A stretch of 64,000 nt of DNA. It comes from Alcanivorax sp. REN37 (GTDB lineage: Bacteria; Pseudomonadota; Gammaproteobacteria; Pseudomonadales; Alcanivoracaceae). Below the pieces are notes generated by a model. It did not search any database and had not been told where the DNA came from. It worked only from the letters and a program-made list of their open reading frames with translations. Positions within the stretch are counted from its first letter, which is position 1. Every line of letters begins with the position of its first letter. Below are positions 1-64,000 of the stretch, one piece after another. The stretch spans positions 1,612,001-1,676,000 of the forward strand of contig NZ_JBGCUO010000001.1 in NCBI RefSeq assembly GCF_041102775.1, given 5' to 3'. Position numbers and translations under genes: made by a program.

Positions 1-1930
1 GGTATTTCTGTGCCAGCTCGAGCAGCACTTCGGTGCCGTCGGCACTGCGGTTTAGTACCACATCTTCCACCGCCTGCTTCAATTCGGCGGGAATGTCCTC
101 GTAGATTGCCAGCTGGCCGGCGTTGACGATCCCCATATCCATGCCAGCGCGGATGGCGTGGTATAGGAACACCGCGTGAATCGCTTCACGCACTGGCTCG
201 TTGCCGCGGAACGAAAACGACACGTTGGAGACGCCACCGGAAATCAAGGCGTGGGGCAGGGTGGCCTTGATGTCACGCACCGCGTCAATGAAGTCCACCG
301 CGTAGTTGTCGTGCTCCTCAATGCCGGTGGCGATGGCAAAGATATTGGGATCGAAAATGATGTCTTCCGGCGGGAAACCCACTTGGTCTACCAACACGCG
401 GTAGGCGCGGGTGCAGATTTCGACCTTGCGGGCGCGGGTGTCAGCCTGCCCGCTCTCGTCGAATGCCATCACGATCACCGCAGCGCCGTAACGGCGCACC
501 AGTTCGGCATGCTCGATGAAAGCCTGCTCGCCTTCTTTGAGCGAGATCGAGTTGACGATGCCCTTGCCCTGGATGCATTTGAGACCAGCTTCGATCACCT
601 CCCATTTGGAGGAATCGATCATCACCGGCACTTTGGAGATTTCCGGCTCCGAGGCCACCAGGTTGAGGAAGCGCGTCATCGCCTCCACCGCATCGAGCAT
701 GCCTTCATCCATGTTGATGTCGATCACCTGGGCACCGGCTTCCACCTGTTGCCGGGCCACTTCCAGCGCGGTGTCGAAATCGCCTTCCTTGATCAGTCGC
801 AGAAAGCGCTTGGAGCCGGTGACGTTGGTGCGTTCGCCCACGTTCACGAACAGACTTTCAGCGGTGATGGTGAGCGGCTCGAGGCCGGACAACCGGCAGG
901 CCACGGGACGTTCCGGCAACGGCCGCGGCGGCAGATCCCGCACCGCGTCCGCCAACGCGCGGATGTGGTCAGGCGTGGTGCCGCAGCAACCGCCGATCAG
1001 GTTCAGGAAACCCTGCTCGGCCCAATCGCGAATATGGCGCGCCATATCCGCCGGACTCTGGTCGTATTCGCCCATTTCGTTGGGCAGACCGGCGTTGGGG
1101 TGGGCGGACACATAGCCTTCGGCAATACGCGCCAACTCAGCGATGTAAGGACGCAGTTCCTCGGCACCCAGTGCGCAGTTGAGACCCATGGTGATCGGGC
1201 GGGCGTGGCGCAGAGAATTGTAAAACGCCTCGGTGGTCTGGCCAGTGAGGGTACGGCCGGAGGCATCGGTAATGGTGCCAGACAGCATCACCGGCACGTC
1301 ACGTTGGTTGCGGGCTTTCCAGGTTTCCACTGCAAACACCGCCGCTTTGGCGTTGAGGGTATCAAATACGGTTTCGATCATGATCAGATCGGCGCCGCCT
1401 TCCATTAGGCCGTCGATGGCTTCCAAATAGCTGTCCACCAGCGCGTCGAAGCTGGTGTTGCGGTAGCCGGGGTCGTTCACATCCGGGCTGATACTGGCGG
1501 TACGGTTGGTGGGGCCGATCACACCCGCCACGAAGCGCGGCCGATCCGGCGTCAGCGCTGTGAATTCATCTGCCGCTTGGCGTGCCAGGCGCGCCGAGGC
1601 CAGGTTGATCTCGCGGGTGTGCTCCTCCATGCCGTAATCGGCTTGGGCAATACGCGTGGCGTTGAAGGAGTTGGTTTCGAGAATGTCGGCGCCGGCGTCA
1701 AGGTAAGCACGGTGGATCGCCAAGATGGTGTCCGGCTGGGTCAGCACCAACAGATCGTTGTTGCCCTGTAGATCCCGGTGCCAATCGGCAAAACGCTCGC
1801 CGCGAAATTCCTGCTCGCTGAAGCGATAGCCTTGGATCATGGTGCCCATGGCGCCGTCGAGTACCAGAATGCGTTCAGCCAACGCAGCTTCCAGTTGGAC
1901 ACGGGCGGGAGAGGGGGACCATCGGGCCAT
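1..1930 (-). CDS. metH: Methionine synthase MetH, 5' part (runs off window)
   Basis: Cobalamin-dependent methionine synthase, which transfers the methyl group of methyltetrahydrofolate to homocysteine in the cytoplasm. The start is the ATG at 1930, and about 643 residues are inside the window. The N-terminus ([23 protein letters not shown]) is the homocysteine-binding barrel. The zinc-ligand cysteines are seen as NCALG and as IGGCCGTTP further on. The pterin-binding domain follows ([35 protein letters not shown]). The cobalamin-binding and activation domains lie beyond base 1. A TATAAT (1965-1970, minus strand) sits about 35 nt upstream and may be the -10 element. I looked for a cobalamin or SAH riboswitch in the short leader and saw none. 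The identification is firm. Confidence 0.96.
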
Positions 1931-2172
1931 TGGGTTTGCTCCAGAGCAATTTCACGGGGCCGGCATTATAACGGCGCAGTCTCTACATTGCCTGTCTCAC
2001 AAAAGTTCCATCGGATTGTAAAATGTGCTCCGGCGGCGTGGGGATGCCGGGCCAGCTTTGCGATACTCCGCGCCGTTCAACTGATTTCTGGCCTGCCATC
2101 ATGGTGGGTACGGAGTGACCACGGATCCGGAACGATCCGCGTATGACGACGACGTCCCTAGGAGACACACAG

Positions 2173-2931
2173 ATGCGTAAGACTTTGCTGGCTGCAGCGA
2201 TCATGGCAGCGGCGCTGCCGCTTTCGGCCCAAGCTCAGGACGCTGAATACGGCGCTTGGTCCGGTTCCGGTGAATTGTCCTACCTGATGAAGCGTGGCAA
2301 CACCCGCTCCGAGACCTTCTCCGCCAAGGGCAACGCCGAGCGCGACGGTGAAGACTGGCGCCATATCGCCAAGCTGGAAGCCAGCAACATCGCTCAGCGC
2401 AGCGACGCCGGCGTTGATGAGCGCACCGCTGAACGCTACTTCGGTTCCTACAAACTCGACGCCAAAATTGACGATGCCAATTACATCTTCAACATTCTGA
2501 GCGCCGAGAAAGACCGCTACACCGGCTTCAACTACGAAGCCAGCTACGCGCTGGGTTATGGCCGCCGCGTCATCGAATCCGATATCCAAGTGCTGGATAT
2601 CGAAGCCGGTCCGGGTTACCGCTTCCGTGAATACGAGCAAACCCCTCCGGGCGGCGACAAAACCGAAGGTGACGCTATTCTGCGTTTGGCAGTGCGCTAC
2701 AGCTGGGCGATGACCCCGACCGCCACCTTCACCGAAGACCTGAGCAGCGAAATCGGTGAAGACGCCACCGTGACCCGCGCTACCACCGCAGTCACCACCA
2801 AGATCAGTGACGCGTGGGGCCTGCGCGTGAGCCACGTGTTGCGCCACACCACTGATCCGGGCTTCACCAAAGGCGTCAAAGCCAAGAAGACCGATCAGGA
2901 AATCACCGTCGGCGTTGTGTACAACTTCTGA
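2173..2931 (+). CDS. DUF481 (YdiY-like) outer-membrane protein
   Basis: A 252-residue exported protein with a clear Sec signal peptide ending SAQAQDAEY. The body has alternating aromatic and polar strands and ends VGVVYNF, as expected of an outer-membrane beta-barrel. The opening GELSYLMKRGNTRSETF is typical of the DUF481 family, whose function is not established. The ATG at 2173 is preferred because GGAG lies 8 nt before it. An in-frame ATG at 2143 has no ribosome site. The gene is divergent from metH and followed by tandem hairpins. Confidence 0.85.
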   Translation: MRKTLLAAAIMAAALPLSAQAQDAEYGAWSGSGELSYLMKRGNTRSETFSAKGNAERDGEDWRHIAKLEASNIAQRSDAGVDERTAERYFGSYKLDAKIDDANYIFNILSAEKDRYTGFNYEASYALGYGRRVIESDIQVLDIEAGPGYRFREYEQTPPGGDKTEGDAILRLAVRYSWAMTPTATFTEDLSSEIGEDATVTRATTAVTTKISDAWGLRVSHVLRHTTDPGFTKGVKAKKTDQEITVGVVYNF

Positions 2932-2940
2932 TGCGTGAAA

Positions 2941-2990
2941 GCCGGCCCACGTCCTGTGGGCCGGCTCTGCTGCGGGCCTTCGCCCGCAGC
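2941..2990. terminator. Two tandem GC-rich hairpins after the DUF481 gene
   Basis: The first hairpin has a 10-bp perfect stem GCCGGCCCAC/GTGGGCCGGC (2941-2965, 5-nt loop). The second has a 9-bp stem GCTGCGGGC/GCCCGCAGC (2969-2990, 4-nt loop). Neither is followed by a clear T-run. Their position between convergent genes suggests transcript ends for both. Confidence 0.55.
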
Positions 2991-3045
2991 GTCCTTCTCT
3001 CGAAAACCGGCGACATTGCCCAGCCACGCAGGCGGGGCAGGGGGA

Positions 3046-4470
3046 TCAACGCTGCGCGTTCAACTGCGCCACCAGGGCGCGGTCACTGTCTTCTTTCAGC
3101 GGCAGGAAAGGTTCGAGGATGTCGTTGCCACGCACTTCCGCGCGGATCACGTGTAGGAAAGTGTAGGCGCCGAGCAGCTTGCGCATCAGAAAGATGAATT
3201 CCTTTGGCGGCACATCAAAATGGCGCGACAGGGCGTTCTTGCCAGCCCGTGCCATCACCCGTGCCGGCAGGTCGCTGTCGCCCCAGCGGTACTTCAAGTC
3301 GGCGGTAAGGGTTTCCGGCGGCGGTGGATAGCGCTCGGGGTCCTGCAACGCTTCGATCGCTTCGAAACACAGCTCGGCGAATTCATCCAGCACCTTAGGG
3401 GGGGCTTGCTCGGAGAGAAAATTGAGCGCCTGCAGGGCCGCCACCAGGCGATTTTGGTCGTGGTAATAGGAGGCGCGGATCATTTCGCGGCCAGGGCCGA
3501 GCACCTCGTCGTGAAAATCACGAATGGCGCCAAAATCGAGCAGCACGATCCGGTCGTCGTCCGGTGTGTCACCTACGCGTAGCAGATAGTTGCCAAAGTT
3601 GGGGTCGGTCTGCATGCGGCTCCAGCGGAACACCTCCATGCAGCACAATTCCATGATGGCGCGACCGAGGTGGTCGCGGCGCGCCTGTGAAAGACTGGTC
3701 ACGCTCGGGTCAGAGATGTGTACTCCGCTTTCAAAGCTGAGACAGAGCACGTCATCGGTGCAGTAGTCGTCGACCACCTCCGGCACCACGAAACGCGGAT
3801 CGTCGGCGAGCAGGGTGGCGAAGTCGCGGGTGGTGCGAGCTTCGAGGCGGTAATCCACCTCACGGCGCAACATGGCGCGGACTTCATCTAGCCAAAGGTT
3901 AAATTGATCAGTGATCGGCACCAATCGACTCAACTTGAGTAGTTGCACGACCGCGCGCAGGTCAGAATCTATGGCGTCGGACACGCCCGGGTACTGGATC
4001 TTCAGCACCAACTGTTTGCCGTCGCTACGGCGTACTGCGCGGTGTACTTGGCCAAGCGAGGCGGCGCCCAGCGGTTCCGGGTCCACCTCCAGTTCGGCCA
4101 TGCGGGCGCGGCCGAGGCGCAGCAGCAGGTGGCGCTCGATTGCTGGCCATTCCAATGCGGTGGTGTTGTTTTCCAGCGTATGCAGTGCAGCGGTGACTTC
4201 TTCCGGCAGGAAGTGCTCACCGAACAGGGCCATCATTTGGCCGATTTTGACGACTGAGCCTTTGAGCTTGCCGAGTTCCGTGGCCAGCTCCTGGGCCTGC
4301 TGCCCGAGGATCGCCTTGCGCCGCTCCGCCCGTTCCTCGCGCGGTGCCAACAAGGTACCGGCCGTCAACGTGGCGTAACGTGCGCCTGCCATGATGCCGG
4401 CGCGGGCCAGTGAAAAGCGGCGCTCAAAGGCGCCCGTCTTGACTCGTTTGACCGTCTTGCGCGTCGTCAT
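3046..4470 (-). CDS. ABC1/AarF-family atypical kinase (UbiB-like)
   Basis: About 474 residues. It has the family signature motifs: the KxGQ helix (GSVVKIGQMMAL), the alanine/glycine-rich loop GAASLGQVHRA, the nucleotide-site lysine in LVLKIQYPGV, and the metal-binding LLDFGAIRDF. UbiB-type proteins are ATP-binding factors for ubiquinone or other lipid metabolism. The gene is not in a ubi operon and lacks the C-terminal membrane helices of UbiB, so it is probably a paralogue with an unknown lipid-related role. The ATG at 4470 has AGGAG 12 nt upstream. An in-frame TTG at 4506 is less likely. Confidence 0.85.
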   Translation of the reverse strand: MTTRKTVKRVKTGAFERRFSLARAGIMAGARYATLTAGTLLAPREERAERRKAILGQQAQELATELGKLKGSVVKIGQMMALFGEHFLPEEVTAALHTLENNTTALEWPAIERHLLLRLGRARMAELEVDPEPLGAASLGQVHRAVRRSDGKQLVLKIQYPGVSDAIDSDLRAVVQLLKLSRLVPITDQFNLWLDEVRAMLRREVDYRLEARTTRDFATLLADDPRFVVPEVVDDYCTDDVLCLSFESGVHISDPSVTSLSQARRDHLGRAIMELCCMEVFRWSRMQTDPNFGNYLLRVGDTPDDDRIVLLDFGAIRDFHDEVLGPGREMIRASYYHDQNRLVAALQALNFLSEQAPPKVLDEFAELCFEAIEALQDPERYPPPPETLTADLKYRWGDSDLPARVMARAGKNALSRHFDVPPKEFIFLMRKLLGAYTFLHVIRAEVRGNDILEPFLPLKEDSDRALVAQLNAQR

Positions 4471-4538
4471 GGGGTTGCGGTACTCCTGTGCGATCGGTGG
4501 CGGCAAGGCAGGGATTGTAGCCCGAATCCGGGAAGGAG

Positions 4539-5366
4539 ATGGAATTGAAGAGCGAGACCTGGGTGTTCCTGCGCGGATTGATCCGCGAATCCCGCCACTG
4601 GGGAGAGTTCCCGGCGCAGTGGGTCAGTGGACGCCCCCAGGCGCAACTGGCGCTGGTGGATCTGCCCGGCACTGGGGTGCTGCATGCGGACGCCAGTCCG
4701 AGCTCGATGGCAGCGATGCTGGAGCATGTGCGCGGCCAACTGCGGGCCCGTGGGTTGCAGCCGCCGTACCATGTGATGGCACTGTCGCTGGGTGGCATGG
4801 TGGCGATCCAGTGGCTGGCCACCGCGCCGGAAGAATTGGCAGCGGTGGTGCTGATGAACACGAGCGCGGCGCCGTTCAATCCACCCTGGGCGCGCTTGCG
4901 CCCGGCCAATTACCTGCCGCTCATCTGGCGCGGATTGCTGCGTGGTGAGGGGCGTGGACTGGAAACCGAGATCTTATCGCGCACAACCAATCTGCTGCCG
5001 GCCGCTGAAAGTCAGGGCGTACTCGAGCAATGGTTGGAAATCCGCCGCAGCGCGCCGGTTTCGCGCGGTAATACCTGGCGCCAATTGCTGGCAGCCCTGC
5101 GTTTCCGGGCCCCCAATAGTTTGCCGCCGCAGGTGCCGGTACTGCTGCTGTCTGGCCGCCGTGACCGCTTGGTGGATCCGGTCTGCTCCCATGTACTGAG
5201 CAGCTTGTGGGGTCGGGCACTGAGGGTGCACCCTGCTGCCGGACATGATCTGACACTAGACGCGCCGGACTGGGTGCAACAGACGGTACAAGTCTGGCTG
5301 GCTGAGAAGGGGCCGCGTCCAGCCGAACTGAGCGGCGATGAAATGCAGGCGCCGCTGCTGCGCTGA
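4539..5366 (+). CDS. Alpha/beta hydrolase
   Basis: A 275-residue alpha/beta-hydrolase fold protein. The nucleophile serine lies in ALSLGGM, the acid in LLSGRRDRLVDP and the histidine in AAGHDLTLDAP, so the triad looks intact. The substrate cannot be told. The ATG at 4539 directly abuts AAGGAG. A TTG at 4545 has ideal 6-nt spacing and may be the true start. The gene is divergent from the ABC1 kinase gene, with 68 nt between them. Confidence 0.78.
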   Translation: MELKSETWVFLRGLIRESRHWGEFPAQWVSGRPQAQLALVDLPGTGVLHADASPSSMAAMLEHVRGQLRARGLQPPYHVMALSLGGMVAIQWLATAPEELAAVVLMNTSAAPFNPPWARLRPANYLPLIWRGLLRGEGRGLETEILSRTTNLLPAAESQGVLEQWLEIRRSAPVSRGNTWRQLLAALRFRAPNSLPPQVPVLLLSGRRDRLVDPVCSHVLSSLWGRALRVHPAAGHDLTLDAPDWVQQTVQVWLAEKGPRPAELSGDEMQAPLLR

Positions 5367-5393
5367 GGGCGATTTGTTCTATCTCAGTACCCA

Positions 5394-5417
5394 AAACGGA
5401 GGCCGGGGCCTCCGTTT
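5394..5417. terminator. Bidirectional terminator between hydrolase and prc
   Basis: An 11-bp perfect stem, AAACGGAGGCC/GGCCTCCGTTT with a GG loop, bounded by A and T runs. It lies in the 58-nt space between two convergent genes. Confidence 0.85.
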
Positions 5418-5424
5418 CTTATGC

Positions 5425-7608
5425 TCAGGGCACGGCTCGGGCGCGCTGTACCACTTGCGGTTGCTGCCGCATGAGCTGCGCCAGATCAGCCACTACTGCA
5501 CCGCTTTCCAGCAAGTATGCGTCGGTATCGTCATCCAACCCTTCCGGATCCAACGCACGTTGCTCATCGAGGGCGCGTAGCGCGGCGTAATCTTTCAACG
5601 CATCCTCACCGGCGGCGGCACGGCGGGTGTTCTCCAGCGTCAGCTGGCGCTGCTCGAACTCTTGCTGTTCCTTGCGGCGCTCGGCCTCGTTAAGGGACAC
5701 CACCTTGCGCGCGCGTTGTTCATTCAGCAGTGATTGTTGCGCACGTACGTACTGGAATTCCGGGTTGTCGCGTACGCGTTGGTCGTGCAGCGGCGTGAGC
5801 GTCTTGATGAAGCCAGACAAATCCGCCAACGGCCGGTAGCGGCTGGCTGGAATTTGATCCCACGGCAGTGCGTTGGGCAACGCGCTTTCACCGATTTCCT
5901 GCTTGTCGATTAGGAACGGCAAAGCAAGGTCCGGGGTGATGCCCAGGTTCTGGTTGCTGGAGCCGGAGATGCGATAGAACTTGGCTTGTGTCAGCTTGAG
6001 CTGCCCATGGGGCAGCGGCAGCAACGTTTGCACTGTACCTTTGCCGAAGGTGTCATCGCCGATGATCAGCGCGCGACCGTAATCCTGCATCGCACCCGCA
6101 AAAATCTCCGAGGCAGAGGCCGAGAACCGGTTTACCAGCACCGCCATCGGGCCCCGGTAGAGCGCGCCGGGGACCCGGTCCTGTTCGGCCTGCACTCGGC
6201 CACGGGCATCACGTACCTGTACGGTGGGGCCGCCATCAATGAACAGTGATACCAGCTGGGTGGCTTCCAGCAGTGAGCCGCCGCCGTTGTTGCGCAAGTC
6301 GATCACCAGCCCATCAATGCCTTGCTTGTCCTGCTCCAACTGGCCGAGCAGTCGCGCTACGTCGCGGGTGGTACTGGTGTAATCCGGCTCGCCGCGGTTG
6401 TAGGCGTCAAAGTCCAAATAGAAGGCCGGCAGTCGGATCACACCGATGCGGGCCGCGCTGTGGCCTTCGGCCGCCGGGATGTCGAGGATCAGTTTCTTCG
6501 CCGCCTGTTCCTCCAGCATCACTTTGTTGCGTTCGATCACCACTTCACGGGTGGTGTGTTCGCTGTTGCTGCCGGCGGGGATGATTTCCAGCCTTACCTT
6601 GCTGCCTTTCGGCCCGCGGATCAGGTTCACGACTTCATCCAAACGCCAGCCAATGACGTTGACGATCTCGCCTTTCTCTTGACCCACGCCGACCACCCGG
6701 TCGGCCGGCTTCAGCTGTCCGGCCTTGGCCGCCGGACCACCCGGCACCAGCCGCACCACTTTGGTGTACTCGTCATCCGCCTGTAGCACGGCGCCAATGC
6801 CTTCCAGCGAACGGCTCATGCTGATGTTAAAGTTTTCCGAGGTCACCGGGCTGAAATAGGACGTATGCGGGTCGTACACCTGCGTCAGCGCGTTCATGTA
6901 CACCTGGAACACATCTTCGGCGGTGTTTTGCCGCACCCGTGACAGCTGACTGCGGTAGCGGCGCGCGAGACGGGTCTGGATCTCGTCATCCGCAACGCCG
7001 TCGAGGCGCATCGACAGCACTGCATTCTTCAGGCGCTGGTCCCACAGCGTATCCATGGCCTTGCTGTCCGCCGGCCAAGGCTGTTCGCTGCGATCAATCA
7101 TCAGTGTCTCGGCGCTGTCGAAGTCGAGTTCGTCGAAGCCTTTTTCCAGCTTCGCCAGCAAATAGTCGAGCCGCTCTTCCAGCCGCTGCTGGTAGCGGTT
7201 GAAAATACGGTAACCGGACGTCAGGGTGCCGCGTCGCAGGTCCGTTACCAGCTTGCTACGCAGCGGTTCGAATTCGCTGAGATCGCTGGCGAGGAAATAC
7301 ACCCGGTTGGCATCCAAGTCGCGCAGGTAGCGGTCGAACATCTGCGATGACAGCTGCTCGTCCACTGGCAGTTGCTGATAATGACTGCGCAAGCGATCAA
7401 GAATGGCGCGCGCTGCCTCGGCATGCACCGGTTCCGGTTGCAACATCCCCGGCGCCTGTTCGGCAGCCTTGGCCGTGGCCGGCGGCGTGTCGCGGCTGAA
7501 GGCGCCGGACACCTGCAATGCACCGGCTGCCAGCAGCAGCACCAGCGCGGCAGATTGAAGCAGGGAACTAGGGCGTTGCGTCATCATCAGGAACCGGTCG
7601 CCATGCAA
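5425..7608 (-). CDS. prc: Tail-specific (C-terminal processing) protease Prc
   Basis: A 727-residue periplasmic S41 protease that trims C-terminal tails and controls peptidoglycan hydrolases. An N-terminal hydrophobic signal segment (about 20-37) precedes a helical domain. The PDZ domain is around 265-345 (SLEGIGAVLQ, GGPAAKAGQLKPADRVVGVG). The S41 domain holds the catalytic serine S498 in RFSASASEIFAG and lysine K523 in DTFGKGTVQ, the same 25-residue spacing as in the E. coli enzyme. The charged C-terminal helical domain matches the Prc tail. Length is close to the family norm. The start is uncertain, since in-frame ATGs also occur at 7587 and 7584 and none has a strong ribosome site. Confidence 0.95.
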   Translation of the reverse strand: MHGDRFLMMTQRPSSLLQSAALVLLLAAGALQVSGAFSRDTPPATAKAAEQAPGMLQPEPVHAEAARAILDRLRSHYQQLPVDEQLSSQMFDRYLRDLDANRVYFLASDLSEFEPLRSKLVTDLRRGTLTSGYRIFNRYQQRLEERLDYLLAKLEKGFDELDFDSAETLMIDRSEQPWPADSKAMDTLWDQRLKNAVLSMRLDGVADDEIQTRLARRYRSQLSRVRQNTAEDVFQVYMNALTQVYDPHTSYFSPVTSENFNISMSRSLEGIGAVLQADDEYTKVVRLVPGGPAAKAGQLKPADRVVGVGQEKGEIVNVIGWRLDEVVNLIRGPKGSKVRLEIIPAGSNSEHTTREVVIERNKVMLEEQAAKKLILDIPAAEGHSAARIGVIRLPAFYLDFDAYNRGEPDYTSTTRDVARLLGQLEQDKQGIDGLVIDLRNNGGGSLLEATQLVSLFIDGGPTVQVRDARGRVQAEQDRVPGALYRGPMAVLVNRFSASASEIFAGAMQDYGRALIIGDDTFGKGTVQTLLPLPHGQLKLTQAKFYRISGSSNQNLGITPDLALPFLIDKQEIGESALPNALPWDQIPASRYRPLADLSGFIKTLTPLHDQRVRDNPEFQYVRAQQSLLNEQRARKVVSLNEAERRKEQQEFEQRQLTLENTRRAAAGEDALKDYAALRALDEQRALDPEGLDDDTDAYLLESGAVVADLAQLMRQQPQVVQRARAVP

Positions 7609-7658
7609 GAGGAAGTCAGTATAGGCTATGTGCGCGAACGGGAAACACGGTAGCGCAC

Positions 7659-8879
7659 ATGCACCTTCTGTTTATTGGTTTTTTGCTGTTGGGCATTGTT
7701 GCCGCGTTGGTCCGCGCCGTTTTTGGCGCACCGGACGCCTTGTCCCACAGCGTGCAGGCCATGCTGGCGGCAGCGGACCTAGGTGTCAAAGTCAGTCTGG
7801 GACTGGTTGGCATTTTGACGCTTTGGAGCGGTTTTTTCCGACTGGCGGAGAAAAGCGGATTGGCAGAATCGCTGGCGCGACGGGTGAACCCGTTGCTCGG
7901 TGCGCTGATGCCGTCGGAAAAAAAACATCCTGATGCGCTGGGTCCCGTGGCGATGAACTTGTCCGCCAACGTGCTCGGGCTCGACAACGCCGCCACGCCA
8001 TTGGGATTGAAGGCGATGGAGCGGCTGCAAGCGCATAACCCCTCCCGCGACACCGCTAGCGACAGCCAGATCATGTTTCTGGTGTTGAATACTTCGTCGG
8101 TCACGCTGATTCCGGTCACGGTGCTGATGTACCGAGCGCAGCAGGGTGCGGCGGACCCCGCCGATGTCTATCTGCCAATGCTGATTGCTACTACCGCGTC
8201 TACGTTCGTGGGCGTCTGGCTGACGGCGCGACTGCAAAAAATCTCATTGATGCAACCCGCTCTGCTGTGGGCCGCCGGGCTCTGGGTTGGGCTGCTGGCG
8301 CTGCTGACCTGGTTGTCGACCTCGGTGGCCGGTGATGCCGCCGCGACCTGGTCCAGTGCCATTGGTAATGGCGTGTTGTTGGGGGTGGTGGCGCTGTTCC
8401 TGATCGCGGCCCATCGCGCCAAGCTGGATGCCTATGCCACTTTTATCGAGGGGGCGAAAGAAGGCTTCGAAACCGCTGTCCGGCTGATCCCATTCCTGGT
8501 CGCGATGCTGGTGGCGATCGCGTTGCTACGCGAAGCCGGGGCGCTGGATTTGTTGTTAGAAGGGATTCGGCGGCTGGTGCAGGCGCTCGGTGTGGATGAC
8601 GCCTTTGTCGACGCGCTGCCGGTGGCACTGTTGAAACCGCTCACTGGCAGCGGTTCGCGGGCGATGATGCTCGATGTCATGAATACCCACGGCGTGGACT
8701 CTTTCGCCGGAAAATTGGCAGCGGTAATGCAAGGCAGCACCGAAACCACCTTCTATGTGCTTGCGGTGTATTTCGGCAGCGTCGGCATCACCCGCATGCG
8801 TTATGCACTGTGGTGTGGATTGGCGGCGGATGTAGCCGGTCTCAGTGCTGCCATTGTTGCCAGTTACTGGTTGTTGTGA
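7659..8879 (+). CDS. SpmA/SpmB-like nucleoside recognition membrane protein
   Basis: A 406-residue polytopic membrane protein made of two Gate/nucleoside-recognition halves, like spore maturation proteins A and B fused in one chain. The first half carries LSANVLGLDNAATPLGLKAM and the matching signature VLNTSSVTLIPVTV. The second half carries LPVALLKPLTGSGSRAMM and a final GSTETTFYVLAVYFGSVGITR. The transported substrate in non-sporulating bacteria is unknown. It is divergent from prc, with 50 nt between. Confidence 0.85.
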   Translation: MHLLFIGFLLLGIVAALVRAVFGAPDALSHSVQAMLAAADLGVKVSLGLVGILTLWSGFFRLAEKSGLAESLARRVNPLLGALMPSEKKHPDALGPVAMNLSANVLGLDNAATPLGLKAMERLQAHNPSRDTASDSQIMFLVLNTSSVTLIPVTVLMYRAQQGAADPADVYLPMLIATTASTFVGVWLTARLQKISLMQPALLWAAGLWVGLLALLTWLSTSVAGDAAATWSSAIGNGVLLGVVALFLIAAHRAKLDAYATFIEGAKEGFETAVRLIPFLVAMLVAIALLREAGALDLLLEGIRRLVQALGVDDAFVDALPVALLKPLTGSGSRAMMLDVMNTHGVDSFAGKLAAVMQGSTETTFYVLAVYFGSVGITRMRYALWCGLAADVAGLSAAIVASYWLL

Positions 8880-8956
8880 TGGCTCGGATTGCCGTCATCA
8901 ACGCACAGCATGATCAGTTGTGACGTCTGGATCCTGACTCGCCAAGGGATAGCTGA

Positions 8957-9910
8957 ATGATCTATGTGTTCGATATCGAGGGCGGTACGCTGCGGGAGCG
9001 CGGCGCTGATGCCCAGCATCTGGAAGCACTGCGCAGCGCGCGTTGGATTGATGTGGTCGATCCCGAGGACGACGAAACCGCGCTGTTGAATCAGCTGCGC
9101 AAGGGTATCGTGCCGGACGATTTCGATGATGTTGAGGAAATCGAAGCGTCGGCGCGGTTCTTCACCGATGACGCTGGCATCCATGTGCACTCGCTGTTTC
9201 TTTACCAGAGTGAAGGGCGGCACCGCACCACCACGGTGGCGTTCGTGCTGGCGGGTGACCAGCTGCTCACGCTACGCGATACCGAGGTGGCGGACTTCCG
9301 ACTGATGCGGATGCGCGCGCGCCGGGCTTGGGTAAAAGCCGATGAGCCGTTCGACATTTTGCTCAGTATTCTTGAGCAGAAAGTAGAAAACCTTGCTGAT
9401 GCGTTGGAGCACATCCACCGACAATTGGAAAACGTCAGCCAGATGGTGCTTGAGGATGAAACCTCGAAGATGGAAGACGCCATCGACCGTATGGCCAAGC
9501 TGGAAGACAGCAACGGAAAAATCCGTTTGTGTTTGATGGATACCCAGCGCTCCATTTCATTCCTACTGCGCCATATCCGCAGCGATGCGGAGCGACGCGC
9601 GCTGTGCATGGAGGTGCAGCACGACATCGAGACGTTACTGACCCATACCAACTTCCTGTTCGAAAAAATTAACTTCCTAATGGATACCGCTCAGGGCTTC
9701 ATCAACATCGAACAGGCGCAGATCATCAAAACGTTCTCGATCGCCGCTGTGGTGTTCCTGCCACCAACCATGGTCGCCAGCATCTACGGCATGAACTTCC
9801 AGATCATGCCGGAGCTGAATTGGGATGTGGGGTACCCGTTCGCGCTGGGGCTGATGTTCCTGTCCGGGGTGGCGCCGTACCTGTACTTCAAATTCCGCGG
9901 CTGGCTATGA
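8957..9910 (+). CDS. CorA-family divalent cation transporter
   Basis: A 317-residue protein with the CorA layout: a cytoplasmic N-terminal domain, a long helical stalk (about 130-240), and two C-terminal membrane helices. The selectivity signature YGMNF ends the first helix, around residue 275. Most members carry magnesium, while the ZntB branch exports or imports zinc, and the sequence alone does not decide. An AAGGG precedes the ATG. The gene is convergent with the MBL-fold gene, 9 nt away. Confidence 0.88.
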   Translation: MIYVFDIEGGTLRERGADAQHLEALRSARWIDVVDPEDDETALLNQLRKGIVPDDFDDVEEIEASARFFTDDAGIHVHSLFLYQSEGRHRTTTVAFVLAGDQLLTLRDTEVADFRLMRMRARRAWVKADEPFDILLSILEQKVENLADALEHIHRQLENVSQMVLEDETSKMEDAIDRMAKLEDSNGKIRLCLMDTQRSISFLLRHIRSDAERRALCMEVQHDIETLLTHTNFLFEKINFLMDTAQGFINIEQAQIIKTFSIAAVVFLPPTMVASIYGMNFQIMPELNWDVGYPFALGLMFLSGVAPYLYFKFRGWL

Positions 9911-9919
9911 CGCTGCGGC

Positions 9920-10762
9920 TCAGCACAGCGTCCAGCGGTCCGCCACCAGTTCAGCGCGTTGCTCTTCTTGCAGCTTGATCAGGTGCGCGGTCAGTGACAG
10001 TGATGCCACGCCATGCAGAAATACTGGCGTGTCGTCATACACCGTGGTTACCAGTTCCGCCACAGTGCTGCCGGGTTGTTCGCGGAGCATCCGCACCACT
10101 TTGTCCTCGCGGCGTTGGCGGTGGCCAAGGGTGTATTCAATGTAATCCTGTGGGTGACTGACCACATCACCGTGACCGGGCGCCAGCAGCGACAACGGCT
10201 CGGATTGCAGCCGTGCCAAGGAGCGGAGGTAGGCCGACATCGATCCTGCCGGTGGCGCCACCACCACCGTTGAACCCTGAATCAAGTGGTCACCACTGAA
10301 CAACACGCCGGTTTCTTCCACCAAATAGCAGAAGTGATTGGAGACATGGCCGGGAGTGGCGATGGCGCGCAGATGGCGGCCGTCTGCCAAAGCTAGGCGG
10401 TAGCCGTCTTCCACTAACGTGTCGGGCTGCCAAGCCTCGTCCTGCAGGCCGTCGTCCGGCGCCAATGGGCCGTGGCAATGCAGATCACCAAGCAATTGCG
10501 CGGCAGGGGAGTGGTCACGATGGGTGTGGGTGACGATCACCGCCACCAGCGGCTGTCCCAGTTGCTCTGCAGCGGCCAGCAGCGCCGCAGCGTGCTGGCT
10601 GTCCGCCGGACCGGGGTCTAACACAGCCAGTCCATGCGGCAATGCCAGCAGATAGCTGTTGGTGCCGGGCCCGGTCATCATGCCAGGATTGGGTGCCAGC
10701 ACCCGCCAGACACCCTCCGAAATTGCCGTTGGCACACCGGGAATCAAGCCGCTAGAAGACAT
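9920..10762 (-). CDS. Metallo-beta-lactamase fold hydrolase (LACTB2-like)
   Basis: A 280-residue soluble hydrolase. The metal motif THTHRDHSPAA (HxHxDH) is complete, with further ligands in ATPGHVSNHFCY, LFSGDHLI and LLAPGHGDVV. A C-terminal winged-helix-like domain (about 215-280, VAELVTTVYDDTPVFL) is typical of the LACTB2/hydroxyacylglutathione-hydrolase-like branch. Members act as ribonucleases or thioester hydrolases, and the substrate here is not evident. Confidence 0.85.
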   Translation of the reverse strand: MSSSGLIPGVPTAISEGVWRVLAPNPGMMTGPGTNSYLLALPHGLAVLDPGPADSQHAAALLAAAEQLGQPLVAVIVTHTHRDHSPAAQLLGDLHCHGPLAPDDGLQDEAWQPDTLVEDGYRLALADGRHLRAIATPGHVSNHFCYLVEETGVLFSGDHLIQGSTVVVAPPAGSMSAYLRSLARLQSEPLSLLAPGHGDVVSHPQDYIEYTLGHRQRREDKVVRMLREQPGSTVAELVTTVYDDTPVFLHGVASLSLTAHLIKLQEEQRAELVADRWTLC

Positions 10763-10842
10763 TGCTCCACCCTTGGTTATGGGAAAACCGGGGCATTCTG
10801 ACGTTTTGCCGCTTGCAGGCCAAGCCGCAGTGACTGAGCGGT

Positions 10843-11334
10843 TCAGACGCCGCCTTGTTGATAGCCTTCCACCGCCATCACTTCTACCGTCACTTGCTGC
10901 TGATCGCCGAGCAGCGTGGCGGGCAGGCGTACGACCTGCGAATAGGGATAACTACCGCCCACAGGCACATGCTGTTGCAGTCGCAAGGGAGCCGAAGCCA
11001 GCTCCTGACAAGGCTGATCAGCAAGGCACTCCCGCACCAGTGCACGCGCTTGGACCCGAGCCAGCGGATGCTCGGCCAAGTTGTAAATACGGCCACTGAC
11101 GCGCAAGCCGGTTTCCAGTGGTCGCACCTGTTCTACGGTCAGCCGAACACTACTGGGCGCCAGCGCCACCAGCTCATTGCGATCAGCTTCCAAGAGCGCC
11201 ACGCCGAGCACACCGAATACCGCTAGCACTGCCACACAGGCGGCCGCGAACGGACGGCGGCCCTGGTGCCAGCTAAACCACAGCAGTACCACGGCAGCCA
11301 CTAGGACTGCGATCATCAACAACACTCTAAGCAT
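10843..11334 (-). CDS. Small membrane-anchored beta-domain protein, unknown
   Basis: A 163-residue protein of unknown function. Two N-terminal membrane helices (about 1-19 and 30-48) are followed by a beta-rich extracytoplasmic-looking domain (SSVRLTVEQVRP, GLRVSGRIYNLAEHPLA). The domain contains two cysteines in ECLADQPCQ that could form a disulfide. The fold resembles small beta-sandwich domains of the FxLYD kind, but I cannot confirm this. The ATG at 11334 has GAGG 6 nt before it. A longer in-frame start at 11442 would overlap the yaaA start region and is unlikely. Confidence 0.6.
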   Translation of the reverse strand: MLRVLLMIAVLVAAVVLLWFSWHQGRRPFAAACVAVLAVFGVLGVALLEADRNELVALAPSSVRLTVEQVRPLETGLRVSGRIYNLAEHPLARVQARALVRECLADQPCQELASAPLRLQQHVPVGGSYPYSQVVRLPATLLGDQQQVTVEVMAVEGYQQGGV

Positions 11335-11385
11335 GGAAAACCTCGTGCAAGCCAGTGGAGCGGTGGTGGAAGCGGGGCGCCTTAC

Positions 11386-11391
11386 TATAAT
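11386..11391 (+). promoter_or_regulatory. Candidate -10 element for yaaA
   Basis: A perfect TATAAT lies 26 nt before the start. I see no convincing -35 hexamer at the right spacing, so this is only a candidate. AGGAGG at 11405-11410 is the ribosome site. Confidence 0.4.
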
Positions 11392-11416
11392 GCCTGTAAC
11401 ACCTAGGAGGCCCATG

Positions 11417-12199
11417 ATGCTGATCGTTGTTTCCCCTGCCAAGACACTGGACTATCAGTCGCCGCTGCCGGCACTAACGCCGAGCCAGCCACGTCAACTG
11501 GAACACAGTGCTTTGCTGATCGAGCAGGCGCGCAAAATGTCGGCCGCCGATTTGTCGCGCTTGATGAAAGTCAGCGATGCCATCGCGGAATTGAATGTGC
11601 AGCGGTTCGCTGACTGGCAGCCGCAGATGGATGAGGGCGCCGCACGGCCTGCCTTATTCGCCTTCAAGGGCGATGTGTATACCGGGCTGGATGTGAGTCG
11701 TTTTTCCGCCGCTGATCTCGACGCTGCCCAGCAGCGTTTGCGCATCCTGTCCGGGCTTTACGGGCTGCTGCGTCCGCTGGACATGATGCGTCCCTATCGA
11801 CTGGAGATGGGGACCCGCATGGCCAATGAACGTGGCAAAGACCTGTACCAGTTCTGGGGTGATCGCATTACCGACTTGCTGCGTGAAGACATGGCTGCGC
11901 AGCAGACCGATACCTTGCTCAACTTGGCGTCGCAGGAATATTTCGGTGCGGTGAAGCCGGCCCGCTTGCAGCAGCGCATTGTGACGCCGCAGTTCTTGGA
12001 TGAGAAAAACGGCGTTTATAAAATCATTAGCTTCCATGCCAAGAAAGCACGGGGCTTGATGGCCGCTTGGGTGCTGCAAAACCGGGTGACGCAGGTCAGT
12101 GATCTGGAGCAGTTCGACGTGGCCGGCTACCGCTTTGCGGCAGCGGATTCTGATGCCGACACGCTGGTATTTCGCCGCCCAGCCTCCGCGCAGGGATGA
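11417..12199 (+). CDS. yaaA: Peroxide-stress protein YaaA
   Basis: A 260-residue cytoplasmic DUF328 protein. In E. coli, YaaA lowers free iron and DNA damage during hydrogen peroxide stress and binds DNA. The start MLIVVSPAKTLDY and the later YSGLYG-type stretch (RILSGLYGLLRPLDMMRPYRLEMGT) are diagnostic. The ATG at 11417 has AGGAGG at 6-nt spacing, while the ATG at 11414 is too close. It is convergent with the stress protein gene, with 21 nt between them. Confidence 0.95.
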   Translation: MLIVVSPAKTLDYQSPLPALTPSQPRQLEHSALLIEQARKMSAADLSRLMKVSDAIAELNVQRFADWQPQMDEGAARPALFAFKGDVYTGLDVSRFSAADLDAAQQRLRILSGLYGLLRPLDMMRPYRLEMGTRMANERGKDLYQFWGDRITDLLREDMAAQQTDTLLNLASQEYFGAVKPARLQQRIVTPQFLDEKNGVYKIISFHAKKARGLMAAWVLQNRVTQVSDLEQFDVAGYRFAAADSDADTLVFRRPASAQG

Positions 12200-12220
12200 G
12201 ACCAGGCAGCGACGGGGCGC

Positions 12221-13156
12221 TCAGTCTTGCCAAGGCGATTGGAAGCCATCCGGTTTTACCGCGAGGAAGTCGCCCTGCGCATTAAGAGCGATTTTTTCTG
12301 CGGTACTGCCGAACAGTAGCCGGCGCAGCGGGTCTCGCTGTACCGTACCGAGTACCAGCAACTGCGGTGCGTGTTCGCTTTGGTAGGCAGCCAGCGCTTG
12401 GGCCGGCTCACCTTCCAGCAGCACCTGGTTGCTATGCTCGAGACCAGCCTGTTCACACAATTGGTTCAGACGCTGCACGTAGTAGTCGCGCACTGACTTC
12501 ATATCGACGGTGTAAGTCGGTAGGCCTTCGCCCACAATCAGCAGCAGATTGTCGTCCGGATGTTCAATCACGTGAGCGAGACGCAGCGTGCCATCGAGTG
12601 CATCACTGAAATGCCGCGCTGCTTTGACCACCTCGGCGTTGAGGCCGGCGAGCGCGCCTTCGTCTTGATCCGGATCCACTGCCGCCAGCACGTCCACAGC
12701 GCCGCGCCAGGGCAGGGACGATACGCACATCACCGGGCAGGGCGCCTTGCGCAACAGGATCCAGTGGCGTGGTGTCAGCAGTAGCCGCGAAAGGCCGGTA
12801 GTGCCTTCATCGCCACTCTGAATCACTACACATTCCGGAATGTCGGCCAAGATGACATCGCGCAGGGCGCTCTCGTCGTCTTTTTCCCAGGCCAGCAGGA
12901 TTTCCACTTCGCTACGACATTCGCTGCAGTCCTGCAGCAGTTGCGCGATTCGCTGCCGCCAGCTGTGCTCCAGCGACGCCTTGGCGCGCTCGAAGTGTTC
13001 ACTGGAACCATTGGTCGCGCGGACCAGCGCTGGTGCGTAAATATTGACGAATATCCGCAGCCGCCGGCGGTTCTCTTGGGCCAGATGGGCGGCCTTGAGC
13101 AGCGCCATCTGCGGACATTTAAGATCGGGTTCGAGTACTGCTAGGACCGGGGTCAT
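12221..13156 (-). CDS. Tandem universal stress protein (UspE-like)
   Basis: About 311 residues made of two UspA domains, each ending near a nucleotide-binding glycine-rich stretch. The second is QLLVLGTVQRDPLRRLLFGSTAEKI. The first half has lost the canonical G-x2-G-x9-G loop (VVIQSGDEGTTGLSRLLLT). Tandem Usp proteins of this kind act in survival under oxygen limitation or stress. The gene lies 37 nt behind anr on the same strand, which suggests co-transcription with the oxygen regulator. The ATG at 13156 has GAGG upstream, and the GTG at 13162 is an alternative. Confidence 0.85.
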   Translation of the reverse strand: MTPVLAVLEPDLKCPQMALLKAAHLAQENRRRLRIFVNIYAPALVRATNGSSEHFERAKASLEHSWRQRIAQLLQDCSECRSEVEILLAWEKDDESALRDVILADIPECVVIQSGDEGTTGLSRLLLTPRHWILLRKAPCPVMCVSSLPWRGAVDVLAAVDPDQDEGALAGLNAEVVKAARHFSDALDGTLRLAHVIEHPDDNLLLIVGEGLPTYTVDMKSVRDYYVQRLNQLCEQAGLEHSNQVLLEGEPAQALAAYQSEHAPQLLVLGTVQRDPLRRLLFGSTAEKIALNAQGDFLAVKPDGFQSPWQD

Positions 13157-13192
13157 GACCACCTCACTGTGACGCAGCGACTGGGACAGGTA

Positions 13193-13903
13193 TCAGCTTG
13201 TACAGGTTTTGCGAGAATCGCCACATAGGCCCGGGCGATCAAGGATCTGGATTTCGCGGCCGTCGACGCTGATCAGTTCCTGCTGCTGAAGCCGGGTGAA
13301 TATTCGGCTAACGGTTTCCACGGCAAGCCCCAAGTAGTTGGCGATATCGTAGCGTGACATCGGCAGGCGGAACTGGGTATTGGACAGGCCACGGCGCTGG
13401 TGGCGCGCGCCGATACTGAGGATCAGCGATGCCACACGGTCATCCGCCGATTTTTTGCTAAGCAGCATGTGTAGCATCCGATCTTCCTGGATTTCGCGGC
13501 TCATGAGGCTGAAGAAATGGCGCTGCAGGGTCGGAATCTTGGTCGACAAGGCTTCCAGCTGGGTGAATGGAATCTCACACACGGTGGACGTTTCAAGCGC
13601 CTTGGCGGAAGACACATGGTGGGCGGTGCCGATGCCGTCCATGCCGACGATTTCGCCGGGCAGGTAGAAGCCGGTGACCTGCTCATCACCTTCTTCAGAC
13701 ATGGAATACGTTTTCAGCGCGCCACTGCGCACCGCGTAGACCGCTTCAAAGGAATCGGCGGCACGGTAAAGGTGCTCGCCCCGTTTCAGTGGGCGGCCGC
13801 GGCGGATCATGCGGTCCAGCTCATCCAGCTGTTCCGGCTCCACGGCTAGTGGCAAGCAGATCTGGCTGAGGCTGCAATCGTTGCAGGACACTCGGACTGT
13901 CAA
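13193..13903 (-). CDS. anr: Anr/FNR-type oxygen-sensing regulator
   Basis: A CRP/FNR-family regulator that binds a [4Fe-4S] cluster and activates anaerobic or microaerobic genes. From the start chosen here the cluster cysteines are C7, C10 and C16 (CNDCSLSQIC) and C109 (STVCEIPF). The 93-residue gap between the third and fourth equals that of E. coli FNR. The cNMP-like barrel is followed by a helix-turn-helix (DIANYLGLAVETVSRIFTRL) whose ETVSR recognises the FNR half site TTGAT. The TTG at 13903 is chosen because GGAG stands 6 nt before it. An ATG at 13975 has no ribosome site. It is downstream of hemN. Confidence 0.92.
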   Translation of the reverse strand: MTVRVSCNDCSLSQICLPLAVEPEQLDELDRMIRRGRPLKRGEHLYRAADSFEAVYAVRSGALKTYSMSEEGDEQVTGFYLPGEIVGMDGIGTAHHVSSAKALETSTVCEIPFTQLEALSTKIPTLQRHFFSLMSREIQEDRMLHMLLSKKSADDRVASLILSIGARHQRRGLSNTQFRLPMSRYDIANYLGLAVETVSRIFTRLQQQELISVDGREIQILDRPGLCGDSRKTCTS

Positions 13904-13993
13904 GGTCGTCTCCGGTTGCACTGAGGGTGGGGATGTCACACTACAGTAGTATACGACCACCACCGAATTTTGCATGGTAGTGTGATCGGGTCC

Positions 13994-15367
13994 TCAGATG
14001 ATACGACTAAACCGGGTGGCGGTCTGCGGCGTTTGATAGCGATCAAACACCATGGCCACAGCTCGCGCCGCTAAGCGTCCCATTTCAGTAATCTGCAACA
14101 GGCGTCCATCGAAAGTGACCAACCCGTCGGCCAGCAACGGCCGTAGCGAGTCCAACTCGGCGCGGAAATAATTGGCAGCGTCGATCTGCCAGTGCTGGCC
14201 GAATTGTTCCAAATCCAACTGCATACCGCACAGCAGCGTCATGATCAGATCGCGACGTAATTCGTCGTCCTGATCAAGCCGGTAGCCTTGTCGCACCGGG
14301 AATCGGGCTTGGTTCAGCGACATCTGCCAGTCATCGATTTGGCGTGCGTTCTGGGCGTATAAGGTGCCGAGTTGGCTGATGGATGAGACTCCGAAACCAA
14401 CCAAGTCGGCATCGCCGTGCAAGCTGTAGCCCTGGAAGTTCCGGCACAGCGTGCCGTCTCGCTGTGCTTGTGCCAGCGCGTCATCGGGCTTGGCAAAGTG
14501 GTCCATGCCAATCAGCTGATAGCCCATTTCTTCCAACATGCTGCCGGCGCGGGTGAGCATGCGCAGCTTTTCAGAGGGTGAGGGCAGGGTGGTTTCATCG
14601 ATCTGACGCTGCACCTTGAACCGGCTCGGAAGATGGGCGTAGTTATAGAGCGAGATACGATCGGGATCGAGTGCACCCAATTGTTCCAACGTCCGTGCCA
14701 ATGAGGTTTCTGATTGCCAGGGGAGGCCATAGATCAGGTCTGCATTGATGGAGCGGAAACCGAAGTCGCGGGCGCTGCGGAACAGTGCAAGAATCGTCTC
14801 GAACGGCTGCACCCGGTTTACTGCCTGTTGTACTCGTGGGTCGAGATCCTGCACGCCGAAGCTCAGGCGGTTGAAACCAAGTCCGCGCAGCAAGCTCAGT
14901 CGGCTGCTGGTGACGGTACGCGGGTCTACTTCGATGCCGTAATCCCCCCGATCCTGATCTAGCAAGTGGAACAAGCGGCCGGTTTGATGCATCAAGCGTG
15001 TTAGCTGGGCATCGTCAAAAAAAGTCGGCGTGCCGCCGCCCCAGTGCATCTGAACCACCGGCCGCTGACTGTCGATCAACGCGCTTTTCAGCGTCATTTC
15101 CTTCAGCAATGTTTCTAAATACGGTTCGGCGATGCGTTTGTCACCGGTGACGATGCGGTTGCAGGCGCAGTAATAGCAGACGTGCTCGCAGAAGGGGATG
15201 TGCATGTACAGCGACAGCGCCCGCTTGGCGTTATTGCCGTCCGCCAACGCGTCGCGGTAGTCCTGGTCGGTGATTTCTTCATGGAAGCTGCTGGCCGCAG
15301 GATAGGAGGTGTAACGCGGGCCATGTCCGCCGTAACGCTTGATGATGTCGGGGTTCCAGCAACTCAT
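13994..15367 (-). CDS. hemN: Oxygen-independent coproporphyrinogen III oxidase HemN
   Basis: A 457-residue radical SAM enzyme that decarboxylates coproporphyrinogen III for heme synthesis without oxygen. The cluster motif is C60, C64, C67 plus C69 in CEHVCYYCAC, the authentic HemN form rather than HemW. Further signatures are MHWGGGTPTF, LSFGVQDLDPRVQQAVNR and IYGLPWQ. Length equals the family norm. It lies upstream of anr on the same strand, and its leader carries an FNR-type box, consistent with induction at low oxygen. Confidence 0.97.
   Translation of the reverse strand: MSCWNPDIIKRYGGHGPRYTSYPAASSFHEEITDQDYRDALADGNNAKRALSLYMHIPFCEHVCYYCACNRIVTGDKRIAEPYLETLLKEMTLKSALIDSQRPVVQMHWGGGTPTFFDDAQLTRLMHQTGRLFHLLDQDRGDYGIEVDPRTVTSSRLSLLRGLGFNRLSFGVQDLDPRVQQAVNRVQPFETILALFRSARDFGFRSINADLIYGLPWQSETSLARTLEQLGALDPDRISLYNYAHLPSRFKVQRQIDETTLPSPSEKLRMLTRAGSMLEEMGYQLIGMDHFAKPDDALAQAQRDGTLCRNFQGYSLHGDADLVGFGVSSISQLGTLYAQNARQIDDWQMSLNQARFPVRQGYRLDQDDELRRDLIMTLLCGMQLDLEQFGQHWQIDAANYFRAELDSLRPLLADGLVTFDGRLLQITEMGRLAARAVAMVFDRYQTPQTATRFSRII
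14033..14046. promoter_or_regulatory. Perfect FNR/Anr palindrome inside hemN 3' end
   Basis: TTGATAGCGATCAA matches the FNR consensus TTGAT-N4-ATCAA at every position. It lies about 130 nt upstream of the anr start and inside the last codons of hemN, where it encodes FDRYQ. It could be a real autoregulatory site or a coding coincidence. Confidence 0.5.
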
Positions 15368-15432
15368 TCAGACTCTCCGGCGCCAGTGCCATATGGGAGG
15401 CTGTGATAATGACGTTTAGGCTAGAAAGCGAG

Positions 15433-15446
15433 TTGATGCACGTCAA
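15433..15446. promoter_or_regulatory. FNR/Anr box in the hemN leader
   Basis: TTGATGCACGTCAA matches TTGAT-N4-ATCAA with one mismatch. Its centre is about 73 nt before the hemN start, a position suited to activation. Anr control of hemN is established in Pseudomonas. Confidence 0.7.
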
Positions 15447-15724
15447 CGGAGAGCTGGCTAGCTGAAGGTGCGGCAGTGTCCCGGTGATGTCAGGTCGATC
15501 GGTGTAAACCTGTGGTGTACTAGGGTCCGGGGTGTCGACATAGACTGACCATTGGGGCGAGCCAGGTGCTGATCGACAGTTGGGCGACCTGTCTGGCCTT
15601 AATGAGTACGTCATTTGACATAATATACATTACACGTCTTATCGGTGAGTCTAGGCAGTGCAAGATGCCACTGGATATCCTTCTTTGCCGAGCGCAGTGC
15701 TCCATACCCCAGCTCGATCTTGAA

Positions 15725-15744
15725 AGGCAGCGCGTGCGCTGCCT
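15725..15744 (-). terminator. Terminator of the MAPEG gene
   Basis: A stem of 9 bp (AGGCAGCGC/GCGCTGCCT, GT loop) followed on the minus strand by TTTC, 14 nt after the MAPEG stop codon. Confidence 0.7.
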
Positions 15745-15757
15745 GCCAAATACCGTA

Positions 15758-16186
15758 TCAAGCCACCTGCAGCGCCAACTGCAAAGCGATGCCAACCAAA
15801 CCAAACAGCGCCAACGTGCTCAGCGCGAACACCACGAAGCGAATTTCGACCGAGTCAATCAGTGATTGCACCAGACTGTGCATCACGCGCAGCCCGGTAT
15901 ACGCCCAAGCCAAACCCAGCGCCACACTGGAGGTACTGCCCAGCAACACCAGCGCCACCACCGTGGCGTAGAACAACGTCGGTTGCTCCATTAAGTGGTT
16001 GTAGTTGTCTGCTTTCCAGCGAATCTTTGCTGGCAGTTCTGCCATTTGTTCACCACGCGGGCGTTTAGCATCGAGACGCATCCTAGCCTTGAAGATGGCT
16101 GGCACTCGCAGGGCGAGCATCCACACCAGCATCACGCAACTCCAGGCAACAAGGGTGATCATCGGCAACAGAAGAGATTGACTCAT
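15758..16186 (-). CDS. MAPEG-family membrane protein
   Basis: A 142-residue protein with four predicted membrane helices. The loop after helix 1 (KRPRGEQMAELPAKIRWKADNYNHLMEQPTLFYA) carries the E-P-x-x-N/H-type glutathione-site pattern of the MAPEG family (microsomal glutathione transferase and eicosanoid enzymes). Bacterial members are mostly uncharacterised and may conjugate glutathione to hydrophobic substrates. GGAG sits 6 nt before the ATG. Confidence 0.8.
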   Translation of the reverse strand: MSQSLLLPMITLVAWSCVMLVWMLALRVPAIFKARMRLDAKRPRGEQMAELPAKIRWKADNYNHLMEQPTLFYATVVALVLLGSTSSVALGLAWAYTGLRVMHSLVQSLIDSVEIRFVVFALSTLALFGLVGIALQLALQVA

Positions 16187-16292
16187 GGCGGCTCCATTTG
16201 GCTGCTATGTTATTGATATTAATGGAGCGAGACCGCCCCGCTCCGTTATATAGCCTCGGGCGAGTACACGGCAACAAGAAATGTGGCGATCG

Positions 16293-16314
16293 GTGGCCCC
16301 GCTGCCGGGGCCAC
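16293..16314. terminator. Hairpin after the Bcr/CflA gene
   Basis: An 8-bp stem GTGGCCCC/GGGGCCAC with a 6-nt loop, 13 nt past the stop of the transporter gene. It has no T-run, so termination would be weak or Rho-assisted. Confidence 0.4.
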
Positions 16315-16326
16315 TCTCCCCTGCCT

Positions 16327-17505
16327 TCAGGTCTGCGATCCGTCGCCACGCGCAAGGCCGTAAAAGGCGACGTTGGCTAGCAAGACAGAGCCGAGCATCG
16401 CAACCGCCATCGGTAGCACCGATTCGGTGTGGAAGTGGGTCAGAAGGAAGCCAAGGATACCGGCCAGCAGGAACTGCAGCGCGCCGTTGAGACCGCTGGC
16501 CGCGCCGGCATCGCGGTCGAAGAACGCCATGAAGCTGGCCATGGCGTTCGGCACGATCAGCGAAACCGCCCCCACCACCAGCATGACGAGCGGCACCGCT
16601 AGGGCCAACGTCAGCAAACCAGTCACTGCTAGGGCTAGGAACACGCTGGCACCGAGCAACTGCAGCGTAAGGCCCCAGCGCAGCATCACCGCCGGATCGT
16701 AGTGGCGCAGCAACACCACGTTGAGCCGGTTGAGCAGCAGCATTAACACGATATTGGCACCGAACAGCACTGGGAACAGTGCTTCAGTGGCGCCGAAATG
16801 GGTCATGTAAAGGAAGGCAGAATCAGTGATGAACATGAACATCGCTGAAAAGCCCATGGCGTTGGCAAGAATGAAGCCCATCGCCTGGCGGTGGCACAGT
16901 ACGCGACCGTAGCCGGCCAAGGCGCCGCCCGGTTGCGGTCGTGGCGGGCGGGTCGGCAGGCCACGCACCAGCACCAGTAGCATGATCGCCGCGTACAGGG
17001 CCAAGAACATGAAAATCGATTCCCAGCTCCACAGGTGCAGCAGCAGTGAACCCACAGCCGGCGCAATCAACGGAGCCACCAGCATGATCAGCCCGATGGT
17101 GGTCAGTACCCGTGCGGCTTCCCGACCATTGTAAAAATCGCGCACCGAGGCGGCAGAAATAACCACTGCTGCACCGCCGCCGAACGCCTGCAGCAGGCGC
17201 ATCAGGTACAGCATAGTGATCGAGTCGGCCAGCACGATCCCGATACTGGCAAACAGGAACAACAGCAGGCCGCCCACCGCGACCTGCTTGCGACCCAGGC
17301 GGTCACTGAGTTGGCCGCCAAACAACTGGCCAAAAGCCGCGCCGATCAGATAGAGGCTGACGGAGGTTTCAACTTGGTGCACGGCGCCGCCGAGATCATC
17401 GGCCATGCGTACTAGTGCGGGAAGGTAAGTATCGATGGCCAACGGGCCGAGGGCGGACAACAGCGCCAGCACCACCGCTAGGCGCACCGGAGAAACAACC
17501 TGCAT
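16327..17505 (-). CDS. Bcr/CflA-family MFS drug efflux transporter
   Basis: A 392-residue transporter with 12 predicted membrane helices. It opens LALLSALGPLAIDTYLPALV, the typical Bcr/CflA start. The MFS motif A appears between helices 2 and 3 (GQLSDRLGRKQVAVGG) and the drug/proton antiporter motif C near helix 5 (LVAPLIAPAVGSLL). It likely exports drugs or small metabolites in exchange for protons. It lies 72 nt downstream of the PLP enzyme gene on the same strand and may be part of that transcript. Confidence 0.88.
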   Translation of the reverse strand: MQVVSPVRLAVVLALLSALGPLAIDTYLPALVRMADDLGGAVHQVETSVSLYLIGAAFGQLFGGQLSDRLGRKQVAVGGLLLFLFASIGIVLADSITMLYLMRLLQAFGGGAAVVISAASVRDFYNGREAARVLTTIGLIMLVAPLIAPAVGSLLLHLWSWESIFMFLALYAAIMLLVLVRGLPTRPPRPQPGGALAGYGRVLCHRQAMGFILANAMGFSAMFMFITDSAFLYMTHFGATEALFPVLFGANIVLMLLLNRLNVVLLRHYDPAVMLRWGLTLQLLGASVFLALAVTGLLTLALAVPLVMLVVGAVSLIVPNAMASFMAFFDRDAGAASGLNGALQFLLAGILGFLLTHFHTESVLPMAVAMLGSVLLANVAFYGLARGDGSQT

Positions 17506-17577
17506 GCATCACTCCCGATTGCGAATCGGCATAGCATACCGGTTGCCGCTGCCGGCGGCCCGTTCACTGGTGGGTTG

Positions 17578-18765
17578 TTACATGAATTGCCATCCGAGCC
17601 CGCGGTAGGTAGGCAGTCCTCCAGTGACGGTACCGCCCTGCACCACCAGCACCTGATTAAAGCGCTCGCACAGCTCGCCGGCTTTAGCGTGACGGAACAG
17701 CACCGCATCGCCGATTGCCGGTAGCCGTGAGCCTCGCAGTGGGGTTTGCACCTCCCCTGCCCCTTCTAGTGGTAATAAACTCAGACCCGGCGGCCACACC
17801 GGCGTCGGCAGGCGGTCGCTGCCGGCAGCCCCGGATGCGATGTAGCCGCCACCGGCACAGGTGACGACATCGGCCTGAGGCTGGCGCACCACTTCCAGCG
17901 CAAAGAACAGCGATGGCGAATGTTGGAAATCCTGATAGTGATCAAATAGTACCGGTGCAAACAGGCCACTGCCGGCACTGACTTCAGTCACCGACGGATC
18001 GCTGCAAGTGGTTTCCAGACTGCCGGTGCCACCACCATTGACGAAACGCAACTTGGCGCCCGCCTGTTCCAGCGCATTGACCACCGCTTGGCGACGGGCG
18101 GCCAAACGCGGCAGAGAAAGCTGTTTCAGGCGGCGAATCAAGCGGTTTTTCAGCGCCGCCCCGGGCACTTGGTCACCGACTCCCGCCACTTGCGCTTCAT
18201 AGCCCATGACACCCTCGAGCCGAACACTTGGCAGTGCACGGATTACGTCGAAACAGGCCACTGCTGCGCTGGCAGAACGGATTGGTGAACGCTGCACACC
18301 GAAATGCAGCCCTGGCAGTGGCAGCGACAAGTCCACGTCCAAGCACAGTGGAAATACCACGTGCTCCTGCTCGCCGATTTCGGCGATGCGCTTAACCTGC
18401 TCGGCATCATCCACCATCAGCGTAATCAGGCGGCCTTGTCGCAGCTGCTCGGCCACTGCTCGCAAGGTGTCGGGCTGCACCGTGGGATACGCCACTAACA
18501 GGTCAGTGATGCCCTGCTCTGCCAAAGCGCAGGCCTCGCGCCCATGGAAGCACAGCACCCCTTGACAGCGCGGATCGGCGGCGAGCACGCGTTGGATCAG
18601 TGCCGGCACTCGCAGCGACTTACTGGCAATACGCAGAGGATGTCGGCCGGCACGTGTTAAGAGTGCTGTCAGGTTGGCATCAAAAGCATCCAGATCCAGC
18701 ACTGCCGCCGGCAGCGGTTGATTTATCAAGGCGTGCTGCAGTGCGGAGAGAAGCGCTGCGCTCAT
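17578..18765 (-). CDS. Fold-III PLP enzyme, D-threonine aldolase/D-serine deaminase-like
   Basis: A 395-residue protein with the alanine-racemase-type barrel. The PLP lysine is K49 in RIASKSLRVP. The C-terminal metal site of the D-serine dehydratase/D-threonine aldolase group is visible as FRHAKAGELCERFNQ (His then Cys eight residues later). The glycine-rich phosphate loop is RFVNGGGTGSLE. It overlaps the aldehyde dehydrogenase stop by ATGA, so it belongs to the GMC-aldehyde dehydrogenase operon. The substrate is unknown. The pairing with an alcohol/aldehyde oxidation module is not an obvious amino-acid pathway. Confidence 0.8.
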   Translation of the reverse strand: MSAALLSALQHALINQPLPAAVLDLDAFDANLTALLTRAGRHPLRIASKSLRVPALIQRVLAADPRCQGVLCFHGREACALAEQGITDLLVAYPTVQPDTLRAVAEQLRQGRLITLMVDDAEQVKRIAEIGEQEHVVFPLCLDVDLSLPLPGLHFGVQRSPIRSASAAVACFDVIRALPSVRLEGVMGYEAQVAGVGDQVPGAALKNRLIRRLKQLSLPRLAARRQAVVNALEQAGAKLRFVNGGGTGSLETTCSDPSVTEVSAGSGLFAPVLFDHYQDFQHSPSLFFALEVVRQPQADVVTCAGGGYIASGAAGSDRLPTPVWPPGLSLLPLEGAGEVQTPLRGSRLPAIGDAVLFRHAKAGELCERFNQVLVVQGGTVTGGLPTYRGLGWQFM

Positions 18766-20264
18766 TGGTCGGAACCGTTACTGCGCGGCAGTTGCGCCTG
18801 CTTCTCAAGCTTTAGACCGGCCTTGGCGAAGGTTACCCAGCGGCCTAGACCACGGCCGAATAGACCGTCAATCAGGCCACCGAACAGCGCAAACTTTTCC
18901 TGTGTATAGGGAAACCAGTTGGCTTCGATTTTGCTGCTCTGCTTGTCGATCAGTACCGCTTTGCTGCGCACCATGCCGCGCAGGCCCTCAACGCCCTTCG
19001 CGCGGCCATAGCCGGATTCGCCGACCCCGCCGAATGGTAGCGCTGGGTTGCCTTCGGTGAGCATCACGTTATTGATCGACACTGCGCCTACCCGCAGTGC
19101 ACGTGCGACCCGTTCAGCGCGCGCGAGATCCTTGCTCCAGACACTGGCGGACAACCCGAACGGGGTGCTGTTAGCCAGCCGGATTGAATCCTGCTCGTCC
19201 TGGAAAGGCTGGACGACCAGGATTGGCCCGAAGGTTTCTTCCTGTACCACCAGCATGTCGTCACGCACGTCGGTGACCAGTGCTGGCCGCAGCATGCGAG
19301 TATCTCCGATGCGGCCGCCGCCGTGGATAGTCGCGCCTTTGGCTGCCGCATCGGCCAAATGACGCTGGACGATCTCCAGCTGGAAATCAGTGGTCATGGC
19401 CCCGATGTCAGCATTGCCGGTGTCGCCGCTGCAGACCACGAGCGCATCAAGGCGGTCACGTAAGCGTGACACCATCTCCGGGTAACGGCTTTGGTGGACA
19501 TAAAGACGCTCGACTGCGGTGCAGGATTGGCCGCCATTGGTCAGCGCTCCCCACAGTGCGCCGGCGCTGGTGCGTTCAAGATCCACATCCTCGAACACTA
19601 GCATGGCGTCTTTACCGCCCAACTCCAGATCCACCGGCACCAGCAGCGGCGCACATTGGGCAAGGATACGGCGCCCGGTGCGCGCGCTACCGGTGAAACT
19701 GACCCGGTCTGGTCGCTGGGCAATCAGTGCTTCTGCCATTTCACCGGCGCCCTGCGCAATCTGCAGCGCCGCAGACAGCAGCGGCAGGCCGTCCACCAGG
19801 GATTCGATTAGACCGGTCAGCGGCGTGTGCTCGGAGGGCTTGAGTACCACAGCGTTGCCGGCAGCAAAGGCCGGAGCAATAGCGGTCATGGCGATGTGGA
19901 ATGGATAGTTCCACGGGGTGATGACCAGCACCACCCCCAGCGCTTCGTACCAAATGCGCGAGCTCTTGCCCATTAGCGCTAGAGGTGTGGAGACCTTTTC
20001 ATCGGCCAGCGCAGCCGGAGCAGCACCTTGCAACCATTGCAGATAATCCAGCACCCCGAGCAACTCCGACACCAGGGCATCGGTTCGGCTCTTGCCGGTA
20101 TCTGCCACAATCCGATCCGCGATCTGGTCACGTTGTTGGTGGATGCGTTGCTGCAGCTGCCCGAGTTCCGCCAGTCGCTCTGACAGGGTGGAAACCGCCA
20201 GTTGTGATTGGGCGGCGCGGGCGCGGGAAAACAGCGTCTGAGCGTGGGTTTGAGCGTCGGTCAC
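18762..20264 (-). CDS. Aldehyde dehydrogenase (coniferyl aldehyde dehydrogenase-like)
   Basis: A 500-residue NAD(P)-dependent aldehyde dehydrogenase. The cofactor region VITPWNYPFHIA, the general base E214 in LELGGKDAM and the nucleophile C248 in NGGQSCTAVERLYVH are present. The C-terminal tail after the catalytic fold (NWFPYTQEKFALFGGLIDG) and the short form resemble coniferyl/long-chain aldehyde dehydrogenases. It follows the GMC oxidoreductase and a small gene in one operon. The likely route is alcohol to aldehyde by the GMC enzyme, then acid by this one. Confidence 0.9.
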   Translation of the reverse strand: MTDAQTHAQTLFSRARAAQSQLAVSTLSERLAELGQLQQRIHQQRDQIADRIVADTGKSRTDALVSELLGVLDYLQWLQGAAPAALADEKVSTPLALMGKSSRIWYEALGVVLVITPWNYPFHIAMTAIAPAFAAGNAVVLKPSEHTPLTGLIESLVDGLPLLSAALQIAQGAGEMAEALIAQRPDRVSFTGSARTGRRILAQCAPLLVPVDLELGGKDAMLVFEDVDLERTSAGALWGALTNGGQSCTAVERLYVHQSRYPEMVSRLRDRLDALVVCSGDTGNADIGAMTTDFQLEIVQRHLADAAAKGATIHGGGRIGDTRMLRPALVTDVRDDMLVVQEETFGPILVVQPFQDEQDSIRLANSTPFGLSASVWSKDLARAERVARALRVGAVSINNVMLTEGNPALPFGGVGESGYGRAKGVEGLRGMVRSKAVLIDKQSSKIEANWFPYTQEKFALFGGLIDGLFGRGLGRWVTFAKAGLKLEKQAQLPRSNGSDQ

Positions 20265-20273
20265 GGTAATACC

Positions 20274-20675
20274 TCAATCGGGACGGCAGTGAATGTGGAT
20301 GCCCATGGTGCGGTAGCGCTTGGATTGGCCCTCGGCATCGCGATCCAAGCCGTTGTAGTAGCTGCTGATGATGACGCCGCGCAGGCCCATATCGAGCAGG
20401 CGAAACAATCCGGACCCGGGTAGCCGGGTGTGTGCCACCGCCGCCACCGTGCGCACCAGCCATCCCGGCAGCGGCCCCGGCAAGCTACCGAGAACACGCA
20501 CCACCAGCCGCAGGCTGGCGATATCGTCCGCATCGCCAGCGGCGAGCAAGGCCGGCAAGTGGTCGGTAGCATCAGTGTCGCGATAGGACGGCAGGCCGCC
20601 CTGTCCCGGCAGATACGCGTGGCCGACGTTGCGCCAGCAACGCAGCTCGGCCGCACTCAGCATTAGTTCGCTCAT
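20274..20675 (-). CDS. Small protein linked to the GMC oxidoreductase, unknown
   Basis: A 133-residue cytoplasmic-looking protein with no motif I recognise. It starts at an ATG that overlaps the GMC stop by four bases and ends 9 nt before the aldehyde dehydrogenase, so it is translationally coupled. The sequence is rich in leucine and arginine and has a glycine-proline segment (RVLGSLPGPLPGWLVRT) and a C-terminal IHIHCRPD. Its placement suggests a partner or small subunit of the GMC enzyme, by analogy with small subunits of gluconate-type dehydrogenases. This is inference only. Confidence 0.65.
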   Translation of the reverse strand: MSELMLSAAELRCWRNVGHAYLPGQGGLPSYRDTDATDHLPALLAAGDADDIASLRLVVRVLGSLPGPLPGWLVRTVAAVAHTRLPGSGLFRLLDMGLRGVIISSYYNGLDRDAEGQSKRYRTMGIHIHCRPD

Positions 20676-22114
20676 GATGCGCGCTCCGTGACGAGGGTTG
20701 GCAGTGACAACGTCTGCCCGAGCAGCGCTTCCGCCGCTTGATGGGCCATCGCCATGATGGTCAGCGACGGGTTAATGCCAGGAGCATTGGGAAATACACT
20801 ACCGTCCACCACATGCACGCGGCGGCTGCCGTGCACACGGAAGCCAACATCCACCACGGAGCGGCGCGGATCAGTGCCCATCACACAACCGCCCATCAAA
20901 TGCAGGCCGATGTTGGTCGGCGAATCAATCACCTCTTCCGCCCCGGTCTGGCGGTAGATGTCGTGGATCACTTGGCGACCGGCTTTGGCACGCGTCAACT
21001 CCGGCGCTGCCAGCGGTTTGTCGACGCTGATGCGGCCGCGGCGATCGAGCGAGATTCGTCCCGGTGTGACATCCCGCACCGCCACCTCGATACAGGCGAG
21101 CTGCCGGAAACGCTGCATCACCTGCTGGTGACGGGCGCCGATTTGTGGCAGCAGGAAGGCGACGCCGAGGGGGCCAGCAAACACGTTCTCCAGTTTGAAA
21201 CCAGCAGCCCTAAAACGCGGCTCTTCGGACTTCACCGCTTGGAAACTGCCCTTGTGGGCGTCGATATTGCGGTCGTACAGCGCCAAGCTGACAAATTGGG
21301 GGTGGCAATAAAAGTGGTGACCAAGTGCGGGAAGTTGGCTGCCATAGCCGGATTTCAGCAACAGCGCGGTACTGCCGAGGGCGCCGGCGGCCAGCACGCA
21401 GCGGCGGCCGTGGAAGGTCACATTGCGGCCGCCTTGGCGTCCATACACAGTGACGCCCTGCCCTCCCTCCACCAAGCCGGCGATCTCGCAGTTGGCTTCC
21501 ATGACCGCACCGGCGGCCAGGGCCCGTGGCAGGAAAGTCACCGTCATGCTCTGTTTGGCCTGACGTGGACAGCCGCCTAGGCAGCGTACGCAATCGTTAC
21601 CGTCGGCCACATTGCAATGGGCCTGCCCGCGCCGCAGTGGCGACCAGCCGTAGCCGAGCTGTTCGAAGCCTTCCACATAGAGGCGTGCGTTTTCATTCCA
21701 ATCGCTGCGGGCGATGGACTCCAACGCCAGTGCGCTTTCGGTCAACTGGTAGTAGCGCTGGAAGTGTTGACTGCTGTGCTCGGCAAGCCCGCTTTGTTGG
21801 CGCCACGCTTCAAAGGCATCCTCATCGAAGCGATCGAGCAACGCTTGGTTCACCACCGTGCCCCCGCCGGCCACTTTGGCACGTAGCAGTGCCAGTGCGC
21901 CGTCTTTGGAGGGTTCCAGCCCGCCGCCCCACATCAGACGAAGAGATGCATCTTGCTCGTTGTCCGGATATTGGTCCGCGCGCCACGAGCGGCCGGCCTC
22001 CAGCAGCAGCACGCGCTGCCCAGCTTCAGCCAGATGACAGGCCAGCGGTGCGCCACCGGCGCCGGTGCCGACGATGATGACATCGTAGAGAGGGTGTGTG
22101 GGTGATCCGCTCAT
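20672..22114 (-). CDS. GMC-family FAD oxidoreductase (alcohol oxidase/dehydrogenase)
   Basis: About 480 residues. The FAD-binding start DVIIVGTGAGGAPLACHLAE follows the ATG at 22114, which has GAGG upstream. A longer frame to 22219 lacks a ribosome site. The C-terminal GMC signature is GINPSLTIMAMAHQAAE, with histidines in GLHLMGGCVMGTDPRRSV. A cysteine cluster, CVRCLGGCPRQAKQS around residues 150-170, is found in the long-chain alcohol oxidase branch and may bind metal or a cluster. It heads the operon with an aldehyde dehydrogenase, which fits oxidation of long-chain or aromatic alcohols. Confidence 0.88.
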   Translation of the reverse strand: MSGSPTHPLYDVIIVGTGAGGAPLACHLAEAGQRVLLLEAGRSWRADQYPDNEQDASLRLMWGGGLEPSKDGALALLRAKVAGGGTVVNQALLDRFDEDAFEAWRQQSGLAEHSSQHFQRYYQLTESALALESIARSDWNENARLYVEGFEQLGYGWSPLRRGQAHCNVADGNDCVRCLGGCPRQAKQSMTVTFLPRALAAGAVMEANCEIAGLVEGGQGVTVYGRQGGRNVTFHGRRCVLAAGALGSTALLLKSGYGSQLPALGHHFYCHPQFVSLALYDRNIDAHKGSFQAVKSEEPRFRAAGFKLENVFAGPLGVAFLLPQIGARHQQVMQRFRQLACIEVAVRDVTPGRISLDRRGRISVDKPLAAPELTRAKAGRQVIHDIYRQTGAEEVIDSPTNIGLHLMGGCVMGTDPRRSVVDVGFRVHGSRRVHVVDGSVFPNAPGINPSLTIMAMAHQAAEALLGQTLSLPTLVTERAS

Positions 22115-22250
22115 GCGTTCTGCCTCGGCATTGCTGGACTCTTTTCTTGTACGATAGTTCCAGTAATCTACCACAGCTGCACCGCAGCGGACACCATGGC
22201 GGTGTTTCAAAACGATCAAATTTGGTGATCTATGGCCGCCGGCCGCCCTC

Positions 22251-23081
22251 TTAACTCAGATTGTGCGGTCGGATCAGCAATGAAGGGCTGCCGGCTTGGA
22301 CCAAGGAGCCGAACCAGGCGGACAAACCGTTGAGTTGCTCTGCAAGCAGGTATGGGGGATTGACCACCAGCATGCCGGAGCCGTGCATGCCGGCACCGCG
22401 CGGCCGATAGGCCCACTCGCACTGCAGCATTGGCATCGAGCTGGCCACCAGATTACGTAGCATCGGCAAGTGCCGTTCGTCACCCAGCAACGGGTACCAC
22501 AGCAAGATCACACCTTGCGGCCAGCGCTGGTGTGCCTGCAACACCGCCTCCCCGACTCGCCGATAGTCCTGGCCTTGTTCATAACTGGGATCAATTAGAA
22601 CTAGGCCGCGGCGTGGGGTGGGTGGCAACAGCCCGCCCAGTGCTTCCAGTGCATCGCGGCGATGGATGTGTACCCGGGGTTTGCGCTCGAACAGTTTCTC
22701 CAGCGCATTGTGTTCCTGTGGGTGCAGTTCGCACAGTTGCAGCGGCGAGTCCGCTGGCAGCAACTGATCCAGAATTGTCGGCGAACCGGGGTAGAACTGC
22801 AGGTGTTCACGGTGGGGGTTACAGTGGCGTAACACCTGACGGTAGTCGCCTAGCGCGGCAGGCCAAGACTGTTCCCACGCACGCAGGATGCCGGCATCGG
22901 CTTCTTTGGTCTTTTGCGCGATGTGGCCAGACAGGTCGTAAAGACCACGTCCGGCGTAAACATCCAGCGCGGTGAACGGCTTTGGCTTGCGCCGCAGGTA
23001 TTGCAGCACCAGCGTCAAGATCGCGTGCTTGTGCAGGTCGGCGGCATTGCCGGCGTGATAACCGTGCTGGTAACTGAGCAT
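22251..23081 (-). CDS. rlmJ: 23S rRNA (adenine2030-N6)-methyltransferase RlmJ
   Basis: A 276-residue SAM-dependent methyltransferase that modifies A2030 of 23S rRNA. The start MLSYQHGYHAGNAADLHKHA is diagnostic. The SAM site includes LDVYAGRGLYDL, and the catalytic motif IV is LIDPSYEQGQDY. The ATG at 23081 is preferred to an upstream in-frame ATG at 23108 by comparison with the family start. It is downstream of a small membrane protein gene on the same strand. Confidence 0.95.
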   Translation of the reverse strand: MLSYQHGYHAGNAADLHKHAILTLVLQYLRRKPKPFTALDVYAGRGLYDLSGHIAQKTKEADAGILRAWEQSWPAALGDYRQVLRHCNPHREHLQFYPGSPTILDQLLPADSPLQLCELHPQEHNALEKLFERKPRVHIHRRDALEALGGLLPPTPRRGLVLIDPSYEQGQDYRRVGEAVLQAHQRWPQGVILLWYPLLGDERHLPMLRNLVASSMPMLQCEWAYRPRGAGMHGSGMLVVNPPYLLAEQLNGLSAWFGSLVQAGSPSLLIRPHNLS

Positions 23082-23138
23082 GGCAGGCCCCTCTGAAAAG
23101 GGGGCCATTCTAGAGAGCTTTTGGGTGCGACCGGTAGC

Positions 23139-23279
23139 TCAGAGTGAGCTGGCAACCATCACACCGACTCCGCCCGCCACCAGCCCAATCAAACAAGTGG
23201 TCAGGGCTTGGCGCCGGATACTTTGCCAATCGGTCGCCAACCACCAGCGGTTGAGTCGTTGTACAGTGCGGGTGCTCAT
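23139..23279 (-). CDS. Small 46-residue basic membrane protein
   Basis: A short frame beginning MSTRTVQRLNRWWLAT, with GGAGG 8 nt before its ATG. The N-terminal half is basic and tryptophan-rich. The C-terminal half is one hydrophobic helix (CLIGLVAGGVGVMVASSL). It lies between the glpD terminator and rlmJ on the rlmJ strand. I do not recognise a family. The strong ribosome site and clear amphipathic-plus-membrane layout argue that it is translated. Confidence 0.5.
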   Translation of the reverse strand: MSTRTVQRLNRWWLATDWQSIRRQALTTCLIGLVAGGVGVMVASSL

Positions 23280-23428
23280 TGTGATCGCCTCCAGTCCGGC
23301 TGCAAGACGGTCGCCGGACCGCCCTGTTATTACTCGCCTTTTGTGACGGCAATCACACTCCGATTGTGAATGATTGTAAATAGCCCGCGACAAATTGTGT
23401 CCGACTAGGGGCGAGCAACGGATGCAAG

Positions 23429-23456
23429 GCAAAAAAAAGCGGCCCGCAGGCCGCTG
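23429..23456 (-). terminator. Intrinsic terminator of glpD
   Basis: A 7-bp stem AGCGGCC/GGCCGCT with a CGCA loop, followed on the minus strand by eight T residues. It starts 4 nt after the glpD stop. Confidence 0.92.
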
Positions 23457-23459
23457 TTC

Positions 23460-24932
23460 TCAGTTGTAGTAAAGCTTCAATATTTGATCATAACGATTTG
23501 ATTCTGCTGAGAATCGTTCCTCGTCCCAAGCCAGGACCTGCTGTAAGAGTGCTTGATTGGTGCGCACCCAGCCGCGGCCGCCGTCAGCGGTCAAGTTACC
23601 GATGCGAGTCCGCCGCAGCAGTAAATCATCCAGGTGCACAGGCTGCTCCTGCGCCACAAGCCAGCGCAGCAAGGTCGCGGTCAGATGCTCAGCGGACACC
23701 GCCCCTGCCGGCGACTCGAGGCCCGCAGGTACCGTCACCGCGTTGGCCAGCATGCGTGGTTGCTTGCGCAGTTGGCGGTACTGGCGCTCATCGATCAAGC
23801 CCGCGGCCTTCAAAGCGTCCAACGCAATGATCCGGAACGTGGTGAGCTTGCCACCGCTGACGCTGACCACGCCGCCGCTTTCCCACACCGCGTGATCGCG
23901 GCGTTCTTGCGATGGTTTCAGGCCCTTTCCGGAGGAAATCACCGGGCGCACACCGGCCATGGTAGAAATCACGTCACTGCGGTCCAGTTGCACACTCGGG
24001 AACGCATGGCGCACCAGCGTGAGCAGGTAGCGCACCTCGTGCTCATGGGCATAGGCCTCCTGCTGCGGATCATCAGTGTGGTCGTGATCAGTGGTTCCGA
24101 CACAGGTGACGCCGTGCCACGGGAACACGAACACCGGGCGGCCATCGTCCGGGTGCGGCAAGGTATAGCTGTCAGTCACTGGTAACAGCTCAGCGGGCAG
24201 GAAAATATGACTGCCACGCAGTGGTCGCACCCGCGGACTGGAGTTCGACAGCTGGTCGACCCAAGCGCCGGTGGCGTTGATCACTTTCTGGCTGCTGACC
24301 TGGTAGTTGGCGCCGTTAACCTGATCCTGGATATGCAGCTGGAAATGTTGCGCGGCACGCTCGATGCGCTGCACGGCGCTGTAGTTCACCACCGTGGCAC
24401 CGGCGGCTGCGGCGTGGTGCAGGATGCGCAGCACCAGCCGGCTGTCATCGGTGACGGCATCGGTATAGGACATGGCGCCCCGCAGCTGTTTTAGTTTCAG
24501 CAGCGGCGCGCGCTGGCGCAGAGCACGGGCGGAGATCCAGCGGTGGTCACGGATGCCGGCAAGGAAATCGTAGCCCATCAATGCCACGCTCAAACCCAGC
24601 CGCCCGGGGAAGCTGCCCTTGCGCACCGGGAACAGATAGGTGTGGCGATGCACCAGATCCGGCAACTCCCGCAGCAACCGTTCACGTTCCTGCAGCGATT
24701 CGCGCGTCAGCCGCACATCGCCCTGAGCCAGATAGCGTAGGCCACCGTGCACCATTTTCGACGACCGGCTGGACGTGCCCCAAGCGTAATCCTGCTTCTC
24801 CAAGAGCAGTACCCGCAGACCTTGCTGGGCCGCCATCAGCGCGACCCCGGCGCCAGTGATGCCGCCCCCCACTACCACCAGATCCCACGCTTGCCCGACG
24901 AGCTGCTGGGGATCCGGACGCAAACCGATCAT
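23460..24932 (-). CDS. glpD: Aerobic glycerol-3-phosphate dehydrogenase GlpD
   Basis: About 490 residues. A membrane-associated FAD enzyme that oxidises glycerol-3-phosphate to dihydroxyacetone phosphate and passes electrons to quinone. The FAD motif is DLVVVGGGITGAGVALMAAQ, followed by the GlpD signature SSRSSKMVHGGLRYLAQGD. The substrate region includes GSHIFLPAEL and VFVFPWHGVTCVGTTDHDH. The C-terminal DAO domain is present. The ATG at 24932 has AGGAG 10 nt upstream. The frame extends to 25004 without a ribosome site. No glpF or glpK is next to it. Confidence 0.95.
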   Translation of the reverse strand: MIGLRPDPQQLVGQAWDLVVVGGGITGAGVALMAAQQGLRVLLLEKQDYAWGTSSRSSKMVHGGLRYLAQGDVRLTRESLQERERLLRELPDLVHRHTYLFPVRKGSFPGRLGLSVALMGYDFLAGIRDHRWISARALRQRAPLLKLKQLRGAMSYTDAVTDDSRLVLRILHHAAAAGATVVNYSAVQRIERAAQHFQLHIQDQVNGANYQVSSQKVINATGAWVDQLSNSSPRVRPLRGSHIFLPAELLPVTDSYTLPHPDDGRPVFVFPWHGVTCVGTTDHDHTDDPQQEAYAHEHEVRYLLTLVRHAFPSVQLDRSDVISTMAGVRPVISSGKGLKPSQERRDHAVWESGGVVSVSGGKLTTFRIIALDALKAAGLIDERQYRQLRKQPRMLANAVTVPAGLESPAGAVSAEHLTATLLRWLVAQEQPVHLDDLLLRRTRIGNLTADGGRGWVRTNQALLQQVLAWDEERFSAESNRYDQILKLYYN

Positions 24933-25233
24933 GCCGCTGTTACTCCTGGTACGAGATGCTGGGGAAAGTAGACACCATGGCCGAGGCAGGCGTATGACGG
25001 TCACGGTAAAAGATGTGACGCACGTTCCGCATCGAAATGGGCGCCGAGATTTCCACGTTCACGCCAGCCGGTCAACCGCTGCCGAGTGAACCGCCGGTCA
25101 CGCTTGGTGGCGGACCTGCATGCCCCCGCGGGTGTGATGCACTGCGCCAATGGCGCTGATCAGACTACCGCCTGCAGCGGGCTTATCCTATGGTGCCGAC
25201 GCGCATGGCGCGCATTGGCAAGAGGACGAATTG
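24933..25233. other. Divergent promoter region, glpD / OmpA lipoprotein gene
   Basis: About 300 nt between two divergent starts. No gene is supported. A possible -10 (TATCCT, 25184-25189) lies 45 nt before the OmpA-type gene. I could not pick a matching -35 or a GlpR-type operator. Confidence 0.4.
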
Positions 25234-25902
25234 ATGAACAAGGCATGGACTACAGGCATGTTGCTTGGCGCACTGGTGATCGGCCAAGGCTGCACCACCA
25301 TCAACCCCTACACCCAGGAGTCGCAAACCTCCAATGCCGCCAAAGGCGCTGGCATCGGCGCGGCAGTGGGTGCAGTGGTCGGCATCGCCACCTCCAAGAA
25401 CGCTAAGCAGCGTAAACAACGCGCGCTGGCCGGTGCCGGCATCGGTGCCATCACCGGTGGCGGTGTGGGTTACTACATGGATGTGCAGGAAGCCAAGCTG
25501 CGTCAGAAACTACAGGGCAGCGGCGTCTCGGTCACCCGTAGCGGCGATGAGATCATCCTCAATATGCCGGGCAGCATCACCTTCGCCAGCGATGACTACG
25601 CGATGGCGGGCGCCATGGTGCCGGTGATGGATGCGGTGGCTGAGGTGCTGAAGGAATACACCTCCACCATGATCCAGGTGGCCGGTCACACCGACTCCAG
25701 TGGCGCGCTGCAATACAACATGCTGCTGTCGCAGCAGCGGGCGCAGTCGGTGGCCAACGCTCTGCTCGGACACGGTGTGCAGTCGGTGCGGCTGGATGTG
25801 GTGGGCTTCGGCCCGCAGCAGCCGATCGCCAGCAACGACACGCCGGCGGGACGCGCCCAGAATCGGCGCGTGGAACTGACGCTGCTACCGTACGTGAAGT
25901 AA
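25234..25902 (+). CDS. OmpA-family lipoprotein (YiaD-like)
   Basis: A 222-residue lipoprotein with lipobox VIGQGC, a glycine-zipper segment (GAGIGAAVGAVVGIA, GAGIGAITGGGVGYY) and a C-terminal OmpA peptidoglycan-binding domain. The domain signature is VAGHTDSSGALQYNMLLSQQRA and RAQNRRVEL. It is expected in the outer membrane, holding it to peptidoglycan. The ATG at 25234 has AGAGGA 7 nt upstream. Longer frames have no ribosome site. A strong hairpin follows. Confidence 0.93.
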   Translation: MNKAWTTGMLLGALVIGQGCTTINPYTQESQTSNAAKGAGIGAAVGAVVGIATSKNAKQRKQRALAGAGIGAITGGGVGYYMDVQEAKLRQKLQGSGVSVTRSGDEIILNMPGSITFASDDYAMAGAMVPVMDAVAEVLKEYTSTMIQVAGHTDSSGALQYNMLLSQQRAQSVANALLGHGVQSVRLDVVGFGPQQPIASNDTPAGRAQNRRVELTLLPYVK

Positions 25903-25911
25903 CGACGGCAA

Positions 25912-25933
25912 CCGGGCCGCCCTGGCGGCCCGG
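25912..25933. terminator. Terminator between OmpA-type and ferritin-like genes
   Basis: A 10-bp perfect stem CCGGGCCGCC/GGCGGCCCGG with a CT loop between convergent genes. The tail is T-rich only further on (CCTTTCCTT). Confidence 0.75.
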
Positions 25934-25944
25934 AGCACCTTTCC

Positions 25945-27048
25945 TTAGGCTCGCAGCGGCCGTGACAGCTCGGCCCAGTCGATCTGGCCATCATCCTGCA
26001 GGTCTTCGAATTGCAGGATGCCAAGCGCCTCAAACTTCGGTCGCACCTGTTCGGTGAGTAAACCGATACGTTTGAGGTTGGGAACGATGCGGGTGAACAG
26101 CAGGTCACGGAATTGCGCCATGATCTGCGACTGCAGCACCTGCTCGCGCGCGGCCACCGGCTCCCAGCCGAACTCTGCAAACACCTCTGTGGCGATCAGC
26201 CGCTCACGCATCACCACGCAGGCCTCATAGGCGAACTGAGCGCGCTCTTGCTTCTCCTGCTCGCTGAGTGTTTCGACGAACTGCTCCAAGTAATTGACGC
26301 CGAACGTCACGTGGCGCGCTTCATCACGGATCACATAGCTGATCAGCTGCACCAGTAGCGGGTCCTTGGCGGTCAGGCGCAAGGTGTTGAAAGCGGCTAG
26401 CGCCAGCCCTTCGATGATGATCTGCATGCCGATGAATTTCAGGTCCCAGCGCGGGTCAGAGAGGATCTTGTCCAGCAGCAGCTTCAGGTTGGGATTGATC
26501 GGATAAAAAATACCGACTTTGTCCTGAAGATAGCGAGTGAACACCTCCACGTGCCGGGCTTCATCGAACGTCTGCGACGCGGCGTAGAGCTTGGCGTCAT
26601 AACTTGGCGCGCAGGATGCCAACTGCGACGCCACCAGCAGAGCGCCCTGCTCGCCGTGGACAAATTGCGCCAGCATCCACGCCAGGTTGTGCCAGCCGAA
26701 GCGCAGCTTTTCGTCGTCGCTGAGTGCTTCAAACGGCGCCCAGCCAGAAAACGGATTGTAGTTGGTATCCATCGGCGGTTGGTCGCGGGGAAAGTCCAGT
26801 GACCAGTCCAAATCGATGTCGCCGTTCCAGTTCAGTTCCTTGCCGAGCCGGTAGAGCTTACGGATACGTCCGTCGGCGCTGCTGTAATCCCAGTTGTAGT
26901 GGCCCGTCAGCGGAGTATTGAAGATTTCCACCACATCTTGCACGTGCTGGGGTGACATCCGCTGTTCGATGTCGTCGGAGCCGGGACCATCCCAATTGTT
27001 GTAATAGACAATGTCTGCGGGGGGAGCTGTAACGCGTTTGATGTCCAT
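25945..27048 (-). CDS. Di-iron ferritin-like protein
   Basis: A 367-residue protein with a complete set of di-iron ligands in ferritin-like spacing: E133 (HGEQGAL), E163 and H166 (DEARHVEVF), E213 (IIEGLAL), and E243 and H246 (RDEARHVTFG). This is the E...ExxH...E...ExxH pattern of acyl-ACP desaturases, AurF-type oxygenases and ribonucleotide reductase-like oxidases. It is likely an oxygen-activating oxidase or desaturase, and the substrate is unknown. It lies 112 nt downstream of two thioesterase genes on the same strand, which hints at acyl-thioester chemistry. Confidence 0.8.
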   Translation of the reverse strand: MDIKRVTAPPADIVYYNNWDGPGSDDIEQRMSPQHVQDVVEIFNTPLTGHYNWDYSSADGRIRKLYRLGKELNWNGDIDLDWSLDFPRDQPPMDTNYNPFSGWAPFEALSDDEKLRFGWHNLAWMLAQFVHGEQGALLVASQLASCAPSYDAKLYAASQTFDEARHVEVFTRYLQDKVGIFYPINPNLKLLLDKILSDPRWDLKFIGMQIIIEGLALAAFNTLRLTAKDPLLVQLISYVIRDEARHVTFGVNYLEQFVETLSEQEKQERAQFAYEACVVMRERLIATEVFAEFGWEPVAAREQVLQSQIMAQFRDLLFTRIVPNLKRIGLLTEQVRPKFEALGILQFEDLQDDGQIDWAELSRPLRA

Positions 27049-27160
27049 GGCAGCACCTCTGCTAGTGACTCACATCTCCAAGTGGAGCTGTTCTAAGCTA
27101 GCGGGGAAGGTGCTGCCTGTTCCACGTCATCCCGTGACATTGTTGTGAGGTTGCCGGCCC

Positions 27161-27616
27161 TCACGGAGCCTCGTTTTCATCCGACAGCAGAAAATGGGCG
27201 CGCGCCAACGCGATCGGCTCATCACGGCGCTGCTGCCAGGCGCTGATTTGCACGTTGGCCACACGCCGCCCAAGCCGCGTCACCTGACACTCCGCATAGG
27301 TGTCACGGAAGTGGCCGGCACGCAAATAATCGATAGTGAAATCGATGGTTTTCGGCACCCGCGGCTCGCCCATCGACAGCAATAGGAAAATCACCGCCGA
27401 CTGCTCCATGAAGCCGGCCACTGCGCCACCGTGTAGCGCCGGCAAAGTCGGGTTGCCGATATTGTCCGCGTTGCGCGGCAGCACAAAGGATATTTCCTGG
27501 CCCCGGTTTGCCACTTCAATGCCAAGGAAACGAGCATAGGGCACCCGCTCCACCAGCGCCTGATAAGACGCTTCGCCGGCGCGGCAGGCGCGGATCAATT
27601 CATACAGGGCATTCAT
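27161..27616 (-). CDS. PaaI/hotdog-fold thioesterase (first copy)
   Basis: A 151-residue hotdog-fold protein. The signature NPTLPALHGGAVAGFMEQSA holds the conserved HGG turn and the glutamate/glutamine on the following helix. The strand DFTIDYLRAGHFRDTYAECQVTRLGRRVANVQISAWQ is typical of the PaaI group that hydrolyses acyl-CoA. Its start is 3 nt after the stop of the next copy, so the two are co-transcribed. Confidence 0.87.
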   Translation of the reverse strand: MNALYELIRACRAGEASYQALVERVPYARFLGIEVANRGQEISFVLPRNADNIGNPTLPALHGGAVAGFMEQSAVIFLLLSMGEPRVPKTIDFTIDYLRAGHFRDTYAECQVTRLGRRVANVQISAWQQRRDEPIALARAHFLLSDENEAP

Positions 27617-27619
27617 CGC

Positions 27620-28084
27620 TCAACCCTCTCCACGGCGGGACTGGCCCGGCAGCTTCATGCGCATGTAGGTCGCTAGACAGGTGGCAATTTCGCCCAAGTC
27701 TGACGGCACGCCCTCGGCCTCCTCCTCGAACACCCGAGAGCTGACGAATGCCACGTGCTCACTGAGCCGGTAACAGTGCGAATAGCACAAGATGCCGTGT
27801 CCGGGGCGTGGCGCCCGCAGGTGATCGACACGCATGTCGATGGTCGGCGTCAGCTCGAATTCGGGGAACAGGCGGCAGCAATTGGCCAGCCCACCCGCTT
27901 GGTCGATCAGCGTGAAAATGGCACCGCCGTGGATTACCCCAGTGTCGGGGTTGCCAACCAAGTCTTCGCTGTAGGGCATGCGTACCGTGACGCGGTCCTC
28001 TAGCGCCTCCAGCACCTGCATGTTGAGGCGGGTCGAGTGCCGCACCGACGCCACAAAGCGTTCGCATACGTCCTGACGAGTCAC
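27620..28084 (-). CDS. PaaI/hotdog-fold thioesterase (second copy)
   Basis: A 154-residue hotdog-fold protein with VGNPDTGVIHGGAIFTLIDQAGG as its active-site turn and helix, and the strand PTIDMRVDHLRAPRPG. It is clearly diverged from the copy downstream, so this is an old pair, perhaps a heteromer or two chain-length specificities. It is divergent from the PhaC-like gene, about 95 nt away. Confidence 0.87.
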   Translation of the reverse strand: MTRQDVCERFVASVRHSTRLNMQVLEALEDRVTVRMPYSEDLVGNPDTGVIHGGAIFTLIDQAGGLANCCRLFPEFELTPTIDMRVDHLRAPRPGHGILCYSHCYRLSEHVAFVSSRVFEEEAEGVPSDLGEIATCLATYMRMKLPGQSRRGEG

Positions 28085-28179
28085 AATCGAGTCTCCTTGG
28101 AGCGCTGTTCAAAGCCGGCAATAAACGCCATCATGCGCCTCGAAATCAAGTGCCAAACCGTCCAAGGAATGCTGTCTCG

Positions 28180-29289
28180 ATGTCAACGCTGTCCCGCGCC
28201 CGCACCGGTTGGCGTGCTCTAAGCCATGCTGTGGAACGTCGTCGCCACCCGGAACGTTTCATTCTGGTGGATCGCACGCCGTGGCAGGAAATCTACCGCG
28301 ACGACATCATGGCAGTACGTCACTACCGTTTGCCGGAACAAGGGCCGGGTCTAACCGCGGCTGACCGTGATGGCGAGGCCCGCATTCCGCTGCTGCTGAT
28401 TCCGGCGCTGGGTATCCAGACCTGGACCTTCGACATCATGCCGAGCCGTTCCATGGTGCGCTATCTGCTGGCGCGCGGTTTTGATGTGTACGTGCTTGAT
28501 TGGGGGCGCCCGTCGCAGTCGCAGCGCTCGCTGTCGCTGGATGTCTACGTCAATCAATGGCTGCCCGCCGCAGTGCAAGCGGTGCGTGGCCACAGTGGTG
28601 CGGATCAAGTTAGCTTGCTGGGTTATTGCATGGGCGGGTTGCTGGCAATGATGTATCTAGCAGCCCACCCGGCGGCGCCGGTGGCGCACTTGATTACCAT
28701 CGCCAGCCCAGTGAATTTCCATCAGAGCGGCGCTTACGGGCGCTTTTTCGCCTTGATGAGCCGCCCGGCGCTGAAGGCCCACGAGTGGTTCCGGCTGCGA
28801 CTGAAGCCGGTGGATGAGCGTCTGTTCGAAATTCCCGCGCGGCTGCTGTCGCTCGGCTTCAAGATGACCAACCCGCCGGGCGTGCTGGCGTCCTATCTGG
28901 ATCTGGTGCGCAACGTCACCGACCGCGACTACATCACCGAATACATGACCATGGGCCAGTGGTTCAACAACATGCTTGACTACCCTGGCGCCACGGTGCG
29001 TGAGGTGATCGAGAAAATGATCATCAGTAACCACATTGCCGGCGGCACCATCGTTATTGGCGGTCGGTTGGCGGACTTGAGCCAAATCCGCTGCCCGCTG
29101 CTGGCGTTGGCCGGCGCCAGTGACAAGCTGGTCACCATCCGCGCCGCCCGCGACATCCTGCGGGTGAGCGGCTCCCACGACAAACAGTTTATGGTGGTGC
29201 CGGGCGGGCATGCCGGTGTGTTCGCCGGCAGCCAAGCCCCAGATACCACCTGGCGGCTGGCTGCCGATTGGTTGCTGGAGCGCGATTAA
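28180..29289 (+). CDS. Short PhaC-like alpha/beta hydrolase with cysteine nucleophile
   Basis: A 369-residue protein. Its lipase box is LLGYCMGGLLA, with cysteine C150 instead of serine, as in polyhydroxyalkanoate synthases. The remaining triad is D315 (GASDKLV) and H344 (PGGHAGV). The conserved tryptophan after the triad loop region (VLDWGRPS) is also PhaC-like. Class I and II synthases are about 560-600 residues and class III PhaC about 355, so it has class III size, yet no phaE, phaA or phaB is nearby. It could be a true synthase or a relative that handles acyl-CoA. The ATG at 28180 is preferred over a GTG at 28150. Confidence 0.75.
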   Translation: MSTLSRARTGWRALSHAVERRRHPERFILVDRTPWQEIYRDDIMAVRHYRLPEQGPGLTAADRDGEARIPLLLIPALGIQTWTFDIMPSRSMVRYLLARGFDVYVLDWGRPSQSQRSLSLDVYVNQWLPAAVQAVRGHSGADQVSLLGYCMGGLLAMMYLAAHPAAPVAHLITIASPVNFHQSGAYGRFFALMSRPALKAHEWFRLRLKPVDERLFEIPARLLSLGFKMTNPPGVLASYLDLVRNVTDRDYITEYMTMGQWFNNMLDYPGATVREVIEKMIISNHIAGGTIVIGGRLADLSQIRCPLLALAGASDKLVTIRAARDILRVSGSHDKQFMVVPGGHAGVFAGSQAPDTTWRLAADWLLERD

Positions 29290-30062
29290 ACCGCACCGCG
29301 TTGCAACGCATCGACGATCTGCTCGGTGTAGCGCTGCACCAGAAATGGCACCGACTTGTCATAGAACTTCATCAGCGATTCGCGGATGAAGCGCCACTTC
29401 CCTTCCGCCTCTGTCAGGGCCGCCGTCGCGCTAGGTTCTTGCAGGCGCCGCTTCAGCGTCTGCAAGTGGCGATCCATGGCCGGCACGGCTTCGTTGAGGT
29501 CGATGTTGCCTTCGCCGCCGATGGCCATGCCGCCGGCCGGTGACGCCACCAGTGATAGGTACTCAGAGCCGATCTGCTGTACCTGCGCGGCAGTACGCAG
29601 CAACGCCACGATCGGATCGCTGTTGTCGCCCTCCGCGGACAGCGGCGCCACCAGCGCGGCAATCTCATAGCTGAGTGCGGTCAGATCCTGCACCGCATAC
29701 TGGCGTTTGGATTCATCGCCGGTCCGCACGCTGGTGTCCGCGGCGATCAGATATTGACGCAGCTTGGGCGCCACTTGGTTGGCGAGTAGGCTCTGGTCAC
29801 TGCCGGTGGCACCGTCCTGTAACTGCTCCAAGCTGTGCCGCAGCGCCTGAATGCTGGCTAAGGTGGCGCTGCGATAACGCGGCGCGTTGTCCAGCACTAG
29901 GTAGGCATGGGCGTCACTGCGCACTTCCCATAGTCGTTGTTCAAAACGCGCCAGGTCGGCAGCGTTAACCGCCCAAGCCGTGTTCGACAGCAGGCACAGC
30001 AGCAACCACGACAAACACCGCAGCCCCGTGGGCACGGTGCGCAGACTTCCATGAATGGTCAT
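29286..30062 (-). CDS. Periplasmic helical protein, unknown
   Basis: A 258-residue protein with a signal peptide (cleavage likely after SNTAWA) and an all-helical body resembling a four-helix-bundle sensor domain (about 40-250, e.g. ALRHSLEQLQDG, AVQDLTALSYEIAALVA). No catalytic or membrane segment follows. I do not recognise the family. Its stop codon overlaps the PhaC-like stop by four bases on the opposite strand. The ParA gene lies upstream on the same strand. Confidence 0.6.
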   Translation of the reverse strand: MTIHGSLRTVPTGLRCLSWLLLCLLSNTAWAVNAADLARFEQRLWEVRSDAHAYLVLDNAPRYRSATLASIQALRHSLEQLQDGATGSDQSLLANQVAPKLRQYLIAADTSVRTGDESKRQYAVQDLTALSYEIAALVAPLSAEGDNSDPIVALLRTAAQVQQIGSEYLSLVASPAGGMAIGGEGNIDLNEAVPAMDRHLQTLKRRLQEPSATAALTEAEGKWRFIRESLMKFYDKSVPFLVQRYTEQIVDALQRGAV

Positions 30063-30186
30063 CAGACTCCCCCAACAGCATTGCTTTTATTATCACTGCT
30101 CAGGGTAAGCGATGGCGGCGTGGCTGTATCTCCGCAGTGGGATCAAACGGCTGATCTAGCCGAATGGCGGGATGACCTGCCGGTTT

Positions 30187-30966
30187 TCAGCCTGGTAATA
30201 GACGGTACAGCGCTTGGTATTCGAGCGTCAGCTTATGGCGCGGCGCCAGATGCACCAATGGAATGCCGGTGTCGTGAGATTCGCGCATGACCACGCTGGA
30301 AGACAGCGGCGCATCCAGCACCGGCAGCCCTTCCTCACGCAGTGCCTCCACCAATTGCTGCGGCAACCGCGCGCGTGGTTGGAATTGGTTAATGACGATC
30401 CCCTCCACCTGCAACTGGTCGTTGTGGTCGTCACGGGCTTCGTGGACGTTTTCCAGCAGCGTATAGAGCGCTTTGCGCGAGAACGCATCGCAATCGAACG
30501 GAATCAGCACCCGGTCCGCCGCGATCAGTGCGGACAAGGTGTAGAAATTGAACGCCGGCGGGGTATCGATATAGATCTCATCGAACTCCCGCGACAGGCT
30601 TTTGATCAGCCCGCGCAGTTTGTAGATTTTGTGCTTGCTCTGCAGCAGATGCTCGATCTCGCCCAACTCGGCGTTAGACGGCAGCACGAACAACCGCTCA
30701 TGGGCGGTGGCATGCACATACTCCATCGGCGCTTTTTCTTTGAGCCGGAAGGTCAGCGCCTGACTGAAAAAATCGCCGATGTTGGGGCTTGGATTGCGAC
30801 CGTCTTCGTAGGCGGTCATGCCCAGTAGGTACTGGCTGGCGTTGCATTGCGGGTCGAGGTCAATGACCAGGGTGCGGCGTCCCTCGGCTGCAGCGATGGC
30901 GGCCAGATTCACGGTAATGCTGGACTTCCCTACCCCGCCTTTCTGATTGAATACCACCCGACGCAT
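30187..30966 (-). CDS. ParA-family ATPase, orphan
   Basis: A 259-residue deviant-Walker ATPase. The Walker A is KGGVGKS (residues 9-15), the A' motif is LVIDLDPQCNASQYLLG, and the Walker B is EIYIDTPPAFNF. ParA proteins position DNA, plasmids or protein clusters on the nucleoid or at the pole. No parB or parS-like repeat is near, so it likely positions a protein complex rather than a replicon. GGAGG sits 6 nt before the ATG at 30966. Confidence 0.87.
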   Translation of the reverse strand: MRRVVFNQKGGVGKSSITVNLAAIAAAEGRRTLVIDLDPQCNASQYLLGMTAYEDGRNPSPNIGDFFSQALTFRLKEKAPMEYVHATAHERLFVLPSNAELGEIEHLLQSKHKIYKLRGLIKSLSREFDEIYIDTPPAFNFYTLSALIAADRVLIPFDCDAFSRKALYTLLENVHEARDDHNDQLQVEGIVINQFQPRARLPQQLVEALREEGLPVLDAPLSSSVVMRESHDTGIPLVHLAPRHKLTLEYQALYRLLPG

Positions 30967-31175
30967 TGCACACCTCCAAGCTGAACTTCGGCGCACACCA
31001 TAGCGGTTGCCGGCCACCTCGAACAGGGCTGCACCTGCGTGCGGCAGCGGCGTTGCGGCCAGTGGCAGGGTTATGCACAGATGCAGTGGATGAGCCTGTT
31101 GATAACCGCTTCACAACCTTCGCAGAGGCCGCGGCCATCGGCCTCTGCGCGGATGGGGCAATATCTGGCCAAGGC

Positions 31176-32531
31176 TCAGTCACGCATGGTGACAAACTCT
31201 TCCGCCGAGGTGGGATGAATGCCAATGGTGCGGTCGAAGTCAGCCTTGGTGGCGCCCATTACTACTGCCACAGCAAAGCCCTGCACGATTTCTGCGGCAT
31301 CGTCACCGCTCACGTGCAGTCCCAGTACTTTGTCGCTGTCAGCGTCGATCACCAGCTTCATCAGCGTACGGTGCTGCTGGTTGCCGAGGGTGTATTTGAG
31401 CGGCCGGAAGCTGCTGCGGTAAATCTTCACATTGGCATGCCGCGCACGCGCATCGGCTTCGGTGAGGCCGACGGTGCCGATCGGCGGGTGGGAAAACACC
31501 GCGGTAGGAATATTCTCGTAGGACGGCGGTGGCACATCACGTTGATTGCCGAATTGCTGGCGTGCCCACCACATGCCTTCTGCCAGCGCCACCGGTGTCA
31601 ATTGTACCCGGTCAATGACGTCACCGACTGCGAACAGGCCGGGCACCGAGGTTTCGAATTCCGCATTCACCACGACCGCGCCCTGCTCGGTCAACGCCGG
31701 CGCCGCACCGGCTGCGAACAGACCAGCCACTTTAGGCGTCCGACCTGTGGCGTAAAACACCGCGTCCACTTCCAGCGTTTCGCCGTTGCTCAAATGCAAC
31801 CGACGGCCCTCGCCCACGGCTTCGATGCGAGTTACATCAGTGTCCAGCGTCAAGCGGACACCCTGCTGCTGCATCTGCTCGGCCACATGATTACGGATGT
31901 CGTCATCGAAACCACGCAGGATCTGGTCGCCGCGGTAGAGCTGGGTGACGCTGGCGCCGAGGCCGTTGAGAATGCCGGCAAACTCTGTGGCGATGTACCC
32001 GCCACCGACCACCGCCACCCGTTCCGGCAATTGCGGTAGATAGAACAAGTTGTCGGAAATCAGCGCCAGATCCCGTCCGGGAATATCCGGCAGGAATGGC
32101 GTACCGCCGGTGGCGATCAGAATACGCGGCGCCGTCAGCTGCAGCTCGCCGACCTGAACCGTACCCGGCCCGGTGATCTGCGCACTGCCTTCGACAATGA
32201 CCACGCCGGCTTTTTCCAGCAGCTGTCGGTAGATGCCGTTCAGGCGTTCAATCTCACGGGTTTTGTTGTCACGCAGGACATCCCAGTCCAACGCCACCTT
32301 GCCCACCGACAGGCCGTAATCGGCGGCCAGCGTGAAGTTGTCTTGCAAGCCGGCGGCATAGGCAAACATCTTTTTCGGTACACAGCCGACATTGACGCAG
32401 GTACCGCCGAAGAAACGCTCTTCGACAATCGCCACATGGGCGCCCAGGCTGGCCGCGATGCGGGCAGCGCGCACGCCGCCGGAACCGGCCCCGATCACAA
32501 TGGCGTCGTAGTGGCGCGCCGTACTGGTCAT
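31176..32531 (-). CDS. gor: Glutathione-disulfide reductase
   Basis: A 451-residue flavoprotein that reduces glutathione disulfide with NADPH. The FAD motif is AIVIGAGSGGVRAAR. The redox pair is C45 and C50 in GGTCVNVGCVPKK, the glutathione-reductase form. The NADPH-binding motif VVGGGYIATEFAGIL and the C-terminal active-site histidine in GIHPTSAEEF are present. GGGAG sits 7 nt before the ATG at 32531. The frame extends upstream without a ribosome site. Confidence 0.95.
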   Translation of the reverse strand: MTSTARHYDAIVIGAGSGGVRAARIAASLGAHVAIVEERFFGGTCVNVGCVPKKMFAYAAGLQDNFTLAADYGLSVGKVALDWDVLRDNKTREIERLNGIYRQLLEKAGVVIVEGSAQITGPGTVQVGELQLTAPRILIATGGTPFLPDIPGRDLALISDNLFYLPQLPERVAVVGGGYIATEFAGILNGLGASVTQLYRGDQILRGFDDDIRNHVAEQMQQQGVRLTLDTDVTRIEAVGEGRRLHLSNGETLEVDAVFYATGRTPKVAGLFAAGAAPALTEQGAVVVNAEFETSVPGLFAVGDVIDRVQLTPVALAEGMWWARQQFGNQRDVPPPSYENIPTAVFSHPPIGTVGLTEADARARHANVKIYRSSFRPLKYTLGNQQHRTLMKLVIDADSDKVLGLHVSGDDAAEIVQGFAVAVVMGATKADFDRTIGIHPTSAEEFVTMRD

Positions 32532-32683
32532 GTTGTGTCTCCCGCTCTGTGATGAAACGCCGACCATGCTGCCGAGCGCAGCGGCAGCACGCAAGTCAAA
32601 CACTGGGACGCTCAGCGAACTTGGTGCATACTGCGCAGCGGATACGAATAAAGTATCAGCACGGCACCTTGGGGAGAGAGGGC

Positions 32684-33298
32684 ATGTTGCGCGATCGACG
32701 ACGCTGGGGAAGCGTCTGCCTGGCACTGTTGCTGTGGGGGAGCAGTGCCGGCGCCGATACCATCTACGAATACCGCACGCCGACCGGCACTCGGCTGTTC
32801 ACCGACCGGGCGCAGATGCCGGGGCATTCACTGCTGAGCATCCGCAAGGGCTGGACCGAGTCTGCGCAGACACCTTCGCAGGCGCGGCGGGCGCTGTACG
32901 ACCGTCTGATTCACCGCGCCGCGCTTGTCCACCAGGTGGAGCCGGCGCTGATTAAGGCAGTGATCCATACCGAGTCGGCGTTCGATCCGCGGGCCGTGTC
33001 CCGCGCCGGCGCGCAGGGCTTGATGCAGTTGATGCCGCAAACGGCTGATTTCCTCAAAGTGACTGAGCCGTTTGACCCGCGCCAGAACATTGATGGCGGC
33101 GCCCGCTATCTGGCTTACCTCATGGCGCGCTTCGACCAACTTGACCTAGTGTTAGCCGCTTACAATGCCGGAGAAGGCAACGTACGCCGTCACGGTGGTA
33201 TCCCGCCGTTCGATGAAACCCGGCGCTATGTGCGTAAAGTACAAGACCTGTTGCCGGTGTACCGTGCCGAAATGGGCGATGCGCTAGCCGCACGCTGA
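32684..33298 (+). CDS. Lytic transglycosylase (SLT domain)
   Basis: A 204-residue exported protein. The signal peptide ends near SSAGA. A short DUF4124-like segment (DTIYEYRTPTGTRLFTD) follows. The SLT domain has the catalytic glutamate E97 in VIHTESAFDP, then SRAGAQGLMQLMPQTA and YNAGEGNV, so it should cut peptidoglycan glycan strands. The ATG at 32684 follows GGGGAGAGAGGG. It is convergent with ppsA across a strong terminator. Confidence 0.92.
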   Translation: MLRDRRRWGSVCLALLLWGSSAGADTIYEYRTPTGTRLFTDRAQMPGHSLLSIRKGWTESAQTPSQARRALYDRLIHRAALVHQVEPALIKAVIHTESAFDPRAVSRAGAQGLMQLMPQTADFLKVTEPFDPRQNIDGGARYLAYLMARFDQLDLVLAAYNAGEGNVRRHGGIPPFDETRRYVRKVQDLLPVYRAEMGDALAAR

Positions 33299-33321
33299 CT
33301 CCAGCACTGCCGCGCAGACAT

Positions 33322-33353
33322 AAAAAAACCGCAGCCTAAGCTGCGGTTTTTTT
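33322..33353. terminator. Bidirectional terminator between slt-like gene and ppsA
   Basis: Stem CCGCAGC/GCTGCGG with a CTAA loop, flanked by seven A and seven T. A textbook two-way intrinsic terminator. Confidence 0.95.
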
Positions 33354-33369
33354 GTGGAGCCGGCACTGC

Positions 33370-35742
33370 TTACTTGCCGTGCTTCTCAGCCAGGTAGAAC
33401 CAAGTGCCGAGAACCGAGTCCGGATTCAATGACACGCTGGAAATACCCTGCTCCATCAGCCACTTGGCCAGATCCGGGTGGTCGGAAGGACCTTGGCCGC
33501 AGATACCGATGTACTTACCGGCATCGTTACAGGCTTGGATCGCCATGGACAGCAGCTTCTTGACCGCCGGATCGCGCTCATCGAACAGATGGCTGACGAT
33601 GCCGGAGTCACGGTCCAGGCCCAGAGTGAGCTGGGTCAGATCGTTGGAGCCGATGGAAAAGCCGTCGAAGTGCTGCAGGAAGTCGTCCGCCAGCAACGCG
33701 TTGGTGGGTAGCTCGCACATCATGATAATGCGCAGACCGTTGTCACCTCGCTTAAGGCCGTTTTTCGACAGCAACTCGATGACGGTTTCCGCTTCGCCCA
33801 CGGTGCGCACGAACGGCACCATGACTTCAACGTTGGTGAAGCCCATTTCGTCACGGACTTTCTTCAGTGCGCGGCATTCGAGTTCGAAGCAGTCACGGAA
33901 GTTTTCCGACACATAACGGGAGGCACCGCGGAAGCCCAGCATCGGGTTTTCTTCTTCCGGCTCGTAGTGCTTACCGCCGATCAGGTTGGCGTACTCGTTG
34001 GACTTGAAGTCCGACATCCGCACGATGACCTTCTCCGGGTGGAACGCTGCAGCCAGCGTAGAAATACCTTCCACCAGCTTCTCGATGTAGAAATCCACCG
34101 GTGACGTGTAGCCGGCAATACGCTTATCGATGGTCTGCTGCAGATCACGGGATTGGCTGTCGTAGTTCAACAGTGCTTTCGGGTGCACGCCGATCATGCG
34201 GTTGATGATGAACTCAAGGCGAGCAAGGCCCACACCCTGGTTCGGCAGCGTGGCGAAATCGAAGGCGCGGTCCGGGTTACCAACGTTCATCATGATCTTG
34301 AACGGCAGTTTCGGCATCGACTCGATGGAGTTGCGCTGGATCTCGAAGTCCAGTTGGCCTTCGTAGATCTTACCGGTGTCACCTTCGGCACAGGACGCGG
34401 TGACCAGTTGGCCGTCTTGGAGGATCTCGGTGGCGTCGCCGCAACCAACGATCGCCGGCACACCCAATTCACGGGCGATAATGGCCGCGTGGCAGGTACG
34501 GCCGCCACGGTTGGTGATGATGGCCGCGGCACGCTTCATGACCGGTTCCCAATCCGGGTCGGTCATGTCGGTGACCAGCACGTCGCCGTCCTGCACCTTT
34601 TCCATTTCTTTGATGCTGCTGACCACCCGCACCGGACCGGCGCCGATGCGCTGGCCGATGGCGCGGCCTTCAACCAGCACTTTGCCGCGCTGCTTGAGGT
34701 TGTAGCGTTCCATCACCGACACGTCGGAGCGGCTCTTCACGGTCTCCGGGCGCGCCTGCACGATGTACAGTTTGCCGTCGTCACCGTCGAGCGCCCACTC
34801 GATGTCCATCGGGCCACCGTAGTGCTTTTCGATTTCGATGGCCTGGCGCGCCAGATCTTCCACCTGGGCGTCGGTCAGCGAGAAGCGGTAGCGCTCATCG
34901 CGCTCTACCTCTACCACCTGCACTGATTTGCCGGCGCTGGCTTCGCTGCCGTAGATCATCTTCTGCAGCTTGGAGCCGATGGTGCGGCGCAGGATCGACG
35001 GCCGCTTGTTCAGCAGCGTCTTCTTGTGCACGTAGAATTCGTCAGGGTTCACGGCGCCCTGCACCACCATTTCACCGAGGCCGTAAGACGAGGTGATGAA
35101 TACCACATCGCGGAAGCCAGACTCGGTATCAAGGGTGAACATCACCCCGGCGGCGCCGGTTTCTGAGCGCACCATGCGCTGGATGCCGGCTGACAGCGCC
35201 ACACCTGCGTGCTCGAAGCCCTGGTGTACGCGGTAGCTGATGGCACGGTCGTTGAACAGGGATGCAAAGACCTCCTTCACCGCAACCAGCACGTTGTCCA
35301 CGCCGCGGATGTTGAGGAAGGTCTCTTGTTGGCCGGCGAAGGACGCGTCCGGCAGGTCTTCCGCGGTGGCGGAGGAGCGCACTGCTACAGCCAGATCGGC
35401 ATTGCCTTCGCTGATTTGAGCAAACGCATCGCGGATCTGCTGCTCGAGCTCCGGCTGGAGCGGGGCTTCAACCACCCAACGGCGGATTTCGGCACCGGTC
35501 TCGGCCAGCGCGACCACATCATTGACGTCGAGCTTGTCGAGCGCGTCATTGATCTTGCGGGTCAGGTCATTGTGGTTGAGGAAATCACGGTAGGCTTCAG
35601 CAGTCGTGGCAAACCCACCCGGTACGGATACACCGGCGGCCGCCAAGTTGCTGATCATTTCGCCCAAGGAGGCGTTCTTGCCCCCGACCGTTTCAACATC
35701 GCCTTTACCGAGGCGTTCAAACCAGACTACGTACTCCGCCAA
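33370..35742 (-). CDS. ppsA: Phosphoenolpyruvate synthase
   Basis: A 790-residue enzyme that makes phosphoenolpyruvate from pyruvate and ATP for gluconeogenesis. The ATP-grasp-like N-domain opens [11 protein letters not shown]. The swivelling phosphohistidine domain carries H418 in [11 protein letters not shown], and T416 beside it is the residue that PpsR-type kinases phosphorylate. The C-terminal barrel has [15 protein letters not shown]. Length equals the family norm. Two ppsR-type genes are divergent from it, the classical arrangement for its regulator. Confidence 0.97.
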
Positions 35743-35979
35743 GGTCTTGCTCCCTACATGACTGGAATATGAATGGGTGGAATGCGGGGTAGTCTACTGA
35801 AAACCCCGGCCGTTTTCTCGCCCGATTTGCCTTGAGGTTGCGAATCCTAACCAATGCGCTTCGCTGAGGCGAGTGCCCGGCTCCCTTTACTTGCCCGCAA
35901 TCGGTGGCGACACTAGGCCCCATTCACTGCTCCGGCCTGCGGCCGGATGCCCGCCACCGCTGGCCAAGAGCTGTATTTG

Positions 35980-36807
35980 ATGGACCGACGCGTCGCCTTT
36001 TTTGTCTCCGATGGCACCGGCTTGACCGCTGAAACACTCGGTAACGCCATGCTCAGCCAATTCCAAGGCGTCGAGTTCGACACCATGACGCTGCCTTATA
36101 TCCTCTCGGAGGACGCCACCCGCCAAGCCATCGCCAAGATCAACGAGGCTGCGGACCGCTACGGCAACTGCCCGATCGTGTTCTCAAGCTTGGTGGACCG
36201 GGGTCACCGCGACCTACTCGGGCGCAGCCGCGCCGTGATTCTGGACGTGTTCCAGGCGTTCATGGGGCCGCTAGAGCAGGAATTAGGCGTGCGTTCGAGC
36301 CTCAAGGTTGGCCAGAGCCATGCTATCCACGACCCCGAGGCCTACCGGTTGCGCATCGAGGCCGTGCATTTCGCGCTCGACAACGACGACGGTGTGGGTT
36401 GGCGTCACCATTACGAAAAGGCCGACTTAATCCTGGTCGGGCTGCCGCAAGCCGGCAAGACGCCGACCAGCCTCTACTTAGCACTTCAATACGGCCTGTT
36501 CGTGGCCAACTACCCGCTCACCGAGCAGGACATCGAAGACGCCAGCCTGCCGGAGGTACTGGTGCCGTTCCAAGACAAGCTATTTGGTCTGTCGATGGAT
36601 CCGTACCGGCTAGCACTGGCACGACAAGAATTGGCGGGCGATGACCTGCAGGGCTGCTGCACCGATCACTGCACTCAAGAAACCGAAGCCGCCCGCGCGC
36701 TGTTCGAGTTCAACCAGCTCCCCAATATGGACGTCACCAAGATGTCCGTGGAAGAAATCTCCACCCGCATCCTGGCCCTCACCGGGCTCAAGCGCCGGCT
36801 GCAGTGA
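35980..36807 (+). CDS. PpsR-type regulatory kinase/phosphorylase, diverged copy
   Basis: About 275 residues of the DUF299 family, which phosphorylates (ADP-dependent) and dephosphorylates (Pi-dependent) a threonine of PEP synthase. The N-terminal motif FVSDGTGLTAE is canonical. The P-loop reads GLPQAGKTPT (154-163), where canonical copies have GVSR-x-GKTPT. The C-terminal SRYAS/QC segment is replaced by a cysteine-rich CCTDHCTQE. It is 6 nt ahead of a second, more canonical copy. The ATG at 35980 is chosen by family alignment, and an in-frame ATG at 35947 has no ribosome site. Confidence 0.85.
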   Translation: MDRRVAFFVSDGTGLTAETLGNAMLSQFQGVEFDTMTLPYILSEDATRQAIAKINEAADRYGNCPIVFSSLVDRGHRDLLGRSRAVILDVFQAFMGPLEQELGVRSSLKVGQSHAIHDPEAYRLRIEAVHFALDNDDGVGWRHHYEKADLILVGLPQAGKTPTSLYLALQYGLFVANYPLTEQDIEDASLPEVLVPFQDKLFGLSMDPYRLALARQELAGDDLQGCCTDHCTQETEAARALFEFNQLPNMDVTKMSVEEISTRILALTGLKRRLQ

Positions 36808-36813
36808 GGCACC

Positions 36814-37647
36814 ATGACCCCGTCTAAACCCGTCCGTACCGCCTTTTATGTCTCAGGTAGCACCGCCATTACCGCGGAAACGCTGGGACGCTCGATGCTG
36901 ACCCAGTTTTCCGAGTACAACTTCCGCCAGGTGACGCTGCCCTACTTGCAGAACCCTGCCCAGATTGAAGCGGCGGTACTGCGCATCAAGCTGGCAGCGG
37001 AGGAAGACGGTAGTCGCCCGATCGTGTTCTCGACGCTGACCGATCCGCTGTTGTTGAAAGAGTTGCGCCGCAGTGAGGCGCTGGTACTCGACCTGTTCGA
37101 TGCTTTCCTGGTGCCACTGGAACGCGAAATTGGCCAGCCACCGACGCTGAAGAGCGGTCAGAGCCACGCGGTGCGCGACCTCAACAGTTACCGCATTCGC
37201 GCCGATGCGGTCCACTTTGCCATGCAGAACGATGATGGTGCCCGCACTACCTATTACGACCAAGCCGACCTGATCGTAATTGGCGTGTCCCGTAGCGGTA
37301 AGACGCCGACCTGCCTTTATATGGCGATGCAATACGGCCTTTATATGGCCAACTACCCACTCACCGAAGAAGACTTCGACGACCTGCGACTGCCCAAAAG
37401 CCTGCTACCGCACCAACACAAGTTGTTTGCGCTCACCATTGGCGCTGACCGGTTAGAAGAGATTCGTCAGCAACGCCGCGGCGGCAGTCGCTACGCTTCG
37501 CGCCAACAGTGCGACATGGAAGTGCGGGCGTTCGGGGCGCTGATCTCGCGCTTCCAAATCCCGTCGCTGGAAGTGACCGAGTATTCGATCGAGGAAATCT
37601 CCTCACGTATCCTTGCCAAGACCGGCCTGCGCCGCCGCCTGTTCTGA
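36814..37647 (+). CDS. ppsR: PEP synthase regulatory protein PpsR
   Basis: A 277-residue DUF299 protein. The P-loop GVSRSGKTPT (157-166), the signatures YPLTEEDFDDLRLP, KLFALTI and SRYASRQQC, and the ending SSRILAKTGLR are canonical. The N-terminal nucleotide motif, however, reads FYVSGSTAITAE where the family has S-D-G-T. It is directly behind the other copy (6-nt gap), in one operon divergent from ppsA. By its P-loop and C-terminus this is the more likely active regulator. Confidence 0.9.
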   Translation: MTPSKPVRTAFYVSGSTAITAETLGRSMLTQFSEYNFRQVTLPYLQNPAQIEAAVLRIKLAAEEDGSRPIVFSTLTDPLLLKELRRSEALVLDLFDAFLVPLEREIGQPPTLKSGQSHAVRDLNSYRIRADAVHFAMQNDDGARTTYYDQADLIVIGVSRSGKTPTCLYMAMQYGLYMANYPLTEEDFDDLRLPKSLLPHQHKLFALTIGADRLEEIRQQRRGGSRYASRQQCDMEVRAFGALISRFQIPSLEVTEYSIEEISSRILAKTGLRRRLF

Positions 37648-37658
37648 CCCCCGAAAAC

Positions 37659-37687
37659 CACTGCGCCGGCATTAAGCCGGCACAGTG
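37659..37687. terminator. Hairpin between ppsR and the FilA-like gene
   Basis: CACTG-C-GCCGGC / GCCGGC-A-CAGTG with an ATTAA loop, 11 nt after the ppsR stop and between convergent genes. There is no long T-run. Confidence 0.65.
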
Positions 37688-37709
37688 TGTCGCTTCCGCA
37701 CCAATGTTC

Positions 37710-40025
37710 TCAGCGCATCGGCTCGATGGCGATACTGGCGTGGGCTCGACCACCGGGCATCACGATGCGACCCAAGTCACCACCGCCCAGCGTGATGCGG
37801 TTGATGGCCAGCTCACTGCCCTGCCCGTTCGGCCGTGATGGCATGCCCGGCACCGCATCAAGTTCCGGCTTAGCGGTATTGCCGATCAGCAGGTCGTGGG
37901 AGAACACCAGTTTCGGCCGACCGCCGGCATCCTGATCATGTCCAACGATATCGATCTCGCCGTTGGCAAACGCCAGGTCGCCGGTCACCTGACCCAGGGT
38001 GATCGCCACATCCGGCCGGCTTGGTTCGGCAAATGAAATAAATGAGCCCATTGGCCCACCGCCGTAACCGGTGTTGCCACTATTCTGCACCGCCATCAGA
38101 CGCGCACCCCAGTGGTAGCCGAGCGCATTGCGCTGATCGTTAAGCGGTGAAAACCGGGCGTGGGCGGCCCCTTCCAAGTTGGCCTGAATCACCGCGCCGC
38201 GCACGAAACGGGGGCCGTTGCCATAGGAACCGTTGGCATCTGGCAAAATGCCGCCACCGAAGGTGGTGTGTACTGCCACTCGCACCCGCGGCGAGAACAA
38301 ATCGATCCCGCCACTGCGGTAATCGCTGCCATCCACCGGTTTCACATACAGGTTCAGGTCATCCGCCATCACCAAGAAACTGGTGCTCATCAAACCCATA
38401 CCAAGCGCGTTGCGGGTCTTGCCGGCGCCGTTGATGCTGCCGTCCATATTGGTATCAGCAATCATCAGGTGACTGCCGTGGTCCCAGTTGAAGCCTTGCT
38501 GGCCCGGCGCGTCCGGATCAAAGCTCTCCGACATCACCAACACATCGCCGCGCAGGCCCTTGTTGGGATTGTCCGGGTTACCGCCCGGATACAGCATCAG
38601 GTTGGCGTTGACGTTGGCGAAGGTGTAGATCAGCCCCCAATCAAGACTGCGAGTGACGCCGTCGGCAGTACGGTCGGAATACGCCGGGTGTGCTGCTTGC
38701 AAGGTCACCAACTCATAGCGGCCGCTCTGAGCATTCCACGCTTCTTCTATCAGGTTGATGCGACGCGAATAGGCCTGCAGGTTGCCGTCCCGAATCAGCA
38801 ACGCCAATCCCTCTTCGCCAGTGCTGGCGCCGAGCCGGCCTGGCTCCAGGTTCACATCCTGGCCGCCCCAGCGCAGCGCGTAGGCATCAGCGGCGGTGCG
38901 ATCGCCGTTGATCATGTCTAACGCAATCACCGGGAAATCATGGCCGTAGTCATGACCACCCCAAGTGGCCCAGTCGGAGATTTCAAAGCGCACACGGCGG
39001 TGGCCGTCAGCCGGAGTTTGGGAGTAGCTGGTCTCACCGAGCAGCCAACGGAACTCATTGCCCGCCGTGCTGCCGGCCGGCACATAGTTCCAGCGGGTGC
39101 TGAGGTTAATCAGTCCCGGCGTGGCAGCGCCGGCGGCGCCTTTGGCGCGCCAGAGAATTTCCGGATCCGACAGTCCGCCGAGCCAGCCGAAGTGCATCAT
39201 GCCCAAACCGCCGGCGGTGAAGTCGGGGCCACCGGTCTTGTGGAACAGGTCCACGTCCAGCACCACATCAATGACGCCGTCAGTGGCCATGCGCAGCCCT
39301 TCAGGGGTGATACCAAGGGTGCCTCGCGGCATATCCCAGCGCGCCTGCATGTTGTCGAGGATCAGGTATGCGGTATCTGGCCGGCCACCTTCCACTTGGC
39401 GGTAATACATGCGGCCATTGCGCAGTTCGCCGAACAGGCGCGTGTTCATGCCTTGGCTATTGAACAGCCCGCCCTCGCCAGCAATCTGCAAGGTGCCTTG
39501 GCCATCCAGCGCCCAACTACCGTAGGCCTGGCTGCCACCGTGGCTGAGTTCGCCGAGCATCAGACGCGCGCGCGAGCCGCCATCGGCATCCGGCTGGCCA
39601 GCAATATCGAGTTGATAGGACAGATAAGGCGTGCCGGTTTGGGCATCAGCGCCCACATCTAGGGTGTTGGTGAAGTGCACCGCGCCGGCTTGCACTTGGC
39701 CTTGTTCATCGACGTTGTAGAAACCGGGCCGGCGCTCCCCGCCGGCACCGGCAGAAGTAGCCAGTTGCAGGGTAGCTTCGTTGACCTCGCCTTCGTCAGC
39801 GACCCAGCGCAGTGAATCATAGCTGAGGCCATTATCTGGTGAGGACGCAATGTCGATGACGAGACCGTCGCGCGCTTCAATGGCGGACAGAGCAGAGTCA
39901 TCCAACGGCTCGAGTGCGTGGGCGGTGTGCACCACACCCGCAGCACTGATCAGCAAGAGGCAAGACAACGGCGTGGAGTCGCGGCCGCTGTGCTGCCATC
40001 CCCGGAACCAAAAAGAAACGCTCAC
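37710..40025 (-). CDS. Large exported FilA-like (DUF6160-type) protein
   Basis: A 771-residue exported protein with a Sec signal peptide ending about HTAHA. Directly after it comes LEPLDDSALSAIEARDG, the motif shared with three proteins at 45.8-49.1 kb. The rest is glycine- and aspartate-rich beta structure with repeated short blocks (GGLGMMHFGWLGGLSDPEILW, YGNGPRFVRGAVIQANLEGAAH) and ends with PGGRAHASIAIEPMR. I take the family to be the FilA/DUF6160 group, with moderate certainty. It is likely a surface or periplasmic structural protein, and its function is unknown. It stands alone, divergent from the sugar genes. Confidence 0.7.
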   Translation of the reverse strand: MSVSFWFRGWQHSGRDSTPLSCLLLISAAGVVHTAHALEPLDDSALSAIEARDGLVIDIASSPDNGLSYDSLRWVADEGEVNEATLQLATSAGAGGERRPGFYNVDEQGQVQAGAVHFTNTLDVGADAQTGTPYLSYQLDIAGQPDADGGSRARLMLGELSHGGSQAYGSWALDGQGTLQIAGEGGLFNSQGMNTRLFGELRNGRMYYRQVEGGRPDTAYLILDNMQARWDMPRGTLGITPEGLRMATDGVIDVVLDVDLFHKTGGPDFTAGGLGMMHFGWLGGLSDPEILWRAKGAAGAATPGLINLSTRWNYVPAGSTAGNEFRWLLGETSYSQTPADGHRRVRFEISDWATWGGHDYGHDFPVIALDMINGDRTAADAYALRWGGQDVNLEPGRLGASTGEEGLALLIRDGNLQAYSRRINLIEEAWNAQSGRYELVTLQAAHPAYSDRTADGVTRSLDWGLIYTFANVNANLMLYPGGNPDNPNKGLRGDVLVMSESFDPDAPGQQGFNWDHGSHLMIADTNMDGSINGAGKTRNALGMGLMSTSFLVMADDLNLYVKPVDGSDYRSGGIDLFSPRVRVAVHTTFGGGILPDANGSYGNGPRFVRGAVIQANLEGAAHARFSPLNDQRNALGYHWGARLMAVQNSGNTGYGGGPMGSFISFAEPSRPDVAITLGQVTGDLAFANGEIDIVGHDQDAGGRPKLVFSHDLLIGNTAKPELDAVPGMPSRPNGQGSELAINRITLGGGDLGRIVMPGGRAHASIAIEPMR

Positions 40026-40289
40026 TGCAGGACCTCATTATTGTTGTAGTGCCGTGCCCGAATCGGCCAGCTTATTGGCGTACCCCAGAGTCCATGGAAG
40101 TCGCCGACAGCCGATGGTGACATGCCGCCAATCTGCATGCAATTGCTGGCTCAAAGCAGCACGTATGTGCCGATAAGTGGGCGTTTGTGTCCGCTTATCG
40201 ATGGCGCGCGGGCCTAACTTCGCCCCCGGCAAATGTCTTATAGTGCGCTGCGTTCCCGGGGCCATGGCCGGGCACTCCGGGGGATGTCC

Positions 40290-41012
40290 ATGTTGCCGTC
40301 TATTGCACCATCACTCTCTGTGATCACCACTACCGATCCGGTTGCCGGGCAGCTGCCGTTGCTGATCGCGTCACTGCGGCAGCTGGCCCGCAGTCAACGC
40401 TGGCAGGTCGAGTTGGTCATCGTTGATGACTTGGGCCAGTGGCGCTCGTCCGCGCCGCCCCCGAGTGCGGGCTCAGAGCTATCGCTGGTGCTGCTCAGTC
40501 CTTGGCAGCGACAAGGTCAGGCCGCTGCACTGGAGCTGGGCATTCACGCCAGCCGTGCACCGACGCTGCTGACCATCGACCCGGACCTGCATCCATGCGT
40601 CGGGGAGCTGCCGGCGCTGCTGGCCAAACTCGCTGGCCCGGTGCAGATGGTCCACGGTGTGCGCCCTGAGCGCACCGACAGCAGCGCGTTGCGCCGGTGC
40701 GGCTCCCGCGTGACCAACTGGCTGGTGAGCGCGATCATCGATGTCCACATCACGGATCTGGGTAGCCCGGTGACCGCGCTGCACCGCTCGACCCTGGCAC
40801 ACTTGGCAACACTGCCGACCGGTTGCGCCAACCCACGCCTTTATCTATATGGTTTGCTCGGCGACGCCGTGGTCTGTCATCGCTTAGTGCGCGGTAGCCC
40901 CGCGACAGTGCCATCGCAGTACTCGTTTTTTCAGCTGGTGCGGGTGATGTGGCGCTTGCTGCACGACAGTCGCATCATCCGCCGTGCTCTTCGTACCCGC
41001 AGGCAGCCATGA
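40290..41012 (+). CDS. Family 2 glycosyltransferase
   Basis: About 240 residues with a GT-A fold: SVITTTDPVAGQLP at the start, LVIVDDLG, a nucleotide-sugar loop with WQRQGQAAALELGI, and the metal motif TIDPDLHP in place of DxD. It lacks C-terminal membrane helices. It overlaps the next gene by ATGA, so it is co-translated with the WecE-type aminotransferase. The start is uncertain between ATGs at 40284 and 40290 (GGGGG 6 nt before the latter). Confidence 0.8.
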   Translation: MLPSIAPSLSVITTTDPVAGQLPLLIASLRQLARSQRWQVELVIVDDLGQWRSSAPPPSAGSELSLVLLSPWQRQGQAAALELGIHASRAPTLLTIDPDLHPCVGELPALLAKLAGPVQMVHGVRPERTDSSALRRCGSRVTNWLVSAIIDVHITDLGSPVTALHRSTLAHLATLPTGCANPRLYLYGLLGDAVVCHRLVRGSPATVPSQYSFFQLVRVMWRLLHDSRIIRRALRTRRQP

Positions 41013-42160
41013 CCACAGACCTGATCCCGTTCCACCGACCGTTCATGAGCGGCAATGAAGCGCGCTATCTCCAGCACGCATTGGACGCCGCGACCCTGTG
41101 CGCCGGCGGTGCGTTCACCGCTCGCTGCGAAGCGCTGTTGGTAGCGCATACTGGCGCGCAGCGCGCCTTGCTGACCCACTCCTGCACCAATGCGTTAGAG
41201 TTGGCGGCGGTGCTCAGCGGCGTCGGCCCCGGCGATGAGGTGATCCTGCCGTCATTCACCTTTACCTCTACCGCCACCGCCTTTGCCTTGCGCGGTGCCA
41301 CGCCGGTATTCGTTGACGTGGAGCCGGCCACATTGAATATCGATCCGGCGGCAGCCGCCGCAGCGATCACCCCCCGTACCCGCGCGCTGGTGCCGGTCCA
41401 TTACGCCGGCACCAGCTGTGACATGACCGCGCTGCAGCAGCTCGCTGACCAGCATCGGCTGTGGCTGATTGAAGATGCCGCCCAGGCGATTGGGGCCAGC
41501 TATAAAGGGCAACCGTTGGGCAGTATGGGTCGATTGGGCACGCTGTCGTTCCATGCCACCAAGAATCTCGGTTGTGGTGAAGGCGGCGCACTGCTTATCA
41601 ACGATCCAGATTTGGTGGAGCGTGCCGAGATCCTTCACGACAAGGGCACCACCCGCGCGCAGTTTCGCGCCGGGCGCATCCGCCAGTACGACTGGGTTGA
41701 TCTGGGTCTGTCGGCGCCGCCCTCTGAGCTGCAGGCCGCGCATCTGCTGGCACAGTTGGAACAGTTGGCGACGGTCACCCAGCAGCGGCGTCTGCTCTGG
41801 CAAGCCTATCAGCAAGCGCTGGCGCCACTGGTACAGGCCGGTCTATTGCAGACACTGCACGTACCCGTCGATTGCACCCACAACGGCCATATTTTTGGGT
41901 TGCTATTTGCTGACGGCGGGCAACGCGACCGGGCGCAGGCGGCTTTGGCTGCGGCGGGGCTCCAAACGGCTCTTCATTACCAACCGCTGCACCTCTCACC
42001 GGCCGGCCAGCAGCTGGGCCGCGCCCATGGCGCCCTCCCCCACGCCAGCACCCTGCCCGGCCGCCTGTTGCGGCTGCCAATGTGGCATGGGGTGCCAGCT
42101 GCAGTACCAGAAACGGTGGCCCGGGTTCTGGGTGACTTATTTGGCGGAGCGCGGCCATGA
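41009..42160 (+). CDS. wecE: dTDP-4-amino-4,6-dideoxygalactose transaminase (WecE-type)
   Basis: A 383-residue DegT/DnrJ/EryC1 aminotransferase that adds the 4-amino group to dTDP-4-keto-6-deoxyglucose. The PLP lysine is K185 in SFHATKNLGCGEGGALL. The start IPFHRPFMSGNE, the CAGGAFTARCE stretch and PVHYAGTSCDM follow E. coli WecE closely. The product, dTDP-Fuc4N, is the substrate of WecD, and a WecD-like gene lies two genes away on the other strand. No rmlA or rmlB is in the window. It overlaps both neighbours by ATGA. Confidence 0.9.
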   Translation: MTTDLIPFHRPFMSGNEARYLQHALDAATLCAGGAFTARCEALLVAHTGAQRALLTHSCTNALELAAVLSGVGPGDEVILPSFTFTSTATAFALRGATPVFVDVEPATLNIDPAAAAAAITPRTRALVPVHYAGTSCDMTALQQLADQHRLWLIEDAAQAIGASYKGQPLGSMGRLGTLSFHATKNLGCGEGGALLINDPDLVERAEILHDKGTTRAQFRAGRIRQYDWVDLGLSAPPSELQAAHLLAQLEQLATVTQQRRLLWQAYQQALAPLVQAGLLQTLHVPVDCTHNGHIFGLLFADGGQRDRAQAALAAAGLQTALHYQPLHLSPAGQQLGRAHGALPHASTLPGRLLRLPMWHGVPAAVPETVARVLGDLFGGARP

Positions 42161-43164
42161 GCTTACGCATTCTGGTGACCGGCGCCGGCGGCTATATCGG
42201 CACTACGCTGGTGCCGCGCCTGCTGGCCGACGGCCACCAAGTGGTGGCGCTGGATACCTTCTGGTTCGGTCGCGAACTGTTGCCGGAGCATGCCGCGCTT
42301 ACCTGTCTGGAGATCGACACCCGCAAGGTGCCGCCGACGGTGTTTGAAGGGGTCGATGCCATGATCGATCTGGCCGCCCTCTCGAACGATCCCTGTGGAG
42401 AAACATTCGGCGCTGCCACCTGGGAAATCAACCATCTGGCCCGCGCGCGCAATGCTGCCCACGCAAAGGCCGCTGGCGTGCGCCGCTACGTCTTGGCCTC
42501 CAGCTGCAGCGTGTACGGATTTCATGATGAGTGGCTAGATGAAAGCTCGCCGGTGCAGCCGCTCACCACCTATGCCCGCGCCAATGTGGCCGCGGAACAG
42601 GACATCCTGCCGCTGTCGGATGCCGATTTTGCCGTCACTGCGTTGCGGCTTGGCACCTTGTACGGGGTGTCGCCGCGCATGCGTTTGGATTTGGTGGTCA
42701 ACAGCATGTGCTACAACGCCTGGCGGCACGGCGAGATCATGATCCATGGCGGCGGCACCCAGGTGCGGCCGTTACTGCACGTGGCGGATGCGGCGGCCGC
42801 TTTTGCCCATGTCGTGACAGCAGCGCCACCGGGGTGCGCCGGGGCCACCATCAACATCGGCCGCGAAGACCAAAACGCCACCATCAATGCGTTGGCCGAA
42901 CAGATCCGTGCCAGTGCTAAACACCCGGTGTCCACCCGCCACTCCGGGCCACAGGATATGCGCTCCTATCGGGTGCGATTCAATCTCATGGCGGAGTTGA
43001 TGAACTGGCAGCCGCAACACTGCTGGCAGCAAGCTTGGACCGAGATCGCCACCTTCCTGCAGCACCACGCATCGAGCGATGTGTTGCGTTACCACACATT
43101 GGACTGGTATCGCGCGCAAGGCGTGGTCACCACCACTGGGATGGCGGTGGCGCCGGAGGCTTAG
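42157..43164 (+). CDS. NAD-dependent sugar epimerase/dehydratase, atypical active site
   Basis: A 335-residue extended SDR protein. The NAD motif is TGAGGYIGTTLVP. The catalytic serine region is LASSCSVYG. The tyrosine Y139 is present in TTYARANVAAE, but the residue four places on, normally lysine, is N143. The gene ends at a stop that overlaps the WecD-like stop by four bases on the opposite strand. It may still bind the nucleotide sugar or use another base. Its sugar product is unknown. Confidence 0.85.
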   Translation: MSLRILVTGAGGYIGTTLVPRLLADGHQVVALDTFWFGRELLPEHAALTCLEIDTRKVPPTVFEGVDAMIDLAALSNDPCGETFGAATWEINHLARARNAAHAKAAGVRRYVLASSCSVYGFHDEWLDESSPVQPLTTYARANVAAEQDILPLSDADFAVTALRLGTLYGVSPRMRLDLVVNSMCYNAWRHGEIMIHGGGTQVRPLLHVADAAAAFAHVVTAAPPGCAGATINIGREDQNATINALAEQIRASAKHPVSTRHSGPQDMRSYRVRFNLMAELMNWQPQHCWQQAWTEIATFLQHHASSDVLRYHTLDWYRAQGVVTTTGMAVAPEA

Positions 43165-44156
43165 CCGAGCGGCCGGCGCCGCAGGGAATAGCTGGTGGCG
43201 GTGGCATACACCGCAGTGAAGGATTCCAATGCCCGGCAAGCGGCAGTGTTCTGTAGCGCCACCGTGGTTTCGGCAAAATCGTAGGTCTCGAGCGCCCGAC
43301 TAATGAGCATTTCCAGCACCGGCAGATAGGCGCCGGTTGCGCTCGGCAAGCCGGCATACAAACTGCCGGTCCGTGCCCGCAGCGGCACTCCGGCGGCGCT
43401 AAAATCCCGCTCGCCAATCGCGCCGCAGGCAAGCACCTGCCCCTCACGCTCGTAGACCACCGCATCACTGCTGCGGCCGTGGTCATCCAGCAGCCTAGCA
43501 AACCACTGGTGGTACATGGCCGCGACCCTTGCGGGCGCCAAGCCGTCATCACGATAAAAGCGGCTCGGAAAGCGGGTGTCAGCAACAATTTCCAACACCG
43601 CTGCACGGTCGGCTGTGCGGTAGGGCCGAATGCCCTGCCGGCGACGACCGAGCTGTGGTTTACGCGGGGCATAGGCGCAGTAAGTGCGACGGGTATCGAG
43701 CAGTTCGAAACCGCGGCGGGCCAGCAGGTTGAAACTGAGGTAATCGGCTACGTCCACCTCCGCAGAAAGATGACCGCTCTCAGTGGCCAGCGCGCAATCG
43801 ACTAAACGTGCGCAATCGGTTTCGGCTACCCCTGTGCTGCGCAACAATTGCAGGCGCGCCATGGGCTGGCCGAAATGAGCGCTGTCCCACGCCAGCGGCA
43901 CCAGCGCGCACAGCGCCTGTAGATGGCCGAGGTGGTCGCGCAAACCCCATACTGCGGCGCTGCTGTGCAGCCACTGTTGCAGTTGCTCGGCGATCACCAG
44001 GGCACAGCTCTCTGGGTTTCGATCGAACCCCTTGGTGTGTCGAAGCAGAGAAAACGCCGCCACCTCACGCAGCTCGGCCGCTGGCAAGGGCGCCACTATC
44101 GGTGCGATCAGGCCACTGGCGTCAATCCGGCAAGCGACCCCGTTGCAGTGCTTCAA
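43161..44156 (-). CDS. dTDP-fucosamine acyltransferase, WecD-like
   Basis: A 331-residue protein, longer than E. coli WecD (about 224). The N-terminal domain has the WecD-type LVPLAWDSAHFGQPMARL. The C-terminal GNAT domain has VLACGAIGERDF and TTVALQNTAACRALESF. It probably acetylates the 4-amino group of a dTDP-sugar made by the WecE-type enzyme. The start is set as TTG at 44156 because GGAG stands 6 nt before it. The open frame runs back to 44390 only as an overlap with the glycosyltransferase gene. It overlaps that gene by 35 nt, so translation is coupled. Confidence 0.78.
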   Translation of the reverse strand: MKHCNGVACRIDASGLIAPIVAPLPAAELREVAAFSLLRHTKGFDRNPESCALVIAEQLQQWLHSSAAVWGLRDHLGHLQALCALVPLAWDSAHFGQPMARLQLLRSTGVAETDCARLVDCALATESGHLSAEVDVADYLSFNLLARRGFELLDTRRTYCAYAPRKPQLGRRRQGIRPYRTADRAAVLEIVADTRFPSRFYRDDGLAPARVAAMYHQWFARLLDDHGRSSDAVVYEREGQVLACGAIGERDFSAAGVPLRARTGSLYAGLPSATGAYLPVLEMLISRALETYDFAETTVALQNTAACRALESFTAVYATATSYSLRRRPLG

Positions 44157-45795
44157 GTGCGTCTCCAGCGACAAAAGGAATGTCCTCCGGGCGCACTTCA
44201 GACTCGAAGCTCTTGCGATAGGAGAACAGATACATTTGCAGATCCTGCTGCACCCAGCGATACGGATAAGAGGGCATCGGCATGTGATCGACAAACAGCG
44301 CCCGCCGCTCTGACGGATTGAAGTCCGGCTTGCCGAAACGCAGATAACTGAACATACGTTCGCCGTTGTGCTGAATGAACACCTGGCCATTGAGCATGTA
44401 ATGGAATACCAGATAGGTGACGCCGGGGTAGCCCACCGTCACGTGCGCAGGGATCTGCGCCGGATCAAGGAAGTAATAAAGCGCCGGATCGTACACCACT
44501 AACTGGTCAATGCCGGAGTCTGCAGCAAGCATCTGGTGAATGGTGTCGGCCATCGCCCTATTGCTGTCCATGTAGGCCGGCAGATAGCTAGGAAACACCC
44601 GCTCCCAGTCACCGCGATAAAGCCGCTCAACCAACCAGCCCGGCCCTTTTTCCTTCATTGCCACATGGACGGCGGTGATGCTGAGAAAATGAGACAGCTG
44701 GAGTAACAACACCAGTAGTGTGAGCGCGGCGACATAAACGGTTCTGCGAAGGCGCCAACGGGAGGCCAGCCAGTCCAATGCCGCCGCCAGCCCCAGCAGT
44801 AATAGCGGATACAGGATAAATAAGTAACGCGGCTCATAATAAGCCAGCTGCAGCGCTACTTGTGCGAGCAGGAATATCACCCACAACAGCGCGCCGGCCA
44901 CCATTGTCCGCAGCGGTGCCAGCACTTTCAGGGCGCAAGCGGGTAGCGCCAATGCCAGCAACAGGAATGAATAAGGGAACGTTTCCCACGCGTACCCGGC
45001 GTTGTATTCGATGCGGCCGAGAATCTCGCGTAGCTCCAGACGCCAGTGGCCGAAGTCACCGATGTCCGGCATTACCGCCAGCAAGAACAATAAATAGAGC
45101 ACACCGGGCGCCAAACATAGGGCTGTCAGTGCCCATGAGCGTTTCATCAACCGGAACAGCACGTAAGGAATAACGAAGAAAATACCTTCCGGCCGGATCA
45201 GCGGCATTGCTCCGAGCAACAGCGCCGCCGCTTTATGATGGCCGTGGGCCTGACTCCAGATCGTCAGGACCAGTATTAGGCCCAGCCACACTTCACCGTA
45301 GAAGCTGAGGCTAACCAGCACGAACAACGGCACGCTGCCGACCACCGCCACAGCTGCCCGCACCGCGCCCCGACGCAGCCCCAAGCGGTAGCCAGTCGAG
45401 ACCAGCAACGCCAGCGCGGTTACTGCTAAACCAGCATGCACCAGACGGGAGGTCAGCAGCTCACCGCCGGCCACAATGATGGTCAGATGTTCCAGTAGCA
45501 GGAACAGTGGCAGTGCGAAGTTGTAGTACTGCATGTCCAGCGAGCGCCAGGCCGCACGCGCGAGGAAGAAGCGGTAGGCGTCGTCACCGTAGAAGATATT
45601 GGCGCCGTCGATAAGGTCGAGCAGCCACCAACGCTCAGGACCGCTCACCCACCACGCCACGGTGAGGTAACAAACAAGAAGGGCGGCAAGGAGTATTGCC
45701 GCCCACTTTTCTTTGCGAAGAAACCGACCCACTGCCACCCCGCTACTCTTGGTCACTGCTGTGACACGTTTAGTGCCGTCAGCAGAACTTGGCAT
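44122..45795 (-). CDS. GT-C-like multi-pass membrane protein (glycosyltransferase)
   Basis: About 557 residues with some ten or more predicted membrane helices and a C-terminal extracytoplasmic domain. After helix 1 comes LIDGANIFYGDDAYRFFLARAAW, an acidic loop of the kind that forms the active site of lipid-linked-sugar GT-C enzymes. YYEPRYLFILYPLLLLGLAAALDWLA marks the mid region. Such enzymes move a sugar from undecaprenyl phosphate to an acceptor at the periplasmic face. Its start lies inside the 3' end of the preceding FilA-like gene, so it is coupled to it. Acceptor unknown. Confidence 0.72.
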   Translation of the reverse strand: MPSSADGTKRVTAVTKSSGVAVGRFLRKEKWAAILLAALLVCYLTVAWWVSGPERWWLLDLIDGANIFYGDDAYRFFLARAAWRSLDMQYYNFALPLFLLLEHLTIIVAGGELLTSRLVHAGLAVTALALLVSTGYRLGLRRGAVRAAVAVVGSVPLFVLVSLSFYGEVWLGLILVLTIWSQAHGHHKAAALLLGAMPLIRPEGIFFVIPYVLFRLMKRSWALTALCLAPGVLYLLFLLAVMPDIGDFGHWRLELREILGRIEYNAGYAWETFPYSFLLLALALPACALKVLAPLRTMVAGALLWVIFLLAQVALQLAYYEPRYLFILYPLLLLGLAAALDWLASRWRLRRTVYVAALTLLVLLLQLSHFLSITAVHVAMKEKGPGWLVERLYRGDWERVFPSYLPAYMDSNRAMADTIHQMLAADSGIDQLVVYDPALYYFLDPAQIPAHVTVGYPGVTYLVFHYMLNGQVFIQHNGERMFSYLRFGKPDFNPSERRALFVDHMPMPSYPYRWVQQDLQMYLFSYRKSFESEVRPEDIPFVAGDALEALQRGRLPD

Positions 45796-47104
45796 TGCCC
45801 CAACAGTTGGGGGCAAAGTTTTGCGCCGACAAACGCAGATCTGACAGCGGCATATCCAAATAATTGGCGGGATTGCTGAAATAGTTGGTCAAGTCAATGG
45901 TGCCCACATTGAGTGTGGTGCCGGTTAGACAACTAAGCAGGCCGCATTCTGGCGGGTTGGCGGCCAGCACATCGCTGATCGGCTGGACCAGTTGTTTTAG
46001 CACGTCGTCGGTGATTTTGATCGGATCTGATGGGGACACATCTCCGATATTGATCGGATCTTCAAATGCCAGCCACCAACCACGCTCTGCAGCGGCGGCA
46101 GCTCCAGGCCACTGAAGTGTCTGACTCTGCATAGACAATGAGAACGGGTTACTGACACCGATTTTGTGGATGTAGCCCAAGCTTTCGGAGAACTGCACGG
46201 CAGCTTTAACCCCCTTTACCTGCCCGACTACCCCTTCAGTCAACGTTATATTACCCAGCGGCGTGCCAGCAGCTACTGCCGTCAGACATGCGTTATTCAT
46301 GCCTGAGGGACATGCAATACCGATATTGCCCACGGTCGCCGTGGCGTTGAGCTCCACTGCAGTAAGTCGATTGCCAGATACCACTGTAGGTGCCGTGGTG
46401 AAGTGGGCCTGTGCCGGGTTCACTTGGACAGTGTAGTCGGTGGAAGTGAAGTCATAAGTGCCTTTCAAACCAAAGGCGTAGCTCACGATCACCCGCCCCG
46501 TCAGCGCCATATTGGTATCCGCATAGGTCATATTCCGGCGCTCGGTCATCCCGGTACCGGACACCGACTCCAGTTCCAGATAGCCACTCAAGGTGTTAAT
46601 GCCGTTAGGGGTAGCAGAGTTCTCGATCCCGAACGTCATCATGCCATCCGCCTGCTCAGCGCTGAGGCGGAAGCCGACAATCTCACGCAGCCCGGTATCC
46701 ACGCTTTCGTTAATCGCAAACTCAAAAAATGGCCGCGTCAGCACCGCCGAACAACCCGGCCGGCCACTGGTGCAATTACCGCTAAGTCCAAGATTATCGA
46801 TGTCGATATCGCAGCCTGGGCCATTCACACCGCCACAGCCGAGCTGCAGCTTGGCGATGTTGAGGTTCAGGTCCACCGCTGCATCGAGTCCCACTTTGTA
46901 GAAGTTGAGGCCGGATGAAATGCCCTGCCCCGGGCGCGAGTCCATCATCAGCAGCGCTTGGCCGGTGACGTCACCGAGCTGCTCATCGCTAAGTGCGGTC
47001 ATGCCGCTGTAATCGGGGGGGGCAGCGTGAGCAGCCAGCCCCAAGCCACTGCTTAGCAGCAGACACAGGAACAACTGAAAAACTCGGATTGAGAGATTTT
47101 TCAT
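45779..47104 (-). CDS. Exported FilA-like protein, cysteine-paired
   Basis: A 441-residue exported protein. The signal peptide ends near LAAHA. Residues 35-49 carry the family motif MTALSDEQLGDVTGQ. The rest is beta-rich with at least five close cysteine pairs (GCGGVNGPGC, NCTSGRPGC, ACPSGMNNAC, ECGLLSC, NCWGNAKFC), pointing to disulfides outside the cytoplasm. Its start is 3 nt after the stop of the gene before it, with no ribosome site of its own. The glycosyltransferase start lies inside its 3' end. The family is probably FilA/DUF6160, function unknown. Confidence 0.72.
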   Translation of the reverse strand: MKNLSIRVFQLFLCLLLSSGLGLAAHAAPPDYSGMTALSDEQLGDVTGQALLMMDSRPGQGISSGLNFYKVGLDAAVDLNLNIAKLQLGCGGVNGPGCDIDIDNLGLSGNCTSGRPGCSAVLTRPFFEFAINESVDTGLREIVGFRLSAEQADGMMTFGIENSATPNGINTLSGYLELESVSGTGMTERRNMTYADTNMALTGRVIVSYAFGLKGTYDFTSTDYTVQVNPAQAHFTTAPTVVSGNRLTAVELNATATVGNIGIACPSGMNNACLTAVAAGTPLGNITLTEGVVGQVKGVKAAVQFSESLGYIHKIGVSNPFSLSMQSQTLQWPGAAAAAERGWWLAFEDPINIGDVSPSDPIKITDDVLKQLVQPISDVLAANPPECGLLSCLTGTTLNVGTIDLTNYFSNPANYLDMPLSDLRLSAQNFAPNCWGNAKFC

Positions 47105-47107
47105 GGT

Positions 47108-47815
47108 TCAGAATCCGTACATATAGAACTTGCCGCCAAAAGCGATACCCGCTTGCGGCCCGTTGTTGTCCTGAATGCTCAGGCCCATGAAGGAGCCGAA
47201 CCGATCTTGGGTATAGCCGGGCACACCAGGGCTGTCGTACTCCACCGACAGGCGCTCGAAGCGGATGCCGAGTCGCACATCGTCATAACCACTGCTGTGT
47301 TTGGTGGCGGCGTCGTAGCTGCCGCCGGTCTCCGGGTAATACGTTTTCAGCGCCGGCATCACTTTGATATTTTCCACCGTGCAGCTGCCTTCCAGCAGGC
47401 AGGTGCCGCTCTGATCCTGGAACTTGGCCAAGTTAAGCCAGCTTTCGTAACCGGCACCGGCAGAACTGGCTTCACCCATAAACGAGGCGTCCAGCGCCAT
47501 CCGTTTCATTTGCAGCGAGGCGTAACCTTCCTTATAGACCAGCCATTCGCCAGCCAGCCCGCCGACCCGCTCGCCCTCGCCGCGCCCAGCCACCTGCCAG
47601 GTAAATAGGCAGTTCTGGTAAGAGGCATCACAAAAGTTGTCGAGCTTTTCAGCGGTAAGCGGGTCGGTGTTGAGGAAGTAGTTGAACGACAACAGCACCC
47701 CTTCCCGGCCATGTACTTCCGACAGGTCACCATCATCCAGTGCTTGTAGCGACCACGCTGGCTGCGCCAGCCACAGCGCCGGTAAGCAAACGAGTATCCA
47801 ACGGCGAAGACTCAT
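47108..47815 (-). CDS. Exported FilA-like protein, short member
   Basis: A 235-residue exported protein with a signal peptide ending AQPAWS, followed at once by LQALDDGDLSEVHGREGV, the shared motif. Two cysteine pairs (CDASYQNC, CLLEGSC) are visible. The C-terminus LSIQDNNGPQAGIAFGGKFYMYGF resembles a beta-hairpin end. The ATG overlaps the preceding stop (ATGA). It is the middle gene of three family members, all of different length, so they are not recent duplicates. Confidence 0.7.
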   Translation of the reverse strand: MSLRRWILVCLPALWLAQPAWSLQALDDGDLSEVHGREGVLLSFNYFLNTDPLTAEKLDNFCDASYQNCLFTWQVAGRGEGERVGGLAGEWLVYKEGYASLQMKRMALDASFMGEASSAGAGYESWLNLAKFQDQSGTCLLEGSCTVENIKVMPALKTYYPETGGSYDAATKHSSGYDDVRLGIRFERLSVEYDSPGVPGYTQDRFGSFMGLSIQDNNGPQAGIAFGGKFYMYGF

Positions 47816-49086
47816 TGCGGCGCCGCTCCCAAGGTGGTGATTTTCAAGTGATGGATAGTCATGCCCTCGATGCGACTGACTCCGAGGTTGGTGACATCAC
47901 CGTTGGCTCGTTGGAAATAAATACCGTTATCGGTGCTGCTGGCGAGCGGCATCTGCGCCGGGTCCCAGGTGCCCCATCGTACATAGCCATGGGTATCTGG
48001 GTTCGGGTTAGCAACTGCGCCTTTGGCGTCCAACGCGCAGTTGCCATCGCCGGGGCCGGCTCCGCAGTAGAAGTGGTTGTAGACGGCTGGGATATTCGGA
48101 ATTCGTGTCAGCTCAATAACGAAGTTGCCGTTCTGCTGCGGCTGCGACAGCGGTGTGGCGTCGGCCGCGTATTCCGAAATACCGCTGAAAGTGATGGCTT
48201 GGTAATTGAGCGTCCCCAACGGCAGGAATGCATCCACGTTGCGGAAATACATGCCTTCGTTAATTTGGAAGTTGGGTACTTCGTGCAGCGCGTTAGGGCT
48301 GTCCGGCTGCTGCGCCACCGAGAAGCGGAAGTCACCAGACAGTGCGCTCTGGTAGGTCAGCCCCAGTGTCGGATCGGCGCTGTTTGCGGTACGCAGCAAA
48401 CGCAGGATCGCAGGTTTGCGCTCTACATCGATGTAATTGTCACCGCCGGCCCATTGTTTACCGAGCGTGACCGGACTGCCGTAGATGATGGTCTGGCTTT
48501 GCAGCAGATCGGCGTTAGCGCCGCCACGATCGACTTCCAGCTCACCCCAAAACGCCCAACGCCAAGGGTCAGTACGGCTGGGCCCGATGAACTCGAATAC
48601 CGTGGGGTCGTCCGCGGAAGTGGCGTCATGCCAAACGCCTTGGTAGTCGTACCCCGCGTACTGGTACACACGTAATACAAAGGGGTCATAGACCGAGGCG
48701 AAGGCGGTGACGCCGTAGCCACCGGATGCATCTTTGCCGAGCGGGCACTCCACCCCGGAGCCGGCGCACTGGTCATTGAACCAGCTTGAACCCTGGCTAC
48801 CGCCGGAGGTCATCGACAGGCCGTAATAGCGCGCATCACCGCGCTTCCAGCCCACCGCGGCCGCTTGCGGCGTCGGTGCTGAACCAAGCAGCTCGACGTA
48901 GCTGGTCGGCGCCATGCGCAGGCTGAAGTCATCGAAGCCGAAGGCGAGACCGGCGCCGGAGACATCCGCCAGCTCCTCGTCCGGCATCGCTTGCAGACTG
49001 ATGGACGCGTGGCCGCTGGCATGGAGGCCAAGCAGGCACAGCAACAGTACGGCCTGACGCCGTACCCCCGGATAATCTCTCAACAC
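47812..49086 (-). CDS. Exported FilA-like protein, first gene of the operon
   Basis: A 424-residue exported protein that starts at GTG 49086, with GAGG 9 nt upstream. The signal peptide ends near HASGHA. Then comes LQAMPDEELADVSGAGLAF, the member closest to a classical double-glycine leader (E-L-x-x-V-S-G-A). The body is rich in tyrosine, glycine and asparagine, with cysteine pairs CAGSGVEC and CGAGPGDGNC. It begins an operon of five coupled genes. Its function is unknown. The family is probably FilA/DUF6160. Confidence 0.7.
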   Translation of the reverse strand: MLRDYPGVRRQAVLLLCLLGLHASGHASISLQAMPDEELADVSGAGLAFGFDDFSLRMAPTSYVELLGSAPTPQAAAVGWKRGDARYYGLSMTSGGSQGSSWFNDQCAGSGVECPLGKDASGGYGVTAFASVYDPFVLRVYQYAGYDYQGVWHDATSADDPTVFEFIGPSRTDPWRWAFWGELEVDRGGANADLLQSQTIIYGSPVTLGKQWAGGDNYIDVERKPAILRLLRTANSADPTLGLTYQSALSGDFRFSVAQQPDSPNALHEVPNFQINEGMYFRNVDAFLPLGTLNYQAITFSGISEYAADATPLSQPQQNGNFVIELTRIPNIPAVYNHFYCGAGPGDGNCALDAKGAVANPNPDTHGYVRWGTWDPAQMPLASSTDNGIYFQRANGDVTNLGVSRIEGMTIHHLKITTLGAAPQ

Positions 49087-49176
49087 GTTGTGCAGCCTCT
49101 TTTGTTGTCGTTATCGCGCCGCATCGAACGATGCAGCGCGGAGATCCTTGCCGCCGAGGCTGGCCGCAAGAATCGT

Positions 49177-49182
49177 TTTATA
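49177..49182 (-). promoter_or_regulatory. Candidate -10 element of the FilA-like operon
   Basis: TATAAA on the minus strand, about 90 nt before the first gene. No clear -35. The surrounding 270 nt (49087-49356) are locally AT-richer than the window and hold no supported gene. Confidence 0.35.
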
Positions 49183-49356
49183 AGTGTCCTGAACAGCATG
49201 AAGGCTACAGATTGCAACAAAAGCCCGCAAGGCTGGCCGGCCGCTGCCACGGATTACTTACATTCAATACTTCCTTTAAAAACAATGGGATGGGATTTTT
49301 ATTCGACGAGGATGAAATATACCTGCTGGGCCAAGGTAACCGGCGCCAGCAAAACG

Positions 49357-49707
49357 TTACAAAGGGTAACGACGCGCACTGTCGTCCGCACTGGACACTG
49401 CGCTAATGGGCGTAGCGTTATACCAGCGGGCGAAGTCTTGCCACTCGGGGTTATGGAGGCTAATCAAGGCCAGCAACTGGGCATCCGTCAGGCGCTGCAA
49501 TGCCCTTTCCCGTGCATAGGCTTGGTAAGCGTAGGGATACAGCTCCACCAACAACAACCGATGGCACACCCAAAAGGTCTGCGCCGGCCGCTGGATGCGC
49601 CGGCGCGCGCGTTGCAGGCAACGCTCCAAATCGGTGGTAACACTGATGAAAAAGCGGCAGCTGCCGATGTTGGCCAGCACATACACGAAATAGCCCTTTC
49701 GCATCAT
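49357..49707 (-). CDS. Degenerate GIY-YIG domain protein
   Basis: A 116-residue protein of the small YhbQ/UPF0213-like GIY-YIG type. The GIY part is YFVYVLANIG, but the YIG part reads FFISVTTDLERC, losing the glycine. The catalytic-type glutamate (ARERALQRLT) and the C-terminal signature SLHNPEWQDFARWY are present. Nuclease activity is doubtful. The ATG at 49707 has AAGGAG 6 nt before it, so the longer frame to 49767 is not needed. Confidence 0.7.
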   Translation of the reverse strand: MMRKGYFVYVLANIGSCRFFISVTTDLERCLQRARRRIQRPAQTFWVCHRLLLVELYPYAYQAYARERALQRLTDAQLLALISLHNPEWQDFARWYNATPISAVSSADDSARRYPL

Positions 49708-49847
49708 GGCGATCTCCTTGAACATAGTTCGGTTCCTTCCAAAGCGATCACCATAACCACTCAACAACAGGAATAAAGTAGGATAACCCCCATACGCGCA
49801 AAGACTCAGATCAGGGTCATCAATGCCTTGCCCGGCTGCTCCGGCAA

Positions 49848-49875
49848 TAAAAAAAGCCCGGACCAGCCGGGCTTA
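49848..49875 (-). terminator. Terminator of the prp operon
   Basis: A 7-bp stem AGCCCGG/CCGGGCT with a 5-nt loop, followed on the minus strand by a run of T. It lies 18 nt past the prpF stop. Confidence 0.9.
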
Positions 49876-49892
49876 TTCAGACTTACTACCGA

Positions 49893-51077
49893 TCAGAAAC
49901 TACCATCGGGTACCCGCACCACACCTTCCATAATGATGCGCGCGCTGCGGCTCATGATCGCCTTGGTCACGCGCCATTGGCCGTTTTCTTGCACTGCTTC
50001 AGCGCCAACCCGTAGGGTGCCGGACGGATGGCCGAAGCGGACCGCAGAACGGGCGTCGCCGCCGGCAGCCAGATTCACCAGGGTGCCGGGGATCGCTGCT
50101 GCGGTGCCGATGGCCACCGCAGCGGTGCCCATCATGGCGTGATGAAGCTTGCCCATCGACAGTGCACGTACCAGCAGATCAATGTCTGCTGCCGTCACCG
50201 TCTTGCCACTGGAGGTGGTGTAGTCAGTGGGCGGCGCCACAAACGCCACTTTCGGCGTGTGCTGCCGAGTCAGTGCTTCGTCCGGGGTTTTGATCAGTCC
50301 CATTTTCAGCGCGCCGGCAACGCGAATGCGCTCCAGCTTGGCCAGCGCGGCGGCATCGCTGTTGATGTCGTCACGCAACTCGGTACCGGTGTAACCGATA
50401 TCCGCCGCATTAACGAACACCGTGGGAATGCCGGCGCTGATCAGCGTTGCTTGCAGGGTGCCAAGCTCCGGCACCTCCAGCTCGTCCACCAAGTTGCCGG
50501 TGGGGAACATGGCGCCATCGTCACCGTCGTCGGATGGATCAAGGAACTCCAGCACGATCTCAGCGGCCGGGAAGGTCACGCCATCAAGCTCGAAATCGCC
50601 GATTTCCTGCACCTGACCATTGGCCACCGGTACCCGGGCAATGATGGTTTTCTGGATATTAGCCTGCCAGATCCGGACTTCGCAGATGCCGTTATCCGGC
50701 ACGCGGGCCGGATCCACCAATCCAGCATGCAGCGCGAAGGCCCCCGCGCCGGTGGACAGGTTGCCGCAGTTGCCGCTCCAGTCGACAAACGGCTTGTCGA
50801 TCGACACTTGGCCATACAGATAGTCCACGTCATGGCCCGGCTGGCTGCTTTTGGACAGGATCACACACTTACTGGTGCTGGACGTGGCCCCGCCCATGCC
50901 GTCGATGTGCGCCGCGTAAGGATCGGGACTGCCGATCACGCGCATGAACAGACGGTCGCGGGCTTCACCCGGCACTTGGCAAGATACTGGCAGATCCTGC
51001 AGGCGGAAAAACACGCCCTTGCTGGTGCCGCCGCGCAGGTAGGTGGCGGGAATCTTGATTTGCGGGGCGAAAGCCAT
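49893..51077 (-). CDS. prpF: 2-methylaconitate cis-trans isomerase PrpF
   Basis: A 394-residue diaminopimelate-epimerase-fold enzyme that converts the trans-2-methylaconitate made by AcnD to the cis form. Signatures include IPATYLRGGTSKGVFF, a proton-shuttling cysteine in GNCGNLSTGAGAFAL, and PTVFVNAADIGYTG. It is the last gene of the methylcitrate operon, after acnD, as in Shewanella and Pseudomonas-type clusters. Confidence 0.95.
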   Translation of the reverse strand: MAFAPQIKIPATYLRGGTSKGVFFRLQDLPVSCQVPGEARDRLFMRVIGSPDPYAAHIDGMGGATSSTSKCVILSKSSQPGHDVDYLYGQVSIDKPFVDWSGNCGNLSTGAGAFALHAGLVDPARVPDNGICEVRIWQANIQKTIIARVPVANGQVQEIGDFELDGVTFPAAEIVLEFLDPSDDGDDGAMFPTGNLVDELEVPELGTLQATLISAGIPTVFVNAADIGYTGTELRDDINSDAAALAKLERIRVAGALKMGLIKTPDEALTRQHTPKVAFVAPPTDYTTSSGKTVTAADIDLLVRALSMGKLHHAMMGTAAVAIGTAAAIPGTLVNLAAGGDARSAVRFGHPSGTLRVGAEAVQENGQWRVTKAIMSRSARIIMEGVVRVPDGSF

Positions 51078-51100
51078 GTGCGCACTCCTGAGAAATTAGG

Positions 51101-51183
51101 GGCCCGGCAAAACGCCGGGCCGGATTCAAGCGGTGCAGGGCTAGGCCCTGCGGGCAGGACGCTACGGCCTTGTGGGCCGTAGC
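51101..51183. repeat. Three consecutive hairpins between acnD and prpF
   Basis: Three perfect stems in 83 nt: GGCCCGGC/GCCGGGCC (51101-51121), GCAGGGC/GCCCTGC (51135-51151) and GCTACGGCC/GGCCGTAGC (51161-51183). None has a T-run. They could stabilise the upstream mRNA or reduce prpF expression. Confidence 0.7.
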
Positions 51184-51196
51184 GCCGGCCAACCCA

Positions 51197-53800
51197 TCAA
51201 CCTCCTGATTCGAGGAAGTCCTGGGCAAAGCGTTGCAGCACACCACCGGCCTCGTAGATCGAGACTTCTTCAGCAGCGTCGAGACGGCAGATCACCGGCA
51301 CTTCGGTTGACTCGCCGTTGCGGCGATGGATCACCAGCGTCAGTTCTGCACCCGGATTCCGTGTGCCGACTACGTCGAAGGTTTCGGTGCCGTCGATGCC
51401 CAGCGTTTCGCGAGTGGTGCCCGGCTTGAACTCACAGGGCAGTACACCCATGCCGATCAGGTTGGTACGGTGGATGCGCTCAAAGCCCTCGGCCACGATC
51501 ACTTCCACGCCAGCCAGCCGAACGCCTTTGGCAGCCCAGTCACGGGATGAACCCTGACCGTAGTCGGCACCAGCAATGATGATCAGGTTTTGGCCACGAT
51601 CCATGTAGGTTTCAATTGCTTCCCACATGCGCAGCACAGTACCGTCCGGCTCGACCCGGGCCAGTGAGCCCTGGCGCACGCTGCCGTCATCGTTGCGCAC
51701 CATTTCGTTGAACAGCTTCGGGTTGGCGAAGGTGGCGCGCTGGGCGGTCAGGTGATCGCCGCGGTGGGTGGCGTAGGAGTTGAAGTCCTCCTCCGGCAAG
51801 CCCATTTTCGCCAGATATTCGCCGGCCGCGCTGTCCAGCAGGATGGCGTTAGACGGTGACAGGTGATCGGTGGTGATGTTGTCACCCAGCACCGCCAGTG
51901 GGCGCATGCCTTTGAGCGTGCGCTCGCCGGCCAGCGCCCCTTCCCAGTACGGCGGACGGCGGATGTAGGTGGACATCGGACGCCAGTCGTACAGCGGCGA
52001 CACTTGTTTGGCGGCTTTCTCGCGGCCTTCAAACATCGGGATGTACACCTGCCGGAACTGCTCCGGCTTCACCGCCTTGGCCACCAGCTGGTCGATTTCC
52101 GCATCGCTGGGCCAGATGTCTTTGAGGCGGATTTCCTTGCCATCTACAACTGCCAGCACGTCCTGCTCAATATCGAAGCGGATGGTGCCGGCAATGGCGT
52201 AGGCCACCACCAACGGCGGCGATGCCAGGAACGCCTGCTTAGCGTAGGGATGAATACGGCCATCGAAATTGCGGTTACCGGACAGCACCGCCGTAGCGTA
52301 CAGATCGCGCTCGATGATTTCCTGCTGGATGTGCGGCTCAAGCGCGCCGGACATGCCGTTGCAAGAGGTGCACGCATAGGCCACCACGTCAAAGCCCAGC
52401 GCCTGCAAGTCGCCCATCAAACCGGCTTCTTCCAGGTACAGGGTGACGGCCTTAGAGCCAGGCGCCAGCGACGTTTTTACCCACGGCTTGCGCACCAGAC
52501 CGAGGCGGTTGGCGTTGCGCGCCAGTAGCGCCGCGGCAATTACGTTGCGCGGGTTGGAGGTGTTAGTGCAGCTGGTGATGGCGGCAATAATCACCGCGCC
52601 ATCCGGCATCAGTCCTTCCGCTTCTTGGGCTTGCGCTTTATCGAGGTCTACGGCAATGCCGCGTTCTTTCAGCGCTGCCACCGGCAGCCGACGGTGCGGG
52701 TTCGACGGGCCAGCCAAGGTGCGCTCAACCTTAGACAGGTCAAAGCTCAGCACCCGCTCATAGCGCACGTTTTCAAGACTGTCGGCCCACAGGCCAGCGG
52801 TCTTGGCATAGCTTTCCACCAACGCCACGTTGTCTTCTTCACGGCCGGTCAGGCGCAGGTAGTCCAGCGTCTGGTCGTCGATGAAGAACATCGCCGCGGT
52901 GGCGCCGTATTCGGGGGCCATGTTGGAGATCGTCGCGCGGTCGCCGATAGTCAGGCTGCGAGCGCCCTCACCGTAGAACTCCAGGTAGGCACCGACCACT
53001 TTCTCTTGGCGCAGGAATTCGGTCAGGCTCAGCACCACGTCGGTGGCGGTGATGCCTTCATGCCGGTGACCGGTCAACTTGACGCCGACGATTTCCGGCA
53101 GTCGCATCCAGGAGGCGCGGCCGAGCATTACGTTCTCAGCTTCCAGACCGCCGACGCCCACTGCGATCACACCCAACGCATCCACGTGCGGGGTGTGCGA
53201 GTCGGTACCGACACAGGTATCCGGGAACGCCACGCCGTCTTTGGCATGGATCACCGGCGACATCTTCTCCAGGTTGATCTGGTGCATGATGCCGTTACCA
53301 GCTGGGATCACGTCGACGTTGTCGAACGCATCCTTGGTCCACTCAATGAAGTGGAAGCGGTCTTCGTTGCGGCGGTCTTCAATTTCGCGGTTCTTCTCGA
53401 ACGCGTCTGGAATATAGCCACCGCACTCCACTGCCAGCGAGTGGTCGACGATCAGCTGCACCGGCACTACCGGGTTCACCGCCGCCGGATCACCGCCCTT
53501 TTCGGCGATGGCATCACGCAGGCCGGCCAGATCCACCAGCGCGGTCTGGCCAAGAATGTCATGGCACACCACCCGCGCCGGGAACCACGGGAAATCGCGT
53601 TCGCGCTTGCGTTCGATCAGCTGTTCCAGACATTCACGGATGATGGCTGGATCAGCTTTGCGCAGGATGTTCTCGGCATGCACCCGCGCGGTGTACGGCA
53701 GCCCATCGAAAGAGCCGGGCTGGATCGCCTCAACAGCTTCACGTACGTCGTAGTACTCGAGCACGCTGCCGGGCAGGGTTTTGCGGTATTGGGTATTCAT
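51197..53800 (-). CDS. acnD: Fe/S-dependent 2-methylcitrate dehydratase AcnD
   Basis: An 867-residue aconitase-family enzyme that dehydrates 2-methylcitrate in the methylcitrate cycle. The cluster cysteines lie in [10 protein letters not shown] and [11 protein letters not shown]. Substrate loops include [13 protein letters not shown] and the C-terminal swivel domain [16 protein letters not shown]. AcnD needs PrpF as a partner, which is present downstream, and this pair replaces PrpD. Length matches the family. Confidence 0.96.
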
Positions 53801-53832
53801 GGAATCAACCTGTCAGAAGAAGGTCGCGATAA

Positions 53833-53869
53833 CGGCAGGCGGCGCCGGGGTCAGCAGCGCCGCCTGCCG
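53833..53869. repeat. 13-bp perfect hairpin between prpC and acnD
   Basis: CGGCAGGCGGCGC/GCGCCGCCTGCCG with an 11-nt loop, 7 nt past the prpC stop. There is no T-run, so it is more likely an mRNA-stability or partial-attenuation element than a full terminator. Confidence 0.7.
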
Positions 53870-53875
53870 CAGCCA

Positions 53876-55003
53876 TCAGCGCGCGGCGATGGGCGCCACA
53901 GTGCGCGGTGCTTCACCAACGTACTCGGCGCTAGGACGGATGATGCGGTTGTCGGCGCGCTGTTCGAACACGTGGGCGGCCCAGCCGGTCAGGCGGCTCA
54001 TGACGAAGATCGGCGTGAACAGCTTGGTCGGGATGCCCATGAAGTGGTACGCAGAGGCGTGGAAGAAGTCCGCGTTGCAGAACAGCTTCTTCTCGCGCCA
54101 CATCACTTCCTCGCAGCGCACCGATACCGGGTACAGCACGGTGTCGCCGACATCGGCGGCCAGTTTCTCGGACCACTGCTTGATGATGGCGTTGCGCGGA
54201 TCAGAGGTGCTGTAGATCGCGTGGCCGAAGCCCATGATCTTTTCCTTGCGCGCCAGCATGCCCATCATTTCCTGCTCGGCGTGATCGGCATCTTTGAAGC
54301 GCTCGATCATGTCCATTGCCGCTTCGTTGGCGCCGCCGTGCAGCGGGCCGCGCAACGAGCCGATGGCACCGGTCACGCAGCTGTGGATGTCAGACAGCGT
54401 GGAGGCACACACCCGGGCGGTGAAGGTGGAGGCGTTGAACTCGTGCTCGGCGTACAGGATCAGCGACACGTTCATCACCTGCTCATGCAACGCGTTCGGC
54501 TTTTCGCCACGCAGCAGGTGCAGGAAGTGGGCACCGATGGAGTCGTCATCGGTGTCGACGTCGATGCGCACGCCATCGTGGCTGTAGCGGTACCAGTAGC
54601 AGATGATCGACGGGAACGCCGCCAGCAGACGGTCAGCCGCATCTTCCTGCTCGGAGAAGTCCTGCTCGGTTTCCAGGTTGCCCAGCATCGAGCAGCCGGT
54701 GCGCATGACGTCCATCGGGTGGGCGGAGGCTGGGATGCGCTCCAGGACTTCCTTCAGCGGCTGCGGCAGCCCGCGCAGGGACTTGAGCTTGGCCTTGTAT
54801 GCATCCAGCTCTGCCTGGGTCGGCAGCGCGCCTTTCAGGATCAGGTGCGCCACTTCCTCGAACTGACAGTTCTCCGCCAGATCCTGCACGTCGTAGCCGC
54901 GATAGGTGAGCCCGGAACCGGACTTGCCCACGGTGGACAAAGCCGTTTTGCCCGCCACCTGGCCGCGCAGGCCTGCACCTGTCAGTTGTTTGCCTTCTGC
55001 CAT
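53876..55003 (-). CDS. prpC: 2-methylcitrate synthase PrpC
   Basis: A 375-residue citrate-synthase-family enzyme that joins propionyl-CoA and oxaloacetate. The citrate synthase site is [15 protein letters not shown], with a second histidine and aspartate region in [14 protein letters not shown]. The short form without the N-terminal extension of GltA and the position between prpB and acnD support methylcitrate synthase. Confidence 0.95.
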
Positions 55004-55079
55004 GATGTGTTCCTCTTATCTGCTGGGACGGTCGCGACCGCCGTGTAGGGTCTACGGGAATTACCCGCAGCCACGCGTG

Positions 55080-55970
55080 TTACGCCTTGCCCTGGGTGAA
55101 CAGTGCGTCGAGCTTCTGTTCGTAGGAGTGGTAATCCAGGAAGTCATAAAGTTCCATGCGGGTTTGCATCAGATCGACCACGTTCTGCTGGTGGCCGTCC
55201 TGGCGAATCGCTTGGTACACGTTCAGCGCGGCTTTGTTCATGGCACGGAAGGCGGACAGCGGATACAGGATCATGTTCGCGCCGGCTGCGGCCAGTTCGT
55301 CACGGGTAAACAAGGGGGTGGCGCCAAACTCGGTGATGTTGGCAAGCAGTGGCGCGCCATCGATGCCTTTGGAGAAGGCTCGATAATCATCAAGAGTGTG
55401 CACCGCTTCAGCAAAGATGCCATCTGCACCTGCGTCGAGGCAGGCCCGTGCACGCTCAATCGCCGCTTCAAGACCTTCCTTTTGGAAGGCGTCAGTGCGG
55501 GCGATGATGAAGAAGTCTGGATCGAAGCGCGCGTCAGCGGCAGCTTTGATCCGATCGGACATTTCCTGTTGGGACACAATTTCTTTGTTCGGGCGGTGGC
55601 CGCAGCGTTTCTGCGCCACTTGGTCTTCCAGGTGCACGGCACCGGCGCCAGCGCGGATCATTTCCTTCACCGAGCGGGCAATATTGAACGCCCCGCCCCA
55701 GCCGGTATCGATGTCCACCAGCAACGGTACTTCGGAGGCGTAGCTGATACGGCGCACATCTTCGAGCACGTCGTTAAGGCTGGTCATGCCGAGGTCCGGC
55801 AGGCCGTAGGAGGCGTTGGCCACGCCGCCGCCGGACAGGTAGATGGCCCGGTAGCCGACCTGTTCGGCCATCATGGCGCAATAGGCGTTGATGGTACCGA
55901 CGATCTGCAGCGGCTGCTCTTCGGCAAGGGCTTTGCGGAAGCGTCCGCCGGCGGTCAGGGTCTGGCTCAT
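55080..55970 (-). CDS. prpB: 2-methylisocitrate lyase PrpB
   Basis: A 296-residue isocitrate-lyase-superfamily enzyme that splits 2-methylisocitrate to pyruvate and succinate. The catalytic cysteine is C123 in [10 protein letters not shown], and the metal site is in [14 protein letters not shown] and VHLEDQV. It is the first metabolic gene after the regulator, 80 nt downstream of it. Confidence 0.96.
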
Positions 55971-56050
55971 GGGTTCTCTCCTGTCACGTCAGGGCCTGGT
56001 AGGCCCCGTTATCGTTCGTCGGCACCGGGTCAGTGCCGGCGGTAAATGAT

Positions 56051-56770
56051 TCAGCTGTCGCTGCGGCCGGCGGCTTCCGCCGCATGGCGCTCAATATTTT
56101 CCCGCGCCCGGCCGATGTGGCGGCGCATCAACAGTTCCGCTAACTCACCGTCGCGCGCTTCGATCGCTTCGACAATACGCCGGTGCTCCGCCAGTGCCCG
56201 CTGGGGCCGGTTGGCGGTGGTGGAAAACTGATAACGGTACATCCGCACCAAGTGATACAGCTCGCCGATCAGCAACTCGATCAGGGTCGCATTGTGGCTG
56301 CCGTGAATGATGCGGTAATGAAAATCGAGGTCGCCTTCGCGCTGGAAATAGGCGGTATCTTCTTTGAGATCCTGCTGCTGCTCATGCTGGGCCAACAGGT
56401 CGGCCAATCCGCGGATTTCGTCCTCGGTCATGCTGGCTGCGGCCAACCGAGCGGCCATGCCCTCCAGCGCCTCACGGACGTGGTAAATCTCGATCAAGTC
56501 GGCGTGGGACAGGGAGGCAACGCGGGTGCCAACGTGAGGCACGCGCTCTAGCAGTTTACGGGATTCAAGGCGGCGAATGGCTTCGCGGAGGGGGCCGCGG
56601 CTGACGCCGTAGCGGGCCGCAAGTTCGACTTCTGCCACCTTGGTACCCGGCAGCAGCAAGCCGCACACAATATCATCCTGAAGCTGATGGAAGACCCGCT
56701 CGGCCAAGGTGCGGCCGTCGCTTTCCGGCGGCACGCTGTGATCAATGGCGGGGGTCTGTAGCTCTGACAC
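56051..56770 (-). CDS. GntR/FadR-family regulator of the methylcitrate operon
   Basis: A 239-residue regulator: an N-terminal winged helix (ARYGVSRGPLREAIRRLESR) and a C-terminal FCD domain with metal-binding histidines (REGDLDFHYRIIHGSHNA, RRHIGRAREN). It is the first gene of the prp operon and probably senses methylcitrate or a related acid. Two copies of the consensus TTGTYRACAA lie in its leader, so it likely represses itself and the operon. Confidence 0.88.
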   Translation of the reverse strand: MSELQTPAIDHSVPPESDGRTLAERVFHQLQDDIVCGLLLPGTKVAEVELAARYGVSRGPLREAIRRLESRKLLERVPHVGTRVASLSHADLIEIYHVREALEGMAARLAAASMTEDEIRGLADLLAQHEQQQDLKEDTAYFQREGDLDFHYRIIHGSHNATLIELLIGELYHLVRMYRYQFSTTANRPQRALAEHRRIVEAIEARDGELAELLMRRHIGRARENIERHAAEAAGRSDS

Positions 56771-56782
56771 GCAGGACCTCGA

Positions 56783-56792
56783 TTGTTGACAA
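56783..56792. promoter_or_regulatory. GntR operator copy 1
   Basis: TTGTTGACAA within ATTGTTGACAAC, 13 nt before the regulator start. It matches the pseudo-palindrome TTGT-YR-ACAA of FadR/VanR-type repressors. Confidence 0.7.
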
Positions 56793-56845
56793 CCCTAGGA
56801 CATGGGACGGGACTTTATTCCCTTTCACGCCCCCTTTCAATAGGA

Positions 56846-56855
56846 TTGTCAACAA
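56846..56855. promoter_or_regulatory. GntR operator copy 2
   Basis: TTGTCAACAA within ATTGTCAACAAT, the reverse complement of copy 1. The two start points are 63 bp apart (six helical turns), which would suit looping by a dimer pair. It contains a TTGACA on the minus strand that may double as the -35 hexamer. Confidence 0.7.
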
Positions 56856-56869
56856 TCAGCCCTTTGGCA

Positions 56870-58840
56870 TTAGGGGCAAGTGGCACCGTACTGCTGCCAC
56901 TCCACGCTGCCCTGCACCGTTGCCAGGCACTCACCGGCTTCGTTGCATTTCAGCTTCTCTGCGTCTTCTTCCGGATCTTGCAGATCCACTGTGTTTTCTT
57001 TCACGAACAGGTCACGGGCGTAAGTATTGCTCCACGCCGCAGCGACTTGGTCTTTGACGCTCTGTTCACTGAGCCGGTACAGCGGCGCGCAGCTGTCGCT
57101 GTAGTCGAAGCGGCCCATCACCTCGGCGCCGTAGTACGGCATGGTTTCGGACACGGTGGCATCACCCGCCATCAGGAAACTGACGAAGGCGCTCTTGGCC
57201 CCGGTGTCACTCTCTTCCACCCGCGCCACATAGCCCACCGGGGTGCCATCAGCCGCAGTTTGCGGGCAACTGCCGTCTGCGCTGGCGTACAGCAGCACGT
57301 GGCGGCCGTTGCTGTCGAGATCCATCAGCAGGCACATCTCGGTCGGCGCACCGGCCGCTTCGGTGATCGGGCCGGGACGATCCTGCTCGAACAGCGGCTG
57401 CTTAGCATCGCCCTCACCCACCTGCGGGTAGTTCTGGTTGTTCTGCGATTCGATTGGCGCACAGCCAAGGCCCTGCTCGGGCTGGTCGTCGTAGCAACCG
57501 CGGCGCAGCGACACCCGGTAATGGGCTGGTAGCGGCATCACTTCCGCTGGCACCAGACCGCTGTCCCCAAACTGGGAGCTGCGCACGGCCATGATCGGCA
57601 AACTGCCGTCTTTGTTAGCGCCCTGCAGGTCGGCGGTCGGCGCACCAAGGAACTGGCCGCTGGCATGGCCGAACTCCTCGGTCTTGAACTTGTGCACGCT
57701 GCGCGGGAACGTCAGCTCGTAATCACGACGGCGGTTGTGCTGCAGGCCGGCAAACATGTAGTCGCCGGTGAAGCGGCCCGCCAATGTCAGGTCGCTGGTA
57801 TCGGTATCGTTCATACGGTCGATACCCAGCAAACGAGCGTCTTGCAGCACCAACGCATCATCGAGGCGGCTACCGCCGTTGATGGCGAGATAACCGTACA
57901 GCAGTGAACTGTCGCCCTGGGCATCTTTCTCCTGGCGCGCGTGGCGCAACAGGCCACTGATCTGGCCGGAGGGCAGCACCAAGGTGTTGCCTTCCAGCAT
58001 CACCATGCGCTGTTCGCCGTCGATCGGATTGATGATGTTGGTGATGAACTGGAACGCCATGTCGAACGAACCGGCACGGGTCATTTCGGTGCCGTAGCTC
58101 AGCCGATCTTCCACTTCCGTAGCCGTCGGGAATTGGTCGTCGCTGTTTAGGTTAGCGCTGTTAGCGGCATCCAGCAGCGGCTGCCAGGCGTCCTGGAACT
58201 CCTGGTAGTCCTCCTGATCCAGCGTCTTGCCCTGCACCAGCGTCTTATATTCGTCGTTGACCAGATCGTGCAGGTCTTCGTGGAGGGTGATGCTGTTGCT
58301 GTCCGCCGGCGCGCTGTCCAGCGCCAGCAGCAAGGCGCCACGGTTGCGCACTTTGGCATTGCTCAGTGGCTCACGCGCTGGAGAGTTAACAATGTCAGCG
58401 ACGGTCAGCTGGACCAGCGTCCAGGCATCATTATTGCCATCGGTCCACACCGCCTTCGACAGTTGCGGCAGTGCTGCCACGCCAAGCGGAATGGTGTTGC
58501 CAGCAAAGGTCCCGTGGCCAAGGTAGAACTCGATCTGGGTGGCATTGGTGGGACACACCGCCGCTCCTGCCGGCAGTGTGCGCGGCCGACCTTCGCTATC
58601 GTCGATGTTTTCATCTTCGCTGCGGATGTAACCCAGCGAGGTGCCGCAGCGGTAACCCACGTTGTAGAGCGTCGGGCCAACAAAGCGCACCAGCACGTCG
58701 CCGACCAACTGCTCCTCACAGATGGCACCGGCCGGGCAGCCCGGCAGTTCGACGTCGGAGAAATCTTCACCGCCGCTGCAGGCGGCAAGGCCGGCAGCCA
58801 GGGTCAGGACGGCTGCTGAGGAGGCCAGCTTTAGATACAT
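56870..58840 (-). CDS. filF: FilF-like outer-membrane lipoprotein
   Basis: A 656-residue lipoprotein with lipobox LAAGLAACSGG at the ATG of 58840 (GGAG 9 nt upstream). The early segment has cysteine pairs (LPGCPAGAICEE) and the later part has RRGCYDDQPEQGLGC. It is largely beta structure with long acidic loops. Genes in this order in Acinetobacter are annotated FilF, a putative pilus assembly protein located in the outer membrane. The role is inferred from gene order and overall layout. It is the last gene of the operon, and the prp operators follow with no clear terminator between. Confidence 0.72.
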   Translation of the reverse strand: MYLKLASSAAVLTLAAGLAACSGGEDFSDVELPGCPAGAICEEQLVGDVLVRFVGPTLYNVGYRCGTSLGYIRSEDENIDDSEGRPRTLPAGAAVCPTNATQIEFYLGHGTFAGNTIPLGVAALPQLSKAVWTDGNNDAWTLVQLTVADIVNSPAREPLSNAKVRNRGALLLALDSAPADSNSITLHEDLHDLVNDEYKTLVQGKTLDQEDYQEFQDAWQPLLDAANSANLNSDDQFPTATEVEDRLSYGTEMTRAGSFDMAFQFITNIINPIDGEQRMVMLEGNTLVLPSGQISGLLRHARQEKDAQGDSSLLYGYLAINGGSRLDDALVLQDARLLGIDRMNDTDTSDLTLAGRFTGDYMFAGLQHNRRRDYELTFPRSVHKFKTEEFGHASGQFLGAPTADLQGANKDGSLPIMAVRSSQFGDSGLVPAEVMPLPAHYRVSLRRGCYDDQPEQGLGCAPIESQNNQNYPQVGEGDAKQPLFEQDRPGPITEAAGAPTEMCLLMDLDSNGRHVLLYASADGSCPQTAADGTPVGYVARVEESDTGAKSAFVSFLMAGDATVSETMPYYGAEVMGRFDYSDSCAPLYRLSEQSVKDQVAAAWSNTYARDLFVKENTVDLQDPEEDAEKLKCNEAGECLATVQGSVEWQQYGATCP

Positions 58841-58887
58841 GTTGTGTGTCTCCAGTGTCCGCGCCAAGGCGGGGACAGTATTCGGGG

Positions 58888-59811
58888 TCAACGGGTGCGC
58901 ACCAACAGTGCGCCCTGCTCGCTCAACGCAGCGTCCTGCTCCGGCACCCACAGCGCCTGTGCCGCAGCGCTGTAGTCAAGGTAGAAAATCAGATAACGGT
59001 GACTCGGCTCGCGGGGCAAAGTTCCCTGTACTGACGCGTAATGGGCCCAGCTTTCCGGGTAGCGACGCGTGAACAGGTTGTTGACCTGCAACACCGGTGT
59101 GCCCTCCCCGTCCAGTACCAGCAGTTGCGGGTGGACGTACTGGCCGCCGCGCTTGAAGCTGACCAGCTCAACGTCCTTCACCTCAGGGGCCAACGCCACC
59201 ACCCGCGCCGGCAACAACCGGTCGCCTTGGCGCAAGAACGGACCTTGGCCAAGGGCGAAACGTAGGCTGTGCTCCTTGCCGGGGCGCAGTAGCGTGGCAC
59301 CCTCGCGCAGGTGCTGGCAACAGTCGGCGCGGATCGGGGTCACGGTTTCGAGGAATTCCTCGCTGTCTGGGGCCTCGATCGCCACATAGGCGGCCGCCCG
59401 CTCACGTCGAGCAGCCTGTGCCGCCGGCACATCAATGCGCTCGCGCTGCAACTGGCCGCTGGCATCGTAGTAAGTAACGAAACGGTCAGACGGGTCATCG
59501 GTTTCTGCGGTACTCCACGCCGCCGCATCCGGTGTGGATTGGGCGCCCGCTGCGGGTTGCCACAGCTCGGCAGCCAACACATCGATGTCGACCGCCTCAG
59601 GCACAGGTGCCGCGGGCTCAGGGCGGGTGGCCGGTACCGGTGCCACCTCAATGTCGGCCGGCGTGGCATCGGCCGCCGTGTTCTTGGCCGGGATTTCGCC
59701 AGTCACCAAGCGGCCGCTGGCATCGGTGTAGGCGTAAAAGCCACCGTCGCGGTCCGGGTTGCTGCACCCGGCCGCCACGGTCAGCACTGCCACCAACGCC
59801 CAGCGCTTCAT
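58888..59811 (-). CDS. filE: FilE-like lipoprotein
   Basis: A 307-residue lipoprotein with lipobox LTVAAGCSN. It has two DUF4124-like repeats, FYAYTDASGRLVTGEI (25-40) and FVTYYDASGQLQRERI (about 110-125), a proline-alanine linker between them, and a beta-rich C-terminal domain (about 180-305) resembling MalM-type periplasmic proteins. The two DASG repeats suggest cell-wall or protein binding. It shares one base with the FilD stop, so translation is coupled. Confidence 0.7.
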   Translation of the reverse strand: MKRWALVAVLTVAAGCSNPDRDGGFYAYTDASGRLVTGEIPAKNTAADATPADIEVAPVPATRPEPAAPVPEAVDIDVLAAELWQPAAGAQSTPDAAAWSTAETDDPSDRFVTYYDASGQLQRERIDVPAAQAARRERAAAYVAIEAPDSEEFLETVTPIRADCCQHLREGATLLRPGKEHSLRFALGQGPFLRQGDRLLPARVVALAPEVKDVELVSFKRGGQYVHPQLLVLDGEGTPVLQVNNLFTRRYPESWAHYASVQGTLPREPSHRYLIFYLDYSAAAQALWVPEQDAALSEQGALLVRTR

Positions 59812-61496
59812 CAGAACCGCGTCCGGTAGGCAAAGCCAAACATGTTGATGGTGGCCTTGGTTTTGATGTCGAGCCCGGCATAGGGGTTGTAGACCATGTT
59901 ATTGATGCCGGTGCAGTTGGCCGAGCAACTGGAATTGGCGGGCACGTGGTCGCGACTTTCCAGCATCGCAAAGGCGAAGTCGAACTCAGTGTCTTCACTC
60001 CAGCGGTAGCCCAAACCGACGCTGTAATAGCGCGCTTCGTTGATCGGCACCATTGGCATGCGCCGGTTGTTGGGGATCGCCGAGGCCCGCGGCTCGAAGC
60101 CGGCACGCAACTTGAGCCGGTCGTTAACGGTGAATTCGGCGCCGAAAGCCAAGTTCCAGGTGGAGCGGAAATTCAACGGGTAGGACAGCGTGTCGGAGGT
60201 GGCCCCGGGCGTGAACAATCGCGCCAGTGCCAGCGCCGCGTTACTGGAATCGAACTCGAAGTTGAACGCATCCCAGGTGCTGTAATCGGTCCACACCGCG
60301 TCCATGTTGAACTGCAGGCGCTCATGGGGCTTCACTTTGATGCCGGTCTGGAAGTGCGCCGGCATCGTGATGTCCATGTTGATGATGCCGGTGTCCTGCA
60401 GGCCCACGTAGTTGGGTACCCCCAGTACCGCCAACGCAATGGCGCCGGTAGGACTGCTGCCGATGCCATTGATGGTTTCGCGGGTGGCGTTGGAATAGGC
60501 AATATTATAGCGACCGCGCATGCGCACTTTGGTCGGCGAATGCCACACCGCGCCCCAGGCGAAGCGATCATTCGGCTCCCACAGAATGCCGAGGTTGTAA
60601 GACGGGCTAAAGCGATCGTCCATGGTCACATCCAAGCTCGCCAGACTCTTGAACGGCCCCAGCCCCTCATTCGGGCGGCAGATGCCGAACAGGATGATGT
60701 CGAGCGCAAAGTTGGACTCGCCGGCAAACGGCGCACAAATGCTTTCACTAACGATGCGCGCAAAACCAAGCAGGTCGTTGGGCGCGCGGAAATCAGTTTC
60801 CAGCCCCACCGCTTGGTAGGAGAAGCCCACCGAGGCGCCGATCGACAGCGTATCGGTGACCTGGTAGCCCACCGATGGCGACAGGTAGGTGAGCCGGTTC
60901 AGCGCCACCCGGCTACCCATGAAGTTACCCGGGTCATTTTTGTCGCGGTAGAAACCGGCCACCATTGGCAGGTAGGTGGCGGTGGCAAAGGTGAACTTGG
61001 ACCCTTCCGGGCGGATCGAGAACGACGGCACCGGTCCGGCAGCCAGTGGCCCCGGCGGCAAGTTGACGAAGTCGTTCACGAACGGCAGGTACAACGACAC
61101 CCCTTCAATGCCGCTCTTGCCGGTGCGGAAGTTCTGGCAGCGATCGCCGGTGCCAGGCGCATCGGCGCACACCACCGGATCATCGGAAAAACCAAATACG
61201 TTGTAGTCCGGCGGCGCCGAGAATTGACTCGACAGGCTTAGATCCACCGCCAGGAACTGCAAGTCCATGCGCCGACCGTCGAGCCGCGCTAGGCCGGCCG
61301 GGTTGAAGTGGATAGACATGATCCCGGGGGGATCCGCGGTCACCGCATTGCCCATGCTCATGGCGCGCACATCGACGCCGATATTGGTGGCCAGTTGTGC
61401 TTGGCTGCCGCCAGCCCATGCCAGCAGCGCGATCAGTGCCCAGCGCCAGCCACGCCGCCGAAGCGGTGTTGAGGTCGTCCTCCCCTGCCCCACCAC
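59811..61496 (-). CDS. filD: FilD-like OmpP1/FadL-family outer-membrane barrel
   Basis: A 561-residue protein of the FadL/OmpP1/TodX family. The signal peptide ends WAGGSQAQ. The hatch start LATNIGVDVRAMSMGNAVTADPPGIMSIHFNPAG is typical. The barrel ends in GFAYRTRF with a terminal phenylalanine. FadL proteins import fatty acids and other hydrophobic substrates, but this one sits in a fil-like operon and may serve export or assembly. GTG 61496 has GGGAG 7 nt upstream, next to the FilC stop. Confidence 0.8.
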   Translation of the reverse strand: MVGQGRTTSTPLRRRGWRWALIALLAWAGGSQAQLATNIGVDVRAMSMGNAVTADPPGIMSIHFNPAGLARLDGRRMDLQFLAVDLSLSSQFSAPPDYNVFGFSDDPVVCADAPGTGDRCQNFRTGKSGIEGVSLYLPFVNDFVNLPPGPLAAGPVPSFSIRPEGSKFTFATATYLPMVAGFYRDKNDPGNFMGSRVALNRLTYLSPSVGYQVTDTLSIGASVGFSYQAVGLETDFRAPNDLLGFARIVSESICAPFAGESNFALDIILFGICRPNEGLGPFKSLASLDVTMDDRFSPSYNLGILWEPNDRFAWGAVWHSPTKVRMRGRYNIAYSNATRETINGIGSSPTGAIALAVLGVPNYVGLQDTGIINMDITMPAHFQTGIKVKPHERLQFNMDAVWTDYSTWDAFNFEFDSSNAALALARLFTPGATSDTLSYPLNFRSTWNLAFGAEFTVNDRLKLRAGFEPRASAIPNNRRMPMVPINEARYYSVGLGYRWSEDTEFDFAFAMLESRDHVPANSSCSANCTGINNMVYNPYAGLDIKTKATINMFGFAYRTRF

Positions 61497-61498
61497 CG

Positions 61499-62572
61499 TC
61501 AGGCTCCCGGTTTGAGACCGGAGATGTCGATCGGCATCGACACACCCAGCAGCACGTCAGGCGAATCTTCGGTGAGACCGAAGCCGAAACTGATATTGAC
61601 GATGCGGTTGCTGGCGGTGCGCAGCCCCAGCGAGGTATTGAGTACGCTGGTGGTGGAGTCCTGCGAGCGCGCCTTGAAGCGACTGTTGCCGCGCTGGAAA
61701 GTGAACTCAGACACCATGTTGTAAGACTGCTGGTAACTGGCGCTCACCGACACTTCATAGGACAACGCGTAGGCCAACCCCATGGAGAAGTTCACCGAAT
61801 CACCCGGCGACACACGCTTCAGCACGTCAGTGCCGCGCCGTTGATTGAGCCCCGTGGCGTCGAACGCCATGGTGTAGCCCACCGAACCGAACAGCACCAC
61901 CGGGTCAATGATGCGGCTGAAGCTGACGCCGCCACTGATGGAGTAGTAGCCCTTGCCGCTGGACAGATCCTTGTTGACGTTGATCTCGTAAGGGCTGTCA
62001 CCAGTGGCGCTGGAAAAGTTGGAATACAGCGTGGTGTTGATGCCGCCCGGGCGCACCGAGAACGGCTGGTAGCGCAGCCCCATCACCACGTCACCCATGG
62101 CCGCGCGGGACAGGTCCTTTTGGGTGTCGTACTTGTACATCAGCGGCAGACTGGCGGTGAACGTCAGGTTGTCGCGCAGACCGTAATCCACTGACAGGCC
62201 GGTAGTAAAAGCATGCTCGGCATCATTCTCGATGCGGAAGCGGTTGATGCTGCCAGAGCTTTCATCGATCGCAATGTCGATGGTGTCATTGCGGTAGTAA
62301 GAGTAATCCGATGACCAGTAGAGCGACATGCGGCCACGCGGCAACAGCGAGTACTGTTTCTCGCTGGCGGTGAACACCTCTTCCAAGTTGGATTCCTGGC
62401 TGACGTCGCCTTCTCGCTGCTGCAGCGCTTCACGCGCGGCGTCGGAGCGAGTGTCCTGTTCCACGTCAGCGGTTTGGGCCCACACCGGCGCCGCCAGTGC
62501 CAGCCCGGTAATCAGTCCCAAAGTACGGTGTGTTGCAGTGGTTCCCCGGATCAAAGAAAAGCCTGCGCTCAT
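61499..62572 (-). CDS. filC: FilC-like outer-membrane barrel
   Basis: A 357-residue exported protein. The signal peptide ends LAAPVWAQ. A short helical charged segment (VEQDTRSDAAREALQQREG) precedes a beta-barrel with alternating strands (YGLRDNLTFTASLPLMYKYD, YKYDTQKDLSRAAMGDVVMG). It resembles transporter/porin-like barrels such as the phenol-degradation MetA type. The gene order points to FilC. The ATG at 62572 has only a weak GAG upstream. It ends 2 nt before the FilD start. Confidence 0.7.
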   Translation of the reverse strand: MSAGFSLIRGTTATHRTLGLITGLALAAPVWAQTADVEQDTRSDAAREALQQREGDVSQESNLEEVFTASEKQYSLLPRGRMSLYWSSDYSYYRNDTIDIAIDESSGSINRFRIENDAEHAFTTGLSVDYGLRDNLTFTASLPLMYKYDTQKDLSRAAMGDVVMGLRYQPFSVRPGGINTTLYSNFSSATGDSPYEINVNKDLSSGKGYYSISGGVSFSRIIDPVVLFGSVGYTMAFDATGLNQRRGTDVLKRVSPGDSVNFSMGLAYALSYEVSVSASYQQSYNMVSEFTFQRGNSRFKARSQDSTTSVLNTSLGLRTASNRIVNISFGFGLTEDSPDVLLGVSMPIDISGLKPGA

Positions 62573-62616
62573 GGTCACGTCTCGTTTTAAAGGCCGCAAA
62601 GTGGGTCTGACGCCCA

Positions 62617-63429
62617 TTATTTGCGCCGGTAATAGGTACGGGTCGGGATATTGATCACTCGCTCGACACCATGGCGGTCTTCCGTGAGTACCGGCACCAG
62701 AGTGCTGGCGCGATCGGCCCACTGTTCCATGCTGCGGGTGAATACTGGAAAGTCTTGGAACGCCATCCGATTAATGGTGCGCTCGTCAATGGTGCGCAGC
62801 TCGTAATCCGATAGCGCCAGCCCCTGGTGCGATTCGCCCTCGTGCGGGAACACAATGAACACCACGTTCTGATCCCAGATTTCCTCAAAGGCGACTTCCG
62901 AGAAACTCATGTTGCCGAGCGCCGGATCGGCCACATAAAAGTGACCGTTGCGCCATTCTTTCAGCACCACAAAGTGTTTGAAGCCGGCGTAGGAGATCGG
63001 CACGATCGCCGGATGTTCTAGCGTGCGCAGGTCTTCCAGCTGGGCGCGGAAACCACCGCTGTTAAAACCTAGCACGGAGGTGAGGCGGCGCATGTCGAGC
63101 AGTGAGAAGCCACGGCGTTCGACGATTTTCTCGGTCTCACCGAAGCGCAGCAGGCCTTCCATCACTTCCCGCTCGTTGTACTGCCGGCCCAAATAACCAT
63201 TGAGAACCGTGGTCAACGCAGCAGAGCCGCAGGAGTAATCGTAGGCTTGGCGTACCACATTGCGATAACGGAATTCAGATACCGGCTGGACCACGACACC
63301 GCGTTCGTGCACCACGCCGGAAGGAACAGGATGATCATAGAGAACGGTGCCCTGGGGATGTGTCTCCACCACGGCCACCTCGTTGGCAGCGAAGAATACC
63401 AGCGCTGCACCCAGAATGGTCGTCAACAT
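62617..63429 (-). CDS. filB: FilB-like C39-type cysteine peptidase
   Basis: A 270-residue protein with an N-terminal hydrophobic segment (residues 1-16) that suggests export or anchoring. The C39 peptidase domain is complete: Q61 (oxyanion glutamine) and C67 in RQAYDYSCGSAALTTVL with the classical Q-x5-C spacing, H152 in AGFKHFVVLK, and D168 in FYVADPALGNMSF. C39 enzymes normally cut double-glycine leaders and are usually fused to ABC transporters, but this one is free-standing. In Acinetobacter the matching gene is called filB. Its substrates may be FilA and the FilA-like proteins in this window. AAAGGG precedes the ATG. Confidence 0.82.
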   Translation of the reverse strand: MLTTILGAALVFFAANEVAVVETHPQGTVLYDHPVPSGVVHERGVVVQPVSEFRYRNVVRQAYDYSCGSAALTTVLNGYLGRQYNEREVMEGLLRFGETEKIVERRGFSLLDMRRLTSVLGFNSGGFRAQLEDLRTLEHPAIVPISYAGFKHFVVLKEWRNGHFYVADPALGNMSFSEVAFEEIWDQNVVFIVFPHEGESHQGLALSDYELRTIDERTINRMAFQDFPVFTRSMEQWADRASTLVPVLTEDRHGVERVINIPTRTYYRRK

Positions 63430-63515
63430 CTGAGACGCCCTTTTTATTAGTTATAAGCGCTATCGCTTTGCTGATCCGGCGTACCGGATCCCACCCGGAA
63501 AACAATAAAAATCCG

Positions 63516-63537
63516 CCCCAAGGCGGACCTGCAGCGC
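63516..63537 (-). terminator. Second terminator between filA and filB
   Basis: Stem TCCGCC/GGCGGA with a CCAA loop, followed on the minus strand by TTTTTATTGTTTT. Confidence 0.8.
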
Positions 63538-63593
63538 AGTCTATCCCAGACTGGTGCACCCCTAGCAGTGTTTTTGTAAAGGATTGCTGAAAA

Positions 63594-63627
63594 CGCATGA
63601 AGGCCCGGGAGCCCGGGCCTTCATGCG
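63594..63627 (-). terminator. Strong terminator after filA
   Basis: A 16-bp perfect stem, CGCATGAAGGCCCGGG with its complement, AG loop, followed on the minus strand by TTTT. It begins 12 nt past the filA stop. Together with the next terminator it would leave filA far more abundant than filB-F. Confidence 0.9.
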
Positions 63628-63638
63628 CTGTGGTCGTA

Positions 63639-64000
63639 TTATTTACCCGCCACAGTGATGTTGGTGCCGTTCAGGGTCAGACCACCAACGTAAACGTTGC
63701 CGATGCTGGCCGCCGTGCCGGAAGCGCCGAGGCTCACTTTGTCCAGTGATACCAAGCCGACGCTACCGTTCAGGCCGATAGTCAGGCCTTCCGGGTTGCT
63801 GCCCGCGCCATCATTGATGGAGATGGACGTGCCGGTGATGTCGAGGTTAGCAATCTTGATCTCGCCAACGCCCAGCTTGCCACCGCCGCCCGCGTCGTTC
63901 AGGCCGAAGTTGTTGATGGTGATATTGCCGACGTTACCATCGGTGATCGCCACCAGGTTCTCAGCCGCAGCACCCAGCTGAACTTCCAGACCCAGCGAGC
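63639..64000 (-). CDS. filA: FilA-like repetitive surface protein, C-terminal end
   Basis: The last 120 or so residues. The start lies beyond the window. It is glycine-, isoleucine- and asparagine-rich, with short beta-strand repeats of about 20-25 residues: VGNITINNFGLN, LGVGEIKIANLDITGTSISI, VGLVSLDKVSLGA, IGNVYVGGLTLNGTNITV. The strand-turn-strand pattern looks like a beta-solenoid or stacked beta-sheet. It ends TVAGK. The position ahead of the C39 peptidase and outer-membrane genes matches FilA, the putative structural subunit. Whether it carries the family N-terminal motif cannot be seen here. Confidence 0.7.
   Translation of the reverse strand, partial: SLGLEVQLGAAAENLVAITDGNVGNITINNFGLNDAGGGGKLGVGEIKIANLDITGTSISINDGAGSNPEGLTIGLNGSVGLVSLDKVSLGASGTAASIGNVYVGGLTLNGTNITVAGK

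Follow-up and report, generated by a model that had tools for sequence, protein, structure and literature searches.

In the Fap system of Pseudomonas, Sec export, a C39 protease and passage through the outer membrane are joined in one route: proteins are exported by Sec, the C39 protease FapD is itself a Sec-exported periplasmic protein, and FapF forms the outer-membrane channel (PMC5557850). The active-site Cys of FapD is needed for secretion of FapC, and FapE is the Fap protein reported to be N-terminally processed, with no FapE peptides found in its first ~70 residues (PMC5557850). Excerpts of that report name FapF as another possible target of FapD and describe the Fap proteins as lacking canonical C39 sequences (PMC5557850). 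For the solved C39 leaders, those of LahT and PCAT1, excerpts of the structural reports give a recognition register of -12, -7, -4 and -2, describe cleavage sites with Gly, Ala or Ser at -1 in a very narrow cleft, and find position -8 dispensable for LahT150 (PMC6363468, PMC6959990).

The window analysed here, the whole of a 64,000-nucleotide stretch of the genome of Alcanivorax sp. REN37, carries filA, filB, filC and filD consecutively, the order of the Fil operon of Acinetobacter (Table 1). That 'putative pilus' operon is represented by the NCBIfam FilA-FilF models, and the paper most concerned with it reportedly treats FilF as a vaccine candidate. The window differs in scoring below the curated cut-offs of all three NCBIfam models compared (FilB 316 against 475 bits, FilC 374 against 630 and FilD 735 against 970). 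FilB and FilC are also detectable relatives of FapD and FapF, but at 115 against 330 bits and 66 against 700 bits the locus is related to Fap without being a member. FilB has 270 residues and matches PF03412 at E 2e-18; the full C39 site attributed to it earlier (Q61, C67, H152, D168) is borne out, all four residues being invariant across 40 aligned FilB rows. In its AF2 model the blocks of residues 51-210 have pLDDT values of 80-94, and Foldseek matches this model to the isolated peptidase domains of ComA, PCAT1 and LahT with TMt of 0.75-0.83; alignment to PCAT1 did not fix the residues lining the leader groove. Genomes of Alcanivoracaceae, Pseudomonas, Acinetobacter and Marinobacter, among others, encode the peptidase.

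Table 1. Leader-bearing proteins and fil genes of the window (positions counted from its first letter)
Feature	Position	Strand	Remarks
Leader-bearing Sec protein P0001, 771 aa	37710..40025	-	N-terminus matches FilA model NF050077, 35 bits, residues 21-135
Leader core LDDSALSAIEAR of P0001	39870..39905	-	Divergent Ala-Arg end
Leader-bearing Sec protein P0002, 441 aa	45779..47104	-	
Leader core LSDEQLGDVTGQ of P0002	46958..46993	-	
Leader-bearing Sec protein P0003, 235 aa	47108..47815	-	
Leader core LDDGDLSEVHGR of P0003	47705..47740	-	
Leader-bearing Sec protein P0004, 424 aa	47812..49086	-	
Leader core MPDEELADVSGA of P0004	48952..48987	-	Same leader in homologues from other genomes
FilE-like lipoprotein	58888..59811	-	Weak FilE_C match, 20 bits
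FilD, FadL/OmpP1-family barrel	59811..61496	-	NF050080, 735 bits
FilC, FapF-like outer-membrane channel	61499..62722	-	NF050079, 374 bits; FapF NF058560, 66 bits
FilB, free-standing cysteine peptidase of the C39 type with Sec signal or anchor at its N-terminus	62617..63429	-	NF050078, 316 bits; PF03412, 67 bits; FapD NF058616, 115 bits
Leader-like stretch in FilB tail, residues 206-216 (LSDYELRTIDE)	62782..62814	-	Acidic where the leader has Gly
filA, 3' part	63639..64000	-	Leader LDDTALSGVTGQ just past window end

The first-pass annotation had described four exported proteins as sharing a double-glycine-like motif, matched by FilB. All five proteins lie at the coordinates it gave, on the minus strand, the segments it quoted agree letter for letter, and the motif does stand behind a Sec signal (judged by hydropathy and by eye) in all four. 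Two details needed amendment: in P0002 a longer spacer precedes the motif, which had been put directly after the signal peptide, and the motif of P0001 ends in Ala-Arg, not Gly-x, at -2/-1. FilA, which begins just beyond the window end, is the fifth leader protein of the genome. Among open frames of at least 100 aa in the window (47,954 residues), the pattern [LM].D..L..[VI].[GA] has five occurrences, against a mean of 0.58 and a maximum of 4 in 300 shuffles; four of these occurrences are the leader proteins, each after a hydrophobic stretch, and the fifth, at 1441(-), is without one. An AF2 model of P0004 reached a pLDDT of 36 and was left out of the analysis.

Across genomes, leader rows were selected by a pattern drawing on positions -12, -7, -4 and -2 and on the hydrophobic stretch, in which -1 played no part. 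In the 72 non-redundant rows the hydrophobic residues at -12, -7 and -4 and the Gly at -2 of a double-glycine leader recur (positions also used in selection), with Gly at -2 in 68, and the register is that of the LahT and PCAT1 leader structures. Information content peaks at -1, with 3.7 bits, and is down to 1.3 bits one position further on. Gln stands at -1 in 60 rows and Ala in 8, so that Fil leaders end mostly in Gly-Gln rather than in the Gly-Gly, Gly-Ala or Gly-Ser of canonical C39 substrates; at -8 Glu (27 rows), the ComA consensus, stands beside Ala (20) and Asp (10). A Sec site before the motif is marked by Ala at -17 in 50 rows and a small residue at -19 in 65, the hydrophobic stretch having been pre-selected. 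The likeness to the PCAT1, LahT and ComA systems takes in the hydrophobic positions, the Gly at -2, the C39 catalytic residues and the peptidase fold, whereas the Fil leader follows a Sec signal, in many cases that of a large protein, and has mostly Gln at -1, and FilB is free-standing, outside the cytoplasm and not fused to an ABC transporter.

The proteins behind this leader are diverse: the bodies of 81 of them form 28 clusters, and the five of this genome fall into five. A search of the 3.02-Mb genome with DUF6160 (PF19657) returned five matches at E<=10, FilA best; besides FilA only P0001 is above the cut-off, the other three being weak (E 0.007, 0.01 and 0.37). DUF6160, a catalogued family with no assigned function that is reportedly named in PMC11687729, corresponds over about its first 45 positions to signal peptide plus leader, and the data suggest that what its members have in common is in large part a leader and not a fold.

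Co-occurrence of motif proteins with FilB-like peptidases, proposed earlier as a check, is strongly positive in both a class-level and an order-level sample. In the former (321 genomes; FilB called at >=211 bits in six, the next best scoring 130.5 bits), DUF6160, a Pfam profile built independently of this analysis, was found at E<=1e-3 in 6/6 FilB genomes and 0/315 others (Fisher p 7e-13). In the latter (293 genomes; FilB called at >=160 bits in 38), the leader profile A2 at E<=0.01 matched 37 of the 38 FilB genomes and 10 of the 255 others, an association with p 1.5e-36 when genome relatedness is ignored; the 38th, G375, encodes the leader protein VDDSQLSEVDGQ, whose signal peptide contains an ambiguous base, at a distance of ~0.9 kb from filB. 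Leader-only genomes at this E (10/255, and 14/315 in the class sample) exceed the ~3 expected in each. Just one of them, G322, goes below an E of 5e-4; this bin is 75% complete, and its contig ends inside filC. Gains and losses of leader and FilB run in parallel: both are present in 8 genomes and both absent in 4 of the window's family, as in 9 genomes against one (G339) of genus g266, and in 2 against 4 listed of genus g296. Genomes with only FapD-type C39 peptidases mostly do not carry the same GQ leader, A2 matching 0/16 in the order sample and one protein each in 3/34 in the class sample (G154, G172, G241), of which the one in G172, a small Sec protein, has AG as its end and is encoded ~0.5 kb upstream of the C39 gene.

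Leader-profile matches number from 2 to 21 per FilB genome and are spread over many contigs, which rules out a leader confined to the fil locus. filA-like ORFs adjoin filB in most named FilB loci, and in 25 of 80 no leader ORF was found close to filB. FilC was found in 12/12 genomes tested, and co-occurrence therefore cannot tie the leader to FilB over FilC. FilD is probably not a core component, because it has no match in six of these 12 FilC-bearing genomes (G138, G251, G010, G336, G375, G462), and for the same reason is unlikely as the leader's partner. All six have a FilB match, that of G462 (a 65%-complete bin) being partial only, at 88 bits; leader-profile matches were found in five, and in the sixth, G375, the leader protein was found by reading. 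No leader was seen on reading the N-terminus of the FilE-like lipoprotein.

We consider it likely that FilA and the four window proteins travel by a two-signal route as its substrates, with Sec export followed by reading of the leader by FilB and exit through FilC. Sec would take the proteins to the periplasm, where signal peptidase would cut at the AxA-type site predicted from the signal peptides and leave an N-terminal segment of the form [LM]xx[ML]xDxx[LM]xxVxGQ. FilB, Sec-exported or membrane-anchored, would bind this segment in its C39 groove via -12, -7 and -4, a recognition step that is strongly supported, and would probably remove it at or beside Gly-Gln. Exit, by analogy with Fap, would be through FilC, and in each genome one FilB would serve 2 to ~20 candidate cargo proteins that are for the most part unrelated. 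The co-occurrence, the unrelated bodies, the Gly-Gln end and the C39 register together argue that FilB most likely reads the leader after Sec export; that it also removes it there is probable. Since -1 is mostly Gln (Arg, Lys or Gly in FapE), the Gly may be the last residue before the cut, or FilB may bind the leader and leave it uncut.

Taken further, the latter possibility would make the segment a post-Sec targeting tag, bound by FilB as a docking domain or by the periplasmic part of FilC and routed to the channel. Excerpts of the literature describe, for some type I systems, protease-inactive C39-like domains with a chaperone or docking role (PMC5557850, PMC6173800); Gln or Arg at -1 suits a canonical cut poorly, and the ubiquity of FilC among the genomes tested would fit as well. 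We nevertheless regard such a tag as unlikely, given that the Q, C, H and D of FilB do not vary in the 40 rows, that the active-site Cys of FapD is required for secretion (PMC5557850), and that conservation drops sharply past -1, as it would at a cleavage site.

Other readings dispense with FilB as a reader altogether. DUF6160 runs past the motif in FilA (profile 1-95) and in a few matches from other genomes (to 67-94), and a strand-like pattern continues in many bodies, which would suit a segment that was the first structural element of a DUF6160/FilA fold, with no proteolysis and a link to FilB via the shared fil operon. Most matches in G138, G251 and G010 cover only about the first 45 of the 96 profile positions, on bodies that are short, mostly unrelated and (in G138 and G251) on many contigs, and the register of the motif, found again in FapE-position proteins encoded next to FapD, is that of C39 leaders; a common fold is accordingly very improbable. 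Short, composition-biased N-termini could also resemble one another by chance, the pattern being short and weak leader matches occurring in FilB-negative genomes, but the shuffles of the window and of the fapE-position ORFs, with the presence/absence tables, speak against chance and leave coincidence scarcely credible.

The two-signal route has its nearest parallel in Fap. The first-pass annotation knew of no description of a pairing of this kind; Fap does join Sec, a periplasmic C39 protease and the outer-membrane FapF. Literature searches gave no report of the substrate motif (the leader signature), of many proteins in one genome sharing it, of the same register in FapE-position proteins or of a leader-like stretch in the FilB tail. 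In Fil as in Fap the substrates and a periplasmic C39 peptidase are exported by Sec and a gene for an outer-membrane channel adjoins that of the peptidase; FapE-position proteins carry a motif in the register of the Fil leaders. They differ in that FilB belongs to a separate subfamily (NF050078, 316 bits) and has a tail of its own, in that Fil leaders are common to several or many mostly unrelated proteins per genome, and in that these end mostly in GQ, FapE in RG[RKG]. The loose register is present in 23 of 24 fapE-position ORFs and the strict form in 18, compared with a mean of 1.5 and a maximum of 6 of 24 after shuffling. A matrix built from Fil leaders only ranks the motif site first in 23 of 26 fapE-position proteins (the motif had previously been seen in all 26), and 291 of 2600 shuffled FapE sequences reach the site's score. 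In the Pseudomonas-type FapE L227 the motif ends near residue 40, as against the ~70-residue peptide-free start; FapB and FapC of loci L226-L231 have no clear motif by eye. FapD probably acts on FapE in the way proposed for FilB and its cargo.

These sequences point to a little-known secretion route for Sec-exported proteins with a second address tag of the antibiotic-peptide type, and the leader gives the class a concrete sequence and a simple rule for finding the route's cargo. The chances are about even that the pathway is a general one, in which a periplasmic C39 peptidase of the FilB/FapD class reads, after Sec, a double-glycine-type leader that signal peptidase has exposed, FilC or FapF provides the exit for up to ~20 mostly unrelated cargos per genome, FapD cuts FapE and a mimic in the tail restrains the peptidase; were it so, the target of FapD's cut, FapE, would be explained. 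Self-restraint is speculative: the look-alike without Gly in the FilB tail might occupy the enzyme's own groove until substrate comes. The AF2 model of FilB gives no support for docking of the tail in the groove, with residues 195-215 as coil, not helix, and block pLDDT falling from 81 (201-210) to 59 (211-220). The stretch is present in 80/80 named FilB and is the top-scoring Fil-leader window of the whole protein in 75 of them; its median score is reached by 15 of 2000 shuffled tails, and its position -2 is acidic in 40/40 FilB rows.

A double-glycine-like motif had been read in the first-pass annotation behind the Sec-type signal peptides of four proteins, together with a free-standing C39 peptidase, FilB, bearing the full C39 site. 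Both readings hold: the motif is present in all four proteins, and its pattern occurs five times in the window's open frames, four of them in these proteins, where shuffles expect 0.58. Within the 3.02-Mb, 99.7% complete genome, DUF6160 (Pfam PF19657) has five matches at E ≤ 10, namely FilA, whose gene straddles the window end, and the four window proteins, three of them matching weakly. A scan of named genomes, which may not have covered the window's own record, placed the FilB proteins closest to the window's own in the Alcanivoracaceae, making this the probable family of the window.

Leader-bearing proteins and the FilB peptidase encoded in the window
Feature	Position	Strand	Leader after Sec-type signal peptide
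Leader-bearing Sec protein	37710-40025	-	LDDSALSAIEAR
Leader-bearing Sec protein (441 aa)	45779-47104	-	LSDEQLGDVTGQ
Leader-bearing Sec protein	47108-47815	-	LDDGDLSEVHGR
Leader-bearing Sec protein (424 aa)	47812-49086	-	MPDEELADVSGA
FilB, complete C39 site	62617-63429	-	

Relatives of the 424-aa and 441-aa proteins are again adjacent in other genomes (window 45779-49086, minus strand; loci L174, L189 and L196), with more leader proteins of ~150 and ~760 aa close to them (G507 C16), and their neighbourhood forms a second conserved cluster, separate from the fil operon. Elsewhere in the window, the adjacent genes at 35947-36807 and 36814-37647 (plus strand) each give a strong match to Kinase-PPPase (PF03618) and form a tandem next to a PEP synthase-like gene.

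The proposed co-occurrence of motif proteins with FilB-like peptidases is borne out across genomes. Among 321 genomes sampled at class level, six carry FilB at 211.6 bits or more to its model NF050078, and 34 further genomes match at no more than 130.5 bits, the C39 group here termed FapD-type; DUF6160, Pfam's own profile and independent of the sample, matches precisely the six FilB genomes at E ≤ 1e-3 (p 7e-13). At order level, 38 of 293 genomes have FilB (taken as at least 160 bits, the FilB cut-offs having been chosen once the score gap was known, here 161 versus 125 bits). A leader profile of 40 positions made from 43 segments, A2, matches 37 of these 38 at E ≤ 0.01 against 10 of the 255 others, although it is only partly independent of the sample because it includes segments from G000, G007 and named relatives. 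Two discordant genomes are likely explained by an ambiguous base and an incomplete bin: G375, with FilB and no A2 match, has, ~0.9 kb from filB, a leader protein whose signal-peptide region includes an ambiguous base; in G322, with a leader and no FilB, the bin is 75% complete and the contig stops inside filC, adjacent to the expected place of filB. Leader-only G462 is a 65%-complete bin with a partial FilB (88 bits). Eight further leader-only genomes have one A2 match each (E 9e-4 to 0.0099), and leader-only genomes are in excess at order level, since the E-value predicts only ~3. The 16 order-level genomes with FapD-type C39 only gave no A2 match. Losses of FilB and leader parallel each other within the family and within genera: the window's family has both in eight genomes and neither in four (one genus), and among the genomes listed, genus g266 has both in nine and neither in G339, and g296 both in two and neither in at least four.

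A2 matches number 4, 7, 5, 17, 5 and 21 in the six class-level FilB genomes, a tally of candidate cargo and no test of association, because these genomes gave 31 of the 43 A2 rows (a first look at class genomes took at most 23 candidates per genome). Fourteen other class-level genomes show one weak match apiece, several spanning the signal peptide alone and three in FapD-type genomes.

For 80 named FilB loci out of 557 confirmed, the fetched flanks hold a strict signal-peptide-plus-motif ORF in 54 (65 ORF matches, six of which resemble chance frames, one being the sole match of locus L115); at L073 and L134 a leader ORF is recognisable by eye, and none was found beside filB in the remaining 25, of which 18 are Marinobacter. 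Marinobacter loci L090, L098, L103 and 15 others have filB without a recognisable adjoining filA.

Judged by its sequence, the Fil motif segment behaves like a leader. Behind it, the regions of 81 proteins (85 frames minus four chance frames, one protein being counted twice as a fragment and a longer piece) make up 28 clusters at BLAST E 1e-3, of which 17 are singletons, and this genome's five leader proteins belong to five separate ones; in genomes G138, G251 and G010, most matches cover only about the first 45 DUF6160 profile positions, and the bodies are short. Of 72 non-redundant rows, 50 have Ala at -17 and 58 have Asp at -10; position -7 is Leu or Met throughout, -4 is Val in 54, -2 is Gly in 68 and -1 is Gln in 60. 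Conservation at -15, -12, -10, -7, -4 and -2 is in part built in because rows were selected on these positions. Position -1 lies outside the selection pattern, though the loci stem from profile searches covering it, and is the most conserved column at 3.7 bits, the following position dropping to 1.3.

In excerpts of structural work (PMC6363468, PMC6959990), leader positions -4, -7 and -12 in the LahT structure occupy a hydrophobic C39-domain groove, with Lys or Asp abolishing processing at -4 and strongly impairing it at -7, and PCAT1 shares the -7/-12 knot. Fil leaders share this -12/-7/-4 register, and the AF2 model of FilB, a C39 domain with blocks of residues 51-210 at pLDDT 80-94, has PCAT1, ComA and LahT as its nearest solved structures. 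FilC, related to the Fap channel FapF, occurs in 12 of 12 genomes tested, six of which gave no FilD match; this leaves FilB, FilC and the leader proteins as the core set. Leader proteins would be exported by Sec, signal peptidase would expose the leader, FilB would recognise and probably remove it, and the protein would leave via FilC. Recognition by FilB is strongly supported; cutting by FilB and exit through FilC we infer. The main difficulty is the residue at -1, where described C39 sites carry Gly, Ala or Ser.

The pairing had been thought undescribed, a claim that is wrong in part given Fap, the Pseudomonas functional-amyloid system, which already joins Sec, a periplasmic C39 protease and an outer-membrane channel; C39 leaders, the names FilA-F and DUF6160 are likewise known. 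Literature searches found no report of the leader in Sec-exported proteins or its co-occurrence with FilB, of one leader shared among many proteins that are mostly unrelated, or of the Fil register in FapE and a leader mimic in the FilB tail.

Behind its C39 domain, FilB carries an [LIVM]x[DEN]x[DE][LM]R stretch in all 80 named proteins (residues 206-216 in the window's FilB), with x[VI] and acidic residues coming next in nearly every case. Scored with a Fil-leader matrix (-12 to -4), the stretch is the top window of FilB in 75 of 80 and among the top three in all 80, a median score reached by 15 of 2000 shuffled tails, the 80 cases being no independent events because the proteins are related. 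A part in autoinhibition or docking can only be guessed at, and the AF2 model, drawing the stretch as coil, lends that idea no support. In the window (62782-62814, minus strand), as at L026, L030, L015 and L023, the tail is leader-like with acidic residues replacing Gly; several FapD-type tails close with a comparable [IL]x[DN]AELxx[FY]GF stretch.

In 37 loci with FapD-type or related C39 genes, Sec-type ORFs were sought at the fapE place, FapE being assigned by gene position alone. A script found 24; the loose register is present in 23 and the strict one in 18, where 500 shuffles gave on average 1.5 and at most 6 strict cases. By contrast, 13 loci gave no ORF meeting the position rule, three of which (L226, L230, L231) show FapE with the motif on reading. 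In 26 FapE-position proteins where the motif had already been spotted, it is the best whole-protein window of a Fil-only matrix in 23, a score by itself indecisive because shuffled proteins match it in 291 of 2600. According to excerpts of published work, FapE is the sole Fap protein reported with complete N-terminal processing (PMC5557850) and contains GG and GA motifs (PMC5557850, PMC6173800); the same excerpts state Fap proteins to be without canonical C39 sequences and weigh FapF as another FapD target, leaving the question open (PMC5557850), and an excerpt of a 2025 review names the FapE N-terminus and FapF as presumed FapD substrates. The Fil-type register is a candidate recognition sequence for FapD in FapE. 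Two points call for care: it ends at about residue 40 in a Pseudomonas-type FapE (L227), compared with the first ~70 residues for which the excerpted work saw no peptides (PMC5557850); as -1 is Arg or Lys, a tryptic digest would be unable to separate a FapD cut after it from trypsin.

At loci L206-L242, FapE-position and some small upstream Sec proteins near FapD-type and related C39 genes have, after their signal peptide, a C39-type register that ends RG[GRK], NGA or SGR. At L243 (731 and 1694, plus strand) and L238, further small Sec proteins close to other C39 genes show leader-like ends in which -2 is Ala and -1 is Gly, such as MNEAQMDKITAG, which suggests a third leader type.

Follow-up and report, generated by a model that had tools for sequence, protein, structure and literature searches.

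Probably exported proteins with locally paired cysteines and a leader-like motif, candidate cargo of the Fil secretion system in Alcanivorax

Introduction

Among the described systems closest to the locus presented here is the functional amyloid (Fap) system of Pseudomonas, whose substrates are exported by Sec, as we propose for the protein under study. FapD is a periplasmic C39 protease, with an active-site cysteine described as essential for the secretion of FapC (PMC5557850), and FapC carries a conserved CxxC motif outside the fibre core (PMC6173800). For C39 peptidases the common cutting site is GG, sometimes GA, and canonical C39 sequences are reported to be absent from the Fap proteins (PMC5557850). 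Accounts of 2017 and 2018 give the target of FapD as undetermined (PMC5557850, PMC6173800), and a 2025 review names FapE and FapF as the proteins that FapD is believed to process (PMC12822426). Co-located homologs of fapD and fapF have been reported in five additional phyla (PMC6173800).

Another such system is the fil operon of Acinetobacter. In A. baumannii, FilF is described as a putative pilus assembly protein whose gene shares an operon with five further fil genes (PMC4751259), and it is over-expressed in pellicles (PMC3203104). In the open-access literature that we searched, the DUF6160 family to which FilA belongs is mentioned in one paper, as a list entry, and the titles and opening lines of abstracts of the open-access matches listed contain no link between Fil and Fap, and no leader for FilB.

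Finally, autotransporter passengers bear on the question of how a protein with disulfides could leave the cell. These are said to tolerate a disulfide only where its two cysteines lie close together, a limit that has been linked to passage through the outer-membrane barrel (PMC3546941), and results for the transport of a disulfide-bonded domain are described as mixed (PMC5802855).

P0001 and its gene neighborhood

The window is the whole stretch of DNA that was analyzed, 64,000 nucleotides of Alcanivorax sp. REN37; coordinates below are positions in it, and every feature lies on the minus strand. P0001, the protein of interest, has 441 amino acids and is encoded by the open reading frame at 45779–47104. 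The preliminary description gave these coordinates exactly and left the strand unsaid; on the plus strand the same frame has nine stops. The protein starts with a Sec-type signal peptide (residues 1–27, 47024–47104; type and boundary assigned by eye) and a leader-like motif, and its closest relative has 57% identity to it across residues 15–441. P0001 is probably an exported protein. Compared to solved structures it has a single match, which at an E-value of 1.6 is not credible, and 80 candidate stretches from a viral collection include no relatives of it. AlphaFold2 models of the mature chain and of the N-terminal domain, built on alignments of three sequences (from the window and from the two loci described below), have mean pLDDT values of 38.8 and 35.6.

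The preliminary description called the protein FilA-like, and this is right insofar as a short N-terminal motif is common to both: the FilA of the Acinetobacter fil operon (NF050077; DUF6160), like P0001, has a signal peptide and the motif LxDxxLxxVxGQ. P0001 does not match the FilA model (NF050077) at E-values up to 1, and the FilA of this genome is a different gene, which scores 145 bits over the whole of that model, below the cut-off of 220. Unlike P0001, this FilA has no cysteines, and neither of the elements CGGxNGxGC and NCxGxxxFC. Against the DUF6160 model (PF19657), P0001 scores 15.9 bits, below the gathering cut-off of 27, and over residues 21–51 only. Nor is P0001 a recognizable Fap subunit. 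It matches no Fap model, and it differs from the Fap proteins in having several C-x4-7-C pairs and a leader-like motif, and in the absence of detectable repeats (self-BLAST finds no internal repeat) or of N/Q richness (N plus Q amount to 10.4%).

The gene for P0001 is the third in a tight series that runs P0003, P0002, P0001, P0005. P0003 (424 amino acids, 47812–49086) and P0002 (235 amino acids, 47108–47815) both carry the same leader motif, which in P0003 ends in GA, and each has two short cysteine pairs. The two genes overlap by 4 bp, and P0002 is the upstream operon neighbor of P0001, at a gap of 3 bp. P0005 (44122–45816), the next gene after P0001, encodes what appears by eye to be a multi-membrane protein, with weak Alg9-like similarity. 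Elsewhere in the window, P0004 (771 amino acids, 37710–40025) has the same leader motif and no cysteine in its mature part.

The homolog of P0004 adjoins that of P0001 in Alcanivorax profundi (locus L031), where the homologs of P0003, P0002, P0004, P0001, and P0005 are consecutive genes, with BLAST identities of 49%, 39%, 26%, 43%, and 40%, respectively. Acinetobacter colistiniresistens (L032) also has five leader-bearing genes in a row. There, a match over the length of the protein (36% identity) is found only for the P0001 homolog; matches to the P0003 and P0004 types are weak and confined to parts of the proteins (E-values 3e-5 and 2e-5), and we assign the P0002 type solely from its leader, size, and position.

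Cysteine pairs in P0001 and its relatives

P0001 has 11 cysteines. One, unpaired, is in the signal peptide, and the other ten form five short-range pairs in the mature part, as had been claimed from the first reading of the sequence, whose three example segments are all found in the protein. The claimed range of spacings, C-x2-C to C-x8-C, has to be narrowed to C-x4-C to C-x7-C. In order along the chain, the pairs are CGGVNGPGC (residues 90/98, 46811–46837), CTSGRPGC (111/118, 46751–46774), CPSGMNNAC (265/273, 46286–46312), CGLLSC (387/392, 45929–45946), and CWGNAKFC (434/441, 45782–45805), the last at the exact C-terminus. Neighboring pairs are 13–147 residues apart. When 10 cysteines are placed at random in the 409-residue mature chain, all five of the consecutive pairs span no more than 8 residues, the observed maximum being used as the limit, in 13 of 200,000 trials. 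As random trials rarely give this pattern and relatives conserve it, it is well beyond chance.

The relatives were gathered by protein and profile searches, which matched 32 of the 94 genomes in a close set and 40 of the 390 in an order-wide draw, the window genome being counted in both. From 132 loci we extracted 80 distinct chains after merging identical ones: 64 full-length (P0001 included) and 16 partial (17 before leaving out L035, which is the window protein cut by the end of a locus). L004, the same locus as L031, was dropped from the 31-row alignment A2 ahead of counting. Since relatives are not independent, the family figures that follow describe the strength of the pattern and are not formal probabilities.

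The number of mature cysteines is even in 62 of the 64 full-length chains and in all 16 partial ones, that is, in 78/80; it stays even in 34/36 and 20/21 when the 64 are thinned at 70% and 50% identity. The only odd counts are those of L008 and L009 (the latter from genome G014), which were left out of the spacing count. With consecutive cysteines paired off, the median spacing is 8 and the maximum 18 in 78 of 78 even chains, and the gap between pairs has a median of 65. With that observed maximum of 18 as the limit, random placement leads one to expect 0.74 of the 78 chains to have all consecutive cysteines so close. In addition, 14 of 14 leader-bearing proteins from three genomes have even counts, with pair spacings of 4–14; two of the 14 are without cysteines in the mature part.

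Clearly alignable pairs also come and go as units. Both cysteines of the first pair are present in 59 of the 64 full-length chains and both are missing in the other 5; those of the second pair occur together, in the same 5 of 64; and both columns of the C-terminal pair are cysteine in 64/64. Two further alignable pairs, absent from P0001, are in 13 and 30 of the full-length chains. For all five of these pairs the co-occurrence Jaccard index is 1.00. The third and fourth pairs of P0001 are both present in the closest relative (L002) and poorly aligned elsewhere. The other 21 cysteine columns fall mostly in the poorly aligned variable middle of the protein: three of them coincide, each having four members; the remaining 18, which include P0001 columns 265, 273, and 392, have best-partner Jaccard values of 0.20–0.88, most without a clean partner.

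The C-terminal pair has a stereotyped form. The exact ending N-C-x-G-x(3-5)-C is found in 62/64 full-length chains, the exceptions being L005, with two residues after the last cysteine, and L114, with a longer ring. Among the partial, more distant relatives, 8/16 end in C-x-G-x(3-6)-C. We know of no described function for this ending.

Cysteine pairing in the family is thus well supported, and what the preliminary description took for small disulfide loops has strong indirect support from conservation as small local disulfide rings: even parity (78/80), the joint loss of clearly alignable pairs, and short spacing (78/78). It is very improbable that the pairs instead bind a metal or an iron-sulfur cluster. 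Spacings of C-x4-C to C-x7-C can occur in metal sites, but P0001 is probably exported, and cysteines that come and go two at a time, with pairs 13–147 residues apart in P0001, are unsuited to sites with four ligands. As for an enzyme that could close disulfide rings, the genome has four DsbA-family matches over the cut-off, one of them barely.

The fil operon in the window

A fil operon spans 56870–64472, 10–17 kb from P0001 and separate from its operon, and homologs of FilB, FilC, and FilD are present in order, by which we recognize a Fil system. All three score below the strict NCBIfam cut-offs: FilB (62617–63429) has 316 bits over model positions 1–277 of 277 (cut-off 475), FilC (61499–62722) has 374 bits over positions 67–381 of 384 (cut-off 630), and FilD (59811–61496), an OmpP1/FadL-type outer-membrane transporter by family match, has 735 bits over positions 9–549 of 549 (cut-off 970). 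The 3′ part of filA, which encodes a DUF6160 protein of 277 amino acids by family match, is at 63639–64000, and most of the gene lies past the end of the window (L038:3640-4473). At the other end of the operon, a FilE-like putative lipoprotein (58888–59811; 20.1 bits, under the cut-off) is followed by a second putative lipoprotein in the FilF position (56870–58951), which has no family match; both are lipoproteins by eye.

The likeness to Fap is in the machinery. FilB, already named as a C39 peptidase in NCBIfam, is a stand-alone C39 peptidase (Peptidase_C39, 66.9 bits) that resembles FapD (114.6 bits), and FilC, a putative outer-membrane protein, resembles FapF (66.5 bits). The sequences YSCG and HFVV are retained in FilB, as in active C39 enzymes.

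A leader-like motif after the signal peptide

The leader-like motif, LxDxxLxxVxGQ in P0001 and FilA, follows just after the signal peptide in P0001, FilA, P0002, P0003, P0004, and the relatives examined; in P0001 it reads LSDEQLGDVTGQ (residues 38–49, 46958–46993). We collected 42 such segments, 31 from the P0001 family and 11 from others. All 42 fit the search pattern, which is description only because the pattern was drawn from the same proteins. Position −12 is L, M, I, or V and position −7 is L or M; Asp is at −10 in 36 segments, V or I at −4 in 39, Gly at −2 in 37, and at −1 there is Gln in 37 and Ala in 2.

Double-glycine leaders have hydrophobic residues at −12, −7, and −4, and Gly at −2, and so has P0001. 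At −1, where such leaders have Gly and sometimes Ala, P0001 has Gln. Against 18,950 NCBIfam models, 17 of the segments match FilA, 9 match mersacidin-type lantibiotics (TIGR03898), and 4 a bacteriocin signal (TIGR01847). NF038034 and NF033772 (a lactococcin G-type family and a peptide pheromone) have one match each, as does an unrelated ATP synthase subunit. The bacteriocin and pheromone families have double-glycine leaders. These double-glycine matches are weak (the best E-value is 0.0097, under the curated cut-off), and 42 shuffled segments give no matches to the same models. In Pfam, DUF6160 is matched by 29 segments, Mersacidin by 1, and an unrelated family by 1. The resemblance is thus to the leaders of bacteriocins that are cut by the C39 domains of ABC exporters, with several differences: the P0001-type leaders stand behind a Sec-type signal, in proteins of 235–771 amino acids in the window, usually with Gln at −1, and the peptidase is separate and stands alone.

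That FilB cleaves after Gly-Gln is our guess. One has to take seriously, even if we rather doubt it, that the motif is never cut and acts as a recognition helix docking on FilB or FilC, or as a nucleation element, with FilB being a chaperone or cutting FilC or FilE. In its favor are the prevalence of Gln at −1 (37 of the 42) and published statements that some C39 relatives are purely chaperones and that the proteins cut by FapD may be FapE or FapF (PMC5557850, PMC6173800, PMC12822426). Against it, FilB with its YSCG and HFVV segments looks like an active enzyme, and the active-site cysteine of FapD is required for FapC secretion (PMC5557850).

A proposed export route

Our inclination, and it is a mild one, is that P0001 is a Sec-exported Fil cargo that has a leader recognized by FilB and five small local disulfide rings. 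P0001 would be exported by Sec to the envelope or the cell surface, and its ten mature cysteines would close as five small local rings, probably by means of periplasmic DsbA. Together with FilA, the four proteins P0001–P0004, which have the leader in common, are the likely cargo that the Fil system secretes across the outer membrane. Once cleaved by the Sec pathway, every one of them would begin with the short double-glycine-type leader, and FilB, as a periplasmic C39 peptidase, would recognize it and probably cut after it. The chain would then cross FilC, which is related to FapF, the amyloid exporter. With links between neighboring cysteines only, an oxidized chain could still thread through the narrow barrel. 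For this we carry over to FilC, by analogy, the tolerance of small rings in autotransporters, whose passengers with closely spaced cysteines also have short-range pairs only; P0001 is unlike them in that family scans recognize no barrel domain in it, and FilC is a separate protein. What the sequences themselves show is the pairing rule, the conserved ring at the C-terminus, the leader motif, the fil operon close by, and the co-occurrence described below; we infer the disulfides, the periplasmic location of FilB, its recognition and cleavage of the leader, export through FilC, and a role at the surface in adhesion or in the biofilm matrix. A location of P0001 outside the cell, suggested by the Fil operon, is plausible.

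More tentatively, and without quite expecting it to hold, we propose that Fil is a two-step export system, in which a second, double-glycine-type leader is read by a free periplasmic C39 peptidase before a FapF-like channel, the cargo obeys a rule of small rings only, and in one family of cargo the extreme C-terminus bears a conserved ring. FapD is needed for the secretion of functional amyloid in Pseudomonas, and a family with leaders of the expected type, encoded close to a peptidase of this kind, opens the question of the substrate to direct test. If true, the two-step route would give the periplasmic class of C39 peptidases a recognizable substrate, and the cysteine rule would be a sequence signature for cargo that is oxidized in the periplasm and yet threaded through a narrow outer-membrane channel.

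Co-occurrence with Fil genes

Across 93 related genomes (leaving out the window genome), the presence or absence of the P0001 family agrees with that of FilB in 88: both are found in 29, neither in 59, P0001 relatives only in 2 (G014 and G044), and FilB only in 3. Fisher's test gives 2e-18 without correction for kinship, and both kinship and linkage inflate the association. Counts for FilC are identical, with one genome differing among the three that have FilC only. For DUF6160 against FilB the genome counts are 31, 5, 1, and 56, an association that is partly trivial because filA adjoins filB. A strong stand-alone C39 gene (E-value 2.2e-15 or better) is found in 29/29 profile-positive genomes outside the family. 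Among 14 control genomes, the general C39 model matches 8, and the FilB and FilC models match none.

These data bear on the reading that the local rings are real and P0001, as an ordinary protein in the periplasm or attached to the outer membrane, makes no use of FilB or FilC, so that genome linkage explains the co-occurrence. The P0001 genes do sit in an operon of their own, apart from fil. In the 18 genomes computed (window genome included), a listed P0001 relative lies on the same contig as filB and 15.8–25.2 kb from it. Moreover, G014 and G044, which are draft assemblies 96% and 93% complete, have P0001 relatives, and in them FilB and FilC were not found, with only weak C39 matches in frames of 332 and 336 amino acids. 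Still, we think this reading unlikely. P0001 and FilA have the leader motif in common, and FilB is present in 13 of the 14 related genomes with three or four listed P0001-type matches (pieces of one gene being counted apart). Other families also have a leader-bearing gene near a C39 gene: a C39 search, with 30 loci fetched, gave 24 with a stand-alone C39 motif, and 7 of these 24 have a leader-bearing gene within about 1.5 kb under a strict filter. We take P0001 to be likely cargo of the Fil system.

As to transcription signals, a promoter scan finds 0 sites where shuffles lead one to expect 2.8. Within the P0005 frame, 75 bases beyond the P0001 stop, there is a stem that resembles a terminator.

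Genomic setting

The fil operon and the gene cluster running from P0003 to P0001 (the 441-aa, probably exported protein with five short cysteine pairs) are separated by methylcitrate genes on the minus strand (49893-55970), with the operon on one side and the cluster on the other. One of these, prpB (55080-55970, minus strand), was identified by model, and the others we take to be prpC, acnD, and prpF. In A. profundi, a cluster of the P0003-P0001 type is likewise preceded by acnD- and prpF-like genes.

Genome searches of the 13 genomes of genus g3 and of G029, all in the same family, found none of the P0001 family, FilB (a stand-alone C39 peptidase), FilC (a FapF-related putative outer-membrane protein), or DUF6160 (the Pfam family of FilA). 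It is as if in these genomes the entire system had been lost, or never acquired, as one unit.

Cysteines in relatives

The first leader-bearing protein at the Acinetobacter colistiniresistens locus (L032:5360-7921; 853 aa), of the P0003 type by a weak match, has 12 mature cysteines, which group into six short pairs. Among distant relatives of P0001 from other families of the order, the C-x-G-x-C ring is also C-terminal in L052, L055-L058, L060, L062, and L064 (for example, TCMGSQAAGC and TCVGRVKGC). The C-terminus of L059, L061, L063, and L066 is RG[KR]GLF instead and has no cysteines.

Other genes in the window

On visual inspection, a 136-aa frame (49357-49767, minus strand) resembles a GIY-YIG nuclease; a Pfam and NCBIfam scan at E-values up to 0.01 gave no match. 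Two Kinase-PPPase genes, presumably of the PEP synthase regulatory type, adjoin in tandem on the plus strand (35947-37647), an apparent duplication of a regulator, and their neighbor is a PPDK_N/PEP-utiliser enzyme (33370-35742).
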